Assembly (NCBI RefSeq): GCF_016613535.2
Contig: NZ_CP071518.1
Location: forward strand, 2,170,001 to 2,234,000
Direction of reading: 5' to 3'
DNA length: 64,000 bases
Source: Lysobacter solisilvae
GTDB taxonomy: Bacteria > Pseudomonadota > Gammaproteobacteria > Xanthomonadales > Xanthomonadaceae
The notes under the pieces were generated by a model. It did no database searches. It had not been told where the DNA came from and worked only from the letters and a program-made list of their open reading frames with translations. Shown piece by piece: positions 1-64,000 of the stretch (positions within the stretch are counted from its first letter, which is position 1; every line of letters begins with the position of its first letter). Both the position numbers and the translations under genes were made by a program.

Positions 1-318
1 GAACATCGTGTACTGGGTTTCAGGATCGAGCTGGTCGCCCAGGGGGAACAGTTCGTGCACGTGCACGCCTGCCAGGTTCCAGCCGTGCGACGCGGCGACC
101 TCGTTGAGCTCGACCTGCGTTTCCGACAGGGTCACGTAGAGCACGGTCTCCCCGTGCGCGACGCCATCGAGCAGGAACTGCAGGGCCATCGTGGTCTTGC
201 CAGAGCCCGGCACGCCCTCGATCAGGTACAACCGGTGCGCGGTCAGGCCGCCGTCGAGCACGGAGTCGAGCCCGGATACCCCGGTCCGCACCAGGTTGTC
301 GTCTTGCTGCAGGTTCAT
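1..318 (-). CDS. KaiC-like RecA-superfamily ATPase, N-terminal part (cut by window edge)
   Basis: The gene runs off the left edge; only the first 106 codons are visible. Reading the minus strand from the ATG at 318 gives MNLQQDDNLVRTGVSGLDSV, the usual opening of KaiC/RadA-type ATPases (target, then 'GLDxxLxGG'). A Walker A motif GVPGSGKTT follows at about residues 36-44, with a hydrophobic strand after it (ETVLYVTLSE) typical of the KaiC domain. KaiC-like proteins outside cyanobacteria are usually signalling or stress ATPases, often beside histidine kinases. The role here cannot be told without the missing C-terminus. Confidence 0.8.
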   Translation of the reverse strand, partial: MNLQQDDNLVRTGVSGLDSVLDGGLTAHRLYLIEGVPGSGKTTMALQFLLDGVAHGETVLYVTLSETQVELNEVAASHGWNLAGVHVHELFPLGDQLDPETQYTMF

Positions 319-522
319 GAAAGGGGGGTCCCCGGGTGGCAGGCGCGCGTATTTGCGTATTTCAGCGAAGCGGCTGTCAACGTCCCGTCGTCGTGGGGGC
401 CCCGCTGTCGCGGCCCCCGCGCCCGCGGGGGAAGGAAGAAACAGCCGGGATGGTGCGCGCGCGCCGGGGGAAGCGGCGAATCGCTGCCGGCTGCGCCGCC
501 GGCCCATCCCGACCCTCGAACT

Positions 523-942
523 TCAGCCGTCCGCGGTCGAGGCCCGGGCGGCGGCGTGGGCCACGGTGGCCTCCTTGCAGCCGATGGTCATCACGCGGGC
601 GTCATGGCTCACGCACAGCTCGAAAGCCGCGGTCATGCCGACCACGTCGCGGCTGGTGCCCGCCGGCAGGGCGAAGCGCTCGGCCGGCAAGGGGGCGCAG
701 GCCGGGGGCCGGGAGGCCGGCGAGGGATCGACCGAGGTGCATTCGCGGGGGAAGACCGTGTAGTGGCACTGGCCGCTGGCGCTGCGCACGCACTCGAAGT
801 GGACGATGCCCGACTGCACGCGGGCCTTGCCGTAGACGATGTCCTCGCCGTCGACGGTGGCGCGGGTAGCGAACGTGGTGGCGCCGCCGTCGCAGCCGAT
901 CAGGGACAGCAGGAAGTACAGCGTGGCGAACAGGTTGCGCAT
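523..942 (-). CDS. small Cys-rich putative lipoprotein of unknown function
   Basis: A 139-residue protein. The N-terminus MRNLFATLYFLLSLIGCDGG is a short charged start, a hydrophobic stretch and a lipobox-like LIGC, so Cys17 is the likely lipidation site after cleavage by signal peptidase II. The mature part has further cysteines (ECVRS, GQCHY, RECTS, PACAP, FELCVS, IGCKE) that could form disulfides in the periplasm. It lies about 55 bp downstream of the LytTR regulator on the same strand and may be co-transcribed with the two-component pair. I recognise no family. Gene reality is supported by the signal sequence and placement; function is unknown. Confidence 0.7.
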   Translation of the reverse strand: MRNLFATLYFLLSLIGCDGGATTFATRATVDGEDIVYGKARVQSGIVHFECVRSASGQCHYTVFPRECTSVDPSPASRPPACAPLPAERFALPAGTSRDVVGMTAAFELCVSHDARVMTIGCKEATVAHAAARASTADG

Positions 943-997
943 GGCTCTTTCCCGGGCAGGGGGGATGGGACAGGGCGGTCCGCGGGCGGCGCGGGCG

Positions 998-1798
998 TCA
1001 CATGTGTCGGAACAGCGTCATGAAGGGCGCGCTGACGGTGAGTGTCTCGGGGCGATGTTTCAGGCGTACCGTGCCCCGGCCCGCGTCGTCGCGGACGATC
1101 GAGGCGATGGCCTTGAGGTTGACGATCGTGGAGCGGTGGATCTGCTTGAAGTGGGCCGCATCCAGCACCGGCAGCAGTTCCTTGATCGGCGTGCGCAGCA
1201 GGGACTCGCCCTCGGCCGTGACCACCGTCGTGTACTTGTTGTCGGCGCGGAAGTACGCCACGTCGTCGACCAGGATCAAGCGCGTCTCGCGACCGGCGCT
1301 GGCGGTGATCCAGGTCAGCGGCGTCTGTTCCGGCGTGCGGGGCAGGGCCACGCCCAGGCGCTCGACCAGGGCCGACAGCGCGTCCGCGTCGCGCGCGCCG
1401 CTGACGATGCGGCTTTCCAGGCGGTGGATGGTCTCGGCCAGCCGTTCCGGCACGATGGGCTTGAGCAGGTAGTCGATCGCGCCGCGGTCGAAGGCGTCGA
1501 TGGCGTACTGGTCGAAGGCGGTCACGAACACGATGTGCGTGCGCGGACTGGCTTCGGCCGCGGCCGCCGCGACTTCCAGGCCGCTCAGGCCGGGCATGCG
1601 GATGTCGAGGAACGCCACGTCCGGCTGGTGCTCGGCGATGGCCTCCAGCGCACTGGCGCCGTCCTCGCACTGCGCCAGCAGCGTCAGTTGCGGCCAGGAC
1701 TGGCCCAGCTGGTCGACCAGGGCCTGGCGCAGCAGCGCCTCGTCCTCGGCGATGACGGCGGTGACGGGGGCCGCGGTGGGGAGCGCGGGCTTAGCCAT
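998..1798 (-). CDS. LytTR-family response regulator
   Basis: A 266-residue two-domain response regulator of the AlgR/LytR type. The receiver domain starts around residue 12 (AVIAEDEALLRQAL, acidic pocket), has the phospho-acceptor Asp in VAFLDIRMPGLSG near residue 61, and Lys in YLLKPI near residue 113. The C-terminal part carries a LytTR DNA-binding domain (TRLILVDDVAYFRADNKYT, then FKQIHRSTIVNLKAI), which binds promoter DNA through beta strands. The start codon lies inside the 3' end of the upstream kinase gene, an overlap of a few bases, so the two are translationally coupled and form a cognate pair. Target genes are not visible. Confidence 0.93.
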   Translation of the reverse strand: MAKPALPTAAPVTAVIAEDEALLRQALVDQLGQSWPQLTLLAQCEDGASALEAIAEHQPDVAFLDIRMPGLSGLEVAAAAAEASPRTHIVFVTAFDQYAIDAFDRGAIDYLLKPIVPERLAETIHRLESRIVSGARDADALSALVERLGVALPRTPEQTPLTWITASAGRETRLILVDDVAYFRADNKYTTVVTAEGESLLRTPIKELLPVLDAAHFKQIHRSTIVNLKAIASIVRDDAGRGTVRLKHRPETLTVSAPFMTLFRHM

Positions 1799-3044
1799 GG
1801 ACGGATTCCTGGTCGAAGGTGGCCGGCACCGTGATCGTCGCGGCCACGCCGGTGGGGAAGTTGGCGACGACGGCGAGGTCGGCGCGACCGCCGTAGACCA
1901 GCCGCAGGCGCTCGCGCACGTTGCTCAGGCCGATCCCGGTGCCGCTGCTGTGGTTGTTGAAGCCTTCGCCGTCGTCGGCGACCGTCACCGCGATGCGGTC
2001 GTCGGTGGCGCGGGCCAGGATCCAGACGGTGCCGCCGACGGTGCGGCGCTCCAGTCCGTGCTTGATCGCGTTCTCCACCAGCGTCTGCAGCATCATCGGC
2101 GGCAGGGCGATGCCGCGCAGGTGCTCGGGGACGTCCACCTGCACCGTCAGCCGCGTGCCCATCCGGATCTTGAGGATCTCCAGGTAGGCGATGGCGCGTT
2201 CGAGCTCGTCGCCCAGCGTGGACAGCTCGTCCTGCGTGCGCGGCAGCGAGCGGCGCAGGTACTGGATCAGGTGGCCCAGCATCTCGTCGGCGCGCTGCGC
2301 GTCGGTGCGGCACAGGTACTGCGCGCTGGCCAGCGTGTTGTAGAGGAAATGCGGCTCGACCTGCGCTTGCAGCAGGCTCAGGCGGGCGACGGTCAGTTCC
2401 TTCTCGGTGGCGGTCTGCGCGGCCACGGCCTGCTCGCCGCGGCGGCGCTCGGCCACGCGCCGGGAGATCGCGCGGGTGATGGCCTCGGCGTTTTCCAGGT
2501 TGGTACCGTCGTCGACGCGGAACCAGTCGCTCCACGCGCCGCTCTCGGGTTCGCAGATCAGCGTGACGCTGGCGCTGTCGTGGCCCGGCGTAACGGTGGC
2601 GAAGATCTGGTTGCGCTTGCCGAACCACAGCATCGGGTTGTAGCGGCCCAGCGGCAGCTCGCCGTAGGTGTCGGGCCGTTCCACCTTGGCCCGCACCTGC
2701 AGGCTGTCGCGCGCGGCTTCGACCTGTTCGGTGCGCGGCAGTTCGCGGATCGCCGCCTCCAGCAGGTCGAAGGCTTCGCCGGCTTCGAACGGGATCTCGA
2801 TCTGCCGACGCTGGCGATTGCCCAGGTCGGCCGGCTCCAGGTGCCCGGTCATCAGCCGCACGCGCCGCAGGTGCGAGAACGCGCCGGTGATGACGATGGG
2901 GAAGGTGATCAGTCCCAGCAGCACGATCGGCCACGGCTCGAACCTGCCCAGGATCGGCAGCGCGTCCCACACCGCCACCAGCAGCAGGAAGCCGAGGAAC
3001 CATGCGACGGCCAGGCGGAGGATGAAGAACAGGGACTTGATCAC
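1791..3044 (-). CDS. LytS/YehU-type membrane sensor histidine kinase
   Basis: About 417 residues from a GTG start. Two hydrophobic segments near the N-terminus (VAWFLGFLLLVAVWDAL and PIVLLGLITFPIVITGAF) anchor it in the inner membrane. A cytosolic part follows, ending in a His_kinase domain with the phospho-acceptor motif QVEPHFLYNTLAS and a HATPase domain with N-box VENAIKHGLE and glycine-rich VADDGEGF and GTGIGLSN. This is the LytS-class kinase partnered with LytTR regulators, fitting the overlapping downstream gene. I chose the GTG at 3044 because the reading frame upstream has no plausible signal or ribosome site; a longer start up to 3239 is possible but its residues look non-coding. Confidence 0.9.
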   Translation of the reverse strand: MIKSLFFILRLAVAWFLGFLLLVAVWDALPILGRFEPWPIVLLGLITFPIVITGAFSHLRRVRLMTGHLEPADLGNRQRRQIEIPFEAGEAFDLLEAAIRELPRTEQVEAARDSLQVRAKVERPDTYGELPLGRYNPMLWFGKRNQIFATVTPGHDSASVTLICEPESGAWSDWFRVDDGTNLENAEAITRAISRRVAERRRGEQAVAAQTATEKELTVARLSLLQAQVEPHFLYNTLASAQYLCRTDAQRADEMLGHLIQYLRRSLPRTQDELSTLGDELERAIAYLEILKIRMGTRLTVQVDVPEHLRGIALPPMMLQTLVENAIKHGLERRTVGGTVWILARATDDRIAVTVADDGEGFNNHSSGTGIGLSNVRERLRLVYGGRADLAVVANFPTGVAATITVPATFDQESVHG

Positions 3045-3266
3045 GGGGCGTCCGGGACATCGAAGGAGTGCGGCGAAGCGTACCGCCACAAGGACGCCCG
3101 GCAAGGCGGGTTGTGACCAAACGTGGTCGCGGCCGATGAAGGCGGGGATTGCCGGTGTGAATTCCGACGGTGGCCGGGCGGCGACCCGCGGCCGCATCGA
3201 AACCGTTCGCGCCGGAGCCCGCCGGCCTTCATCCTCCACACCCCCCCGTTACCGTCCAATGCGCCC

Positions 3267-5918
3267 ATGCCCCCGCGCCGCCCCGCCACACCCGCTCCGG
3301 TCGAGCCCTCCCGCGACGGCTTCGTCCGCGTGCGCGGCGCCCGCGAGCACAACCTCAAGGACGTCGATGTCGACATCCCCCGCGATGCGCTGGTCGTGTT
3401 CTCGGGCGTATCGGGCTCGGGCAAGTCCTCGCTCGCCTTCGGCACGCTCTATGCCGAAGCCCAGCGCCGCTACTTCGAGTCGGTCGCGCCTTTCGCCCGC
3501 CGGCTGATCGACCAGGCCGGCGTGCCCGATGTCGACGCCATCGATGGCCTGCCGCCGGCCGTGGCCCTGCAGCAGCAGCGCGGCACGCCCAGCGTGCGCT
3601 CGTCGGTGGGCAGCGTCACCACGCTGTCGAGCCTGGTGCGCATGCTGTATTCGCGTGCCGGTACCTATCCGCCGCGGCAGCCGATGCTCTACGCCGAGGA
3701 TTTCTCGCCCAACACCGCGCAGGGCGCCTGCCCGGAGTGCCATGGGCTGGGCCACGTCTACGAGATCACCGAAGCCTCGATGGTGCCCGATCCCTCGCTG
3801 AGCATCCGCGAGAAAGCCATCGCCGCCTGGCCGCCGGCCTGGCACGGGCAGAACCTGCGCGACATCCTGGTCACGCTGGGCTACGACGTGGACAAGCCCT
3901 GGCGCGAGCTGCCGAAGAAGGACCGCGACTGGATCCTGTTCACCGAGGAACAGCCCGTGGTGCCGGTCTACGCCGGATTCACCCCGAAGGAGACGCGCGC
4001 CGCGCTGCGCCGCAAGGAAGAGCCCAGCTACATGGGCACGTACATGGGGGCGCGCCGCTACGTGCGCCACACCTTCGCCACCACGCAGAGCGCGCTGATG
4101 AAGCGGCGCGTCGCGCGCTTCATGGTGGGCAGCCTGTGCCCGGCCTGCGATGGCAAGCGCCTCAAGCGCGAGGCACTGTCGGTCACCTTCGCCGGCCTGG
4201 ACATCGGCGAGCTCTCGCGCCTGTCGCTCAACGCGATGGCGCAGGTGCTGACGCCGGCCGCGAAGGGCCGCTTCGACGCGCCGGCGACGACCGCCGCACC
4301 CAGCCGCGCCGCCGCCAGGCGCGATACCGCGCGTCGCGTGGCGGCCGGCGGCAGCGCCCACGCGGGCGCCACCGACGTGCGCCGCACGCCCGACCTGTCG
4401 GAAGAAAAGCGCCTGGCCGCGCAGCGCATCGCGCAGAACCTGGTCGAGCGCATCGGCGCCCTGCAGGCGCTGGGGCTGGGCTACCTGGCGATGGATCGCG
4501 CCACGCCCACGCTTTCGCCCGGTGAACTGCAGCGCCTGCGCCTGGCCACGCAGATCCGCTCCAACCTGTTCGGCGTGGTCTATGTGCTCGACGAACCCAG
4601 CGCCGGCCTGCATCCGCTCGACAACCAGGCCCTGCATGACGCGCTGGCGCAGCTCAAGGGCGCGGGCAACACCCTGTTCGTCGTCGAGCACGACCTGGAG
4701 ACCATGCGCCGCGCGGACTGGCTGGTGGACGTGGGGCCCGACGCGGGGCAGCACGGGGGGCAGGTGCTCTACAGCGGGCCGCCCGAAGGGTTGCGCACGG
4801 TGGCGGCCTCGCATACCGCGCGCTATCTGTTCGATACCGCCGCACCCGCGGGACGCGACCGGCGCGCGCCCACCGGATGGCTGGAGCTGCGCGGCGTCGC
4901 GCGCAACAACCTGCATGACCTGGACGCGCGCATTCCCCTGGGTGTGTTCACCGCGGTCACCGGCGTGTCGGGCTCGGGCAAGTCGAGCCTGGTGAGCCAG
5001 GCCCTGGTCGACCTGGTCGCCCTGCACCTGGGCCACGAGCCCGAACTCGACGAGGCCGAGCTTCCCGCCGCACCGGGCGAGATCGCGCCGGCACTCGCCG
5101 CCACGGCGGGCCACCTGACAGGCGACGTGGAGCGCATCCGCCGCCTGGTCGACGTTGACCAGAAACCGATCGGGCGCACGCCGCGGTCGAACCTCGCCAC
5201 CTATACCGGCCTGTTCGACCAGGTGCGCAAGCTCTTCGCCGCGACCCCGCAGGCCCGCGCACGCCGGTTCGATGCGGGCCGGTTCTCCTTCAATGTCGCC
5301 AAGGGCCGGTGCGAGACCTGCGAGGGCGAGGGCTTCGTCAGCGTCGAACTGCTCTTCATGCCCAGCGTGTACGCCCCGTGTCCCACCTGCCACGGCGCGC
5401 GCTACAACGCGAAGACGCTCGAGGTGGAGTGGCAAGGGAAGAACATCGCGCAGGTGCTGGCGATGACGGTCGACGAAGCGCTGGAGTTCTTCGCGCACGA
5501 GCCGGCGGTCTGCCGACCGCTCAAACTGCTGCACGATATCGGCCTGGGCTACCTGCGCCTGGGCCAGCCGGCGACCGAGCTGTCGGGCGGCGAGGCGCAA
5601 CGCATCAAGCTGGCCACCGAACTGCAGCGGGCGCAGCGCCGCGATGCGCTCTACGTGCTCGACGAACCCACCACCGGGCTGCATCCGGCCGATGTCGACA
5701 AGCTGATGCGGCAGCTGCACGGGCTGGTGGATGCCGGCAACACGGTGGTGGTGGTGGAGCACGAGATGCGCGTCGTCGCGCAGGCCGACTGGGTGATCGA
5801 CGTGGGGCCCGGCGCAGGCGAGGAGGGCGGACGCATCGTGGCCGCCGGCACGCCCGAGGCGGTCAGCCGCACCGCCGCGAGCCGGACGGGGCCGTTCCTG
5901 CGCGAAGCGCTGGGCTGA
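3267..5918 (+). CDS. UvrA2-class excinuclease-like ABC ATPase
   Basis: An 883-residue protein from the ATG at 3267, with tandem ABC ATPase modules of the UvrA family. Visible parts are Walker A GVSGSGKSSLAFG (near residue 51), zinc-binding CPECHGLG, signature LSPGELQRLRLA, Walker B YVLDEPSAGLHP, a second Walker A GVSGSGKSSLVSQ, zinc module CETCEGEGF...CPTCHG, signature LSGGEAQRIKLA and second Walker B YVLDEPTTGLHP. Canonical UvrA is about 940 residues with a UvrB-binding domain of some 110 residues after the first ATPase lobe; here the chain goes almost directly from RMLYSRAGTYP to the first zinc module, so that domain is missing. This matches class II UvrA (UvrA2), tied to DNA-damage or intercalating-drug tolerance rather than core excision repair. 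An Ala/Arg-rich linker sits near residues 335-380. Annotation pipelines may call it uvrA. Confidence 0.93.
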   Translation: MPPRRPATPAPVEPSRDGFVRVRGAREHNLKDVDVDIPRDALVVFSGVSGSGKSSLAFGTLYAEAQRRYFESVAPFARRLIDQAGVPDVDAIDGLPPAVALQQQRGTPSVRSSVGSVTTLSSLVRMLYSRAGTYPPRQPMLYAEDFSPNTAQGACPECHGLGHVYEITEASMVPDPSLSIREKAIAAWPPAWHGQNLRDILVTLGYDVDKPWRELPKKDRDWILFTEEQPVVPVYAGFTPKETRAALRRKEEPSYMGTYMGARRYVRHTFATTQSALMKRRVARFMVGSLCPACDGKRLKREALSVTFAGLDIGELSRLSLNAMAQVLTPAAKGRFDAPATTAAPSRAAARRDTARRVAAGGSAHAGATDVRRTPDLSEEKRLAAQRIAQNLVERIGALQALGLGYLAMDRATPTLSPGELQRLRLATQIRSNLFGVVYVLDEPSAGLHPLDNQALHDALAQLKGAGNTLFVVEHDLETMRRADWLVDVGPDAGQHGGQVLYSGPPEGLRTVAASHTARYLFDTAAPAGRDRRAPTGWLELRGVARNNLHDLDARIPLGVFTAVTGVSGSGKSSLVSQALVDLVALHLGHEPELDEAELPAAPGEIAPALAATAGHLTGDVERIRRLVDVDQKPIGRTPRSNLATYTGLFDQVRKLFAATPQARARRFDAGRFSFNVAKGRCETCEGEGFVSVELLFMPSVYAPCPTCHGARYNAKTLEVEWQGKNIAQVLAMTVDEALEFFAHEPAVCRPLKLLHDIGLGYLRLGQPATELSGGEAQRIKLATELQRAQRRDALYVLDEPTTGLHPADVDKLMRQLHGLVDAGNTVVVVEHEMRVVAQADWVIDVGPGAGEEGGRIVAAGTPEAVSRTAASRTGPFLREALG

Positions 5919-6175
5919 GGTCGATGCGGGGCAGGGCCCTGGCGGCGAAGCGACCAGATCCACGGCAGATTGTCCGCGAGCGTTTGCTGTCTTCGCGGAA
6001 ACAAGCGGTTTGAGTTGCGTTGCGGCCGCAGCACGCACGGCCGCTTCGCGTCAGGGGCCACGCGGCGCCGACCCGTTCTGCGCGGTGAAAACTTAAACGG
6101 TTCAGGAAACCGGCCGCTGATTCAGGAGCGGCCCGGTACCGCGACCGTATGCTCTCCACCCCAGCAGGAGAGCCT

Positions 6176-6832
6176 ATGTCCGCGACCCGAGCCGCACTCG
6201 AAGATCCGTTGCTCTTCCGCAGCACCCTGGATCTGCTGCCCGCGGGGGCCTACACCTGCGACGCGGCGGGGCGCATCACCTGGTTCAACGGGCATGCCGT
6301 GGCGTTGTGGGGCCGGGAGCCCAGGCTCAACGCCGACGACGACCGCTTCTGCGGTTCGTTCAAGTTGTTGTCCTCGCACCTGCAGCCGATCGCGCACGAC
6401 GGGTGCTGGATGGCGATGGCGTTGCGCGACCGCCGCGAATACCTGGGGCACGAGATCGTCATCGAGCGGCCCGACCGTACGCAGGTGACAGTGCTGGCCT
6501 ATGCCACCCCGCTGATCGACGAGGACGGCGAGCTCACCGGTGCGGTGAACCTGCTGGTCAACATCAGCGACCGCAAGCGCGTCGAACAGCTGCTGACCGA
6601 CGCCAACCGGGCCGCCGACTTCTACCGTGGCGCCGTGGCCGACGCGATGCGCGACGAACTGTCCCCGATGCATGTCGCGCTGGCCGCGCTCGAGCGGCCG
6701 GGCCTGGCGGAGCCGGACCGCGCCGAACAGCTGGCCATCCTGCGCCAGCAGCTTTCGACACTGGGGTCGCTGATCGACCACCTGGTCGCAGGCAAGGCGG
6801 ATACCGTCGTTCCGGACCTGGACGTCGGCTGA
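6176..6832 (+). CDS. PAS-domain signalling protein without a recognisable output domain
   Basis: A 218-residue protein from the ATG at 6176, preceded by AGGAG a few bases upstream. Residues about 12-130 read as a PAS fold (STLDLLPAGAYTCDAAGRIT and the PAC-like LTGAVNLLVNISDRKRVEQL). A predicted helical segment follows (LTDANRAADFYRGAVADAMR...) resembling a histidine-kinase dimerisation region, but with no HATPase domain, GGDEF or EAL. It is either a stand-alone sensor or a truncated kinase that kept only PAS plus a DHp-like helix. It is followed directly by a strong hairpin, so it is probably monocistronic. Confidence 0.85.
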   Translation: MSATRAALEDPLLFRSTLDLLPAGAYTCDAAGRITWFNGHAVALWGREPRLNADDDRFCGSFKLLSSHLQPIAHDGCWMAMALRDRREYLGHEIVIERPDRTQVTVLAYATPLIDEDGELTGAVNLLVNISDRKRVEQLLTDANRAADFYRGAVADAMRDELSPMHVALAALERPGLAEPDRAEQLAILRQQLSTLGSLIDHLVAGKADTVVPDLDVG

Positions 6833-6867
6833 AGGCCCGCACGAGGCGCTGAAAAACACCGGAAACG

Positions 6868-6893
6868 ACAAGGGGCCCGAAGGCCCCTTGTTG
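6868..6893. terminator. intrinsic terminator-like hairpin
   Basis: A perfect 9-bp inverted repeat (CAAGGGGCC / GGCCCCTTG) with a CGAA loop, then TTG. It lies between the plus-strand PAS gene and the minus-strand glycine-zipper gene, so it may serve both convergent transcripts. The T-tract is poor. Confidence 0.6.
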
Positions 6894-6931
6894 CAATCTG
6901 CGGCGTTGCTTCTTCCTACCGCCGCTATTCC

Positions 6932-7708
6932 TTAGCGGCCGTCGCGGTCGAAATCGCCGGGCAGGACGTGTTCGACACCGTGCCAGGCGTCGCGCACCGC
7001 ACCGCGAGCGTCGCTCCAGGCCATGCGGGAAGCGCCCTTGGCCTTGTCCCAGCCGCGCTCCAGGTCCGCTTCCAGTGCATCGTCCCATTCACGGCCGACG
7101 TACTGCGTGCGGGCAAAGGTGCCGTAGCGGTAGGCCGGACGGTAGTCGGTATCGAAGTCCAGGCCGGCCGCCGGCTTGGCGGTGGTGGTGAAGCGGTCGC
7201 TGTAGTACTTGTCGGTCGCTTCGTAGGTGCGATACGTGCGGTCATCGCGGTTCCAGGCATCGCGCACGGCGTCCTTCGCGTTCTCCCAGGTCAGGCGGGA
7301 CTTGGCCTTCACGTTTTCCCAGCCGCTGCGCAGGTCGGATTCCAGCGCATCGTCCCATTCACGGTTGCCGTACTTCGCGCGCATTTCGCTGCCATAGGCA
7401 TAGGCGGGCGCGTAGTCGTTGTCGAAGTCGTATTCGCTCGAATAGTAGGGGCGGGTGTTGTAGTTGGTGCGCCAGTAGTCGGCCTCACCGGTCGGATCCA
7501 CGCGCTCGGCCACCGAATGGCCGGCCGCGCCACCACCGATCGCACCCACGGCGCCACCGATCAGCATGCCGATCGGTCCGAACAACGCGCCCACCGCGCT
7601 TCCGGCCAGCGCTCCGCCCGCGGCACCCACGCCCGTACCGAGCGGATGCGAGCCGGGAGTGCCGGTGATCGGATCACGATTCATGTCACGGTTCTCATTC
7701 ACGCTCAT
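6932..7708 (-). CDS. glycine-zipper protein with a duplicated C-terminal repeat
   Basis: A 258-residue protein from the ATG at 7708 with GGAGCCCC just upstream. After a polar N-terminus comes a Gly/Ala-rich hydrophobic stretch (GTGVGAAGGALAGSAVGALF and GGAVGAIGGGAAGHSVAERV), typical of glycine-zipper membrane-associated stress proteins. The rest has two diverged copies of a repeat of about 85 residues: copy 1 includes YDFDNDYAPAYAYGSEMRAK, REWDDALESDLRSGW and DAVRDAW; copy 2 includes LDFDTDYRPAYRYGTFARTQ, REWDDALEADLERGW and GAVRDAW. I know this architecture only as a conserved hypothetical of Xanthomonad-type genomes. Its place in a stress cluster (hemerythrin, ferritin-like, catalase) fits a general-stress role, which is inference. 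Confidence 0.85.
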   Translation of the reverse strand: MSVNENRDMNRDPITGTPGSHPLGTGVGAAGGALAGSAVGALFGPIGMLIGGAVGAIGGGAAGHSVAERVDPTGEADYWRTNYNTRPYYSSEYDFDNDYAPAYAYGSEMRAKYGNREWDDALESDLRSGWENVKAKSRLTWENAKDAVRDAWNRDDRTYRTYEATDKYYSDRFTTTAKPAAGLDFDTDYRPAYRYGTFARTQYVGREWDDALEADLERGWDKAKGASRMAWSDARGAVRDAWHGVEHVLPGDFDRDGR

Positions 7709-8007
7709 TGCAGGGGCTCCTCGTTGTGCGGCACGTCGCCGTAGAGCCAACAATGCCTGCAGCTGTGTGGAGCCACCGTGTCGAAACGGATGCGGTTTGT
7801 AAAAAACTCGTCGCCGGAAATTCCCTGCGGACGTCGCGTGGTGGCCGTGCGCGTGCCTGCGGCCGCGCGACAGCGCCGCAGGCGAGGACAGCGACATTGC
7901 ACAGCGGCTGCCGCGTGGGCCAGCGTGAATCGTCAATGAAATGAAATGGGCCCGCGCACATGCGGCGAGGCGACGCGGGCCGGTTGTGACATCCGCCCCG
8001 GGGTCTC

Positions 8008-8059
8008 AACCGGCGTGTTCAACCGGCGTGCTCAACCGGCGTGCTCAACCGGCGTGCTC
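8008..8059. repeat. four tandem copies of a 13-bp repeat
   Basis: Four head-to-tail units of AACCGGCGTGCTC (the first unit has T in place of C), followed by a degenerate fifth start. The array abuts and slightly overlaps the 3' end (stop codon) of the SRAP gene. It lies in the 349-bp region between the SRAP gene and the glycine-zipper gene, in which I see no other gene. Confidence 0.85.
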
Positions 8060-8789
8060 AATCGCCGTCGACCTCCGCATCCCATTCCGACTCCTCCTCG
8101 TCGGCCGCCAGCAGCGCGTCATCCTCGGCCTCCACCGGCTCCATCAGCGTGTAGTCGTCGCGACGCGGATCGCGCATGGCCCGTGACACCCGGTACGCCG
8201 TCAGCTCCGGCTGGCGCATCGACGCGAGATAACGCGTGGGAAACCACGGCCGCTGCGTGATCCACTCGTGCCAGCGGTCGGCCGGCAGGAACACGGGGCC
8301 GTCGGGCACCAGCGGTGGCGGGATCGCCTCGTTGGGATGGGTGAGCACGGCGAAGCTCAGCAGCGGCGGGGCGTCCTTCTCCCACAGTTCCCACAACCCC
8401 GCCGCGAACAGCGCGCGGCCGTCGCGGGCCTGGATCAGCCACGGCCTGGCCGGCTTGCTGCTGCGGTCCCACTTGTAATACCCGTTGAGCGGGATCACGC
8501 AGCGCTGGTGTTCCCAGGGGCCGCGGAAGATGCGGCTGCGCGCGGCCCGCTCCAGCCGCGCCGTCACCGTCGTGTATTTCGTGCGCGGTTCCTTCGACCA
8601 CTTCGGGACCAGGCCCCAGGTGAATTCGCCGACCCGCAGCAGCCCGTCATGCGCGTACAGCACCGCCGCCGGCGTGCGTGCGGAGATGTTGTAGCGCGGT
8701 GGCATGGATGCCAGCGCCACGGCCAGCGGCGCCGGCATCGAGGGCGGCAGCAGGTCTTCCCCGTCGAACGCCTGCACGAACCGCCGCAC
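8058..8789 (-). CDS. SRAP-fold (YedK/HMCES-like) protein lacking all three catalytic residues
   Basis: A 243-residue protein from the GTG at 8789, 8 bp after the stop of the upstream 102-residue gene. The fold is clear by comparison with YedK: PRYNIS matches the RYNVAP strand, the RSRIFRGPWEHQRCVIPLNG segment matches the SRMFKPLWQHGRAICFADG segment, and YRVSRAMRDPR matches HPVSRAVGNVK. Active SRAP proteins form a covalent link to abasic-site DNA with Cys2 of an MCGRF start and use a Glu in 'FEW' and a His in 'IHDR'. Here the start reads M-R-R-F, the Glu site reads GYYKW (Glu to Lys), and the His site reads PLVPDGPVFL (no His). Asn of RYN is kept. Loss at all three positions argues for a genuine non-catalytic homologue, not a start error. 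Confidence 0.85.
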   Translation of the reverse strand: MRRFVQAFDGEDLLPPSMPAPLAVALASMPPRYNISARTPAAVLYAHDGLLRVGEFTWGLVPKWSKEPRTKYTTVTARLERAARSRIFRGPWEHQRCVIPLNGYYKWDRSSKPARPWLIQARDGRALFAAGLWELWEKDAPPLLSFAVLTHPNEAIPPPLVPDGPVFLPADRWHEWITQRPWFPTRYLASMRQPELTAYRVSRAMRDPRRDDYTLMEPVEAEDDALLAADEEESEWDAEVDGD

Positions 8790-8797
8790 GGCGCCGC

Positions 8798-9106
8798 CTA
8801 CAGCCGCTCGCAGGGGCAGGCGCGCACCATGACCTCGTCCTGGACGAAGCGTGCGGCAAGTTCCTTCCGGTACCGCGTCCACCACGCGTGGTCGAGCTGG
8901 TCGGCCATCACCTCGAACAGCACGACGTCGTCGCGCTCGACTTCGCCGTCGGGCGCTTCCCACAGGCCCACCGCGGGCGAGCGCTGGTAGGCCGTGACGC
9001 CGCCGAAGGCTTCAGTCAGTTCGGTGCGCACGCGGGCGAAGTGGGCGCGGTCGAACGGCTGGCACTGGCCGTCGCGCAGGGGCAGGAAGAGCTGGATGAG
9101 GTGCAT
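8798..9106 (-). CDS. small conserved-looking protein in operon with the SRAP gene
   Basis: A 102-residue protein starting MHLIQLFLPLRDGQCQPFDR and containing ELTEAFGGVTAYQRSPAVGL and RYRKELAARFVQDEV. No signal peptide or membrane segment. The composition and the 'TEAFGGVTAY' stretch look like a folded small domain, but I cannot assign a family. Its stop codon is 8 bp before the SRAP start on the same strand, so the pair is almost certainly one operon; the partner's DNA-binding fold is the only functional clue. Confidence 0.75.
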   Translation of the reverse strand: MHLIQLFLPLRDGQCQPFDRAHFARVRTELTEAFGGVTAYQRSPAVGLWEAPDGEVERDDVVLFEVMADQLDHAWWTRYRKELAARFVQDEVMVRACPCERL

Positions 9107-9212
9107 GGAGGCCTTCGCGGACGCGTGTGGCCGCAGGATTGGTCAGGCCGCGTTGGGCGGCCGTGAATCGGCGGGCCACGCCCTGCACCCGCGCTCACCG
9201 GACTGGCGGCCC

Positions 9213-9671
9213 TCACTCCGCCGCCAGCTTCGCGTGCATGCGCGCGTAGTCCTTCCGGTAGCGGCCGGCTAGCTGCTTCTTCTGCGTGGCCGACAGCACC
9301 TTGCCGGACATCTGGAAGAACTTCTTCTCTTCTTCGCGCAGATGGTGGTGGACCTTCTGCGAAAGCTCGCGGGCCTTGTCCAGCCAAGGTTCGCCGCGGG
9401 GATCGAGCTTCTGCAGGTCTTCCACGAGCTCGTCGATCTCGTGGTGTTCGTGCAGGGCGTGGCGCGTGGACACCAGGCCCAGGTCGTCCATCAGCATCGG
9501 GGCGTAGAGGAAGCGTTCCTCCGCGGCCTCGTGCGCGGCCAGTTCGTGGCGCAGCTGGGTGAACAGGTCGATGCGCTCGCGCGTGCCTGGCCGGGAGCGC
9601 AGCAGGCGGCGGGCCAGGCTGCGCTGGATTTCGTGGCTTTCGTGCAGGGCGTCGTAGAGGGTCTCGGCCAT
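9213..9671 (-). CDS. hemerythrin-like (HHE) domain protein
   Basis: A 152-residue, mostly helical protein from the ATG at 9671 with a GGAG ribosome site. Histidine and acidic residues are spaced as in HHE cation-binding proteins: LHESHEIQRSL, RHELAAHEAAEERFLYAP, HALHEHHEIDELVEDL and KVHHHLREEEKKFFQ. The family binds a di-iron centre and is linked to oxygen, nitric-oxide or iron-stress sensing. A basic C-terminal tail (KKQLAGRYRKDYARMHAKL) follows. It sits between the SRAP operon and the FAD oxidoreductase in a run of redox/stress genes. Confidence 0.92.
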   Translation of the reverse strand: MAETLYDALHESHEIQRSLARRLLRSRPGTRERIDLFTQLRHELAAHEAAEERFLYAPMLMDDLGLVSTRHALHEHHEIDELVEDLQKLDPRGEPWLDKARELSQKVHHHLREEEKKFFQMSGKVLSATQKKQLAGRYRKDYARMHAKLAAE

Positions 9672-9759
9672 GGGGCTCCGGTGGTGCCTGGGAAGGGGTT
9701 GACCTGGCCTGCACCGGCGCGCCGCCACGCTGGCGTGACTGAACCGTACAGGGCCTGGT

Positions 9760-10974
9760 GTGGACGTTAAGAGCGGGTACCCCTACTGGGCCGTGAAGAA
9801 CGGGCTCATGCACGCGTTCCCGGCGCTGGACGGAGACACGGCCTGCGACGTCGCGGTCATCGGCGGCGGCATCAGCGGCGCGCTGATCGCCACCGAGCTG
9901 GCCTCGCATGGCTTCGACGTGATCGTCCTGGAGCAGCGCGACGTCGCCTGGGGCAGCACCGCGGCGAGCACGGCGTTGTTGCAGTACGAGATCGATACGC
10001 ATCTGACCGACCTGGCCGGGATGGTGGGCGAGGCCCACGCGGTCCGCGCCTACCTGGCCTGCGCGGACGCGATCGATTCCCTGGCCGAGGTGGCGCACGC
10101 CGTGGGCGATGTCGGGTTCGCACGGGCGCGCAGCCTCTATTACGCCAGCCGCCGGTGGCACCGCGGCAGGCTGGAGAAGGAGTTCCAGATGCGGCGGCGC
10201 TGCGGGCTGGACGTGCACTGGCTGGACCGCGACGCGTTGCAGGCCCGATTCGCGATCGACGCGCCGGGCGCCATCCTCAGTGCCAAGGCGGCGCGGGTGG
10301 ATCCCTATCGGCTGGCCAGCCGACTGCTCGACCGCCTGCGCCGGCACGGCGGACGCGTGTTCGACCGCAGCTGCGTGGCGCGGCTGGAGCCCACGCCGCG
10401 CGGCGTGACCCTGCATACCGCGGCCGATGTGCGGGTGCGGGCCAGGCATGTGGTGATGGCGGCCGGCTACGCCTGCCAGCAATGGCTCGACCAGCGCGTG
10501 GCGCGCAACAGCAGCAGCTATGCCTTCGTCAGCGACCCCCAGCCACGCGACGTGCTGGGGCCGTTCGCCCACACGATGGCGTGGGAGTCGGCGCGGCCCT
10601 ACCTGTATTTCCGGAGCACCGTCGATGGCCGGCTGATGGTGGGAGGCCAGGACGACGCGGTCGACATCCCGTCGCGGCGCGACCGTCGGGTGGAGCGCAA
10701 GGCGCGCAGGCTGGTCCAGCGCATGCGGGACATGTTCCCGCGCATGGCGGCATTGCAGCCGGCGTACTCATGGGCGGGGACATTCGCCGAGACGCGCGAC
10801 GGCCTGCCGTTCTTCGGGGCGCACGCGCAATGGGGGCCGCGGGTCCTGTTCGCCATGGCCTACGGCGGCAACGGCATCACCTATTCGATCCTGGGGGCGC
10901 AGGTGCTGCGCGCGCAGATCGAGCGGCGCACGCACCCGCTGGGTGCGTTGTTCGGGTTCGGGCGACTGGGCTGA
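9760..10974 (+). CDS. FAD-dependent oxidoreductase of the DAO (glycine/D-amino-acid oxidase) family
   Basis: A 404-residue protein from a GTG start. A Rossmann FAD-binding motif appears early (CDVAVIGGGISGALIATELA, then VIVLEQRDVAWGST), and a second FAD contact comes late (AYGGNGITYSILGAQVL). The middle carries the DAO substrate domain (YLYFRSTVDGRLMVGGQDD; AYSWAGTFAETRDGLPFFG). Members oxidise amines or amino acids such as glycine, sarcosine or gamma-glutamylputrescine; the substrate is not decided by what is visible. No signal peptide, so cytosolic. It is transcribed toward the ferritin-like gene and stands alone on its strand. Confidence 0.9.
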   Translation: MDVKSGYPYWAVKNGLMHAFPALDGDTACDVAVIGGGISGALIATELASHGFDVIVLEQRDVAWGSTAASTALLQYEIDTHLTDLAGMVGEAHAVRAYLACADAIDSLAEVAHAVGDVGFARARSLYYASRRWHRGRLEKEFQMRRRCGLDVHWLDRDALQARFAIDAPGAILSAKAARVDPYRLASRLLDRLRRHGGRVFDRSCVARLEPTPRGVTLHTAADVRVRARHVVMAAGYACQQWLDQRVARNSSSYAFVSDPQPRDVLGPFAHTMAWESARPYLYFRSTVDGRLMVGGQDDAVDIPSRRDRRVERKARRLVQRMRDMFPRMAALQPAYSWAGTFAETRDGLPFFGAHAQWGPRVLFAMAYGGNGITYSILGAQVLRAQIERRTHPLGALFGFGRLG

Positions 10975-11057
10975 AGTGGCCTTGCCGGGGGAGTGCGGCG
11001 TGCGAGCGCGCCGGCTTGCCCGCGAAGGCAAGGCCGGGTTGCTGGAGCGCAGTGCAG

Positions 11058-11081
11058 GAGCGGGAAGCCGGCTTCCCGCTC
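11058..11081. terminator. hairpin between convergent genes
   Basis: A perfect 11-bp inverted repeat GAGCGGGAAGC / GCTTCCCGCTC with a 2-base loop, followed by CCTTCGCTT. It separates the FAD oxidoreductase and the ferritin-like gene. No clear T-run, so termination is probable but not certain. Confidence 0.5.
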
Positions 11082-11096
11082 CCTTCGCTTCATCCG

Positions 11097-11711
11097 TCAG
11101 TGCTTGCGCATCTGCTCGCGCGAATGCTCGGCGCGCGCCGCACCGATCGCGGTTTCCACCTGCTTGACCTCTTCCGGCGGCGGCAGGACGGCCGGGAAGC
11201 CCAGCGACTGGATCCACAGTTCCCGGCACCAGCCCTTGGTGTGGTAGAGGTGGTGGTCCTCGTCGTTCTCGACCGCCTCGTACGCCTGCTTGAGAACCTT
11301 GGTGGCCTCGCCACTGCCATGCTTGGCGACGTGGCCGATCAATTCCCAGTTGCCGTGGTCCTTGGTTTCGGCCAGCACCACGCATTCGCAGGCCACCAGC
11401 TGCGCCGCGTCGGGCGTGCCCGACTCCAGCGCCATCTCCATCGCCTTTACGAGCGAACGGCCCTGGTGCTGCACGACGGCGCGGCCGGGCGTCATGGTGT
11501 CGGTGTCCATGCCCAGCGCTTCGAACACGCGCGTGAGCACGTCGACGTGGGTGCGGGTCTGGTCGAGGTATTCCTGCCATTCCTTGCGCAGGTCGTCATT
11601 GACCGCGCAGCGAAGCGCGGTCTCGTACACCTGCACGCCGCCCAGTTCGGTTTCCAGCGACTGGTAGAGGAGTTCGCTCACCTGGGCGGAGTCGTAGTCA
11701 GTCTTTTTCAT
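11097..11711 (-). CDS. ferritin-like four-helix protein
   Basis: A 204-residue protein from the ATG at 11711. Helices carry Glu/His residues spaced like ferritin/DUF892-type di-iron proteins: LYQSLETELGGVQVYETALR, EYLDQTRTHVDVLTRVFEAL, CECVVLAETKDHGNWEL and AYEAVENDEDHHLYHTKGWC. The pattern E...E..H in the first two helices, plus E...EDHH later, suggests a metal site. No signal peptide. Its neighbour is the catalase gene, 170 bp away on the same strand, fitting iron or peroxide stress handling. The family assignment is by motif pattern only. Confidence 0.8.
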   Translation of the reverse strand: MKKTDYDSAQVSELLYQSLETELGGVQVYETALRCAVNDDLRKEWQEYLDQTRTHVDVLTRVFEALGMDTDTMTPGRAVVQHQGRSLVKAMEMALESGTPDAAQLVACECVVLAETKDHGNWELIGHVAKHGSGEATKVLKQAYEAVENDEDHHLYHTKGWCRELWIQSLGFPAVLPPPEEVKQVETAIGAARAEHSREQMRKH

Positions 11712-11880
11712 CGGTGGCAATCCGTGGAGTGGGGTGCGCGCAGCGTGCCGCATGACGCGCCACGCGCTCGTGAAACGCCGCTGCGTGTGGCGCCTGAATG
11801 GCCGTATTCAGGCGCCGTTTCCGCGCGCCAACGGCGGCGCGCGCTTTCGGTTCGATGCGGTTCGCGCACGGCGCGAGTAC

Positions 11881-14008
11881 TCAGGGCAGGGTCCTGACCG
11901 CAGGTTCGCGCTCCCATTGGCGGGTCATCGCCGCCTTGATGAATTTCGCCGGATTCGCGGCATCGATCACGCCGGCATCGGGCTCGACGCCTGCCGCCTC
12001 CAGCACGGCGCGCGCTCCGGCATCTACGGCGATCGCCTTGAGATGCCCGTAGGCATCGCGGACGAAATCCACTGCGGCCGCTTCGGTGGCCAGGCGCGCG
12101 CCCGCCTCGTCCGAGAGCACCAGCGCGACCGCGTCGAACACCACCGAAGGCGTGCCGGCGAGCTGTCCGTCGGCCGGCAGCTTCTTCCCGCGTGCCAGCA
12201 GCGCTCCGCCGATCCGGGGCGCGACGATCTTCACCGTGGCGCCGGCCTCTTCTGCCGCGCCACGCAGCGCGGCCACGGCGGCGGCGTCGGAGCCGTCGTC
12301 GACGAGGATGCCCACGCAACGACCCTCCAGCGTCTTCTTCATCTTGCCGATGATCTGCAGCGCGGGGGAGGGCGGCATGTCGATCACGGGCGCCGCGGCT
12401 TTCGGGGCGGGCGGCAGGGCATCCATGCCCAGCCCATCGGCCACGCGCTGGGCCAGGTCGGGATCGATGTGGCGCAGGTGGCCCACGATGGCGGCGCGCA
12501 CGTGCGGTGTCTCGACCTTGGACAGTTCGAACACCAGCGCGAAGGCCATGTGCGACTGCTCGACCGGTGTCTGGCTGCGGAAGAACAGGCGCGCCTGGCT
12601 GTAGTGGTCGGCGAAGGATTCGGCGCGGACCCGGCCCTTGGCGCCGTCGTCGGCCGGCTCGGCGAAACTGCGGAACCCCGCGGCCGGATTCTCGCGGCCA
12701 TCGGTGCGCTCCAGCGAACTGGGCTCATAGGCGACACGCCCCTTGGGCACGCGCATCTGCATATGGCCGTCGCGCTGGTGGTTGGCGAACGGGCACTTGG
12801 GCGCGTTGATGGGCAACTGGTGGAAGTTCGGCCCGCCCAGGCGCAGCAGCTGGGTGTCGAGGTAGGAGAACAGCCGGCCCTGGAGCAGCGGGTCGTTGGA
12901 AAAATCGATGCCGGGCACGATATTGGCCGGGCAGAACGCGACCTGTTCGGTCTCGGCGAAGAAATTGTCCGGCCAGCGGTCGAGCACCATGCGCCCGATC
13001 ACGGTGAGCGGCACCAGCTCCTCGGGGATGAGCTTGGTGGGATCCAGGTGGTCGAAGGGGAATTCCTCGGCCTCCTCCTGGGTGAACAGCTGGACTGCCA
13101 GATCCCATTCGGGGAAGTTGCCGGCGGTGATGGACTCGAACAGGTCCCGGCGGTGGAAGTCGTTGTCCGCGCCCTGCAGCTTCACCGCCTCGTCCCACAC
13201 CGTGGATTGCAGGCCCAGGCGCGGACGCCAGTGGAACTTGCAGAAGGTTGAACGGCCCTTGGCGTCCAGCAGGCGGAAACTGTGCACGCCGAAGCCTTCG
13301 ATCATGCGCAGCGAGCGCGGAATCGTGCGGTCGCTCATCGCCCACATGATCATGTGCATCGATTCGGGGGTGAGCGAGATGAAATCCCAGAAGGTGTCGT
13401 GCGCGCTGGCCGCCTGCGGGAAGGCGCGGTCGGGTTCCATCTTCACCGAGTGGACCAGGTCCGGGAACTTGATCGCGTCCTGGATGAAGAACACCGGGAT
13501 GTTGTTGCCGACGAGATCAAAGTTGCCTTCCTGGGTGTAGAACTTCACCGCGAATCCGCGCACGTCGCGCGGGGTGTCCACCGAGCCGGCCCCGCCTGCA
13601 ACGGTGGAGAAGCGGGTGAATACCGGCGTGCGTTCGCCAACCCGGTTGAAGATCCCGGCCGTGGTGAACTTGGCCAGCGAGCGGGTCAGTTCGAAGAAGC
13701 CGTGCGCGGCCGAACCGCGGGCGTGCACGATGCGTTCGGGAATGCGCTCGTGATCAAAATGGGTGATCTTCTCGCGCAGGACGAAGTCTTCCAGCAGGGT
13801 CGGCCCGCGTGGCGTGGCCCGCAGCGAGTTCTGGTTGTCGGAGATCGGTGCGCCCTGGTTCGTGGTGAGCGTCGCGTCCGCGTTGCCCGCGACCTGGTGC
13901 AGCTCGTCGCCGGTGCCGCGCACTTCGCGGGCGGAAGTAGCGCGAGGGGTCGCACCGGTGGTGGCCGGATTGGGAAGGGGACTTGCGCGGCTTCTTGCTC
14001 GCGGCCAT
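11881..14008 (-). CDS. katE: large-subunit monofunctional catalase (HPII/KatE type), frameshifted near the start
   Basis: Decomposes H2O2 in the cytosol. About 700 residues: a heme catalase core, then a C-terminal DJ-1/PfpI-like flavodoxin-fold domain ([12 protein letters not shown]...[16 protein letters not shown]...[15 protein letters not shown]) that marks the large-subunit clade. Active-site residues are present: His in [15 protein letters not shown], Asn in [10 protein letters not shown], and heme-ligand Tyr in [14 protein letters not shown]. The natural start appears to be the ATG at 14008 (GGAG just upstream), giving [11 protein letters not shown]; the rest of the protein ([15 protein letters not shown]...) is in the next frame. 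One extra C in the run at 13977-13980 would join them. As given, the catalase frame has no good ATG start. Confidence 0.92.
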
Positions 14009-14285
14009 GGGGAAGCTCCGGCGGGGGGGGATTGCGCCGATGCTGGGCATGACCGCGTCAATGCCGTGTGTCGTGCGCGGGTGGGCGCACCGATCGGCAG
14101 ATCAGGGTGGAGGCAAGCGCGTTCCACAGTTCCCCGACGAATCTTCCGAGAGCGGGTCGCGACTCCAGGTCGGTCCTCGTCCATTCGGCCCCTCGCTCCA
14201 GCCCTCGCGGGGCGACGGACACGGGGCCCGTCGCCGCGCGAAGGCGCCGCGCTGCCGACCACCCCGTTGCAGTGTGACGCACGAA

Positions 14286-14311
14286 GCCCGCCGGCCCTGG
14301 GGCCGGCGGGT
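14286..14311 (-). terminator. hairpin downstream of the small hydrophilic gene
   Basis: Inverted repeat GCCCGCCGGCC / GGCCGGCGGG around CTGG, about 80 bp after the stop of the small minus-strand gene. There is no T-run. The rest of the 382-bp region 14009-14390 would hold the katE promoter; I see no gene in it. Confidence 0.45.
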
Positions 14312-14390
14312 ATGGACTGCCTCAATGCAGTCCGATTACGGCGTTCTCACGCCGATGCTTGCGCGAGCTCTCGCTCGGCCTTGGCGATCG

Positions 14391-14600
14391 TTACCGATCG
14401 CGGTTCTGCGTGTTGTTGCGATCGTTCTGGTTGGTGCCGCTGCGCAGACTGTCGCTACGGCTGTTGTCGTCGTCCCTCTGTCCGGCCTTCTGGGTCTGGG
14501 TCGAACGATCCTGGCCACTCATGTTCTGGCTGCTCTTGTTCTGGCCGCCCTGCATGCTGCGGTCATTCTGGTTGCTGCCGGTCTGCTTGTTGGTAGGCAT
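14391..14600 (-). CDS. small hydrophilic Gln/Asn/Ser-rich protein
   Basis: A 69-residue protein from the ATG at 14600, preceded by a good AGGAG site. It begins MPTNKQTGSNQNDRSMQGGQ and continues with low-complexity Asn/Gln/Ser/Asp/Arg sequence (RDDDNSRSDSLRSGTNQNDR). No hydrophobic segment. Such very hydrophilic, glycine/asparagine-rich small proteins resemble stress or desiccation proteins, but I cannot name a family. It stands alone between katE and gcvP. Confidence 0.7.
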   Translation of the reverse strand: MPTNKQTGSNQNDRSMQGGQNKSSQNMSGQDRSTQTQKAGQRDDDNSRSDSLRSGTNQNDRNNTQNRDR

Positions 14601-14907
14601 CAATGGGTCTCCTGATTTAGGGACGCCCGCTTGCTGCGGACGGGGGGACAGCATGCCGGGACGATTGCCAAGCAACCGTGAGATTTTCATTCGGTGATCG
14701 TGCAGTGCTGTTCATCGGCATGAAAACCCGTGCGGAATGTGCTGCCAGCCGGCGTCAGTGCGATTCACTTATCTGGTCGATTCAGTCGGCGCTGCGGCGG
14801 ACAAGCACCTGCGTTGTTCACGTGCGCGGTCTCGTGCGCATGCGTGATCGCGGCGCGCGGCGTGGCGCGCACCCCGCAGCAATTGGCGATGAGACACCTT
14901 CGCTACG

Positions 14908-14934
14908 AAAAAGGCCCCGCGAATGCGGGGCCTT
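14908..14934 (-). terminator. intrinsic terminator of gcvP
   Basis: Read on the minus strand: a GC-rich stem AAGGCCCCGC / GCGGGGCCTT with an ATTC loop followed by a T-run (AAAAA on the plus strand). It lies about 30 bp after the gcvP stop codon. No gene is seen in the rest of 14601-14961. Confidence 0.85.
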
Positions 14935-14961
14935 CGTCGTCGTACCGGAAGGGGCGAGGGA

Positions 14962-17880
<2,919 letters not shown>

Positions 17881-17921
17881 TGATGGTCGCGGTCGCGGAT
17901 GCGGTTGCGACGTAGGCGCCC

Positions 17922-18165
17922 CTCTGTCCTTTTGCCTGAGAGTTTGGAAGCGCCGGGAGGGGGAGGGTGTCCCGTGCGCGCTTCTTGCCCCTTCGGCGCC
18001 GGTTCCTGCCCGGGGGCAGGTCGGTCTCTCCAGAGTATTGGACGTGCCCCGGACCGGTCAGGTGGGCGGGGACGTCCTGGCACACGGAAGTACTTGAGCC
18101 TGAGCGATTCCGGGCGGTTGCGCCTTCGGCAGCAGGTCGGGGGACCGGCTTCTCCCACCGTGTGC
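17922..18165 (-). promoter_or_regulatory. tandem glycine (gcvT-type) riboswitch, two aptamers
   Basis: On the minus strand, aptamer I (about 18165-18092) reads GGGAGAAGC, CTGCCGAAGGCGCAA and CGCTCAGGCTCAAGTAC. Aptamer II (about 18036-17922) reads CTCTGGAGAGACC, GCGCCGAAGGGGCAAG and CTCTCAGGCAAAAGGACAG. These are the conserved glycine-riboswitch core segments, in the usual two-aptamer order, ending about 40 bp before gcvP. In this class glycine binding usually switches on glycine-cleavage genes; I did not identify the expression platform. Confidence 0.95.
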
Positions 18166-18315
18166 GGGAAGCGGGGATTATAGCCTTTGGGACCGGGGCG
18201 GCGGCCAATGACCGACCGCCATGTCCGCGCGAGGCCGCGGAATCGGGGGTGATTGGCCGTAGCATGGCGCGACCCGGTCGCCAGCGCCGGTCAGGATCGA
18301 ATGGGAGCGGCGCCG

Positions 18316-19215
18316 ATGAACATGGAAACCAGGCCCCAGGCCAAGCCCGGCAAGCGCAGGAAGGTCGGCGCGGCATCGGGCTCGCCGGTGTCCCCGCAGG
18401 CTGCCGCTCCGGTAGCCGTCGCGCAGGGGCCAGCAGCCGGCGCCAGTCCGGGCACGCCGGCGGTTCGCGCGCCCCAGACGCCCTGGATCCTCCAGGTCTG
18501 GGCTCGCCTCCGCCGCGAGCCGACCCTGATGCTGACCGTGGGCTACCTCGGCGTGTCCTTCCTCGGGCTGTGGGCGAGCTACTGGTTCTTCCGCGGCTTC
18601 GGCCTGCCGATCCTCCAGTACATGCAGCCCAGCGACTTCCTGGTCGCGGGCCTGCGTGAACCCACCTACGCCCTGCTGTTGTTCGTGTCGGTGTCGATTG
18701 CCTGGCTCATCTCCTGGCCGGAAACGTACCGGGCCAAATACCCCGCGCGCGTGGAGGAATTGCGCCGGCGCTGGTGGGGGCGGCAGTTGTTTCCCGAGTC
18801 GCGCTGGTTCCGCTGGAAGCTGTTCGGCGCTTCACCCGAAACCGGGATCGCCGTCGCCGCGGCCTGCTACATGGTCTGGGTGTCGGCGTTCTACGTGCAG
18901 CAGAGGGGCGAGAACATCCGCGCCGGCAGTGTCAGGGCCGATGTCGTCGTGACACGCAGTGAGGGCGGTCCCGTCCGTCAGGCGCGGTTGCTGGGCACCA
19001 GCAGCAGCTTCGTGTTCGTCTGGTGGCCCGATGCGCGCGTGGCCGAGGCGATCCCGATCGAGACGGTGCAGGGGCTGGTGTCGAAGCCGGCAGACGAACC
19101 CGCAGGCAAGCCCGCGGCCAGTCCGGAGGCAGCGTCGCCGCCGATGGGAACGGCCGCGGCAGCGACTGCAGGCGCGTCGTCGGGGGCATCGGCCGACGCC
19201 ATGCAAGGTCGCTAG
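18316..19215 (+). CDS. inner-membrane protein of unknown function
   Basis: A 299-residue protein from the ATG at 18316 (GGGAG eight bases upstream), starting MNMETRPQAKPGKRRKVGAA. A basic, Pro/Ala-rich cytoplasmic N-terminus of about 70 residues is followed by hydrophobic segments LTVGYLGVSFLGLWASYWFF, YALLLFVSVSIAWLISW and GIAVAAACYMVWVSAFYV, i.e. about three membrane helices. Then comes a soluble domain (VRADVVVTRSEGGPVRQARL...FVFVWWPDARVAEAIPIETV) and an Ala-rich tail. I recognise no family. It may be co-transcribed with the VOC gene 136 bp downstream. Confidence 0.8.
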   Translation: MNMETRPQAKPGKRRKVGAASGSPVSPQAAAPVAVAQGPAAGASPGTPAVRAPQTPWILQVWARLRREPTLMLTVGYLGVSFLGLWASYWFFRGFGLPILQYMQPSDFLVAGLREPTYALLLFVSVSIAWLISWPETYRAKYPARVEELRRRWWGRQLFPESRWFRWKLFGASPETGIAVAAACYMVWVSAFYVQQRGENIRAGSVRADVVVTRSEGGPVRQARLLGTSSSFVFVWWPDARVAEAIPIETVQGLVSKPADEPAGKPAASPEAASPPMGTAAAATAGASSGASADAMQGR

Positions 19216-19351
19216 CGCGCGACCGCCGTTGCGGACAAAGCCGGGCGCGCGTCACAGGCCGCTTTGCCGCATGGCTGCATTTCATCCGAGTGGCATCGCG
19301 CCGGCAGGCATGCACGTACCATGTAGGCCACGCAGAACAGGAGTGCGCTGC

Positions 19352-19768
19352 ATGGATACGCCGCCATTTGCCTTGCGCGGAATCGACCACCTCGTGCTGC
19401 GCGTGCGCGATGTCGAAGCGATGATCGCCTTCTATCGCGACGTGCTGGGTTGCACGATGGAACGCAGCCGCGAGGACATCGGCCTCTACCAGCTGCGTGC
19501 CGGCGACAGCCTGATCGACCTGGTGCCCGTCGACGGCAAGCTGGGTCGCATGGGCGGTGCCGCGCCCGGTGCCGAAGGCCGCAACCTCGACCACCTCTGC
19601 CTGCGCGTGGATGGTTTCGACCGCGACGCGATCGTCGCCCACCTGCAGGCGCACGGCGCTCGCATCGGCGAGTTCGGCATGCGCTACGGCGCGCAGGGCG
19701 AAGGTCCCTCGCAGTACCTGTTTGACCCCGAAGACAACGTGGTGGAACTCAAGGGGCCGCCCGCGTGA
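19352..19768 (+). CDS. VOC-family (glyoxalase/bleomycin-resistance fold) protein
   Basis: A 138-residue protein from the ATG at 19352 with AGGAG upstream. It shows the paired beta-alpha-beta-beta-beta modules of the vicinal oxygen chelate fold: IDHLVLRVRDVEAMIAFYRD first, then LDHLCLRVDGFDRDAIVAHL and the closing YLFDPEDNVVELKG. The metal-ligand pattern H (IDHLVL)...H (LDHLCL)...E (VVELKG) is visible. Substrate unknown; many such proteins handle glyoxal adducts, or act in ring cleavage or antibiotic binding. The exporter gene follows 46 bp downstream on the same strand. Confidence 0.93.
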   Translation: MDTPPFALRGIDHLVLRVRDVEAMIAFYRDVLGCTMERSREDIGLYQLRAGDSLIDLVPVDGKLGRMGGAAPGAEGRNLDHLCLRVDGFDRDAIVAHLQAHGARIGEFGMRYGAQGEGPSQYLFDPEDNVVELKGPPA

Positions 19769-19814
19769 GGCGCACCCTTCCGGCGCGTCGGCCTTCGTTT
19801 TCACGGGATCACGC

Positions 19815-21071
19815 ATGACCGCGCCAACCCCGGCACCGGCACATTCCTATCGTCGCCTCGCCCTCCTGCTGGGCGGCCTGGCGATGTTCGGTCCCTTCTC
19901 GATCGACACGATCTTCCCCGCGTTCCCGGTGATGGGCGCGCAGCTGGGTGCGGACAAGATCGCGATCCAGCAGACCATCAGCGCCTACCTCGTCGCGTAT
20001 GCGCTGATGAGCCTGGTCCACGGGCCGCTGTCGGACGCCATCGGACGCAAGCGGGTGATCCTCGGCGGGCTGGTGGTGTTCACCTTCGCCTCGATCGGCT
20101 GCGCGCTGGCGACCGACCTCACCACGCTGCTGGCGTTCCGCGCGCTGCAGGGGCTGAGTTCGGGCGTGGGACTGATCGTCGGGCGCGCGGTGATCCGCGA
20201 CGTGCTGCAGGGCGAGGCCGCGCAGCGCCTGATGAGCCAGGTGTCGATGATCTTCGGCATCGCGCCGGCGATCGCGCCGATCATCGGCGGCTGGATCCTG
20301 GGCTGGTCGGCGTGGCCGGTGATCTTCTGGTTCCTGGCGGCGTTCTCGGTGCTGCTGATCGCGCTGACCTGGTGGGGCCTGCCCGAAACCCATCCGCCGG
20401 CCTCGCGCCTGCCGATGCGGGCGTCGTCCCTGTTGCGCAATTACCTCGCGATCTTCCTCAACCCGAGCTTCCAGCGCCTGGCCGCGGCCAGCGCGTTCAA
20501 CTTCGCCGCACTGTGGCTGTTCATCGCCTCCGCGCCCGCGTTCGTGATCGACCATCTCAAGCTGGGCGAAGCCGACTTCGGCTGGTTCTTCGTGCCGATG
20601 ATCGGCGGCATGGTGACCGGTTCGTTCGTTTCCGGCCGCAGCGCGGGCAAGGTGCGCGGCGAGCGGCTGGTGGCGATCGGCCTGTCGTGCAGCGCGGTGG
20701 CGATGGCGCTCAACTTCGCCTACCACCTGTCGACCGATTCCCCGCAGATCCCCTGGGCCGTCATCCCGATCTCGCTCAACGCGTTCGGCATCGCGCTGGT
20801 GTTCCCGATCGTGACGCTGGCGATCCTGGACATGTACCCGCGCCAGCGCGGCTCGGCCTCGTCGCTGCAGGCCTTCACCAGCCTGGTGCTCAACGCGCTC
20901 ATCGCCGGCGTGCTGTCGCCGCTGATCAGCGGGCACGTGCTGTGGATGGTGAGCGCGGCTTCGATCTTCCTGCTGCTGGCGTGGGGCTTCTGGCGCTGGG
21001 AGCGGCGTGCGTCCAGGCCGCTGACGGCGACCGCCGCGGAAACGGAGACGGTGCCGGGCGAGTCGCTCTGA
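19815..21071 (+). CDS. Bcr/CflA-family multidrug efflux MFS transporter
   Basis: A 418-residue inner-membrane protein with about 12 hydrophobic segments. Diagnostic stretches of the Bcr/CflA (drug:H+ antiporter 1) group are visible: FGPFSIDTIFPAFPVMGAQL in TM1, HGPLSDAIGRKRVILGGL (the loop 2-3 signature), FRALQGLSSGVGLIVGRAVI and the TM5 motif-C-like GIAPAIAPIIGGWIL. Exports drugs such as bicyclomycin or related small molecules. It follows the VOC gene closely and may share its transcript. Confidence 0.93.
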   Translation: MTAPTPAPAHSYRRLALLLGGLAMFGPFSIDTIFPAFPVMGAQLGADKIAIQQTISAYLVAYALMSLVHGPLSDAIGRKRVILGGLVVFTFASIGCALATDLTTLLAFRALQGLSSGVGLIVGRAVIRDVLQGEAAQRLMSQVSMIFGIAPAIAPIIGGWILGWSAWPVIFWFLAAFSVLLIALTWWGLPETHPPASRLPMRASSLLRNYLAIFLNPSFQRLAAASAFNFAALWLFIASAPAFVIDHLKLGEADFGWFFVPMIGGMVTGSFVSGRSAGKVRGERLVAIGLSCSAVAMALNFAYHLSTDSPQIPWAVIPISLNAFGIALVFPIVTLAILDMYPRQRGSASSLQAFTSLVLNALIAGVLSPLISGHVLWMVSAASIFLLLAWGFWRWERRASRPLTATAAETETVPGESL

Positions 21072-21087
21072 GCGTCCCGCCCCGCGC

Positions 21088-22353
21088 TCACTGGCGCCGT
21101 TTCATCCACGCATACACCGGCAGGCCGGCCAGGACCAGGCCGGCACCCCACACCAGCGATTCGCCGCCGATGCCCCACAGCGCATACAGGCTGTAGGCCA
21201 GTCCGAGCGCCGCCACCACGCGTCCCGTGCCGTCGCCGCGCCGCAGCCAGGCCGCGGTGCCGGTGGCGTAGGGCAGCAGCGTCGCCGCCGTCGACAGCAG
21301 GATGGAAAAGGTGAACAGCTGCACCAGTGAGCGGCTGAAATTGGCCAGCACCAGCAGCGAGGCCAGCGTCGCGCTGGCGAGGATGCCGAAGCGCGGCGTC
21401 CCACGTGCATCCAGCCGCGCGAACGCGGCCGGCAGCATGCGATCGGTGGCCGCCGCCAACGGCACCTGCGCCGATACCAGGACCCAGCCGTTCAGCGCGC
21501 CCAGGCACGACACCGCGGCCACCACCGCCACCGCGGTACCGGCAACGGGGCCCCACAGCGATCGCGCGGCATCGGCCATCGGCGCGGCCGAATTCTTCAG
21601 CTGGTCCGGCGGCAGCAGGCCCAGCACCGCGGTGCAGGCCATGATGGTCGCCACGCCGGCCAGCAGCGTGCCGAAGATGGTGGCGCGCGGAATCGTCCGT
21701 TCCGGTTGGTCGATCGAACCGGCCGGCACCGTCGCCGCTTCCAGTCCCAGCAGGGCCCACAGCGTGAGCGCGACCGTGGCGTTGACCGCGTTGGGCAGCG
21801 ATTCGCCGGAAGGGTTGAACGGCGTGAACAGTGCCGGCTGCACGAACCACAGGGCGACGCCGCCGAACAGCAGCAGCGGCACCAGCTTGAGCACGGTCAG
21901 CAGGACCTGCATGCGGCCGGCCTCGCGGGCGCCGGCGAGGTTGACGCCCACGCAGGCCCACAGCGCGGCCAGGGCGCACAGCGCACTGTGCATCGGCGTC
22001 GCCGCCAGCGCGGGAAAGACCGCGCCGATGCTGCCCGCGAAGGCCACGGCGATGGCCGCGTTCGCCGACCACACCGACACCCAGTAGCTCCACGCGATGA
22101 CGAAGCCCGGCAGTTCGCCGAAGCCGTTGCGGGCATAGGCGTACGGGCCGCCGGTCTGCGGCCAGCGCATCGCCAGTTTGGCGAAGGTCAGCGCCAGGCA
22201 CATCGCGCCGGCCAGGGTGATGGCCCATCCGGCCAGGCTGCTGGCGCCGTAGGGGGCGAGCGACGCGGGCAGCAGGAACACGCCGCTGCCGATCATGCTG
22301 CCGACGACGAGGGCGGTGGCGGACCACATGCCGAGGGGACGTTGGGTGGTCAT
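21088..22353 (-). CDS. AdiC/PotE-like amino-acid antiporter (APC family)
   Basis: A 421-residue inner-membrane protein with about 12 helices, starting MTTQRPLGMWSATALVVGSM. The TM1 signature IGSGVFLLPASLAPYG, with TGGPYAYARNGFGELPGF and YWVSVWSANAAIAVAFAG, matches the arginine/agmatine and putrescine/ornithine antiporters (compare NIMGSGVFLLPANLA in AdiC). Exchange of a basic amino acid or polyamine is therefore likely, but specificity is not certain. No decarboxylase gene is adjacent, unlike adiA-adiC operons. It is convergent with the exporter gene (17-bp gap). Confidence 0.88.
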   Translation of the reverse strand: MTTQRPLGMWSATALVVGSMIGSGVFLLPASLAPYGASSLAGWAITLAGAMCLALTFAKLAMRWPQTGGPYAYARNGFGELPGFVIAWSYWVSVWSANAAIAVAFAGSIGAVFPALAATPMHSALCALAALWACVGVNLAGAREAGRMQVLLTVLKLVPLLLFGGVALWFVQPALFTPFNPSGESLPNAVNATVALTLWALLGLEAATVPAGSIDQPERTIPRATIFGTLLAGVATIMACTAVLGLLPPDQLKNSAAPMADAARSLWGPVAGTAVAVVAAVSCLGALNGWVLVSAQVPLAAATDRMLPAAFARLDARGTPRFGILASATLASLLVLANFSRSLVQLFTFSILLSTAATLLPYATGTAAWLRRGDGTGRVVAALGLAYSLYALWGIGGESLVWGAGLVLAGLPVYAWMKRRQ

Positions 22354-22379
22354 CGGGCTTTCCGGATGGTCTGGCGCTC

Positions 22380-22550
22380 GGCCCCTTCCCCCGCTTGCGG
22401 GGGAAGGGCGGGATAGGGGGCGGAAGATCGCGTCGACGCCGAAGGAAACGGCGGACTGCATGTCAGAGGAAGACAAGGCAACACGAAGGGCATCGAATGC
22501 GCCGCGATCGTCGGCCCCCACCCCAACCCTCCCCCGCAAGCGGGGGAGGG
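22380..22550. repeat. REP-like pair in inverted orientation (BIME-like)
   Basis: Two copies of a palindromic unit face each other: left GGCCCCTTCCCCCGCTTGCG (continuing to about 22421) and right, 22513-22550, CCCCCGCAAGCGGGGGAGGG preceded by CCCCACCCCAACCC. Each copy contains its own hairpin. Related copies occur at 32180-32440. The element fills the gap between the AdiC-like gene and the Rieske gene. Confidence 0.8.
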
Positions 22551-22591
22551 AGCAGTAATGCGCGCCGCGCGCTGTCCGCTGCAAAGGAGAG

Positions 22592-23719
22592 TCAGGCTCC
22601 CGCCTCGCGATACACCTTGCGTAGCAATTCGTGGAAGTGATGCACCGCGTTCTCGCGCAGCGGGTTCAGGCGGCCGGGCACGTAGGAGCCCGACGACAGG
22701 CCGCGCTGCACGTCCTCGCAGATGGTGAGGTCCTCGAACTGCACTTCGTCGCTGAAGGACAGGTCGGCCAGGCGGCGGGCCGCGGCTTCCTCGGACTCGT
22801 CCACGGCGTAGTAGAAGTCGAACTCCACCCGGCAGCGGTCCACGCCCTTGGGGATCACCCGGTTGGTCTGCAGGCGGCCGGGAAGGATGTTGAGCATCGT
22901 GTTCGGCCACATCCAGTAGTACAGCGCGTCGCCGTCGCCGTACAGGCCGTCACCGCTTTCCAGCGGGCTGAACTGGTAGGAGTACCAGAGCGCGGTGTCG
23001 GTGATGTAGCTGCGGTAGTCCAGCAGCTTGTTCAGGCCCGGATGGATGTGCGGAACGTGGTAGCCCTCCAGGTAGTTGTCGACGTACACCTTCCAGTTGC
23101 AGGCGACGTCGTAACCCACGCGGCGATGGTGGCCGTAGCGTTCCAGGTGGCGGTTGGCGCCCAGGCGCTCGTCGATGCCCTGCACGAAGGCATCGAAGTC
23201 CGGCGCGCGCGCCTGATCGACCGCGGCGAACACCATGCCCTGCCACACGCGCACGCTCAGCTGGGGCAGCTTGACGTCGTTGACGTCGAAGTCGGGGGCG
23301 GTGCCCATTTCCGGGGCCGAACGCAGGGTGCCGTCGAGAGTGTAGGTCCAGCCGTGGTAGCGGCAGCGCAGCGATTTTGCGGCCAGCCCGTCGCACTGGG
23401 CGAGCGGGCCGGCGCGATGGCGGCAGACGTTGTGGAAGACGCGGATCTCGCCGGGCCCGCCGTTGGCGTCGACGCCGCGCACCGCGATCACCGGCAGGCC
23501 GGCGAAGTCGCCGATGACGTGGTCGCCGGGGTTGCGCAGCTGGCACACGTGCGCCAGCAGCTGCCAGCCGCGGTCGAAGATGAGCTCCCGGTCCGCCGCG
23601 ACGATGCGCGGTTCGAAGTAGTAGCGCGCGGGCAGGGCGGTGGCGTGGTCCAGGGCCTGGGGCGCGAGGTCGTCCGGGACGTCGACGCGCGGTACGGTCG
23701 GGGTGTCGGCTGGGTTCAT
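22592..23719 (-). CDS. Rieske non-heme iron oxygenase, alpha subunit
   Basis: A 375-residue protein from the ATG at 23719 (MNPADTPTVPRVDVPDDLAP). The Rieske [2Fe-2S] site is CRHRAGPL...CRYHGW (residues about 85-107), and the mononuclear iron site is in NYLEGYHVPHIHPGL. The overall shape (YYFEPRIVAADRELIFDRGW and FHNVCRHRAG) is like GbcA/CntA-type oxygenases, which demethylate glycine betaine, stachydrine or carnitine. The substrate is not decided. The reductase partner is not adjacent. It is transcribed divergently from the YfcG-type gene, with about 200 bp between them for promoters. Confidence 0.92.
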   Translation of the reverse strand: MNPADTPTVPRVDVPDDLAPQALDHATALPARYYFEPRIVAADRELIFDRGWQLLAHVCQLRNPGDHVIGDFAGLPVIAVRGVDANGGPGEIRVFHNVCRHRAGPLAQCDGLAAKSLRCRYHGWTYTLDGTLRSAPEMGTAPDFDVNDVKLPQLSVRVWQGMVFAAVDQARAPDFDAFVQGIDERLGANRHLERYGHHRRVGYDVACNWKVYVDNYLEGYHVPHIHPGLNKLLDYRSYITDTALWYSYQFSPLESGDGLYGDGDALYYWMWPNTMLNILPGRLQTNRVIPKGVDRCRVEFDFYYAVDESEEAAARRLADLSFSDEVQFEDLTICEDVQRGLSSGSYVPGRLNPLRENAVHHFHELLRKVYREAGA

Positions 23720-23926
23720 GGATCGAGTATCGCGCTTTTCATCCAGGCTGCCATCCGGGCGCCGCGCTGCTGTTTCCGTCCGCCGACACGCGGCCGCCAC
23801 GGGGTGCGTGGAACGCTGCGGGCCATGCCGGTGGTTCCGCGCAATGGCCCGGATCTGGATCCTTGGCAGGCGGCCGGACGGGCCATGCTGTCCATGCGGC
23901 CGCTTCGGCCCCCCACGAGACTGACG

Positions 23927-24628
23927 ATGATCGACCTGTATTTCTGGCCCACCCCCAACGGGCTCAAGCTCAAGCTCTTCCTCGAGGAAACCGGCCTGCC
24001 GCATCGGCTGCACCTGGTCGACATCGGCAAGGGCGAACAGTTCGAACCCGACTTCCTGAAGATCTCGCCCAACAACAGGATCCCGGCCCTCGTCGACCAG
24101 GATCCGCCCGGCGGCGGCGCCCCGCTGTCGGTGTTCGAGTCCGGCGCCATGCTGCTGTACCTGGCCGAGAAGACCGGACGCTTCCTGCCCGCCGACGTGC
24201 ATGGCCGCGCGCAGGTGCTGCAGTGGCTGTTCTGGCAGGTCGCGGGCCTGGGGCCCATGGCCGGGCAGAACGGCCACTTCGCGGTGTACGCGCCGGACAA
24301 GGTGCCCTACGCCATCGATCGCTACGTCAGGGAAACCAACCGCCTGTACGGCGTGCTCGACCGGCAGCTGGCACGGCACGCCTTCGTCGCCGGCGAGGAG
24401 TACAGCATCGCCGACATGGCCTGTTATCCCTGGATCGTGCCGCATGCGCCGCACGGGCAGGACCTGGACGACTTCCCGCACCTGCAGCGCTGGTTCGAGA
24501 CCATCAAGGCGCGGCCGGCCACCGTGCGCGCCTACGAGGGCGTCGCGGCGCCGTACGCAGGTCGCGGCAACCTGTCGGAGGAGGAGCGCCGGATCCTGTT
24601 CGGGCAGACGGCGGCCGCGGTCCGCTAG
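23927..24628 (+). CDS. yfcG: YfcG-type glutathione transferase (disulfide reductase)
   Basis: A 233-residue cytosolic protein starting MIDLYFWPTPNGLKLKLFLE. It matches E. coli YfcG closely along its length: ISPNNRIPALVD, SVFESGAMLLYLAEKTGRFL, LQWLFWQVAGLGPMAGQNGH, VPYAIDRYVRETNRLYGVLD and YSIADMACYPW. YfcG is a Nu-class GST that binds two glutathiones and reduces disulfides, without a catalytic Cys. The TPNG motif for the catalytic Thr/Asn is present. Alone on its strand, it ends in a strong bidirectional terminator. Confidence 0.94.
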   Translation: MIDLYFWPTPNGLKLKLFLEETGLPHRLHLVDIGKGEQFEPDFLKISPNNRIPALVDQDPPGGGAPLSVFESGAMLLYLAEKTGRFLPADVHGRAQVLQWLFWQVAGLGPMAGQNGHFAVYAPDKVPYAIDRYVRETNRLYGVLDRQLARHAFVAGEEYSIADMACYPWIVPHAPHGQDLDDFPHLQRWFETIKARPATVRAYEGVAAPYAGRGNLSEEERRILFGQTAAAVR

Positions 24629-24646
24629 CCGCGCCCGCGGCGCCAG

Positions 24647-24677
24647 AAAAAAGGCCGGCATGCGCCGGCCTTTTTTT
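24647..24677. terminator. strong bidirectional intrinsic terminator
   Basis: A-run, stem GGCCGGC / GCCGGCC around an ATGC loop, then a T-run of seven. It is symmetric, so it ends the plus-strand yfcG transcript and the minus-strand peptidase transcript, whose stop is about 20 bp away. Confidence 0.92.
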
Positions 24678-24698
24678 CATCTGCAGGCGCCGCCTGAC

Positions 24699-27206
24699 TC
24701 AGGGCGTCACCGCCCAGCGCGTATCCGATACCTTGGCCAGCACGCTGCGCTGCGAGGACAGGCCTGAGCGCCACATCTCGTTGCTGCCGGTGACGGCATG
24801 GCGCCAGAAGATGTCGGCAATGCCGTCGCCGTCGAAGTCGCCGACCATCGCGACCTTCCAGTTCGGATCGGCCACGCTGGTGAGCAGGCGCTGGTTCCAC
24901 ACGTCGCCCGCGCCCCAGATCACGTTGGCGCCGGTGACGGTGTTGCGCCACAGGATGTCGGACCGGTGATCCTCGTCGAAATGGCCGACGCCGGCCACGA
25001 CCCAGGCCGATGACATCTCGCCCGTGAGCGGCTGGCGCTGGGCGGCGTTGCCCGACGGCCAGACCTCGTGCTTGCCGGTGGCGGCGTTGCGCCACAGCAC
25101 GTCGTCCATGCCGTCGGCGTCGAAATCACCCACGCCGGCGACGCGCCAGTTGAGGTCGGGCAGGCCCGTGGCCGCCCGCGAGCGGGTGCGGTCGCCGGCG
25201 GGCCAGATGCCGTTGGCGCCGGTGCCGGCGTTGCGCCAGAAGATGTCGGCGTAGCCGTCCGCGTCGAAATCGCCGACGCCGGCCACTTTCCAGGCGACGC
25301 TGGTTTCGGCCGCGATCGGCCGGCGGGTGGTGGCCACGCCCGAAAGCCAGATGTCGTTGGCGCCGGTGGACGCATTGCGCCAGAGCACGTCGTCGCGCCC
25401 GTCGCCGTTGAAGTCGCCCAGTCCGACCACCTGCCATTGCAGGTTGGCGACAGTCGCCGTCGGCTGGCGCAGCGCGGAGCTGGCCGAGCGCCACATGTCG
25501 TTGCCACCGGTGCCCGCGTTGCGCCAGAAGATGTCCGAACGGCTGTCCCCATTGAAGTCGCCGCGGGCGTTGGGACGGATGTGGAGATCCCATTCGCGCG
25601 AGCGGTTCGACCGGGCGGCGTCCATGTTCGACAGCAGCGGCGACTCGTCGTGCGCCGAGAGGCGGATGGAATCGCGGGCGAGGCCGGTCGCGGGCACCAC
25701 GTAGGTGTAGCTGCCGCCCGTGGCGCCGAAGATGGGCACGCCCTGGCGGACCCACTGCAGCCGCACGGTGTCGGGCGACGGACGCAGGATCGAGGCCGTG
25801 AAGGTGACCCGGCTGCCGGCGACGACATACACCGGGCCGCTGGCCGCGGGGACCTCGCTACCGGGCTCGATCAGGTTGATGGGCATCGAGTTCGCGCCGA
25901 TCCACGCCGAGTACAGCTGCGCGACGTAACCCTCGGCGCACACGGCGCAGAACGGCACGCCAAGTTCGCGCATCGCGCAGGTGTGCGCCGGCCGGTACAT
26001 GCCCGTGGACTGGTAGCGGGCGCCGGGGAACAGGCCGATGCCCGGCGTCCCGGGCGGCGTGGGGATCGGGTTGCCCGGCGTGAACCAGTGCCGCCACTTC
26101 ACCTGCGTGGCCAGCACCTGATTGGTGACGTTGCGTTCGCACGCCGGCCCGGTGCTGTCGCTGCACGGCGGGAATCCCGGGTAGGGCGATTCATACTCGT
26201 CGGCCAGGCGGGTGAAGCTGTGGCCGAACTCGTGCACGGCGATCAGGCCCGCGGAGGTATGCGTCGAGAACGTGGACAGCGAGCCGCCGGAGCCGCCGTA
26301 GACCGGGTCGTTGACGATCACCATCAGGGCATCCCAGTTGGGATACACGTTCGCGGCCGCGTAGGCCTTGGAGTCGTTGACCGTCACCAGGCGGTGGATC
26401 TGCGCGGTGCAGAAGCGGCCGTCCAGGGCGGTGTTCACGAAGGTGCCGGCGCGCGGGTCGGTCTGCGCGGCCGTCTCGGCGCAGCAGCTGGTCGTGGTGC
26501 AACCGGCCTGGTACGGCGGGTGGTCCGCGCCGGACTGGCTGGAGGCGACGAACAGGGGCACCACGTTGACGAAGCTGGCGTACTGCTTGTACGGCGTCGT
26601 GGAAAACATGGTCGCCTTGAACGCCGCCACGTCGGCGAGGAACCTGGCCTGCTCACTGGCCGTGTAGCCTTCGCCGACCACCACCACGTCGAGCCGGTTG
26701 TCGCTGGGCCCGCCCGCGGACTTGAGCACGCGCGCCTGCGGCGCTGCGGACAGGGCCGGCTGCGCGGCCAGCTGGCGCAGGTCGATCACGCTGCGGCGAC
26801 CCTGGTGGTCGACGGTGATGCGGTTGCCGGCGGAGGCGGGCACCCGCAACACGAAGCTGCGGTACTGCGGCCGGACCGCCACGGCCTGGATGCGGCCGGC
26901 GTGCCCGTTGGCGGCGAATTCGCCGCGGATGCGCTCGGGCGACAGCACGACCTGCGTCCAGCCCGCGCCCGTGGCCAGCAGCTGCGAGGCATCGGCCGCG
27001 GCGCGCTTGCGGACCGCGTCGGCGGGGCGCAGCGAATGCGCGTGCGCGGCGTCCAGCTCGACCGCGCGCAGGTGCACCGGCGTCAGCCGGCCCTGCGCGT
27101 CTACGCGTACGACGACGTAGTGGCCGGGCGCCGCCTGCGCGAGCGCCGCCACGCTGCACAGCGCGAGCGCGAGCAGGCCCTTGAACCGCTTGAGTGTCTT
27201 GATCAT
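24699..27206 (-). CDS. secreted M64 (IgA-peptidase-like) metallopeptidase with six C-terminal repeats
   Basis: An 835-residue exported protein. The signal peptide is MIKTLKRFKGLLALALCSVA ending near AQA. An N-terminal M64_N-like domain covers about residues 27-160. The catalytic domain has LDVVVVGEGYTASEQARFLA and the zinc site HEFGHSFTRLADEYE (HExxH with the distal D of the metzincin-like pattern) near residues 325-339. An Ig-like stretch follows (GPVYVVAGSRVTFTASI). From about residue 555 there are six repeats of about 48 residues with 'DFNGDGxxDxxWRNxxTGxN' and a Trp-Val-Gly ending; the Asp-rich loops suggest Ca2+ binding in a beta-propeller-like fold. The same module occurs in the next four peptidases. 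Probably released into the medium for protein digestion. Confidence 0.92.
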   Translation of the reverse strand: MIKTLKRFKGLLALALCSVAALAQAAPGHYVVVRVDAQGRLTPVHLRAVELDAAHAHSLRPADAVRKRAAADASQLLATGAGWTQVVLSPERIRGEFAANGHAGRIQAVAVRPQYRSFVLRVPASAGNRITVDHQGRRSVIDLRQLAAQPALSAAPQARVLKSAGGPSDNRLDVVVVGEGYTASEQARFLADVAAFKATMFSTTPYKQYASFVNVVPLFVASSQSGADHPPYQAGCTTTSCCAETAAQTDPRAGTFVNTALDGRFCTAQIHRLVTVNDSKAYAAANVYPNWDALMVIVNDPVYGGSGGSLSTFSTHTSAGLIAVHEFGHSFTRLADEYESPYPGFPPCSDSTGPACERNVTNQVLATQVKWRHWFTPGNPIPTPPGTPGIGLFPGARYQSTGMYRPAHTCAMRELGVPFCAVCAEGYVAQLYSAWIGANSMPINLIEPGSEVPAASGPVYVVAGSRVTFTASILRPSPDTVRLQWVRQGVPIFGATGGSYTYVVPATGLARDSIRLSAHDESPLLSNMDAARSNRSREWDLHIRPNARGDFNGDSRSDIFWRNAGTGGNDMWRSASSALRQPTATVANLQWQVVGLGDFNGDGRDDVLWRNASTGANDIWLSGVATTRRPIAAETSVAWKVAGVGDFDADGYADIFWRNAGTGANGIWPAGDRTRSRAATGLPDLNWRVAGVGDFDADGMDDVLWRNAATGKHEVWPSGNAAQRQPLTGEMSSAWVVAGVGHFDEDHRSDILWRNTVTGANVIWGAGDVWNQRLLTSVADPNWKVAMVGDFDGDGIADIFWRHAVTGSNEMWRSGLSSQRSVLAKVSDTRWAVTP

Positions 27207-27302
27207 CTGCCATCCCCGATCGGTGCCGGCGCCGCGATCCTGCGGTGCCGGAAGCGGCGACCTTAGTCGCCTTGGCCCCGCCGCTCAAGCCGGGCCCATA
27301 TG

Positions 27303-27333
27303 AAAAAAAAGAGGCCGGCATCGGCCGGCCTCC
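27303..27333 (-). terminator. intrinsic terminator of the serine-peptidase gene
   Basis: On the minus strand, a GC-rich stem GAGGCCGGC / GCCGGCCTC around an ATG-rich loop is followed by eight T (AAAAAAAA on the plus strand), about 55 bp after the stop of the upstream serine-peptidase gene. Confidence 0.9.
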
Positions 27334-27386
27334 TTCTGTGTGCCCGACCGCAATCCCAGGGTTCCGGGATCGCGGCGTGCGGACCG

Positions 27387-29666
27387 TCAGGGAATCACTT
27401 TCCAGTTCAGGTCCGCCACCCGGGTCAGCGCCACGCGGCGGGACGACAGCGCGCCCTTCCACAGGTCGTTGTTGCCGGTGCTGGTGTTGCGCCAGAAGAT
27501 GTCGCCGTAGCCGTCGCCGTCGAAGTCGGCGACCTGGGCGACCTTCCAGTTCTGGTCGGCGACCGTGGTGACCGCCTGCTGGGTGTTGGCGTTCGCCGAA
27601 CGCCAGATCGCGTTCTGGCCGGTGGAGGTGTTGCGCCACAGGATGTCGGAGGTGCCGTCCTTGTTGAAGTCGGCCACGCCCACGACGGTCCACGACAGCG
27701 TGGTCACGGAGGTCAGCACCTGGCGCTGCGTCGCGGTGCCCGAGCGCCACAGCTCGTTGCCACCGGTGACGTTGTTGCGCCACAGGATGTCGTCGCGGCC
27801 GTCGTGGTTGAAGTCGCCCACGCCGGCGACCTGCCAGTTCTGGCTGGCCACGGTGGCCTGGGTGACCGACGCGCTGCGGTTGGCCGAGGGCCAGTACGCG
27901 GTGCCGCCGGTGCTCGAGTTGCGCCAGAAGATGTCGTCCTTGCCGTCTCCGTTGAAATCGCCCACGCCCACGACCTTCCAGGCCAGGTTGGGTTCGGCCT
28001 GGATCGGCAGGCGGGTGGTGGCGATGGCGGACAGCCACACGTCGTTGCTGCCGGTGCTGGCGTTGCGCCAGAGCACGTCGGCCTTCGAATCGCCATTGAG
28101 GTCGCCCACGCCCACCACCTGCCAGGCCAGGGTGCTGACCGTCGCGGTGACCTGGCGCTGCGCCGACGACGCCGAGCGCCACACGTCGTTGCCGCCGGTG
28201 TTCGTGTTGCGCCAGAACACGTCGGCCTGGCCGTCGAAGTTGAAGTCGCGCGCCGTGGCCGTCGCCGGCAGCGGCGGGGCCAAGTACTGCTGGATGTGCG
28301 GGAAGGCGACGTCGAAGCGCGAGTAGTAGTCGCGGTTGAGCGTGTTGTTCACGTCACCGGAGTTGGAGCACAGCGCATCGCCACCGTACAGGCCGCCACG
28401 CAGGTAGTAGCCGTTCGCGTTGCTGGTGAACAGGCCCGAGCCGCTGCTGCCGCCTTCGGTCGTGCCGCTGGTCCAGGCCATGGTGTGCAGGAAGTCGTCC
28501 TGGCCCATCTTCTGGCCGAGCGAGACCTTCTTCAGGTCGCCGTGCGGATGGTGGATCGCGGTACCGGCGCTGCCGGTGTTCATCGGGGTGGAATCCCAGC
28601 CGGCGAAGAACGAGCCGCTCGGCGGCGCGGCGTTCAGGCGCAGCAGCAGCGCGTCGGTGTCCGCGTTGGAATAGAGGTAGGTCGCGCCGCCCAGCAGCTG
28701 GATGTTCGCCGCGGCGACGCCGCTGCCGCAGCTGGTGGCTTCGAACCGCCAGTAGGTTTCCAGCGTGCTGGCCGTGGGCTGGTCGCCGATGCAGTGGTTG
28801 GCGCCGTAGAAGTAGGGCACCTGGGTCGCGCCGACGGTGTCGGCCAGCAGCGTGCCGGTGCAGATGTAGGTGCCGGTGTCGTCGCTGAACACCATGTGCG
28901 CGACGGCGTTCTTGGCGTTGACGAAGTTCTGGCCCAGCTCGCTGACCCGGCATGCCGTGTCCACGTTGCAGCTGCCCGAGTCGCCGATGTCCTTCTCGAA
29001 CTTGAAGCCGGTGCCGTTGGTCGCCAGCAGGTGCGAGACCTGCGGCACCAGCAGTCGCACCGATGCCGTCTTGACGCCGGCCGGGGCGTAGACCTCGATG
29101 GTCTGGGTCTGGCCTTCGGTGCTGGGCGTCCAGAACACGCGGCGGCTGTTGGCGAGCTTGAGCGCCTGGCGGCCGGTGACGCGGCCGACGATGGTGTCGG
29201 GCGCACCGGAACCGGCGAAGCGCAGTTCGATGCGCGGATCCAGCGACTGCAGCTGCAGGCCCACGCGCAGGCCCTTCGCACCCGGCGAGGTGATCACCAC
29301 GCGGGTCGCCGCGCCGCCATCGGGCGTGGCCGCCCACTGCAGCGCGCCCAGCGCCTTCTGCGCGGATTCGGTGCTGGCGTTGCGGGTCAGGCCGGTCTGC
29401 GTCGGCTTGGCGACGGACTGCGCGTTGCGCTTGCGCATCGACTGCACGCGTGACGGCGCCAGCGCATCGAACGACAGCTGCGTGGTGGCATGCGCCGGCA
29501 GGTGCGCGGCGCGCCAGGCCAGTCGCTTGGCGGCGGCCTTGGGCTGGGCGTGCTCGCCCTTGACGCGCATCCAGCTGTCAGGCGTGCGGGCCGCCTGCGG
29601 CGGATCCAAGTGGAGGGACGTGATCGCGAGCGCGGCAACCGAACCCAGGACGAGCAACTGTTTCAC
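27387..29666 (-). CDS. secreted trypsin-fold serine peptidase with six C-terminal repeats
   Basis: A 759-residue protein from a GTG start at 29666 (GCGGAG eight bases upstream). The signal peptide is MKQLLVLGSVAALAITSLHL (initiator Met encoded by GTG). A propeptide of about 190 residues follows. The catalytic domain of the lysyl-endopeptidase/S1 type has His in YGANHCIG, Asp in NADTDALLLRL and Ser in EGGSSGSGL. Paired cysteines (CNVDTAC; ICTG; HCIG; SCGSG; ALCSN) suit an extracellular fold. From about residue 470 come six 48-residue repeats like those of the M64 neighbour, e.g. DFNGDGKDDIFWRNSSTGG. Specificity (Lys or otherwise) is not decided. Confidence 0.92.
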   Translation of the reverse strand: MKQLLVLGSVAALAITSLHLDPPQAARTPDSWMRVKGEHAQPKAAAKRLAWRAAHLPAHATTQLSFDALAPSRVQSMRKRNAQSVAKPTQTGLTRNASTESAQKALGALQWAATPDGGAATRVVITSPGAKGLRVGLQLQSLDPRIELRFAGSGAPDTIVGRVTGRQALKLANSRRVFWTPSTEGQTQTIEVYAPAGVKTASVRLLVPQVSHLLATNGTGFKFEKDIGDSGSCNVDTACRVSELGQNFVNAKNAVAHMVFSDDTGTYICTGTLLADTVGATQVPYFYGANHCIGDQPTASTLETYWRFEATSCGSGVAAANIQLLGGATYLYSNADTDALLLRLNAAPPSGSFFAGWDSTPMNTGSAGTAIHHPHGDLKKVSLGQKMGQDDFLHTMAWTSGTTEGGSSGSGLFTSNANGYYLRGGLYGGDALCSNSGDVNNTLNRDYYSRFDVAFPHIQQYLAPPLPATATARDFNFDGQADVFWRNTNTGGNDVWRSASSAQRQVTATVSTLAWQVVGVGDLNGDSKADVLWRNASTGSNDVWLSAIATTRLPIQAEPNLAWKVVGVGDFNGDGKDDIFWRNSSTGGTAYWPSANRSASVTQATVASQNWQVAGVGDFNHDGRDDILWRNNVTGGNELWRSGTATQRQVLTSVTTLSWTVVGVADFNKDGTSDILWRNTSTGQNAIWRSANANTQQAVTTVADQNWKVAQVADFDGDGYGDIFWRNTSTGNNDLWKGALSSRRVALTRVADLNWKVIP

Positions 29667-29902
29667 TGACTGAACTCCGCAGCGTGAAGAAAAGGGAAGG
29701 GCGCCGGAGGGGCCCCGGTGAACGATACCGCAGTCACACAAGCCCGCGCACCGGGCGGCCGGGCGTTGGGGTGGCGTTACTGAACGGTGCGGACTGGACC
29801 CGCGTTCCGAGTGATCGTCACGGGGGCGTGCAGCTGAACCACGCTCGGGCTGGACATGGCGAGGCTGGACCGGCCATGGACCATGCCGAACGTGGCGGTG
29901 GT

Positions 29903-32062
29903 TCAGCGCATGACCCGCCAGTCCACGTCCGACACCCGCGTCAGGGGCAGGCGCCGGGTGCTGTCGGCCGACAGCCACAGGTCGTCGTAGCCCAGCGTGG
30001 CATGGCGCCACAGGATGTCGGCCTGGCCGTCGCCGCTGTAGTCGCCCACGCCGGCCACCGTCCAGTGGAGGTCGCTCACGCTCGCCAGGACACGCTGGGT
30101 GGCGGCGTTGGCCGAGAACCAGATCACGTTGGCGCCCGTGCCGGCGTGGCGCCACAGGATGTCCGCGCGCCGGTCGCCGTTGAAGTCGGCTACCCCGACG
30201 ACCTGCCAGGCCGTGTTGGTCACCGCGGTCAGCGACCGCCGGCGCTCGGACGTGCCCCACAGCCACAGGTCGTTGGCGCCGGTGGCGCGGTTGCGCCACA
30301 GCACGTCGTCGTGGCCGTCGAGATCGAAGTCGCCGGCGCCCACCACGCGCCAGTCGGGGTTGGCCACCGGCACGCGGGTCTGGGCCTGCGCGGCATCGCC
30401 GCCGACCCACACCCGGATCTGCCCGGTGACGGCGTGGCGCCAGAACAGATCCGCCGCGCCGCGTTGCCCGAAATCGCCGAGGGCTTCGAGCTTCCAGCCG
30501 GTATCGGGCACCGTCGCCAGCGCCCGCCGCTGGCTGGACTGGGCCGAGGGCCACAGGTCGTTGGCCCCGGTGCTGGCGTTGCGCCAGACCACGTCGGCGC
30601 GATGGTCGCCATCCAGATCGCCGATGCCGGCGACCTGCCAGGCCAGGTTGGCCACGGGCGAGGTGTACTGGCGCGTGCGCGCGTCGGCCGAGCGCCACAC
30701 GTCGTTGGCGCCGGTCGCCACGTTGCGCCAGAACACGTCGCTGCGGCCGTCGCCGTCGAAGTCGTGGGTCGTGCCGGTATCGGTCTTGGCCAGTTCGCCG
30801 ACGAAGGCCAGCGCGAGCTTTGCGAAGTTCACGCTGCTCGCCGCGGTCGGACCGATCTGCTGCAGGTTGTCCAGCGGCGTGTGGCGATAAGGAAACAGCG
30901 TGGGCTCGGCGACGAACGCGGACGGGTAGCCCGCGCTGGTCCACGAGGCATGGTCCGAGCAGGCGTAGCCGCAGGTCGCACCGCCGCGGGTCAGGCCGGT
31001 CGGCGCCAGGTAATGGTCGAACAGGCCGAGCACGAACTGCTGCAGGGCGGCGTTGGAAAAGTCGCTGATCAGGCGCATCGAGAGCGCGCTGCCGGCGGTG
31101 TAGTTGGTCATGTCCAGCTGCAGCACGCCGACGACGTTCGCGCCCTGCGCGCGGTGGGCCTGGGCGATGGCGTGGGAGCCGCGCAGGCCGACTTCCTCGG
31201 CGGCGTAGGCCATGAACTTCACCGTCCGCTGCGGCCGCCAGCCGCTGGCCAGCGCGATGCGGATCACCTCGGTGATCGTCGCGATGCCCGAGGCGTCGTC
31301 GTCGGCGCCGGGGGCGTCCATGACACCGTTGTTGTAGCTGTCGGAAATGGAATCCTGGTGGCCGCCGACCACCACGATCTCGTCCGGATACCGCGCGCCG
31401 CGCACGGTCAGGATGATGGACTGCTGCCCGCCGCAGTTGGCGCAGTCAGTGGTTTCCACGCTCACGTCGCTGCGGTCCACGCCCAGCCCGAGCCAAGTGT
31501 CGCGGATCCACTGCGGCGACTGGTGGCCCTGGACGCTGGCGTAGTAGCGGTTCGGATAGGCAGTGGACAGGTGCGAGATCGTGGCCCGGATGCGCGGCTC
31601 CTCGACCTGGGCGATCCACGGCGCCACCGTGCGGTCGTTGTCGATCGTGTAGGCGGCCAGCGCCTTGGTGTGCATGGCCTGCACGGTGCGGTCCTGGCGC
31701 AGGAAGGCCAGGGCCTGCGCGCGCGAAGCGAAGGCGAAGTAGCCCCCGCACCGGCGTTCGCGTTCGTGCACCAGGCGGCTCACGTCGTCGAGCTGGTGGG
31801 CACGGACGGAGGCGATGACCAGGTCGCGGCCCGCGTTGTCGCGCGCGGCACGGGCGTCACGCCCGATCAGTCGCACCCCGCCTTCCCAGGTGGCGCGCGA
31901 GGTGACGATGTGCACCGTCGCCATCGGCTCGTACTGCACGCCCAGGCGCGCGCGCTGCCCGCGTGCGTGGTCGTGGTCGTCGGGAGGGGCGGTCACGGCG
32001 GCGCTGGCGCCGGACAGCAGTGCGGCCGAGAGGCCCAGGAGGAAAAGACTGCGGCAGTTCAC
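29903..32062 (-). CDS. secreted M28 aminopeptidase with six C-terminal repeats (copy 1)
   Basis: A 719-residue protein from a GTG start; signal peptide MNCRSLFLLGLSAALLSGAS. A prodomain with RRCGGYFAFAS is followed by the M28 leucyl-aminopeptidase-like domain. The two-zinc ligands and base are all present: His in VVGGHQDS, bridging Asp in PGADDDASG, base Glu plus ligand Glu in YAAEEVGLRGS, Asp in LQLDMTNY, and His in PYRHTPLD. A Cys pair (CGYAC) is near the substrate pocket. Six C-terminal repeats follow from residue about 430. Co-directional with its paralogue 390 bp upstream, which is separated by a palindromic repeat element. Confidence 0.93.
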   Translation of the reverse strand: MNCRSLFLLGLSAALLSGASAAVTAPPDDHDHARGQRARLGVQYEPMATVHIVTSRATWEGGVRLIGRDARAARDNAGRDLVIASVRAHQLDDVSRLVHERERRCGGYFAFASRAQALAFLRQDRTVQAMHTKALAAYTIDNDRTVAPWIAQVEEPRIRATISHLSTAYPNRYYASVQGHQSPQWIRDTWLGLGVDRSDVSVETTDCANCGGQQSIILTVRGARYPDEIVVVGGHQDSISDSYNNGVMDAPGADDDASGIATITEVIRIALASGWRPQRTVKFMAYAAEEVGLRGSHAIAQAHRAQGANVVGVLQLDMTNYTAGSALSMRLISDFSNAALQQFVLGLFDHYLAPTGLTRGGATCGYACSDHASWTSAGYPSAFVAEPTLFPYRHTPLDNLQQIGPTAASSVNFAKLALAFVGELAKTDTGTTHDFDGDGRSDVFWRNVATGANDVWRSADARTRQYTSPVANLAWQVAGIGDLDGDHRADVVWRNASTGANDLWPSAQSSQRRALATVPDTGWKLEALGDFGQRGAADLFWRHAVTGQIRVWVGGDAAQAQTRVPVANPDWRVVGAGDFDLDGHDDVLWRNRATGANDLWLWGTSERRRSLTAVTNTAWQVVGVADFNGDRRADILWRHAGTGANVIWFSANAATQRVLASVSDLHWTVAGVGDYSGDGQADILWRHATLGYDDLWLSADSTRRLPLTRVSDVDWRVMR

Positions 32063-32179
32063 GGCGCACCCCCGTCGATGCGATCGCGCGCAGGCGCGTG
32101 CCCGACGAGTATCCGTCCCTCAGCAAGGCAATGGCGAGTGCCGGCCCGCGTTCATCCGGACGCCAGCTTTTGCAGCCTT

Positions 32180-32440
32180 GGCCCCTTCCCCCGCTCCGCG
32201 GGGGAAGGTTGGGATGGGGGCCGACGGTCGCGGGGATTTCAAAAGTAGCCCGGGGCATTCAACAGCGAAGCTCGTCAAGCGCAGCGCATCCGGGGCTCTC
32301 CGGACAGATCGCCGCGCCTGTACCCGGGTGCGCTTCTCTTGACGAGCTTCGCCGTTGAAAGCCCCAGGCTACGGACCGGTGGGGGTTCGCGGCGACCTGC
32401 GGCCCCCACCCCAACCCTCCCCCGCCAAGCGGGGGAGGGA
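32180..32440. repeat. REP-like pair in inverted orientation, second copy
   Basis: Left arm GGCCCCTTCCCCCGCTCCGC (hairpin) to about 32222; right arm 32401-32440 with CCCCCGCCAAGCGGGGGAGG, in the opposite orientation. The same arms as at 22380-22550, but here enclosing a different, second inverted repeat. It lies in the non-coding gap 32063-32450 between two M28 genes. Confidence 0.8.
32245..32372. repeat. long inverted repeat nested inside the REP pair
   Basis: Left arm 32245-32279 begins GTAGCCCGGGGCATTCAAC and ends AAGCTCGTCAAG. Right arm 32338-32372, reverse-complemented, begins GTAGCCTGGGGCTTTCAAC and ends AAGCTCGTCAAG. That is about 35 bp with roughly three mismatches across a 58-bp spacer. 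It could form a large cruciform or a stem in the transcript. Confidence 0.8.
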
Positions 32441-32450
32441 GCGGATTCGC

Positions 32451-34604
32451 TCAGCGCACGATGGTCCAGTTCACATCCGCCACGCGGGCGAGCACCTGCC
32501 GCAGCGAGGATTGCCCGGCCGGCCACAGCTCGTTCTGGCCCGTGAGGGCATGGCGCCAGAACACGTCGGCGCGGCCGTCGCCGTCGTAGTCGCCGACCGC
32601 GGCCAGCTTCCAGTTGAGGTCGGCGATCGTCGACATGCCCATCTGCGTGGCGGCACGGCCCGACAGCCAGGCCACGTTGGCGCCGGTGCTGGTGTTGCGC
32701 CAGATGATGTCGTCGGAACCGTCGCCGTTGAGGTCGCCGACGCCGCCGACGATCCACGCCGTATTGGTCACCGCGGTCATCGCCAGGCGACGCTCGGAGG
32801 TGCCCCAGCGCCACATCTCGTTCGAGCCGGTGACGCGGTTGCGCCACAGCACGTCGTCGTGCAGATCGCCGTCGAAGTCGCCCACGCCGACCACCTGCCA
32901 GTCGGCGCTGGCAACGGTGGCGCGCGGTTCGACCACCGCCGAGTTGCCGCCCACCCAGACCTGGATCTGGCCCGTGGTGGCGTGGCGCCAGAAGATGTCC
33001 GCCGCGCCGCGCATGCCGAAGTCGCCCAAGCCCGCGACGCGCCAGCCGGTGTCGGCCAGCGTGCCCAGCGGGACGCGGGTGGCCGCGGACGCCGACTTCC
33101 ACAGGTCGTTCGCGCCCGTGCTCGCATTGCGCCAGAGCACGTCCTCGCGGCCGTCGCCGTCCAGGTCGTCGATGCCGACGGCCTGCCACGCCATGGCGGT
33201 CACGCTGTTGGTCGGCGTGCGGGTGAGCACGTTGGCCGAACGCCAGATGTCGTTGGCGCCGGTGGACAGGTTGCGCCAGAACACGTCGCTGCGGCCGTCG
33301 GCGTTGAAGTCCACGGGCGCTTCATGGGTGGTCTTGCCCAGCTCGCCGATGAAGGCCAGCGCGAGCTTGGCGAAGTTGACGCTGCTGGCCGACGTCGGGC
33401 CGGAATTGGCCAGCGTGTCGTTGGGCGTGTGCAGGTAGGGGAACAGCGTGGGCTCGACCATGAACGCCGACGGATAGCCCGCGGCGGTCCACGAGGCGTG
33501 GTCGGAACAGGCATAGCCGCAGGTGTAGACGCCGCGGGTGAGTCCCAGCGGGGCCAGGTAGCGATCGAACAGCTTGCGCACGAACTCGTTCAGGCCCGTG
33601 TTCGTGTAGTCCGAGACCAGCTCCATCGACACCGTGCTGCCGGCGGTGTAGTTGGTCATGTCCAGCTGCAGAACACCCACGACGTTGGCGTGGTCGTCCT
33701 GGTGTTCGTCGGCAATGGCGTGCGAGCCGCGCAGGCCCACTTCCTCGGCCGCGTAGGCCATGAACTTCACCGTGCGCTGCGGCTTCCAGCCCTTGGCCAG
33801 CGCGACGCGGATGACCTCGGTGACGGTGGCCACGCCGGAGGCGTCGTCGTCGGCGCCCGGAGCATTCATCTCGCCGTTGATGTAGCTGTCGGAGATCGAG
33901 TCCAGGTGCGCGCCGACCACGACGATCTCGTCGGGACGCGAGGAACCCAGCACGGTCATCACCACCGAGGGCTGCTTGCCGCAGCCGGTGCAGGTGACGT
34001 AGCCGACGCTGACGTCCGGGCGGTTGTGGCCCAGCCCCACCCATGTGCTTTTCAGCCACTGCGATGCCTGCTGGCCGGTGGTGTTGGCGTAATACCGGTT
34101 GCGGTAGGCGGTGGACAGGTGGGTGATGGTGTCGCTGATGCGCGACTCGCGCACCAGCGGCAGCCAGGGCGCCACGGTGGCCGCGTTGTCGATGGTGTAG
34201 GTGGGCAGCGCCTTGCGCTGCATGGCCCGGACGGTGCGGTCCTCGCGCAGGAACTGCACGGCCTGCTTGCGGGTGGCGAAGGCGAAGTAGCCGCCGCAGC
34301 GGCGTTCGCGCTCGTGGATGAAGCGGCTCAGTTCGTCCAGTTGGTGCGCGCGGATCTTGCCGACCACCACGGCGCGGCCGGCGCCGTCGCGCTGCGCGGC
34401 CGCTTCGCTCACCAGCGCGTTCACGCCGCCATCGAAGGTGGCCTGCGAGGTCACGATGTAGACGGCGGACATCGGGTCGACGCCCAGCGACGCGCGCAGG
34501 GCGCCGGCGTGTCCGTGCGGATCGCCCCCGCCGCTTTGGGCCACGACGGCGCCGGACAGGGCCAGGGCGGACAGGGTCAACAGGGCCAGATGGCGGATTC
34601 TCAC
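32451..34604 (-). CDS. secreted M28 aminopeptidase with six C-terminal repeats (copy 2)
   Basis: About 717 residues from the GTG at 34604, placed after AAAGGAG; the mature start of the signal peptide reads VRIRHLALLTLSALALSGAV. The prodomain has RRCGGYFAFAT. All M28 catalytic parts are present: VVGAHLDS, PGADDDASG, YAAEEVGLRGS (base Glu plus ligand Glu), LQLDMTNY and PYLHTPND. The CGYAC pair is present. Six C-terminal repeats start near residue 430; the third has a degenerate loop (DFGMRGAAD), as in copy 1. Likely exported and active; substrate not known. Confidence 0.93.
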   Translation of the reverse strand: MRIRHLALLTLSALALSGAVVAQSGGGDPHGHAGALRASLGVDPMSAVYIVTSQATFDGGVNALVSEAAAQRDGAGRAVVVGKIRAHQLDELSRFIHERERRCGGYFAFATRKQAVQFLREDRTVRAMQRKALPTYTIDNAATVAPWLPLVRESRISDTITHLSTAYRNRYYANTTGQQASQWLKSTWVGLGHNRPDVSVGYVTCTGCGKQPSVVMTVLGSSRPDEIVVVGAHLDSISDSYINGEMNAPGADDDASGVATVTEVIRVALAKGWKPQRTVKFMAYAAEEVGLRGSHAIADEHQDDHANVVGVLQLDMTNYTAGSTVSMELVSDYTNTGLNEFVRKLFDRYLAPLGLTRGVYTCGYACSDHASWTAAGYPSAFMVEPTLFPYLHTPNDTLANSGPTSASSVNFAKLALAFIGELGKTTHEAPVDFNADGRSDVFWRNLSTGANDIWRSANVLTRTPTNSVTAMAWQAVGIDDLDGDGREDVLWRNASTGANDLWKSASAATRVPLGTLADTGWRVAGLGDFGMRGAADIFWRHATTGQIQVWVGGNSAVVEPRATVASADWQVVGVGDFDGDLHDDVLWRNRVTGSNEMWRWGTSERRLAMTAVTNTAWIVGGVGDLNGDGSDDIIWRNTSTGANVAWLSGRAATQMGMSTIADLNWKLAAVGDYDGDGRADVFWRHALTGQNELWPAGQSSLRQVLARVADVNWTIVR

Positions 34605-34831
34605 GGTCACTCCTTTGAGGCGGGCGTCTGGGCGCAGGGGCGCGATGGACGCAGTATCGGTCCATGCAGCGGCGGCGGCCAGTCCCGGCAGGCGTGTACG
34701 GCCGTGTCCGTATGGCACCCGGGCGGCGGCCGGCGGTTGTTGTTCCCCGGAGCGGCGGATTCCGGCTCAAACAATGCCGCCGCGGCCGGCATACCGCCGG
34801 CCGCATCCACCGTGGTCGACCCGGCTCGGGA

Positions 34832-36963
34832 CTAATGCGCCGGCTGCGGCTGCCAGTCGGCCGGAACGCCGGTGAGTGCCACGCGCTGGCTGCTGTTGCC
34901 GCCGAGCCAGAGGTCGTTGTTGCCCAGCGTGCTGTGCCGCCAGAACAGGTCGGACACGGAGTCGCCGTTGTAATCGCCGATGGCGGCGATGCGCCAGCGG
35001 GTGTCGGACACCGTGCCGAACGTGCGCTGCGTGCTGGGATTAGCCGAATACCATGCCACGTTCGCGCCGGTGGTTTCGTTGCGCCACACTACGTCGCTGC
35101 GGCCGTCGCCGTTGAAATCGCCGGTGCCGGCGACGCGCCAGGCCAGCACGGAAACTGCGGTGAGCGGCTGTCGCATCGCGCGTTCGCCTGCCCGCCACAG
35201 TTCGTTCGCGCCAGTCTTCCGGTTGCGCCAGAACAGGTCGTCCCGGCGGTCGCCGTCGAAGTCGCCCACCGCGACGATCTCCCAGTCCGCCGGCACGATG
35301 CCCTCGGGCAGGCTCCGTTGATTGGCTTCGCCCTTCATCAAGTCGGTGAGGATCTCCACCGAGTTGTCGCTCGTATTGCGCAGAACAATGTCGGCGGACC
35401 CGCTCGCGCCGAAATCCCCGACGGCCGCGATAGCCGCACCGAAGTAGTAGCCGAGCCTTTGGCGCGACGGCGCATAGCCGCCGTACCAGATCTCGTGCAG
35501 GCCCTCGTGGTTCGCCCACACAACATCGGCGCGCAGGTCACCGTTGAAGTCGTGGATCGCCGCCACCTTCCAGAGCATGTTGGGCACCGGCGAGGTGGTG
35601 ATTCGAGAGACGGGGTTGAAGGCGCGCCAGATGTCGTTGGCGCCGGTGACGCCGTTGCGCCAGAACACATCGCTGCGCCGGTCGCCGTCGAAGTCAGAAG
35701 GCGTGATCGGGGGCGCGTTCTTGCCCAACTCGCCTACGAAAGCCAGGGCGAACTGCGCGAACTTGGCCGAGCTCTTCGCCGTCGGCCCGGCATAGGTCAT
35801 GGTGTCCACCGACGAGTGCTTGTACGGAAAGGCCGTCGGCTCGATCACGTAGGCCGCGGGGTAGCCGGCGGCGGTCCACGCGGCGTGGTCGGAGCACGCA
35901 TAGCCGCACGTGGTCGTGCCGCGGGTCATGCCCATCGGGGCCAGGTACTTGTCGAACAGGCGGGCCAGGAAGTCCTGCAGCGGCGCATTGGAGTGATCCG
36001 TCACCATCTTCATGGTCAACGGGCTGCCGGCGGCGTAGTTGGTCATGTCCAGCTGCAGCACGCCCACCACGTTCGCGTTCTGCTGCTTGTGCAGGGCCGC
36101 GATCTGCGTCGATCCGCGCAGGCCGAGTTCGCCGGCGGAGTAGCCGATGAACTTCACCGTGCGCTGCGGGCGCCAGCCGTCGGCCAACGCGACGCGGATC
36201 ACTTCCGTGATCGTGGCGATGCCGGAGGCGTTGTCGTCCGCGCCGGGCGCCTGCGACCCGGTGCCGATGGAATCCAGGTGGCCGCCCACGACGACGATCT
36301 CGTTTGCCTTGGAAGTGCCGCGCACGGTCAGCACGACCGAGGACATCGAGCAGTTCTCGCATTCGACGATTTCAGACGTCACGAACGAGCGCCCCAGCGC
36401 GAGGAAGTCCCACTCCTGCCGGAGCGAGCGGGAGGCGACGAATCCCTCGTAGGTCCCCGAATTGCGGTTCGGGTACCGGGTGGAGAAGTAGGTCATCGTC
36501 TCCAGGATGCGGGCTTCGTCCACCTTGCCCAGCCACGGCTGCACCGTGCGTGCGTTGTCGATGGTGTAGCTGGGCAGCGCTTTGCGGCGCACGGCCTGCG
36601 CGGTACGGTCGCCCTCTCCAGGAAGGCCAGCGCCTTGGCGCGGGTCTCGAAGGCGAAGTAACCACCGCAGCGCCCATCGCGATCGTGCAGCGCATGACCC
36701 ATGTCGTCGAGCTGGTGCTTGCGCACGCTGGAGAGGACGACTTCCCGCCCGGCCCCATCGCGCAAACCCTGCGGCTGCGTGCCGAACCGCTTCAGGCTGG
36801 CCTCGAAATTCTCGCGCGAGGTCACGATGTACATCGGCGACATCGGATCGTTCGCAGTCAACCGGGCGGACTGTCCCTGGGGCGCGGCGTGAAGAGGGGC
36901 GGCCAATCCCGCGGCGGTCAGGGGAGCGGCCAGGGCCAGGAGGGCGAGAAGACGGAACTTCAT
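34832..36963 (-). pseudogene. third M28 aminopeptidase copy, frameshifted and missing the catalytic base
   Basis: Paralogue of the two preceding genes. The 5' part (ATG at 36963, signal MKFRLLALLALAAPLTAAGL, prodomain with RRCGGYFAFET... wording DGRCGGYFAFET) runs to ALAFLE. The rest continues in another frame from DRTAQAVRRKALPSYTIDN. The shift is at 36614-36617, where an AG pair is doubled (GAGAG); removing two bases gives FLEGDRT, matching FLREDRT and FLRQDRT in the sister genes. In addition the motif YAAEEVGLRGS reads YSAGELGLRGS: the base Glu is Gly while the zinc-ligand Glu is kept. Repeats 2 and 3 of the C-terminal module are degenerate. It looks like a decaying copy; the second half could still be made from an internal start. 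Confidence 0.88.
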
Positions 36964-37146
36964 GCGGGATGTCGTGCGGGCTTGGGCCGGGAGCGGCGGC
37001 GGATTATCACCCAGCCCCCATGGCCTTCCAAAATTGCGAGCGGGCACGCGGCTTGCAGATCAAGTGGGAAGTCCGCCACATCCGGCGTTCCCACCCCTCG
37101 CATTGCGCGGCGACTGCGGCAGTCCCTCATCGCCCCGCCTGGAACG

Positions 37147-37175
37147 CCGAAGGCCGGCATTGCGCCGGCCTTCGG
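37147..37175 (-). terminator. hairpin downstream of the M2 peptidase gene
   Basis: Near-perfect inverted repeat CGAAGGCCGGC / GCCGGCCTTCG with a short ATTGC loop, about 25 bp after the M2 stop on the minus strand. T-run weak. Confidence 0.65.
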
Positions 37176-37198
37176 GGGGGTGCCGCTTCGTGGCCGGA

Positions 37199-39211
37199 TC
37201 AGCCGTTCGCGGGCTTGGCCGGCTCGGCCGGCTTGGCCGCGGCCGTCGTGCCCTGCGGGTTCCAGCCGCAGGTCTTGCCTTCGTTCTGCTGCTTGAGCCA
37301 GGCCTGCAGGGGCGAGAAGTATTCCAGCACCGCCGAAGCGTCCATCTTCTCGTTGCCGGTCAGTTCCTTCAGCGTCTGCTGCCACGGCTGGCTGGCGCCC
37401 TTGCTCAGCATCGCCTGGAACTTCGCGCCGGCGGCCTTGTTGCCGTAGAAGCTGCACTCGTGCAGCGGACCCTTGTAGCCCGATGCGTCGCACAGCGCCT
37501 TGTAGAACTGGAACTGCAGCACGTGCGAGAGGAAGTAGCGCGTGTAGGGCGTGTTGCCCGGCACGTGGTACTTGGCGCCCGGGTCGAAGTTGTCCTCGCC
37601 GCGTGCGGTGGCCGGCGCCACGCCCTGGTACTTGGCCTTCAGGTCCCACCAGGCCTTGTTGTAGCTCACGGGCTTGATCTCGCCACTGAACACGCCCCAG
37701 CGCCAGCGGTCGATCATCAGGCCGAAGGGCAGGAAGGAGACCTTCGCCAGCGCCATGCGCATCTGGTTGTTGATCACCGACTCGTTGTTGGGCTGCTGCG
37801 CGCCCACCAGGTTGACCGACTCCAGGTACTTGGGCGTCATCGCCAGCACGATGGTGTCGCCGATGGCTTCGTGGAAGCCGTCGTGCGCGCCCTGCTGGAA
37901 GATCGGCGGCTTGTCGTTGTAGGCCAGGTAGTAATAGACGTGGCCCAGCTCGTGGTAGATGGTGGTGAAGTCTTCCTCGTTGGGCTTGATGCACATCTTG
38001 GTGCGCACGTCGCCGGCCAGGTTGATGTCCCACGCGCTGGCGTGGCAGACCACGTCGCGGTCGCGCGGCTTGATGAACTGCGTCTTGGTCCAGTAGCTGT
38101 CGGGCAGCTTGGGCATGCCCAGCGAGGTGTAGAAGTCCTCGGCGCGGCGGGTCATCTCCTGGGCGATGGCCAGGTCGGCGGCGCGCTCGATCTCCACGCG
38201 CTGCTCGATGCCGATGTCGGCGTCGGGCGCGGCCATCGCCTTGTTCAGCTCTTCGCCGCGCATCTTCTCCAGCGCGCCGGTGATGTCCAGGTTGCCGGCG
38301 ACGTCATTGCTGTAGGGCTGCAGGATCGGCCAGAGGTTGCCCCAGTCCTGCTGCCACATGTTGCCGGTCAGGTGCGCCGGCAGCATGCCGCCGGCCACTT
38401 CGCCGCGCTCGCCGTACTTCTTCACCAGCTGCGTGCGGGTGTAGCAGTGCAGCTGCTCGTACAGCGGCTTGACCTGCAGCCACAGGCGGTCGGTTTCCGC
38501 GGCGATCTCGGCCGGGGTCATGTCGTAGCCCGAACGCCACAGCTCGCCGGTGTCGGCGAAGCCCATGTCCTTGGCGCCGGTGTTCACCAGCTCGACGAAG
38601 TTGGTGTAGTCCGCGCGCATCGGCTTGGAAATGGTGTGCCAGCCTTCCCACGCGTCGAGCTGCTCTTCGTACGTCGCCGCCGGATCGCGCAGCACGTCCT
38701 CGAGCTCGCCGAGCTGGCGGCACTTGCGCGCGCTGCCTTCGCCCTTGCAGTACTCGCCCGAGCCGTACATGCCTTCCATCTTGGTCGCCAGCTGGGTGAG
38801 CTGTTCGAGCTTGGCCGGGTCCTTCGGCGGCGGCATCGCCACCGACAGTTTCAGCAGGCGGATCGCGCGCGCCGTCTCGGGCGACATCTTCTGCCCCTCG
38901 AACTTGCGCGACTGCTCGATCCAGGTATTGAGCAGGCCCAAGAAACGCTCGTTGGACTTGGCCGTCAGCAGCTCGGTATCGCTGTTGATGTAGGTCGAGG
39001 ACGTCCACTGCGCGGCGTTGAGCTCCGGGTAGATCTTGCGGAACTCGTCGTTGATGCGCGCGACGAACTGGTCGGCGGTTTCGCCCTCGGGCGCCTTGAC
39101 CGTGCCCGCCGGGGCGGTGGCGGTTTCAGGCGTCTCCGACTTCTTGCAGGCCGACAGGGACAACAGGCTCGCCGCGACGGCGAGGGCGAGCAGGGCATGG
39201 CGTTGCTTCAC
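37199..39211 (-). CDS. M2-family dipeptidyl carboxypeptidase (ACE-like), lipoprotein
   Basis: A 670-residue protein from a GTG at 39211 (GAGGT upstream). The signal peptide MKQRHALLALAVAASLLSLSAC has a lipobox LSAC, so it is membrane-anchored in the periplasm or outer membrane. The peptidase M2 zinc motif HELGHVYYYL is at residue about 400, with the third ligand Glu in GFHEAIGDT, followed by substrate-pocket sequence FLPFGLMIDRWRW. Length is as in single-domain ACE homologues (about 600-670). Cleaves C-terminal dipeptides from peptides, fitting the peptide-feeding island, but without the six-repeat module of its neighbours. Confidence 0.94.
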   Translation of the reverse strand: MKQRHALLALAVAASLLSLSACKKSETPETATAPAGTVKAPEGETADQFVARINDEFRKIYPELNAAQWTSSTYINSDTELLTAKSNERFLGLLNTWIEQSRKFEGQKMSPETARAIRLLKLSVAMPPPKDPAKLEQLTQLATKMEGMYGSGEYCKGEGSARKCRQLGELEDVLRDPAATYEEQLDAWEGWHTISKPMRADYTNFVELVNTGAKDMGFADTGELWRSGYDMTPAEIAAETDRLWLQVKPLYEQLHCYTRTQLVKKYGERGEVAGGMLPAHLTGNMWQQDWGNLWPILQPYSNDVAGNLDITGALEKMRGEELNKAMAAPDADIGIEQRVEIERAADLAIAQEMTRRAEDFYTSLGMPKLPDSYWTKTQFIKPRDRDVVCHASAWDINLAGDVRTKMCIKPNEEDFTTIYHELGHVYYYLAYNDKPPIFQQGAHDGFHEAIGDTIVLAMTPKYLESVNLVGAQQPNNESVINNQMRMALAKVSFLPFGLMIDRWRWGVFSGEIKPVSYNKAWWDLKAKYQGVAPATARGEDNFDPGAKYHVPGNTPYTRYFLSHVLQFQFYKALCDASGYKGPLHECSFYGNKAAGAKFQAMLSKGASQPWQQTLKELTGNEKMDASAVLEYFSPLQAWLKQQNEGKTCGWNPQGTTAAAKPAEPAKPANG

Positions 39212-39388
39212 GGGTGACCTCAGGGGCGCCCGGACGGGGGCGCGTGGAAAGGCGAGGCTAAACGGGGCGGGGGAGGGGGGCAAGTGAAGGCCGCGCGGCG
39301 GGGTGTCCGGGTGCGCGGGGCGGCGGCGCCGGGGGTGGAACCGGCCGGTGGAACTTCGGGAGAGGACCCAGGGGCCTGGGGCGAGTCC

Positions 39389-39829
39389 GAGTCTTCCGGA
39401 GTCGAGCGCGAGTCTTTTAGAGTCGAGCATGAGTCTTTAAGAGTGGAGCGCCAGTCTTTTAGAGTCGAGCGCCAGTCTTTTAGAGTCGAGCGCGAGTCTT
39501 TGAGAGTCGAGCGGGAGTCTTTGAGAGTCGAGCGGGAGTCTTTGAGAGTCGAGCGCGAGTCTTTGAGAGTCGAGCGCGAGTCTTTGAGAGTCGAGCGCGA
39601 GTCTTTGAGAGTCGAGCGCGAGTCTTTTAGAGTCGAGCGTGAGTCTTTTAGAGTGGAGCGCCAGTCTTTTAGAGTCGAGCGCGAGTCTTTTAGAGTCGAG
39701 CGCCAGTCTTTTAGAGTCGAGCGTGAGTCTTTTAGAGTGGAGCGCCAGTCTTTTAGAGTCGAGCGTGAGTCCTTTAGAGCGGAGCGCGTGTCTTTTAGAG
39801 TCGAGCGCGAGTCTTTTGGAGTCGAGCGC
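39389..39829. repeat. minisatellite, 21 tandem units of 21 bp
   Basis: Twenty-one adjoining units of GAGTCTTTTAGAGTCGAGCG plus one base; total 441 bp. Units vary at a few fixed spots: TTTTAG or TTTGAG, GTCGAG or GTGGAG, last base C or G, first base G or C. It fills the intergenic region between the divergent M2 and NHL genes (39212-39954). Because 21 is a multiple of 3, several frames stay open on both strands, but I see no gene there. There are no spacers, so this is not a CRISPR array. Confidence 0.95.
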
Positions 39830-39954
39830 GGGAGCAAGGGGGCGAGCGGGGCAGGGGGTTCTCCCCGCCCAGCGCGGTCCGGGCCCTGCAGCCGGATTGG
39901 CTAGAATCGCCCGACCGGCGGACGGCGCCGGACCGGCCGAAACCTCGGGACACA

Positions 39955-42900
39955 ATGCGAAATTCATGGATGGCAGCCGCGGGCCTGCTGGCGGCTTGTG
40001 CGGCAGCGGCCCTGGTCGGCACGCGCGCAGACTTCCGGCTGCTTCCCGGCCGCCAGGCGGAGAGCCTAGCCGGGAACCTGGCGACCGCCACGCCCAACCC
40101 GCACGACGGCAAGGCCACCCTGCTGGCCCCCGGCACCATCACCACCATCGCCGGGACCGGCGAGATGGGCGACAGCGGCGACGGCGCGGCCGCGACGCTG
40201 GCGCGGATGAGCTTTCCCTACCTGATCGCCGTCCACGCGGGCGGCACGGTGTACTTCGTCGACGGGGTGAGCGCGCGCGTGCGCCGGGTGTCGCCGACGG
40301 GGATCATCACCGCGTTCGCGGGCACGGGCGTCGAGGAATTCGCACCGCGCGGCACCGTGCCCACCGGCGACGGTGGCCCGGCGACGCAGGCGCGCTTCGG
40401 TCGCATCAGCGCCCTGGCCACGGACCTGGCGGGCAACGTCTATATCGCCGACGACCTCAATCGCCGCATCCGTAAGGTCGGCACCGATGGCGTGATCCGC
40501 ACCATCGCCGGCACCGGCGATCCGCAACGGCTGGACCACCCCGCGACCTTCGCCGGCGAAGGCGGGCCCGCCCTCGCCGCCACGTTGTCGGCGCCGGACC
40601 GGATGACCGTGGACGGTGCGGGCAACCTGTTCTTCCACGACCACCTGTACATCCGCCGCATCTCGCCCAACGGGACCCTCGCCACGATCGCCGGCAATGG
40701 CGACTGGCAAGGCGGTGGGGGCGACGGTGGGCCGGCCCGGCAGGCCTCGCTGGACGCCGGTGGCGGGCTGGCGGTGGATGCGGCGGGCAACCTCTTTGTG
40801 GCCGACATCAACGGCTCGCGCGTCCGCTGCATCTCGCCGGACGGCATCATCCGCACCGTGGCCGGCGGCGGCAGCCTGGCCGACGACGCGTGGGCGCTGC
40901 ACGTGGTGCTGGAGCCCAACAACGGCCTGGCCCTGGACGCGCGCGGCCATGTGTTCACCGGGTCCGGGACACTGGTGCAGCGGGTCAACGCCGAAGGCAT
41001 CCTCGACACGGTGGTGGGCCGCAACGTCGGCGAGACTTTGCCCTACGGCGTGGCGGGCTACGGCGGCGACAACGGGCCGGCCACGCTGGCCCTGATCAAT
41101 TCCTCCAACGACCTGGGCACCGACGCCGCCGGCAACCTCTACATCGCCGACACCGGCAACCACCGCATCCGCAAGGTGACTCCCTCGCCGGTGACCCCGA
41201 CCCCCTTCGGCCTGGGCGCCTTCGCACCGGTCGTGGAACTGCCGGCTGGCGGACTCCCGCGCGAAGTGCAGGTGGCCGACGTCAACGGCGATCGCCGGCA
41301 GGACCTGCTGGTGATCGTCGACGCCACGCCTGACGTCACCACCGACGCCGAGGAACTGCACGTGCGCGTCCAGCAGGCCGACGGCACGCTGGCGACCGCG
41401 ACGCGCTATTCCGGCGTGCCGCACGGCACTTCGCTGCTGACCGGCGACTTCAACCGCGATGGCGCACAGGACCTCGTCCTGGGAACCTCGACGACGCTGA
41501 AATTGGCCCTTGGCCGTTCGACCGGTCTGCTGCAGTGGATCACCCTGCCGCGCTGGTCGCAGGGCGACATGAACCCGCCCGTGACCGTCGACAGCAACGC
41601 CGATGGCCTGCTCGACCTGTGCCTGGTCGAGGCCGGCACGGTGGTCTGCCATCGTGGCGATGGCCGCGGCAATTTCGTGCCGGCAGGCGTGATGGCGGGC
41701 AATGTCCCGGTGCGGGGACAGCGGCTGCGCGTGGGCGACTTCAACGGAGACGGCTGGAGCGACCTGGTCACGGAGGAGTCGTCGTGGATCGGCACGCAGC
41801 TCAGCGTCAATCGCGCCGGGCTGTTCTCGTCCACGCAGTACTTCGACGGCGGCGGCCCAGGCGCGGTGGGGGACTGGAATTCGGATGGGCGCGCGGACCT
41901 GCTCTATCGCCGGTACGACTCCCGCACCGGTCAGGCGGTCGGCTACAACCTCTTTCCGCAGACGGCCACCGGCACCATTGGAACCGCCATCGCGGTCGAC
42001 AACGCGCAGGTGGCGGTGACGCTGGCCGCCGCCGATGTCCAGAACGACGGCCTCGACGACCTGCTCACCGTGCACGACCAGGGCCAGGGGCTCGGCCTGA
42101 TGGGGCAGCGCGACGGCGTGCTGCAGCGCGAAGTGCGTTTCCCGATGCCGCCGCTTTCCGGCACCTAGGAGCCGTTCGGACCCGCGCGCCTGGCCGCGGG
42201 CGACATCGATGGCGATGGTTGCGCGGACGCGGTCGTGGCCCAGGGCGGCACGTCGTTGCTGTTCTATCGCGGGCTGGACTGCCGCCCCGTGCAGAAGCCG
42301 CGCGACGTGGATGTCAACGGCCGGGCCGACATCATCTGGCACAACGCCGGCACCGGCATGGCCGAAATGTGGCGCGACGGCCAGGCCACGCAGCGCCGGT
42401 TGCTCAAGCAGATGGCGCCGGGCTGGAACGCCGCCGCCATCGGCCATTTCGATGGCAGCCCCGCCGCCGATGTGCTCTGGCGCGACTCGATCGCCGGCGA
42501 GAACGTGCTGTGGCGCTCGGCCTTCGACTTCGAGACCCTGGAGCTGGGCACCGAGCGCGACCCGAAATGGACGATCGTGGGCAGCGGCGACTTCGACAAC
42601 GACCGCGTCGAGGACGTCTTCTGGCGCCATGCCGGCACCGGCGCCAACGGCGTGTGGTGGGCGGCCAACCGCTACCGTTCGCAGGCGGCGGCGATCGTGC
42701 CGGACCTCAACTGGCAGGTCGTCGGCATCGGTGACTTCACCGGCGATGCCAGGGACGACGTGCTGTGGCGCAATGCCGCCACCGGCGCCAACGACCTGTG
42801 GCCGTCCGCCACCAAGGCCCTGCGCCGCCCCATGACCGGCGTCACCGTGCTCGACTGGAAGGTCGCCGCCGTGGCCGACTTCAATGGCGACCGCATGGCC

Positions 42901-43161
42901 GACATCCTGTGGCGCCATGCGCGCACCGGCGCCAACGTGATCTGGCTGTACGGACGCGCCACGGCCCAGCGCCCGGTCGCCACCGTCGCCGACGTCAACT
43001 GGCAGGTCGCCGGTACCGGCGACTACGACGGCGACGGCAAGGCCGACCTCCTGTGGCGGCACCGTCTCAGCGGTGCCAACGAGGTGTGGGGCGAGGCGAA
43101 CGTGAAGTTCCGCAAGGTGCTGCCGGCGGTGTCCACGGCGTGGACGGTGGTGGGGAGATAG
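39955..43161 (+). pseudogene. exported NHL + FG-GAP repeat protein with the six-repeat module, interrupted by an in-frame TAG
   Basis: About 1068 codons. N-terminal MRNSWMAAAGLLAACAAAAL is a signal or lipoprotein-like anchor. Residues about 60-410 hold NHL-type beta-propeller repeats ('ITTIAGTG...DGG...A.L..P..', YIADTGNHRIRKV). Then come FG-GAP/VCBS-like repeats (VADVNGDRRQDLL, GDFNRDGAQDLV), and from residue about 780 six repeats like those of the peptidases. The frame is broken by TAG at 42166-42168 within CCTAGG: left side ends PMPPLSGT, right side continues EPFGPARLAAGDIDGDG. A TGG (Trp) would read through. As given, the first 737 residues could be made and the six-repeat module would be lost. 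Confidence 0.85.
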
Positions 43162-43446
43162 GGCGGATCCCAGAGACGGATCCGATCCTGTCGCCGGCAG
43201 CGGCGTAGCCGCCGGGGCTTGATACGCGGGGCTCGCGCCCTGCGAGAGCGGCGTGCCCGACAGGGCCCCTGCAACAACCACAGCACCCCGGTGCTGCGGC
43301 TCCGCCGGTCTCAATCCGTGCGATGCCCCCGCGTAATCATTTGCCGAGTCTGGTCCACATGCGTACCATCCGCCGCTGCCCGGGGGGACCATGCCGGGCC
43401 GTCACGATCGAACGCGCCCGCAACGGGCGCATCCACTGGGGAATAC
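43162..43446. other. intergenic region before the RHS genes
   Basis: No gene seen in 285 bp between the NHL protein and the first RHS gene. A short hairpin-like GGATCC...GGATCC stretch lies near 43165-43190, close to the upstream stop. Possible promoter for the RHS pair is not recognisable by eye. Confidence 0.5.
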
Positions 43447-46218
43447 ATGAAGTACTCCATCGCCCGCACGGGCCTGCTGGCGTGCGTGCTGCTTGCCAGC
43501 GTGCAAGCCGTCGCCATCGAACCGTTCCAGGAATACCGCAAGCGTGTCGAGAGTTCGCAGAACATCGCGGCCTTGAAGGACGATCTGTTCGGAGAGTCCG
43601 TCAATCTTTACAACGGGCAGACCTCGTTCTCGAACGTCGATATCAACATTCCGGGCAACAACGCACTGCCGGTTGAATTGAGGCGCCGATTCACCATCCA
43701 GTTGCTGGTGGGCAGCACGTTCGACTCGACTCTCGGCGGGGCAGGCGGTTGGGACATCGATGTACCCTATATCGCCGGCACGTTCGGCCCGGTTTCCGGC
43801 TGGAGCAGCACGCGCTGCTCGGGCAGTTTTGCCCCCACCGTGACGAGCGGCTTCAACCTCACCGAGATCTGGCAGGGCAACTCCATCCACATCCCGGGCG
43901 GCACCGACCGCACCATGTTGGGTTCGGGTGTTCCGTCCGCGGTGTTCACGGAAGGTCCAACCCAGGAGATATCCACGAGCGAACGCGACGCGTTCGCCTG
44001 CACGCCGATGAAGAGCGGGCTGGCCGGCGAGGGCTTCATCATGAAGACCACGTCCGGCGTGAAGTACTTCTTCGACACCGCGGTTACTCGATTCGCGGCC
44101 AAGATGACCCGGCAAGTGGGCGATATATTCGCGGCCCAGACCTCGAGAACCCGCGTGTACGTGCTGGCCAGCAAGGTCGAAGACCGGTTCGGCAATACCG
44201 TCCAGTACACCTACAACGGCAACGGCAACCCGACCCGCATCTGGTCCAGCGACGGCCGCGAGATCGTGCTGACCTATGGCGCCAATGGCGAAGTTGCCAC
44301 TGCGACGGCGCATGGCAAGACTTGGACGTATACCTATGGGACATTCGCAGGCGTCGAGCGCCTGTCGAAGGTGGATCTGCCTGGCGCGTCAACGGGTGAC
44401 TGGACGTTCTCCTATGGTGGCACGCTGTGGGTCAATGACGCGACCTGGGATGGCGGCTCGGACAACCAGTGCATGGAGCAGCCGCCGGCAAGCGACGCGG
44501 ACTTCACCCTGACCGCCAAACATCCCAGCAATGCCGTGGGCACCTTTGTCTTCTCGAATGGGCGTCAGTACCGCTCGGGCGTGCATGTCAGCGAGTGTCT
44601 GCAGCGCGTGACAGTGAACCAGTTCGAGGCGAATACCTACTACTACATCCTTAACACCCCGTACTTCTTTGACGTCATGTCGTTGCGGTCGAAGACCATC
44701 AGCGGTCCGGCCGTGGCGGCGCAGACGTGGGGGTATAACTATGGCGGCTCCGTGCAGCGGATGTGGGGCAGTCGTGCCACCCCGGCTGCCTACCCGTGCC
44801 CGAGCACGAATACGGACTGCGACGTCGAGAAGACGGTAACGGTCACCAATCCGGACCTTACCAAGACCCGCTATCGCTACGGCTTCCTGTACGCCCTCAA
44901 CGAAGGACGCGTGCTGGGCACCGAGACAGTGGATGCGGCCGGCGTGGTCGAACGCTCCGAATCCAATCAGTACATGGCCGAAGCCGAAGTTGCGGGCCAA
45001 GCCTTTGCCGGCACATACGGCGCGAGTTACAGCGGTGACGACCCCTCCACCGCCCGCGTGCGTCCTGTGGTCAAGAAGACCATCGCGCAGGACGGTGTGA
45101 CCTTCACCTCCCAGATCGACAAGGGCTGCGGCGGTGCGGCGGTGTACTGCTTCGACGCGTATGCCCGCCCCAAACAGGAAACCAAGAGCACCCCGCAGGT
45201 GGCGTCCAAGGTCGAAGGCACCGAGTACCACGACGACACCAGTGACTGGGTGCTGGGCCAGATCCGTCGCAGGTTCGTCAACGGCGTGGAGATCGAACGC
45301 ACCGACTACGATCCGGCCACCAACCTGCCGATCCGAATCTACGAATTCAACAAGCTCAAGCAGGCCTTCACGTACAACGCCAACGGCACCTTCGCCACCA
45401 TGTCCGACGGCCGCGACGGCGCCGGCATGGAGACGACGGTCACCATGAGCAACTGGAAGCGTGGTACCCCGCAGACGCTGACCTATCCGGCCACGCCAGA
45501 GGCGCCGACCGGCAGCACCATGTCGGCGGTGGTGAATGACGACGGCACGATTGCCTCGGTCACCGACGAGCTCCAGAGCAAGACCTGCTACGACTACGAT
45601 GAAATGGGTCGCTTGACCGAGATCATCTACCCGTCGGAAACGGCGCCCAACCTCTGCGACACCAGCAAGTGGGCGATGACTACGTTGTCGTTCGTTCCGG
45701 TGGCCACGGCTGAGTACGGACTGCCGGCCAACCATTGGAAGCGCACGGTGAGCACGGGCAACGCTCGCGAGATCACCTACGTCGATGGCTACTGGCGCCC
45801 CGTGGTGCAAGAGAAGTACGACGCGGCCAATGTGGCCGGCACGCGCACCATTACGGTCAAGAAGTACGACCAGGGCAACCAGTTGGTGTTCGACTCCTAT
45901 CCGGTGGCCAGCATCGTGGCGTACACGGACGCGCTGAAGGGCACACACCGCACCTACGACGTACTCGATCGCATCAGGACGGTCGAGCAGGACTCCGAGT
46001 TGGGCACCGCCCGCCTGGTTACGCGGACTGACTACTTGGATGGTTTCAAGAAGCAGGTGACCGACCCGAAGGGCAACGTCACCACGACGAGCTACTTCAC
46101 CATGGGCGAGCCGGACGACTCCAAGCCGGCGCGCATCGAGCACCCGGAAAGTGCGCTGACCGAAATCCTCCACGACGATTTCGGCCGCACCAAGCAGATC
46201 TCGCGGGGGACCCGGTAA
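43447..46218 (+). CDS. exported RHS/YD-repeat protein, N-terminal half of a split cage
   Basis: A 923-residue protein with signal peptide MKYSIARTGLLACVLLASVQ. After an N-terminal domain (AAFGxSVNLYNGQTSF-like: LFGESVNLYNGQTSFSNVDI) come YD/RHS repeats such as VQYTYNGNGNPTRIWSSDGR and CYDYDEMGRLTEIIYPSE. It ends mid-repeat at HDDFGRTKQISRGTR with no RHS core motif and no toxin tail. The next gene starts 3 bp later and continues as RHS repeats after its own signal and inserted domains. RHS repeats form a hollow shell that usually encloses a toxin; here the shell appears to be built from two polypeptides. Confidence 0.88.
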   Translation: MKYSIARTGLLACVLLASVQAVAIEPFQEYRKRVESSQNIAALKDDLFGESVNLYNGQTSFSNVDINIPGNNALPVELRRRFTIQLLVGSTFDSTLGGAGGWDIDVPYIAGTFGPVSGWSSTRCSGSFAPTVTSGFNLTEIWQGNSIHIPGGTDRTMLGSGVPSAVFTEGPTQEISTSERDAFACTPMKSGLAGEGFIMKTTSGVKYFFDTAVTRFAAKMTRQVGDIFAAQTSRTRVYVLASKVEDRFGNTVQYTYNGNGNPTRIWSSDGREIVLTYGANGEVATATAHGKTWTYTYGTFAGVERLSKVDLPGASTGDWTFSYGGTLWVNDATWDGGSDNQCMEQPPASDADFTLTAKHPSNAVGTFVFSNGRQYRSGVHVSECLQRVTVNQFEANTYYYILNTPYFFDVMSLRSKTISGPAVAAQTWGYNYGGSVQRMWGSRATPAAYPCPSTNTDCDVEKTVTVTNPDLTKTRYRYGFLYALNEGRVLGTETVDAAGVVERSESNQYMAEAEVAGQAFAGTYGASYSGDDPSTARVRPVVKKTIAQDGVTFTSQIDKGCGGAAVYCFDAYARPKQETKSTPQVASKVEGTEYHDDTSDWVLGQIRRRFVNGVEIERTDYDPATNLPIRIYEFNKLKQAFTYNANGTFATMSDGRDGAGMETTVTMSNWKRGTPQTLTYPATPEAPTGSTMSAVVNDDGTIASVTDELQSKTCYDYDEMGRLTEIIYPSETAPNLCDTSKWAMTTLSFVPVATAEYGLPANHWKRTVSTGNAREITYVDGYWRPVVQEKYDAANVAGTRTITVKKYDQGNQLVFDSYPVASIVAYTDALKGTHRTYDVLDRIRTVEQDSELGTARLVTRTDYLDGFKKQVTDPKGNVTTTSYFTMGEPDDSKPARIEHPESALTEILHDDFGRTKQISRGTR

Positions 46219-46257
46219 GCCATGGCCGCCACATTGAAATTCAAGGGATTGTCAGTA

Positions 46258-49176
46258 ATGTCTCGTGTCTTCAGCTTTCTGCTCTTGTGCCTGGTGGCAC
46301 CGTGGGCGAACGCCGGCATCCTGGGCTACGTGGATTCCGTGACCCCGTCGGGTACGGGATTCGAGGTCAAGGGTTGGGCGTGCTCCACCGGCGTCTCACA
46401 ATCTATCGCCATCCACTTCTACGTCGGCGGTTCCGCTGGCACCGGCACCGGCGTCGGGTCGGGTACCGCCAACCTGACCAGCGAGGCGGGCATCTCCAGC
46501 GCCTGCCAGACCAGCGGTATCCCCCATCGTTTCAGCATCACGCTGCCCGCCAGCGTCCGCGCGCAGTACGCGAACCAGGCGATCTATGTCCACGGCATCT
46601 CGCCCAACGGCGGGACCAATGACCTGCTCGGCAAGTCGGGCGTGTTCACGGTGCCGGCTCCGGTGAGCGGCATCGTCGGCGTGGTCGAGTCCGCGCCGGT
46701 GTCGGGTTCGGGCTTCCAGGTCACGGGTTGGGCCTGCTCGGGCGGCGTTTCGCAATCGGTCAGTGTCCACGTCTACGTCGGCGGGCCCTCCGGTGTGGGA
46801 ACGGGCGTCGGAAATGGCGTCGCCAACCTGACCGTCGATCCCGCGATCTCGACTGCCTGCCAGACCAGCGGTATTCCACACCGCTTCGCCATCACGCTGC
46901 CGGCGAGCGTTCGCCACGCGCACGCCGGCAAACCGATCTACGTGCACGGCATCTCGCCAAACGGGGGCAGCAACCTGTTGCTGACCGATTCGGGCGCGCT
47001 CAGCGTGCCGGGGCCGCTGTATGTCGCGCGCAAGTACACGTACAACAGCAACAACGAGCTGTGCAAGGTGGTGGAGCCGGAAACCGGCGCCACGCTGCTT
47101 GGGTATGATGGCGCTGGCAACGTTGCATGGTCTGCCTCGGGTCTGCCCGAATCGACCGCGTGCGGCAGCACGGCAGCCAACGCCCGCAAGGCTACACGCA
47201 CTTATGACGCGCGCAGCCGCTTGGTATCGCTGGCGTTCCCCGACGGTCGCGGCAACGTGTCCCACACGTATGTGGCGACCGGCCTGCCCAAGTCACTGGT
47301 GGCGCATAACGACGGCGTCAACAGCAATGTGGTGACCACCGAGTACATCCACAATCGCCGCGGCCTGCTGGAGCTGGAGACGCTGAAGTTCGGCGCGAAC
47401 GCCAGCATCGTCAACTGGCCGATCGACTATGGCTACAACGCCTTGGGTCACCTGCAGGCGCAGCGCTATAACAATGGGCAGCTCGTCGATTTTGCTCCTA
47501 ACGCCCTGGGCCAGGCGACGCAGGTTGGCGCCTACGCTACTGGTGCGTCCTACTATCCCAATGGCGCCCTGAAGCAATTCACCTACGGCAACGGCATCGT
47601 CCACACGCTTACCCAGAATGTGCGTGGTCTACCTGCCCGGAGTTTCGATGCGTACGGCACGACCGAGATTCTCGATGATCGCTATGACTTTGACGGCAAT
47701 GGCAATGTCGCGGCCATCACGGACGGGCTGACCGGATCCAACCAGCGCGGCAACCGCACCATGACCTACGACCGGCTTGACAGGCTGGTTCGTACGGAAT
47801 CGCTGATGTTCGGCACTGCCATGAACAGCGCGGCGACGTTCACCTATGATGCGCTGGACAACCTGACGCGGGTCTTCCGAAATTCCCGGTCCGATCAGGC
47901 AGGGCGGGACTGGAACTACTTCTACGATGGCACGAACCGGTTGACCAGCATCGAACAGTACTCGACTGGCGCAACGGTCACGGGGCTGGACTACGACGAG
48001 CAAGGAAACCTCGAGCAGAAGTCCGTTTCGGAGTCGAACAACCTTCTGTTCGATTTTGACTACGGCAATCGACTGCGCAAAGTCAGCCGCGCCACCGCGA
48101 CCACGCCTGAGGCGATCTCCGCGTACCTGTATGACGGTCTGGGCCGCCGCATCTGGGATAACAATTCGGCCGCAACGGGCAAGGCCGGCAGCAAGTACAG
48201 CCTGTACAGCAAGGATGGTCAGCTTCTGATTGCCTCCGACCTTCGGGCTGGCAAGGCTTTCGAGTACATGTACTTGGCGGGCAGCCTGGTGGCCATCCGT
48301 GAGGCGGTCGGATCGGGTGGTACCTACGTCTACGAGACCAAGTATCAGCACACCGATGCGCTCGGTAGTCCGGTAGCAGTCACCAAGGCCGACAGGGCCC
48401 TTGACGAGCAGCGGACGGAGTACGAGCCGTACGGAAAGGTACTGCAGCCGTTGCCGGTAGAGGATGGGCCCGGCTACACGGGGCATGTGCTGGATGCGGC
48501 AACGGGCATGAACTACATGCAGCAGCGCTACTACGACCCGGCAATCGGATTGTTCCTTAGTGTTGATCCTGTTACCGCTTACGGCGGCGATGTCCGACAC
48601 TTCAATCGGTATGCCTATGCCTACAACAATCCATACCGGTTCACCGACCCGGACGGTCGCGCCGGGATGACGTGGGAGCAGGGCGGGAAGCTCTTGGGTC
48701 GACGCCTGGGGACGGCGGGCCTTCTCTCAGCCGGTGATGGACCGTTGCCCGTGGGGGAAGTGCTGGGTGCCTGCCTTTTGATCTACACTGCTGGAGAGAT
48801 CGGGTACAAGATCTACCAGTCCTCGGAGGAAGCGTCCAACGATGGCGCAGGACAGCCAACGCCTGGGGAGGTGACCACCGGTGCAATTGCTGGACTTCGC
48901 GAAGGCAAGACGCCCGTGCCGGGAACTCCTGGTGAACGCGGTGAACTACAAGGAAACGAGCAGGACGCAGACGGCGATTTCGAGAATCTTGCCAATACCC
49001 CCGGGGCAACTCGTAAGGATGACAACAATATTCGAATGCCCGACGGGAGCAATGTTAACCGGCACAAGAGCACGCGACCGTATCTCGATGGCCCGCCTCA
49101 AGGCACGGTGACGATCAAGCACTATCAGCTTGGATCGAGAATTCCGTCCACTACTGTCCGGTATCCACCTAAATGA
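46258..49176 (+). CDS. RHS-repeat protein with core domain and variable C-terminal tail (candidate toxin)
   Basis: About 972 residues from the ATG at 46258, chosen because it gives the signal peptide MSRVFSFLLLCLVAPWANAG; an ATG at 46222 is also possible. Residues about 20-250 are two copies of one domain (see repeat entry). Then YD repeats (YTYNSNNELCKVVEPETGAT; LLGYDGAGNVAWSASG) lead to the RHS core RYYDPAIGLFLSVDP and NRYAYAYNNPYRFTDPDGRA, after which the tail is variable. The last 150 residues (MTWEQGGKLLGRR ... MPDGSNVNRHKSTRPYLDG ... HYQLGSRIPSTTVRYPPK) match no toxin family I can name. The tail is less GC-rich than the rest. Probably secreted or cell-surface; the next gene is an immunity candidate. 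Confidence 0.87.
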   Translation: MSRVFSFLLLCLVAPWANAGILGYVDSVTPSGTGFEVKGWACSTGVSQSIAIHFYVGGSAGTGTGVGSGTANLTSEAGISSACQTSGIPHRFSITLPASVRAQYANQAIYVHGISPNGGTNDLLGKSGVFTVPAPVSGIVGVVESAPVSGSGFQVTGWACSGGVSQSVSVHVYVGGPSGVGTGVGNGVANLTVDPAISTACQTSGIPHRFAITLPASVRHAHAGKPIYVHGISPNGGSNLLLTDSGALSVPGPLYVARKYTYNSNNELCKVVEPETGATLLGYDGAGNVAWSASGLPESTACGSTAANARKATRTYDARSRLVSLAFPDGRGNVSHTYVATGLPKSLVAHNDGVNSNVVTTEYIHNRRGLLELETLKFGANASIVNWPIDYGYNALGHLQAQRYNNGQLVDFAPNALGQATQVGAYATGASYYPNGALKQFTYGNGIVHTLTQNVRGLPARSFDAYGTTEILDDRYDFDGNGNVAAITDGLTGSNQRGNRTMTYDRLDRLVRTESLMFGTAMNSAATFTYDALDNLTRVFRNSRSDQAGRDWNYFYDGTNRLTSIEQYSTGATVTGLDYDEQGNLEQKSVSESNNLLFDFDYGNRLRKVSRATATTPEAISAYLYDGLGRRIWDNNSAATGKAGSKYSLYSKDGQLLIASDLRAGKAFEYMYLAGSLVAIREAVGSGGTYVYETKYQHTDALGSPVAVTKADRALDEQRTEYEPYGKVLQPLPVEDGPGYTGHVLDAATGMNYMQQRYYDPAIGLFLSVDPVTAYGGDVRHFNRYAYAYNNPYRFTDPDGRAGMTWEQGGKLLGRRLGTAGLLSAGDGPLPVGEVLGACLLIYTAGEIGYKIYQSSEEASNDGAGQPTPGEVTTGAIAGLREGKTPVPGTPGERGELQGNEQDADGDFENLANTPGATRKDDNNIRMPDGSNVNRHKSTRPYLDGPPQGTVTIKHYQLGSRIPSTTVRYPPK
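46315..47015 (+). repeat. tandem duplication of a domain of about 115 residues
   Basis: Copy A begins GILGYVDSVTPSGTGFEVKG and copy B begins GIVGVVESAPVSGSGFQVTG. Both share GWAC, VSQS, VYVGG or FYVGG, CQTSGIPHRF, ITLPASVR and VHGISPNGG. The DNA is also similar between copies, so it is a duplication within the gene. The 'GWA...I.VHVYV' pattern recalls small beta-sandwich repeats of secreted bacterial proteins; that is resemblance, not a family call. Confidence 0.8.
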
Positions 49177-49724
49177 GCAGATTTGCGGCGAGTAGTGATT
49201 CATTCTCGGAGTTTGTAGCCTCTGTCTTCACGCACGCCTTTCCACCTCACCGCCCATTTCTTCGGGACGGTTGGGTCGGCGTGGCGTTTGATAGAAACCG
49301 GCATGAAGAGCTTGCTCCCTGTGATTGGTGGGGAGCGTTGCTATCGTGTTCGAGCCGAGAGCTTCTTGAGCGGACAGTCGTGGTTGCCGAAAGGAGTGAG
49401 CATTCAACGGTGTGTGTGTTGCCGAATTCTCATGCGGCGATCTTCGAGTATCTGGATCGCGATTCAAACTTCCTACGGGATCAGTATCTTGTAGGGGAAA
49501 GTGGGAGCTGGGCTTGCCTGCTTGACCAGGATGTGTCGCTATTCGGGGGGGAAGAGTCCTTCATGACACGGTGTTTTCTGGAAGCTGGAGGCAAGGATCA
49601 CCTGCTTGCTCAGATGAGTTCTGATTTCCTGGGTGACAACGTTTCACTCATGGACTCGGAAGATCCATTCGTGAAGAGCTTTCGTGCGTACTTCCTCGGG
49701 CTGTTAGGGTATCAAGTGAACTGA
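49173..49724 (+). CDS. putative immunity protein for the RHS tail
   Basis: A 183-residue cytosolic-looking protein (MSRFAASSDSFSEFVASVFT; ends FRAYFLGLLGYQVN). Its ATG overlaps the stop of the RHS gene (ATGA), so the pair is translationally coupled, as in polymorphic toxin/immunity pairs. No signal peptide or transmembrane segment. GC content is clearly lower than in the surrounding genes, as is the RHS tail, which suggests that tail and immunity gene were exchanged together. No family is recognised; the immunity role is inferred from position, overlap and composition. Confidence 0.75.
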   Translation: MSRFAASSDSFSEFVASVFTHAFPPHRPFLRDGWVGVAFDRNRHEELAPCDWWGALLSCSSRELLERTVVVAERSEHSTVCVLPNSHAAIFEYLDRDSNFLRDQYLVGESGSWACLLDQDVSLFGGEESFMTRCFLEAGGKDHLLAQMSSDFLGDNVSLMDSEDPFVKSFRAYFLGLLGYQVN

Positions 49725-49758
49725 TCGAGTTAAGGCCCCATTTCCCATGGCGCGCAAG

Positions 49759-49790
49759 AGAAGGCCCTGCATTGCAGGGCCTTCTTGTTT
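49759..49790 (+). terminator. intrinsic terminator of the RHS/immunity operon
   Basis: Stem AAGGCCCTGCA / TGCAGGGCCTT with a one-base loop, then CTTGTTT. It lies about 40 bp after the stop of the immunity candidate. Confidence 0.85.
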
Positions 49791-49870
49791 CTGAAGGTGT
49801 CAATCAACTGCTCCCCTACTTCCGTTCATCAGACTTGTTGCAGAGTCCGCCGCCCCGGATTCCCAGGTTT

Positions 49871-49931
49871 AAGGGGACGGAAGGAACTGAGCCTCCTTTG
49901 CTAGGTCAAAGGGGACGGTCAATGGGGACGG
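49871..49931. repeat. three close copies of GGGGACGG
   Basis: AAGGGGACGG (49871), AAAGGGGACGG (about 49908) and ATGGGGACGG (49922), the last followed by AGGTAATTAAGTCTCCCGTCC. The arrangement resembles a degenerate repeat seen beside REP-associated transposons in Xanthomonads (recollection, not checked). The rest of 49791-50183 (non-coding, more AT-rich than neighbours) shows no gene. Confidence 0.5.
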
Positions 49932-50183
49932 AGGTAATTAAGTCTCCCGTCCTTCCACCGAACAGGCCCGCCATCGTGCGGGCATGGACAGGCCGGCCGA
50001 GAGTGCGAGCCCCGGAACTTCGCGCCTCCGCCATTGAGCGTGACTCATCCGCACCACCCCACCCACAGGCCGCCACCCCCTCCCATTCCCGTTACCTTCT
50101 GAGTCACAGCCGGCCGCGAACCGACCGGCAGTCCGCCGACCGCAGGGTTCCTGCCCAACCGGCGGCCCACAGAAGGAGGCGCC

Positions 50184-51725
50184 ATGCGCATCGGGCACGT
50201 CCTGGCGCTGTCGGCCACGCTGCTCATCGCCGGCGCCTGCAAGCGCGAGGCGCCCGCGCCGGCGACAACCGCGGCCGCTCCTGCCCCGGCGGTCACGGCC
50301 CCCGCGCCGCCCGCGCCACCTCCCGCTGCTTCCACCCGCGACGCCGTCTTCGGCAAGCCCCAGCTCGACCAGATGCTGGCGCCGGTTGCGCTGTACCCCG
50401 ACGTGCTGCTGGCGCAGGTGCTGATGGCGGCCACGTATCCCGGCGATGTGGCGGACGCGGTGGCGTGGTCGCGGGCGCATCCGGAGGCCAAGGGCGAGCA
50501 CGCGGTCCGGCAGGTGGAGGGGCAGCCGTGGGACGCGAGCGTGCAGACGCTGGTGGCCTTCCCGCAGGTGCTGGCGATGCTCGGCCAGGACCTGGGCTGG
50601 GTGCAGCGTCTGGGGGACGCCTTCCTCGCCCAGCCCGAGGACGTGCTGGCGTCGGTGCAGCGCCTGCGTCGCAAGGCGCAGCAGGCGGGACACCTGCGTT
50701 CCAACGAATACCAGGTGATCGGGCTGGCTGGCAGTTCTTTGCCCCAGGAGGCGACCTCCCCGAATGACGACGGCACTGCAGCGCCGGCCTACACACCCGA
50801 CGCGGGTGAGGGCGCCTACATCACCATCGAACCCGTCGACGACGTGTACGTCCCGTCCTACGACCCCATGGATGTCTACGACCCCTAGGAAGACGAGTAC
50901 TACCTGCCGGTCTACTACCCGCCGCTGGCGGGCTATTACCCGGACGGCGTGCTGGCCAAGGGGATCGCCTTCGGCATCGGGCTGGCCGTGCTCGATGCCC
51001 TGTGGGGCGATCTGGACTGGAACGGCGGCGACATCGACATCGACATCGATCGCTTCAACCGGCTGCACCCGGAGCACCACTTCGCCGGGGGCGACAGGAA
51101 CTGGCGCCACGATCCGGCCAGCCGAGACGGCGTCCCTTACCGCGACCGGGTGAATCGCGAGCGGCATGGGCAGCAGCTCGCCGGCGCGCAGGCGCGCGAC
51201 GCGTTCCGGGGCGATGATGCCGGGCGCATGCGCTCGCGCGAGCAGGCGCGCCGTTCGCTGCAGCAGGGCGGTTTCCAGTCGCCCTCCACCAGCAACCGCG
51301 AAGCGCGCGAGAACGCACTGGCGGCACAGCTCGAAGAAGCGAACGCGCGCGAACGCGCGATGGCGGTCGCGCAGGAGGGCGAACGCGCGCGCGAAGCCCG
51401 GATGCGTGGTGACGACGGCGCGGGCATGCCGGGCCGCGACGGGGTCGGCGGGGACCGCATCGCCGATCGCGCGCAGGAGGCCGATCGCCAGCGCGTGCTC
51501 GAACAGGAACGTATCCAGCAGATCGCCCGCGAACGCCAGTTCGACGAGGAGCGGCGGCAGCGGCGCGAATTCGAGGAACGGCGCGCACGCGAGAACGCCT
51601 TCGAAGGTGTGCGCCAGGCCGAACTGGCCAGGATGCAGCGCGAGCGCGGCGCCGCCAGCCAGGCGCAGCGCATGCAGGGATCGCGTGGGGGAGGGCGGGC
51701 GATCAGCCGGCCGTCGCGGCGTTGA
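50184..51725 (+). pseudogene. DUF3300 lipoprotein, interrupted by an in-frame TAG
   Basis: About 513 codons. Signal MRIGHVLALSATLLIAGAC with lipobox IAGAC and a strong AAGGAGG site. The first half matches DUF3300: LDQMLAPVALYPDVLLAQVL, YPGDVADAVAW, MLGQDLGWVQRLGDAFLAQP and YVPSYDP. The frame stops at TAG 50886-50888 inside CCTAGG, after DPMDVYDP, and continues EDEYYLPVYYPPLAGYYPDG with the rest of the domain and a long Glu/Arg/Ala-rich charged tail. TGG in place of TAG gives DPWEDEYY, in keeping with the aromatic run of this family at that spot. The tail has no known function. Confidence 0.82.
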
Positions 51726-51784
51726 GGCCACACCCGGTGAAGCGCCTGCCGCGAGCGGTGGGGCTCGTGAAATAATCCGCGCCT

Positions 51785-52273
51785 GTGGATTCATCCCTTC
51801 CTAATCCCTACGCCGCGCCGGTCGCCCCCGCGGCGTCGCCGTTGCCGCTCGACCGGGTGGGGATCCGTTTCGGCCTGGTCTTCTGCCTGCCGCTGTACGT
51901 GCTGTTGGCGGTGACGGCGTCGGAACTGCTGACCCGGGGAAACTTCCGTGACCTGCCCGCGATCGCGGCGCTGGTCGTGCTGTGCGTGGCGGTCTGCGGC
52001 TGTGGGTGGTGGTGGGCCGTCAAGGCCCGCGGCGGGTTCGGCTGGTTCCTGGTGACGGGCGCCGTCCAGGGCGTCGCGCTGACCGTCCTGGCCCTCATGT
52101 GCCTGCTCGGCTTCCTGTCGGTGGGCGGCGGCTTCAACTTTTCCTACCTGTCGGGCATCTGGGACTTCTTCTTCATAACTCCCTTCCTGACCGCCTGGCT
52201 GATGGTGATGGGCGCGCTCGTGCGCTGGCGCGTGCGCGTGCTGCAACGGCGCCTGGCGCGCGCGGCGGGTTGA
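51785..52273 (+). CDS. four-helix inner-membrane protein of unknown function
   Basis: A 162-residue protein from a GTG start (MDSSLPNPYAAPVAPAASPL). Four hydrophobic segments: FGLVFCLPLYVLLAVTASEL, AALVVLCVAVCGCGWWWAV, VTGAVQGVALTVLALMCLLG and FFITPFLTAWLMVMGALV. Small domain with a basic C-terminus (RWRVRVLQRRLARAAG). No family recognised. It lies between the DUF3300 and barrel genes on the same strand, with about 60 bp before and 200 bp after. Confidence 0.7.
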   Translation: MDSSLPNPYAAPVAPAASPLPLDRVGIRFGLVFCLPLYVLLAVTASELLTRGNFRDLPAIAALVVLCVAVCGCGWWWAVKARGGFGWFLVTGAVQGVALTVLALMCLLGFLSVGGGFNFSYLSGIWDFFFITPFLTAWLMVMGALVRWRVRVLQRRLARAAG

Positions 52274-52473
52274 GCGGCCCGGGTCCGTAGTGCCGCCCTT
52301 TAAGGTCGGAATAGCCTGGCGGTGGCGGCTTCGCCCCGAATGTGTGATGCGGCGCCAGGAAACCTCCGCCCGCCGCCCCGGGATGGCCGCACGCCCGCCT
52401 CGCGCCCGTTGAGCCTAGAGGACGTCGTATTTCGGGACCCGGCACCGTCCCGGCACCTTTCCCAGGAGGCTCC

Positions 52474-53301
52474 ATGGACGTATCCGCACGCCGCGTCGCC
52501 GTACTGCTGTCCTTTGCCGCCCTGTCCTCGCTCGCCCTGCCGGCGCTCGCGGTCGATCCGCTGGATACCTTCAGCGCCCGCATCGGCGGTTACACCAACA
52601 GTTTCGAGACCGAGATCCGGGCCGACGGGGAGACCTCCGAGGGCACCGACGTCGACCTGGAACGCGACCTGGACCTGGACCCGGATTCGGTGATCGGCTT
52701 TGCCGCCCTGACCTGGCGCCCGTTCGAGCACCACGAGTTCGGCCTGGCCTATTACGGCAGCGACACCAGCAAGACCAACGTGCTGACCCGGGACATCGTG
52801 TTCGAGGACACGGTGTACGAGGCTACGTCCACCGTGAAGACCGACCTCAACGTGGACGCCTACGAGCTGTCCTACGTCTGGTGGGCCGCCTCGCGCGAGA
52901 ACTGGGCCCTGGGTCCGCGCCTGGGCCTGGTGTGGTACAGCATCGACCTGGATATCGACCTGCAGGTCGACTCCGACGGCAACCAGGTCAACGGCGCGAT
53001 CAGCGACCATGTCTCCACCGATCTGCCCGCGCCGACGATCGGCGGCAGCTGGCGCTGGACGCCGGCGGACGACTGGCGCGTGTCGGCGGATGCGGGCTTC
53101 CTGTCGGCCAATGTCAGTTCGGTCGATGCCGATGTCACCTTCGGCCGGCTTGGCGTGGAGTGGTTCCCCTAGGAGCAGTGGGGCTTCTCGCTGGATTACG
53201 TGATCAGCCGCGTGCGCGGCGACTCGGACGCCGACAGCTTCCACGGCAACGTCGATTTCGTCGACACCGGCTTGCGGCTGGCGGGCGTGTACCGGTTCTG
53301 A
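52474..53301 (+). pseudogene. outer-membrane beta-barrel protein, interrupted by an in-frame TAG
   Basis: 276 codons. Signal peptide MDVSARRVAVLLSFAALSSL ending near ALA. Amphipathic strands with aromatic girdles (DTFSARIGGYTNSFETEI, EHHEFGLAYYGSDTS, AYELSYVWWA, LGPRLGLVWYSIDLDIDLQV, VSADAGFLSANVSSVDADVT) suggest a small barrel of about 8-10 strands. The frame is broken by TAG at 53170-53172 in CCTAGG after GVEWFP; it continues EQWGFSLDYVISRVRGDSDA and ends GLRLAGVYRF, where a terminal Phe is typical of barrels. TGG would give FPWEQWGF. Without readthrough the last two strands and C-terminal Phe signal would be lost. Confidence 0.82.
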
Positions 53302-53320
53302 GGCCGCCACGGCCTGTGAC

Positions 53321-53351
53321 AGAAGCCCGCCTTCCGGCGGGCTTCGTGTTT
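53321..53351 (+). terminator. intrinsic terminator of the barrel gene
   Basis: Stem GAAGCCCGCC / GGCGGGCTTC with a TTCC loop, followed by GTGTTT, about 20 bp after the stop. Confidence 0.85.
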
Positions 53352-53771
53352 CCGGACGCGTCATTGGCGCTGCCTGGTACCGGCTTGCGAGAGAACGGCC
53401 GCGGCCGCGGGCCGCAGCGGTCGCTTGTCCCTCTGCTCGAATGACTGCACGCGCTGGCATCGGGCGCCGCAACGCGCTGCCCGGCGGTCTGCGTCGCGCC
53501 GCGCCATTGACGGCAACGTCCAGCGGGCCTGCCGACACTGTCTTCGTCCCGGCTTTCGCGTTCCCAGCCAGACGGAGGTAGACCGCATGACCCAACGACC
53601 ACCATGACGGGCCATCACGCGTACGCGCGCTGACGCGTACGGAGGCCGCTCGCGCCGGCGATCCGCGCGTGCGAATTCCGGTTCCTGCTGCCTCGACATC
53701 CACCACGACGCGTGCGCGGGCAGGAGCCCGCGCGGACGCCGTCGAGTGTCAACAGTCAAAGGAGCTGAGCC
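53352..53771 (+). other. rpfF upstream region with a six-codon ORF behind a strong ribosome site
   Basis: No larger gene seen in 420 bp. At 53587-53607 there is ATG ACC CAA CGA CCA CCA TGA (Met-Thr-Gln-Arg-Pro-Pro-stop), with GGAGG about eight bases upstream. Further on, ACGCGTACG occurs twice near 53619-53640. The rpfF ribosome site is AAAGGAGCTGAGCC before 53772. Whether the short ORF is translated is not known. Confidence 0.45.
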
Positions 53772-54665
53772 ATGATCACGCCTGCCCAACTGCAGCCATC
53801 GACCCAAGCCACGCTGTTCCGCCACGAGTCCGACGACGCGGGCCATAGCGACTGGGGCTACATGCACGCCGACGCACCGTCGGGATATCACCCGTGCTTC
53901 TCCGAACGCCTGCTGCATGACATGCGGCGCACGCAGGAACACATCCGCAGCACGCTGGCGTCGGGCCACCATGCCGATGCCGGCGCGCACCACCTGGTGC
54001 TGGCGTCCGACGCGGGCGTCTTCAACCTGGGCGGAGACCTGGCCCTGTTCTCGCAGCTGATCCGCAGCGGCAACCGCGACCGACTGCTGGACTACGCCAC
54101 GCTGTGCGTGGAGGTGGCCTTCAACCTGTACGAGCTGTACGAGGACCGCGTGCACAGCATCGCGGTGGTGCAGGGCGATGCGCTGGGCGGCGGCTTCGAG
54201 GCCGCGCTGTGCTGCCACACGATCATCGCCGAGGAGGGCGTGGGCATGGGATTTCCCGAGGCGCTGTTCGACCTGTTCCCCGGGATGGGGGCCTACACCT
54301 TCCTCACCCGGCGCGTGGTGCCCGCGCAGGCCGAGCGCATGATGCTCAACGCGCGCGTCTACCCGGCCGAGGAGCTCAGGCAGATGGGCGTGGTCGACAT
54401 GATCGTCGCCAAGGGCGACGGGCTGCGCGCCGCGCGCGACCTGATCCGCCAGCACCAGCGCATCGGCAATGCGCTGCGCGCGATGAACACCGTGCGGCAG
54501 GCCTGCCAGCCCATCCACCTGGACGAACTGCTCGCCGTCACCACGCAATGGGTGGATGCCGCCATGCGCCTGAACGACCGCGGCCTGCGCACGATGGAGC
54601 GCCTGATCCGCGCGCAGCGCATGCGCGCGCAGGCAGGTGACGACACCCGGTCGGCGAGTGCTTGA
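53772..54665 (+). CDS. rpfF: RpfF, DSF synthase (crotonase-fold enoyl-CoA hydratase/thioesterase)
   Basis: A 297-residue cytosolic enzyme making the diffusible signal factor (cis-2-unsaturated fatty acid) from acyl-ACP/CoA. It has the crotonase fold with the RpfF-specific stretch DALGGGFEAALCCHTII and FPEALFDLFPGMGAYTFL, which carry the two catalytic Glu residues of this family (Glu141 and Glu161 in Xanthomonas). Length and N-terminus (WGYMHADAPSGYHPCFSERL) match RpfF. Ribosome site AAAGGAG precedes the ATG. It is convergent with rpfC, as in Xanthomonads, but rpfB is not adjacent. Confidence 0.95.
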   Translation: MITPAQLQPSTQATLFRHESDDAGHSDWGYMHADAPSGYHPCFSERLLHDMRRTQEHIRSTLASGHHADAGAHHLVLASDAGVFNLGGDLALFSQLIRSGNRDRLLDYATLCVEVAFNLYELYEDRVHSIAVVQGDALGGGFEAALCCHTIIAEEGVGMGFPEALFDLFPGMGAYTFLTRRVVPAQAERMMLNARVYPAEELRQMGVVDMIVAKGDGLRAARDLIRQHQRIGNALRAMNTVRQACQPIHLDELLAVTTQWVDAAMRLNDRGLRTMERLIRAQRMRAQAGDDTRSASA

Positions 54666-54800
54666 GCGCTGCATGGCTGATCCGCACGCACCGGATGATG
54701 CCGCGGGCGACGGGGGCGGCATGATCGGGCGCACGGTGGGTCGCCTGTAGCGATCCGGTAGCGCCGCTGTGTCCAGGCGGGACCGGGCGAGGCGAGGGCG

Positions 54801-56951
54801 TCACTGCGCGTCAGGGATGTCCTTGCTCCGCCCGGGACGGGTAAGCATGGCGACCTCGTCGCGGCAGTGGACCCCGACGGCGGCGAGCTGGACGGACAGT
54901 TCGCCGACCAGGCGCGCCTGTTCGCGCGCGAGCGCCTCGTCGCTGGCGCGCATGATCTGCGAACAGCGCTCCGTCATGGCCACCGCACCCAGGTTCTCGG
55001 CGATGCCCTTGTAGGCGTGGGCCACTTCGCGGAACTCCTCCCAGTCGTGCGCGCCGCCGGCCTGGACCAGGCGCTGCTGGCAGTTCGCCGCGTCCCTGAG
55101 GCACTGCTCGACGAAGTTGTGCAGGAAATCGTCGCCCAGGCCCATGTCCGCCAGTTCCGCCAGCACCGCCGGGTTGGCCGCGGGACGCACCACGTCGCTG
55201 ACGGGCCGCAGGGGCGGCAGCTTCTGCGTGTCGGCCAGTTCGGCCACCGCTTCGAGCAGGCGGCCGACCACGATGGGCTTGGTCAGGAAGACGTTGGCGC
55301 CGGCGTCGGTGGCCGACTGCGCGGCCTGCACGGTGGCGTCGGCGCTGAGCACGATGATCGGCATGCGCCGCGCGATGCCGGGCTGCATGAAGCGCAGCTG
55401 GCGGATCACATCCAGCCCGCTCAGGTTGGGCATGTGCATGTCCAGGATGGCCAAGTCGTAGCCGCCGGGCGCAAGGGCATCGAGCGCCTGTTCGCCGTCG
55501 TCGACGGCGTGCACGCGATGGCCGGCGTTCTCCAGCATGCGGCCCAGCACGATGCGGTTGGCGGACTGGTCGTCGGCGATGAGGATGCGCAGGCTGCGCA
55601 CGCGCATGCGGTGCCGCACGAAGGGATCGTCGAAGGACACGACCTTGTCGCCGGCGCCGTCGCCCACGTCGGTGGGCACGCGCCCGGCGTCCTGCAGGCG
55701 GATCGGCAGGTCCACCCAGAAATGGCTGCCGCCGCCGGGATTGGGTTCCAGGCCGATCTCGCCGTCGAGCAGTTCGGTCAGTGTCTTGGCGATCGTCGTG
55801 CCCAGGCCGCTGCCGCCGAAGCGTCGCGCGGGGCCGTTGTCGAGCTGCTCGAAGGCCAGGAAGATGCGGTCGTGGTCGTCGTTGGACACGCCGATGCCGC
55901 TGTCGCGCACCGAGAAGCGGAGGCGGGCGACGCCGTCGCGCGGCGGCTCGAGCAGCGCCACGCTGACATCCACGCTGCCGTGGTCGGTGAATTTGACCGC
56001 GTTGTGGGTGAGGTTGAGCAGGATCTGGGTGAGATGGGTCACGTCGCCGTGCAGGCGCAGCGGCACGTCGGCCGCGGTCTCCACTTTCAAGGCCAGGCCC
56101 TTGGCGGAGGCCAGCGGCACGATCATCTTGCGCAGGCGGCTGATGGTGTCCTGCAGGTTGAAGTCCGCGTCGCGCCGCTGCAGCTTGCCGGCCTCGATGG
56201 CGGAGATGTCGAGCACGTCGTTCACCACCAGCAGCAGCGACTGCGCCGAGGTGTGGATGACGTCGGCGTACTCGCGCTGCTGCTCGGGCGGCACGCGGGT
56301 GGCGTGCAGGAGTTCGGCCATGCCGATGATGCCGTTGAGGGGCGAGCGCAGTTCGTGGCTCATGTTGGCCAGGAAGCGGCTCTTGGCCTCGTTCGCGCGG
56401 CGCGCCTCGGCGGTCGCCCGCCGCAGGTTCTTCAGCAGCGAGGTGAGGTAGGTGGGGATGGCGATCAGGCCCAGCCACAGGCCCACGGCCAGGTAGGGCT
56501 GCGCGCGCCAGTACGGCGCATCGAGGATGACCACCAGGAACGCACCGCAGGCGATGGCGCAGGCGCAGTAGAGGTAGGTCGGGCCGAAACGCAGGCCGTT
56601 GCCCACCGTGACCCACTGCAGCAGCACGTAAAGCGGCGCCAGCGAGACCGGCTCCAGCGACATCAGGATGGCCAGCGTGCCGTAGTCGGCCAGCATGCCC
56701 ACGCAGCGGCGCAGGTGCGACACGCCCGGATGCAGCACGATCGCCACCAGCAGGCCCAGGCCGACGACCGCTTCGGCCAGCATCACCAGCAGCATCGTGG
56801 CATGCGCACCGCTGGCATCCTGGGAGGCGCGCAGTCCGCTCAGGTAGGCCACGATCAGGGAAGCGATGACGAGGCGGACGATGGCCTGCCCGTGCTCGCT
56901 ATCGGGCCGGTGCGACAACCGTTGCTTCAACAAGGGCCAGACGCTGTCCAT
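54801..56951 (-). CDS. rpfC: RpfC, DSF sensor hybrid histidine kinase with Hpt domain
   Basis: A 716-residue inner-membrane kinase. About five N-terminal membrane helices (LVIASLIVAYLSGL, MLLVMLAEAVVGLGLLVAIV, LAILMSLEPVSLAPLYVLL and others) are followed by HisKA (NMSHELRSPLNGIIGMAEL), HATPase (HNAVKFTDHGSV, GLGTTIAKTL), receiver (Asp in LAILDMHMPNLSG, Lys in FLTKPI) and a C-terminal Hpt (His in VAHAYKGIAENLGA). This is the RpfC order. In the family it senses DSF, represses RpfF directly through its receiver, and signals to RpfG. No rpfG gene lies beside it. Confidence 0.96.
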   Translation of the reverse strand: MDSVWPLLKQRLSHRPDSEHGQAIVRLVIASLIVAYLSGLRASQDASGAHATMLLVMLAEAVVGLGLLVAIVLHPGVSHLRRCVGMLADYGTLAILMSLEPVSLAPLYVLLQWVTVGNGLRFGPTYLYCACAIACGAFLVVILDAPYWRAQPYLAVGLWLGLIAIPTYLTSLLKNLRRATAEARRANEAKSRFLANMSHELRSPLNGIIGMAELLHATRVPPEQQREYADVIHTSAQSLLLVVNDVLDISAIEAGKLQRRDADFNLQDTISRLRKMIVPLASAKGLALKVETAADVPLRLHGDVTHLTQILLNLTHNAVKFTDHGSVDVSVALLEPPRDGVARLRFSVRDSGIGVSNDDHDRIFLAFEQLDNGPARRFGGSGLGTTIAKTLTELLDGEIGLEPNPGGGSHFWVDLPIRLQDAGRVPTDVGDGAGDKVVSFDDPFVRHRMRVRSLRILIADDQSANRIVLGRMLENAGHRVHAVDDGEQALDALAPGGYDLAILDMHMPNLSGLDVIRQLRFMQPGIARRMPIIVLSADATVQAAQSATDAGANVFLTKPIVVGRLLEAVAELADTQKLPPLRPVSDVVRPAANPAVLAELADMGLGDDFLHNFVEQCLRDAANCQQRLVQAGGAHDWEEFREVAHAYKGIAENLGAVAMTERCSQIMRASDEALAREQARLVGELSVQLAAVGVHCRDEVAMLTRPGRSKDIPDAQ

Positions 56952-57338
56952 TGGCTCGCTCCACGCCGGAGCGGAGCTGCCTGGTCAGGCGGCGGCTGGT
57001 GGGGTCAGCCGCGCTCCGCGGTGTTCCGGGGCATCCATGCGACGGTGGCCGCATTGCCGCACTCAGGTGTATGCACGCGTTGGACGGCGTGTGTCGCGCA
57101 CTTCAGATCGCTCAATTCACGCACCCGAAACCGTGCCGGACAGGCCGGCCGTGGTTCGGGGGCGACCGGTGTGGTCGGGTCGGCCGGGGGCCACGGCAGG
57201 CGCGCAGATGAAAGGGTCGCGCGAACGCTGTGGCGATCGTGTGGACGCCATTTCGCGGGGACGTGACGGCCGGCGGCGCGCCGTCCGTGGGCCGGTCATG
57301 CCGGTGGACGCGAAAACCGGTCGACCGGCCGCCGGAAA
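56952..57338. other. intergenic region upstream of rpfC
   Basis: 387 bp between rpfC and the HExxH gene, both on the minus strand. Expected to hold the rpfC promoter; I see no gene, hairpin or repeat worth naming. Confidence 0.5.
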
Positions 57339-57815
57339 CTAAGGAAGGACCAGGCGCCGGCGCGAAGCGTCGGCCAGGCCGCGGGCGCCGAGCCAGTCCC
57401 AGGCCGCCTCCGCATCGCGCTCGAAATAGGCCAGTGCCGATCCCAGGCGGAAGGTGTAGCCCCATTCGTCCATGTCGGCCAGGATGCGTTCGCGGCCGAC
57501 GCCGGGCAGGGCATCGCCGAGCAGCGCCTGCAGGACGCACACCGCGTCCTCTTCCTCGACCGAGTCGGTGGCGTCGGTGTGCACCTGCGCGCGGCGCTCC
57601 GGCGGCAGCACGATCAGGTGCGCGGCTTCGTGCAGCAGCGAGTGGACGGGGGTGTCGGCGCGGGCGTGCACCGTGCTGCCGATCAGGCCGGCCTCGCACT
57701 CGCCCCAATAGCTGCCGGGAATGGGCTGGCCGTCGGCCACCGGCGCGAAATCCAGTCCGTAGCGGCCCAGCAGGGCCTTGACGTCGGCAATGGCGATGTC
57801 CGAGAGCAGGAGCAC
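57339..57815 (-). CDS. small HExxH protein (putative metallopeptidase-like)
   Basis: A 158-residue protein starting MLLLSDIAIADVKALLGRYG. The motif LLHEAAHLIVL (HExxH) near residues 81-85 and a downstream acidic stretch (SVEEEDAVCVLQALL) resemble small conserved HExxH proteins of the ImmA/IrrE-like or related gluzincin type. No signal peptide or membrane segment. It sits 387 bp upstream of rpfC on the same strand, so co-transcription is uncertain. Peptidase activity is unproven. Confidence 0.75.
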   Translation of the reverse strand: MLLLSDIAIADVKALLGRYGLDFAPVADGQPIPGSYWGECEAGLIGSTVHARADTPVHSLLHEAAHLIVLPPERRAQVHTDATDSVEEEDAVCVLQALLGDALPGVGRERILADMDEWGYTFRLGSALAYFERDAEAAWDWLGARGLADASRRRLVLP

Positions 57816-57887
57816 GGGTGCGGGGAATTCAGTAACAGGCAGTGGGACGGGGCCGTGATGTCGCGGCTTCGCGGAAGCTGAAGTCGC

Positions 57888-57914
57888 TGGGTCCCCGCGT
57901 TCGCGGGGATGACG
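57888..57914. repeat. short palindromic repeat
   Basis: CTGGGTCCCCGCGTTCGCGG followed by GGATGACG forms a hairpin (TCCCCGCG / CGCGGGGA). This form of repeat is common between genes in Xanthomonad genomes. It lies upstream of the HExxH gene and downstream of minE. Confidence 0.65.
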
Positions 57915-57987
57915 GCTTGAAAACAGGCATCGGCCCCGGGCGCGGGAGGCCGATAGCCTCCTGCGCCGGGCTTCCGCCAGGGATGCC

Positions 57988-58245
57988 TCAGGCCGCGTTT
58001 TCCGGCAGCGCGACCGAGATGTCCAGCACCTTGTTGTCGCCTTCGCCGATCAGGTCGACCTTCACCGCTTCGTCGTCGACCTTGACGTACTTGCGGATCA
58101 CTTCCAGCAGTTCGCGCTGGAGCATGGGCAGGTAGTCGGGGCTGGTGCCGCGGCCGGAACGCTCGTGCGCGACGATGATGCGCAGGCGGTCCTTGGCGAT
58201 GTTGGCCGTGGGCTTCTTGGCGATCAGGAAATCGAACAGGCCCAT
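57988..58245 (-). CDS. minE: MinE, cell-division topological specificity factor
   Basis: An 85-residue protein ([40 protein letters not shown]). The N-terminal amphipathic helix targets the membrane, the ERSGRG segment contacts MinD, and the C-terminal beta domain dimerises. It stimulates MinD ATPase and keeps MinCD oscillating so that the Z-ring forms at mid-cell. GGAGG precedes the ATG; a few bases separate it from minD. Last gene of minCDE. Confidence 0.97.
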
Positions 58246-58249
58246 GGGC

Positions 58250-59059
58250 TCAGCCTCCGAACAGCTTGCTGAAGAATCCCTTCTTCTCCACGTGGATGTA
58301 ACGCATCGGACGATCCTCGCCGAGCAGACGGGCCACCGCGTCGTCGTAGGCGCGCGCGGCGTCCGACTCGGTTTCCAGGATGACCGGCTCGCCCTTGTTG
58401 GAGGCGTTGAGCACGTCACCGGATTCGGGGATGACGCCGACCGACTTCAGGCCGAGGATCTCCTCCACGTCGCCCACGCTCAGCATCTCGCCGCCTTCCA
58501 CGCGGCCCGGGCTGTAACGGGTGAGCAGCAGGTGCTCCTTGACGCGCTCGCCGTTCTCGGCGCGGCGGGTCTTGGAGGCCAGCAGGCCCAGGATGCGGTC
58601 GGAGTCGCGGACCGAGGACACTTCCGGATTCACCACGACCACGGCCTGGTCGGCGAAGTACATCGCCAGGAATGCACCCTTTTCGATGCCGGCGGGGGAG
58701 TCGCACACGATGTAGTCGAAGCCGTCGGCGGCGAGGTCGTCGAGCACCTTCTGCACGCCTTCCTTGGTCAGCGCGTCCTTGTCGCGCGTCTGCGAGGCCG
58801 CCAGGACGTAGAGGTTGTCGAAGCGCTTGTCCTTGATGAGCGCCTGCTTGAGTCCCGCTTCGCCGCTGATCACGTTGACGAAGTCATACACGACCCGGCG
58901 CTCGCACCCCATGATCAGGTCGAGGTTCCGCAAGCCGACGTCGAAGTCGATGACGGCGACCTTGTGGCCGCGGCGTGCAAGCCCGCAGGCGAGGCTGGCG
59001 CTGGTGGTGGTCTTGCCTACGCCGCCCTTGCCTGAAGTGACTACGATGATTTCGGCCAA
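58250..59059 (-). CDS. minD: MinD, septum-site determining ATPase
   Basis: A 269-residue ParA/MinD ATPase. Deviant Walker [20 protein letters not shown] at the N-terminus, switch regions [16 protein letters not shown] and [12 protein letters not shown], and a C-terminal amphipathic membrane-targeting helix ([12 protein letters not shown]). It recruits MinC to the membrane and is released by MinE. Middle gene of minCDE on the minus strand. Confidence 0.98.
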
Positions 59060-59194
59060 CTTTTGATCCTCCGAGTCTGACTCTGTTTTTTCAGGTCCCG
59101 GTGTTGCCCGGGATCCTTGGTGCCGGCGCGCGAATGCTCGCGGGCGAACCGGCTGACCTCGCGTTTTACCGGAAGGTCAGCGGGCAAGCCACCC

Positions 59195-59968
59195 TCAGTC
59201 GAGCGCCTTGAGTCTGAGTTCGCCGGTTTCCAGCCAGATCTGCACGGCCTTGCCGCGCAGTTCCTTGGGAATGTCTTCCAGCACCTTGTAGTGGCCGGCG
59301 ATGGCCACCAGTTCGGCGTGGAATTCGCGGCAGAAGATACGCGCCTGCTCCCAGCCCTGGGCGCCGGCCAGCGCCCGGCCGCGCAGCGGGCCGTAGACGT
59401 GGATGGAGCCATCGGCCATGACCTCGGCGCCGGCGCCGACGTTGGCCAGCAGGCTGAGGTCACGCTGGGCGGCATAGATCTGCTGGCCCGAGCGGACCGG
59501 CGAGGCGTGGATCAGGCCGGGCGCCGACGGCGCGGCGGCCGCGGGCGTCGCCGCCGGGCGCGGCGGTTCGTCGACCGGCGCCGGGGCGGCCTTGGCGCGC
59601 GCGGGCGCCGCCTCGGATTCGCCGTCGCGCTCGTAGGAGGCGCGGAACTTGGCCAGCAGGGGCAGCCCGAGCTGCTCGGAAAGCCGTTCGATCTCCGTGG
59701 TGCCGTAGGCCAGCGCGACCGGCAGGACGCCCGCGTCGCGCAGGCCGTCGATCAGGGCCTGCGCGGTGGCGGCATCGGGCGCCTGGGCCAGGCCGCCGAA
59801 GTCCAGGACCACGGCCGCGCGGGCGAACAGCTTGGGCGCGCGCTGGACGCGGCTACGCATCTCGTCGACCAGCCGGGCCACGTCCAGGGTACGGATGCGC
59901 AGGTTGGCGATGCCTACCTGTCCGATCTTGAGATCACCCGCCAGTTCGAAATCCACCACCGCGGTCAC
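59195..59968 (-). CDS. minC: MinC, septum-site inhibitor
   Basis: A 257-residue protein from a GTG at 59968. The N-terminal FtsZ-binding domain (residues about 1-110; GDLKIGQVGIANLRIRTLDV) is linked by an Ala/Pro-rich stretch to the C-terminal beta-helix MinD-binding domain (DLSLLANVGAGAEVMADGSI, HVYGPLRGRALAGAQG). It blocks FtsZ assembly at the poles. The start overlaps the stop of the upstream GNAT gene (GTGA), so the two are translationally coupled. 135 bp separate it from minD. Confidence 0.95.
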   Translation of the reverse strand: MTAVVDFELAGDLKIGQVGIANLRIRTLDVARLVDEMRSRVQRAPKLFARAAVVLDFGGLAQAPDAATAQALIDGLRDAGVLPVALAYGTTEIERLSEQLGLPLLAKFRASYERDGESEAAPARAKAAPAPVDEPPRPAATPAAAAPSAPGLIHASPVRSGQQIYAAQRDLSLLANVGAGAEVMADGSIHVYGPLRGRALAGAQGWEQARIFCREFHAELVAIAGHYKVLEDIPKELRGKAVQIWLETGELRLKALD

Positions 59969-60567
59969 GGGCAGGTCCCGGTGCGCGGCGGCAGGCTGCC
60001 GTGGGCGATGCGGGGTTGCGCGATCCAGGGCTGGTTGGGCAGGGCGTCGCCGTAGGTCTCGCGCACCCAGGCATAACTGCACAGCGGCTTCATCAGCATC
60101 GCCGCGCGGGTGCCGGTCTCGGCCATGACGTGCTGGCCCACTTCACGGAAGCCGAAGCTGCCGTGGAAGAGCAGGACCGGGTCGTTGGTGCCGTCCAGGA
60201 ACACCTCGCAGGCCATCTGCGGGTAGCGCATCTCGGCATAGCTCTGGGCGTCGGCGTAGAACGCGCGGCCCACGCCACCGCCGCGGCGGCGGCTGGCGAC
60301 CACGATGCGGTCGATATAGAAGAAATCGGGGTAACGCTCGCGGAACCAGCGGAAATTGCTGCTGTCGTGGTCGTTGCCCGAGCCCACGCCGATCAGGAAG
60401 CCGGCGATGGTCCCATCGCGCTCGGCGACCCGGAAATACTCTGCGTGCTCGTAGAAATGACGCAGTCGGGCCGCGTCCAGCGGCAGGATGGCGGGTCCGG
60501 CGGCGTTGTTCAGGGCAAGGACGGAATCCAGCTCGTGCTCACGCACGTCGCGGACGACGATCGACAT
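59965..60567 (-). CDS. GNAT-family N-acetyltransferase, coupled to minC
   Basis: A 200-residue protein starting MSIVVRDVREHELDSVLALN. GNAT acetyl-CoA motif A is IVVASRRRGGGVGRAFYADA, followed by YAEMRYPQMACEVFLDGTND and FHGSFGFREVGQHV. The acceptor substrate is unknown. A GGAG site precedes the ATG at 60567; an alternative ATG lies 15 bp earlier. It overlaps minC by 4 bp, which links it to division by operon structure only. Divergent from the kinase gene. Confidence 0.9.
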   Translation of the reverse strand: MSIVVRDVREHELDSVLALNNAAGPAILPLDAARLRHFYEHAEYFRVAERDGTIAGFLIGVGSGNDHDSSNFRWFRERYPDFFYIDRIVVASRRRGGGVGRAFYADAQSYAEMRYPQMACEVFLDGTNDPVLLFHGSFGFREVGQHVMAETGTRAAMLMKPLCSYAWVRETYGDALPNQPWIAQPRIAHGSLPPRTGTCP

Positions 60568-60719
60568 TCGGCGTGACTCCATGGTTCCGTACGGCGCGGT
60601 GCAGCCACCGGCTCGAGGATTATCGCACGCCCCCCGCGAACTCGGCGACCGGCGGCCATTGGCGCATCCCATTACTTTCGGAGGGCTCCGGAAGGGTTGG
60701 GAGTGGTTAGCATGCATTC

Positions 60720-61916
60720 ATGCTTGCCCGCCTGAACCATTCCCAGCTGCTGCGCTACGCCGGCCTTTTCACCTGGGCGGCGGTCGGGCTGTGGCTGTTG
60801 AACGTCTGGCTGGACCCGGCCTTCGTCCTGCCCGAGCCGGGGCAGACGCTGACCCTGCGCGTGCTGCGCTGGCTGGCGGTCTTCCTGACCTTCGGCCTGG
60901 TGTACTGGTGGATCACGCGGGCCATGGGCCAGCGCCACCCCGGCTTTGCCGACCATGCCCTCCTGCTGGTGCTGACCGCCTGCGCGATCGGCGTGAGCTA
61001 TTTCTCCGGCACCGGCCTGGGCAGCATCCTGCTGATGGTGGTGGCCGGCCTGCTGCCCTGGCTGCTGCGGGTGCCCGTGGGGGTGGCCTGGCTGATAGGC
61101 GGCAACCTCGCCACGGTGCCGGTCTTCATAGATGCACTCGACTTCCCACCGATGATCGCGGTGCTGCAGTCGCTGCTCTACCTCGGGTTCTCCAGTTTCG
61201 TGTTCGTGACCGCGCTGGTGGCGCGCCAGCAGGCGGAGGCCCGCGAGGAGCAGCGCCGGCTCAACGCGGAACTGCGGGCCACGCGCGCGCTGCTGGGCGA
61301 GAGCGTGCGGGTCAATGAGCGCACGCGCATTTCCCGCGAACTGCACGACCTGCTGGGCCATCACCTGACCGCCCTGAGCCTGAACCTGGAAGTCGCTGGC
61401 CATCTGACACCTGAAGGCCGCGCACGCGAACACGTGCAGCAGGCCCACACACTGGCAAAGTTGCTGCTGACCGACGTGCGCGAAGCCGTCAGCCAGCTGC
61501 GCGAGGGCGGGGCGATCGACCTCGCCGCCGCGCTGCAGCCCCTGGCGGAGAACGTCCCGGCGCTGGACATCCACATGGACATCGAAAGCCCGCTGACCCT
61601 GGACGACCCGGAGCGCGCCCACGTGCTGCTGCGCTGCACGCAGGAGATCATCACCAATGCCGTGCGGCACGCCAATGCGCACAACCTGTGGATCAGCGCC
61701 CGGCGCCAGGGCGGCACCATCGTGGTGGAGGCGCGCGACGATGGGCGCGGCGCCGAACAGGTCACCGCCGGCAACGGGCTGCGCGGCATGCGCGAGCGCC
61801 TGGTGCAACATGGCGGTGAACTCAAGATCGAGACCCAGCCCCATTCTGGATTCCGCCTGCAGCTGACGCTGCCGGCCTCGGCCACCCTGGCCGCAAGTGA
61901 AGGAGCCATTGCATGA
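60720..61916 (+). CDS. DesK/NarX-type sensor histidine kinase
   Basis: A 398-residue inner-membrane kinase with about 5-6 N-terminal helices (FTWAAVGLWLLNVWL, WLAVFLTFGLVYWWI, ALLLVLTACAIGVSYF, ILLMVVAGLLPWLLRVPVGV and others). A short coiled linker leads to HisKA_3 with the phospho-acceptor His in RISRELHDLLGHHLTALSLN and a HATPase domain (ITNAVRHANAHN, VEARDDGRGA, GNGLRGMRERL). The sensed signal is unknown. The stop overlaps the next gene's ATG (ATGA), so it pairs with the LuxR-type regulator. Confidence 0.94.
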   Translation: MLARLNHSQLLRYAGLFTWAAVGLWLLNVWLDPAFVLPEPGQTLTLRVLRWLAVFLTFGLVYWWITRAMGQRHPGFADHALLLVLTACAIGVSYFSGTGLGSILLMVVAGLLPWLLRVPVGVAWLIGGNLATVPVFIDALDFPPMIAVLQSLLYLGFSSFVFVTALVARQQAEAREEQRRLNAELRATRALLGESVRVNERTRISRELHDLLGHHLTALSLNLEVAGHLTPEGRAREHVQQAHTLAKLLLTDVREAVSQLREGGAIDLAAALQPLAENVPALDIHMDIESPLTLDDPERAHVLLRCTQEIITNAVRHANAHNLWISARRQGGTIVVEARDDGRGAEQVTAGNGLRGMRERLVQHGGELKIETQPHSGFRLQLTLPASATLAASEGAIA

Positions 61917-62566
61917 CCGACAAGAACATCCGCGTGCTGCTGGTGGACGACCAGACCCTGGTGCGCCAGGGTGTGCGTTCGCTGCTGGCCCTGGCCGACG
62001 GGATCGAAGTTGTGGCCGAGGCAAGCGATGGCCGGCAGGCGGTGGAGGTCATTCCGCAGATCCAGCCCGACGTGGTGCTGATGGACATGCGGATGCCGGT
62101 GATGTCCGGCCTGGAGGCGCTGCAGGCGATGGCGCGTACCAACAGCCTGCCGCCCACCATCATCCTGACCACCTTCGACGATGACCAGCTCGTGCTGGCC
62201 GGTCTCAAGGCCGGCGCCAAGGGCTACCTCCTCAAGGATGTCTCGCTGGAGCAACTGGTTGGCGCCATCCAGACGGTCGCCAACGGAGGGTCGCTGGTGC
62301 AGCCGGCGATGACGCAGCGGCTGCTGTCCGGCCTGGAGCACATGCGCAACGAGTTCGTCAGCCTGGACCGTCCGGACCCGCTCACCGAGCGCGAAACGGA
62401 GATCCTGCGCCTGATGGCCGGCGGCTTCTCGAACAAGGAGATCGCCAATTCGCTGGGCGTGGCCGAGGGCACGATCAAGAACCACGTGTCCAACATCCTG
62501 TCCAAGCTCGGCGTGCGCGACCGCACGCGGGCCGTGCTCAAGGCCTTCGAGCTGCAGCTGGTCTGA
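61913..62566 (+). CDS. NarL/LuxR-family response regulator
   Basis: A 217-residue protein. Receiver domain with acidic pocket RVLLVDDQTLVRQGV and phospho-Asp in VVLMDMRMPVMSGLE (near residue 58), Lys in YLLKDV. The C-terminal LuxR HTH is LTERETEILRLMAGGFSNKE and SLGVAEGTIKNHVSNILSKL. It overlaps the upstream kinase gene by 4 bp. Regulon not visible. The intergenic region after it has a strong hairpin. Confidence 0.96.
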   Translation: MTDKNIRVLLVDDQTLVRQGVRSLLALADGIEVVAEASDGRQAVEVIPQIQPDVVLMDMRMPVMSGLEALQAMARTNSLPPTIILTTFDDDQLVLAGLKAGAKGYLLKDVSLEQLVGAIQTVANGGSLVQPAMTQRLLSGLEHMRNEFVSLDRPDPLTERETEILRLMAGGFSNKEIANSLGVAEGTIKNHVSNILSKLGVRDRTRAVLKAFELQLV

Positions 62567-62570
62567 CTGA

Positions 62571-62602
62571 CGGCCCGCCCGGCGCAAGGCACCGGGCGGG
62601 CT
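62571..62602 (+). terminator. intrinsic terminator-like hairpin
   Basis: Stem GCCCGCCCGG / CCGGGCGGGC around GCAAGGCA right after the regulator stop. GC-rich, no T-run. The remainder of the 344-bp gap to 62910 shows no gene. Confidence 0.6.
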
Positions 62603-62910
62603 GCCGATGAATGCCGCGGCCACGCGAGCCCGCGGCCCGCAGTGGCGGCCCACGCTGCCCACGCCGGACATCCCCCATTGCACGCGGGCGGGGCGGGCCG
62701 GACCGCCGTGATGGTCCGGCAACCCCGGGGCCGGGCTGCGTCCGGCCGTGCTTGCGAACCCGAGTTCTCATGCCATTGCGTCATGCCCGTCATGGCGGCA
62801 ATGGACTCATCCGTGGGCGACGGCTACGCCGCGGCCGCCGGCTGGGTTACGATTGCCGACTTGCGCCCCGGCCGCGATTGGCCGGGGTCGCCGGTCCCTG
62901 GAGAACCTGA

Positions 62911-63978
62911 ATGACCCGTCTCATCGAGATCCTGATTTCCCTGGCGATCGTCGCCGTGCTGTTCACGGCGGTCGGCATCCTGCTGCCGTCGAGCCGTCAC
63001 CTCGCCCATGCGGTGGAAACCAACCGCAAGCTGCCGATCGTGTTCGACACCTTGAACAGCGTCCGCCGCTTCAAGGAATGGAACCTCGCCGTCGCCGGCG
63101 ACCCGAAAATCAAGCTGGCCTACACCGGTCCCGACCAGGGCGTCGGCGCCAAGGTGAGCTGGGACTCCGAAGAGCCGGCCCTGGGTCAGGGCAGCTGGGA
63201 GATCACCCAGAGCGAACCGGGCAAGCGCGTGGCCTACGCCATCCAGGACATCGACCGCGGCTTCGACAAGAAGTCGGAGTTCATCCTGAAGCCGACCGGC
63301 AAGAACGGCCGCAACATCGAAATCACCCAGACCTACGACGTCGACTACGGCTGGAACCTGCTCAACCGCTACTCCGGCCTGTACGTGTCCAGCAACGTGG
63401 GCGAAGAGATGAAGGCCGGCCTTTCGCGCCTGACCAACATGCTCGCCACCATCCCGAACCTGGACTACACGGTCCTGGGCAAGGACGACCCGAGCATGGC
63501 GCCGCGCATCATGGAGCGTCCGGCGCAGAACCTGCTGGTCCTCACGGCCGCCGTGCCGCGCAGTGACGCCACCATCCAGGCGCAGATCAAGACCAACCTG
63601 GAGTGGATCAAGAAGAACATCGCCGCCAATGGCCTGGAGGCCGTGGGTCCGGTGCGCGTGATCACCAACGAGTTCGGCGAGATGTATTCGTTCGACGTCG
63701 CGCAGGAAGTCCGCAAGCCGGGCAGCACCGGCAAGCTGACCGGCCTGAACCTGACCAACAACGTCGAGCTGGCCTACAGCGAGCCGCAGCGCGTCGCCGT
63801 CGTCCCGTACACGGGGCACTACTCGAACCTGCAGGGCGTGCGCGATGCACTGCGCGCCTGGGCGATGACCCGCGGCTACGAGCCGACCGAGCGCGCCTAC
63901 GACATCTGGAAGGGCGGCATCGATGCCGGCTTCACCGGTCAGGAAGGTACGTACGACGTGGTGTGGGCGATCAACTGA
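62911..63978 (+). CDS. membrane-anchored SRPBCC (polyketide cyclase-like) plus GyrI-like effector-binding protein
   Basis: A 355-residue protein. One N-terminal hydrophobic segment (IEILISLAIVAVLFTAVGIL) anchors it. Residues about 35-190 look like an SRPBCC fold (VETNRKLPIVFDTLNSVRRF, WDSEEPALGQGSWEI, ITQTYDVDYGWNLLNRYSGL), and the C-terminal part (PAQNLLVLTAAVPRSDATIQ, VAVVPYTGHYSNLQGVRDAL) like a GyrI/AraC-type effector-binding domain. Ligand unknown. It stands alone on the plus strand at the right edge of the window. Confidence 0.85.
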   Translation: MTRLIEILISLAIVAVLFTAVGILLPSSRHLAHAVETNRKLPIVFDTLNSVRRFKEWNLAVAGDPKIKLAYTGPDQGVGAKVSWDSEEPALGQGSWEITQSEPGKRVAYAIQDIDRGFDKKSEFILKPTGKNGRNIEITQTYDVDYGWNLLNRYSGLYVSSNVGEEMKAGLSRLTNMLATIPNLDYTVLGKDDPSMAPRIMERPAQNLLVLTAAVPRSDATIQAQIKTNLEWIKKNIAANGLEAVGPVRVITNEFGEMYSFDVAQEVRKPGSTGKLTGLNLTNNVELAYSEPQRVAVVPYTGHYSNLQGVRDALRAWAMTRGYEPTERAYDIWKGGIDAGFTGQEGTYDVVWAIN

Positions 63979-64000
63979 TCCCAGGCTGCATGGTTTGACG

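Follow-up and report, generated by a model that had tools for sequence, protein, structure and literature searches.

The window (the whole 64-kb stretch of DNA analysed) carries three forward-strand genes that are each interrupted by one in-frame TAG within the hexamer CCTAGG. The interrupted genes and the sites are listed below in order, the strict coding test being that described further on.

39955..43161, + strand: NHL/FG-GAP repeat gene, in-frame break at 42166-42168; matches Pfam FG-GAP_3 and TEN_NHL when translated with the TAG as X
42164..42169, + strand: CCTAGG site 1, TAG 42166-42168; passes the strict coding test
50184..51725, + strand: DUF3300 gene, in-frame break at 50886-50888; PF11737 match (E 8e-66) over residues 59-309, across the stop at 235
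50884..50889, + strand: CCTAGG site 2, TAG 50886-50888; passes the strict coding test
52474..53301, + strand: outer-membrane beta-barrel-type gene, in-frame break at 53170-53172; ends at TGA 53299-53301
53168..53173, + strand: CCTAGG site 3, TAG 53170-53172; passes the strict coding test

In all three genes the reading frame beyond the TAG remains open to a later stop. The first-pass annotation had described these stops, and its coordinates and quoted 10-mers are right; its impression by eye that CCTAGG occurs nowhere else in the window was borne out by an exhaustive count (n = 3, at 42164, 50884 and 53168). The hexamer is not enriched in the window, as shuffled sequences hold 5.0 copies on average and 91 of 100 shuffles reach three. 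The oddity is that 3/3 sites break a gene, rather than that CCTAGG is abundant. Unaltered codons in the same 6-mer context are also present in frame within the window (11 Trp and 13 Gln), in keeping with the earlier remark that the effect is not universal.

It had been proposed that TGG (Trp) would restore each gene, and homologues agree with this at two of them. Tryptophan is found at the DUF3300 site in 115 of the best 120 homologues listed, and at the barrel site in 118 of 119 aligned homologues. The proposal finds no such backing at the NHL/FG-GAP site, where 104 of the 120 listed homologues span the position, the residue is not consistent and no homologue is usable. The barrel family call comes from PF13505, precomputed on many of the listed homologues, while a Pfam search with the protein from the window gives no match. 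An intact copy of the barrel gene from the same species was sought, and the nearest other homologue is 81% identical. All three genes are patchily present in relatives: among 40 genomes searched, including the genome itself, the barrel gene was found in 13, the DUF3300 gene in 7 and the NHL/FG-GAP gene in 23.

Counting CCTAGG in coding frames genome-wide had been advised, and all 120 sites of the genome were examined. To recognize coding frames, codon usage was scored with 139 open frames from the same genome as the training set, so that the counts depend on the threshold; sites with an unclear frame were left out of the classification (80/120 here, and 42/49 and 40/51 in two congeners used as controls). 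The control sites were found by three 7-base patterns, giving 49 in G002 and, in G001, at least 50 listed and 51 within the fetched stretches. Under the strict test, 17 of the 120 sites are in-frame stops inside genes, compared with 0/49 and 0/51 of the fetched congener sites (Fisher p = 4e-5). A looser test gives 19 in-frame stops, against 0 and 3 in the two congeners, and a first, threshold-free version gave 22, five of them with a negative or near-zero score on at least one side. Among TAGs in other sequence contexts, one passes the strict test (own stretches and the window); 17 of 3,033, mostly low-scoring, pass the loose test, the figure for CCTAGG, counted per strand, being 19 of 240, and two of the 19 loose positives could therefore be spurious. 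Within the loose set the replaced codon was settled as Trp or Gln at six sites, and the remaining 13 include the NHL/FG-GAP site; two of the genes (L070 and L076) were described by eye. Outside the CCTAGG itself, no clear further consensus was seen by eye across the 19 sites.

Two of the genes affected are generally regarded as essential. The single-copy ileS gene is broken by a CCTAGG TAG where 82 of 82 relatives (the best 80 of 591, plus the two congeners) have TGG, and none of the 82 shares the stop; the nearest named ileS relatives are from Lysobacter, a Lysobacterales MAG and Luteimonas. The single-copy lptG gene is also broken; both congeners have TGG at this position, as do the ten highest-identity relatives among 22 aligned. 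Of two PDB chains of LptG aligned at this site, one has Gln and the other Trp. The other affected genes look mostly dispensable by family. They include two beta-helix genes whose own paralogues carry Gln (CAG) at the site in 6/9 and 7/10 cases. A change at Trp codons only, as first supposed, thus accounts for ileS, lptG, DUF3300 and the barrel gene but not for the beta-helix pair, and both strands of one site type are affected, as TGG in the four former genes and as CAG in the latter two. The transitions, G to A or C to T, are concentrated at one short motif, as expected of an error linked to methylation, and the changed base fits the methylated C of CCWGG, as the first-pass annotation had held.

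The search for a CCWGG methyltransferase and vsr that had been recommended was fruitful: a cluster of genes encodes a Dcm-family m5C methylase (PF00145) and Vsr (TIGR00632), both over the cut-off, and an EcoRII-like nuclease with its EcoRII-N domain below and its EcoRII-C domain above the curated cut-off. Neither congener has a match to PF00145. Judging from these genes, an EcoRII-type restriction-modification system is probably present, with a predicted CCWGG specificity; the inner C of that motif is the probable target of the Dcm-family enzyme. The vsr gene is an open frame, and the role of its product is to repair 5-methylcytosine deamination damage.

The same base change gives an amber stop in one frame and a CTA codon in another. 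Under the loose test the genome has 19 stops to 20 CTA codons, from 206 and 265 source sites, respectively, compared with 3 to 14 in the congeners (Fisher p = 0.04). The 20 CTA codons, part of them natural, fall below the 24 expected plus natural background (6 in G002 and 8 at the fetched G001 sites), a shortfall that weighs against sequencing error. Stops are not depleted relative to the silent CTA outcomes, and the event is blind to its effect on the protein. In other CCWGG contexts, 636 in-frame sites show 2 weak events against 7.7 expected (P = 0.017), which suggests that the effect tracks CCTGGG/CCCAGG more than CCWGG generally, although these are small numbers and the bias is without explanation.

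Since the same one-letter change occurs at a probably methylated motif in indispensable genes, the window stops are most likely sequencing errors. Specifically, we consider it highly probable (about 0.85) that the three TAGs are absent from the real DNA and arose as systematic consensus errors when methylated CCTGGG/CCCAGG was sequenced as native DNA on a nanopore-type platform. The Dcm-family enzyme of the EcoRII-type system would methylate the inner C of CCWGG, and in a minority of CCTGGG/CCCAGG sites (by extrapolation, some 1.2% of the called in-frame sites) T would be called in place of the methylated C, turning them into CCTAGG. Where the frame is CC|TGG|G or CC|CAG|G, such a misreading would yield a false amber stop.

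The first-pass annotation had judged that deamination and base-calling error fit equally well, and here the data part from it. If 5-methylcytosine had really deaminated at EcoRII/Dcm sites, converting TGG or CAG to TAG, the genes would be fresh pseudogenes; a CCWGG-type methylase is indeed encoded, the change is the expected transition, and most of the other affected genes appear dispensable by family. Classic work on lacI reportedly found amber mutations arising at Dcm sites that are hot spots of 5-methylcytosine deamination; these mutations resemble the present stops in base change, class of site and kind of product. The lacI ambers, however, were real mutations selected in cells, whereas here essential genes are affected and stops are not selected against. 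Error is favored over deamination because ileS and lptG are struck and would be dead, because stops are not depleted as selection would have them, and because CCTGGG/CCCAGG seems to be preferred over CCWGG in general; the open vsr frame, given its repair role, also speaks against deamination. Plain Dcm deamination was accordingly rejected on the essential genes and the frame counts, and we regard it as improbable.

Still less likely is that TAG within CCTAGG is translated and the proteins are full-length. Homologous protein does resume past the stop in the tested genes, including the essential ones, but the residue replaced varies (Trp in four genes, Gln in most paralogues of two others), so that no one-residue recoding fits and this form of recoding was rejected. 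The comparison with relatives that had been suggested also weighs against readthrough, the ileS TAG being absent from every relative compared and strict in-frame stops from all 100 congener sites; no tRNA with a CUA anticodon was found at 39 examined of 49 tRNA loci. We give similarly little credence to a combined account of genuine, recent stops, in which C-to-T changes came in a burst at methylated CCTGGG/CCCAGG despite vsr, and the ileS and lptG ambers are tolerated through readthrough of TAG in the CCTAGG context. Chance nonsense mutations in three decaying accessory genes, which their patchy distribution would allow, were rejected on motif specificity as very improbable, the breaks having one 6-mer in common and the remainder of all three frames being open.

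Consensus errors of the favored kind have precedents. In a K. pneumoniae benchmark, about 70% of the consensus errors of the then-current ONT base-callers lay in Dcm motifs (PMC6591954); as here, the errors are concentrated in CCWGG (CCAGG/CCTGG) and the methylated C is blamed. That benchmark concerns Enterobacteriaceae with Dcm, whereas here the genome is that of a Lysobacter/Luteimonas relative with a probable EcoRII-type system, and CCTGGG/CCCAGG seems to be favored. G-to-A and C-to-T sequencing errors are tied to methylation in four further reports (PMC11170131, PMC11610573, PMC11389150, PMC12016153). The last three describe R (A/G) and Y (C/T) ambiguities in R10.4.1 native reads that are alike in confusing G with A and C with T at strain-specific, methylation-linked motifs, and in leaving the consensus wrong at only some sites. 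In PMC11610573 and PMC12016153, however, the error logos have RA/TY as the minimal motif, which PMC12016153 ties to methylated A, while a 5mC of CCWGG is probable here, and this counts against the fit. Among the literature matches listed, titles and abstract openings describe no TGG-to-TAG false stops at CCTAGG.

One single-contig reference genome thus appears to hold some 17 to 19 false pseudogenes at one motif, including two in genes regarded as essential. An in-frame TAG within CCTAGG, together with an EcoRII/Dcm-type methylase, would serve as a cheap, read-free warning sign against mistaking such stops for recoding, readthrough or genome decay. In the window, the three sites lie more tightly spaced than 19 random sites in 98% of simulations (P = 0.02), which weighs against the favored reading, although the window was chosen for them.

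The window has a G+C content of 68.6% and spans bases 2170001–2234000 of a genome assembled as one contig (3,933,292 bases); it was searched for CCTAGG over its whole 64 kb. Three sites were found, at 42164, 50884 and 53168, so the first-pass annotation was right that the motif occurs nowhere else in this stretch. Translation places a TAG in frame at all three, and the interrupted genes are:

39955-43161, NHL/FG-GAP gene, TAG in frame within CCTAGG at 42164
50184-51725, DUF3300 gene, TAG in frame within CCTAGG at 50884
52474-53301, beta-barrel-type gene, TAG in frame within CCTAGG at 53168

The motif is not over-represented in the window (3 observed, mean 5.0 in shuffled sequence), and what is odd about these sites is their location inside genes, not their number. 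The NHL/FG-GAP gene has a series of FG-GAP-type paralogues at 24705-35752 on the minus strand. Two long ORFs that by eye resemble RHS-type repeat proteins lie in succession at 43219-46218 and 46222-49176, the latter with an apparent signal peptide at its start, and are followed by a short ORF (49173-49724).

That TGG would restore each gene, as had been claimed, is borne out by relatives for two of the three. At the DUF3300 site, the best 120 of 3,663 matches carry Trp in 115 cases and Ala in five, and the paralogue L024 in the same genome has TGG; further DUF3300 paralogues cluster with it at genome positions 1044016-1047837 (L024, L026 and L027). Among the best 120 of 194 matches to the barrel protein, 119 span the site (118 Trp, one Arg), the exception being this genome's own truncated protein. 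At the codon level, two relatives (62% and 58% identity) have TGG and a third (50%) an Arg codon, while distant relatives are variable. For the NHL/FG-GAP gene, 104 of the best 120 of 4,383 matches span the site and show no consensus residue (Trp in one); since these homologues do not agree, Trp as the original residue there is assigned by analogy.

The whole genome has 120 CCTAGG sites, all of which were located; two lie within tRNA-Glu genes of a duplicated tRNA-Glu/tRNA-Ala pair (L114, 3039446-3040605) and look natural. With A, C or G as the next base, CCTAGG is denser here than in two congeners (forward matches: 100 in 3.93 Mb, compared with 42 in 3.4 Mb for G002 and 62 in 3.1 Mb for G001). 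Sequence 2.5 kb either side of each site was taken (92 stretches, 517 kb), and both flanks were scored for codon usage in six frames at a strict and a loose threshold. The count in coding frames proposed in the first-pass annotation gave, under the strict setting, an in-frame stop between two coding halves at 17 of the 120 sites, against 0/49 sites fetched from G002 and 0/51 from G001 (Fisher p = 4e-5); the other stops passing in these stretches and the window were one TAG, seven TGA and four TAA. The loose setting passed 19/120, against 0/49 and 3/51 (the latter with low scores; p = 0.0014), along with 17 of the 3,033 TAGs outside CCTAGG, mostly low-scoring.

Beyond the window, the strict set comprises ileS, lptG, genes for a ModC-like ATPase, a FolE2-like cyclohydrolase, a phasin, a YfbK-like VWA protein and a TonB receptor, agmatine-deiminase-like, DUF1800 and phosphoethanolamine-transferase-like genes, two beta-helix genes and two genes without a Pfam match; the loose set adds two sites (L070 and L076). 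Most important are ileS and lptG, which are generally regarded as essential. No second ileS copy was found in the genome, the remaining matches being partial and at most 41% identical. The gene is intact in both congeners (85% identity), and the site is TGG in 82/82 relatives (the best 80 of 591 candidates plus the two congeners). For lptG, the single further match in the genome is partial (30% identity). Both congeners and the ten highest-identity relatives read TGG at the lptG site; overall, Trp occurs in 11 of 22 aligning loci (of 23), with other residues in more distant ones, and two aligned PDB chains disagree (Gln, Trp).

The two beta-helix genes (L085 and L124) are paralogues, and when aligned they are cut at one and the same codon. 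Their paralogues in this genome have CAG there in 6/9 and 7/10 cases, the exceptions being codons for Arg and for Pro and the TAG of the other gene. The change thus strikes codons for Trp (TGG) as well as Gln (CAG), as one CCTGGG/CCCAGG site read on either strand, which points to an origin in the DNA or its reading rather than in translation. Within called frames of the 517 kb, source sites for a stop number 85 (Trp) and 121 (Gln), and those for CTA, the silent outcome, 264 and 1. Mutations filtered by selection should give stops far more rarely than CTA, an expectation at odds with the 19 stops and 20 CTA observed (some CTA being natural; the congeners have 3 and 14), and this makes real deamination an improbable source of the TAGs. 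At an extrapolated rate of ~1.2% of sites, 24 CTA events plus background would be expected, so CTA is if anything slightly low.

Of the genes that had been suggested as worth searching for, a probable CCWGG methyltransferase gene and a vsr gene were found side by side. The only PF00145 match in the genome (678157-679143; none in either congener) is a Dcm-family methylase that clears the TIGR00675 cut-off but not that of PRK10458; its ten best-matching plasmid genes are 61–62% identical to it, and each is annotated dcm. It adjoins a Vsr gene (TIGR00632 over cut-off; PDB match 1cw0) and a frame for a nuclease whose EcoRII-C match exceeds the cut-off (80 bits), whose EcoRII-N match falls short of its own, and which matches EcoRII in the PDB (1na6). 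These three genes form a probable EcoRII-type restriction-modification island (L048, genome 676.7-680.6 kb, with L378), and CCWGG is likely to be methylated in this strain.

We consider consensus error at methylated CCTGGG/CCCAGG the probable explanation of the TAGs (roughly 0.85): the strain would methylate the site, the sequencing platform would be of the native-DNA nanopore type, and misreading at the methylated site would yield TAG. Directly demonstrated are the tie to the motif, the stops in ileS and lptG, the involvement of both codons and the methylase gene. The 636 other in-frame sites (CCTGG not followed by G, or CCAGG without a preceding C) gave two weak stop products against an expectation of 7.7 at the CCTGGG/CCCAGG rate (P = 0.017), so the effect is biased to CCTGGG/CCCAGG within CCWGG. 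The numbers are small, but this bias is more readily explained by a base-caller, which reads several adjacent bases together, than by chemistry confined to the C; a context effect on mutation may also produce it. Errors of this kind are described in several reports: default-model ONT base-callers were weak at Dcm sites, with ~70% of consensus errors there in then-current versions (PMC6591954), and C-to-T and G-to-A errors became fewer with a newer base-caller (PMC11170131). Strain-specific ambiguous R/Y positions, lowered by PCR, are noted in PMC11610573 and PMC11389150, and PMC12016153 links ambiguities to methylated A in the strains studied there; PMC11649196 and PMC8495745 give general background.
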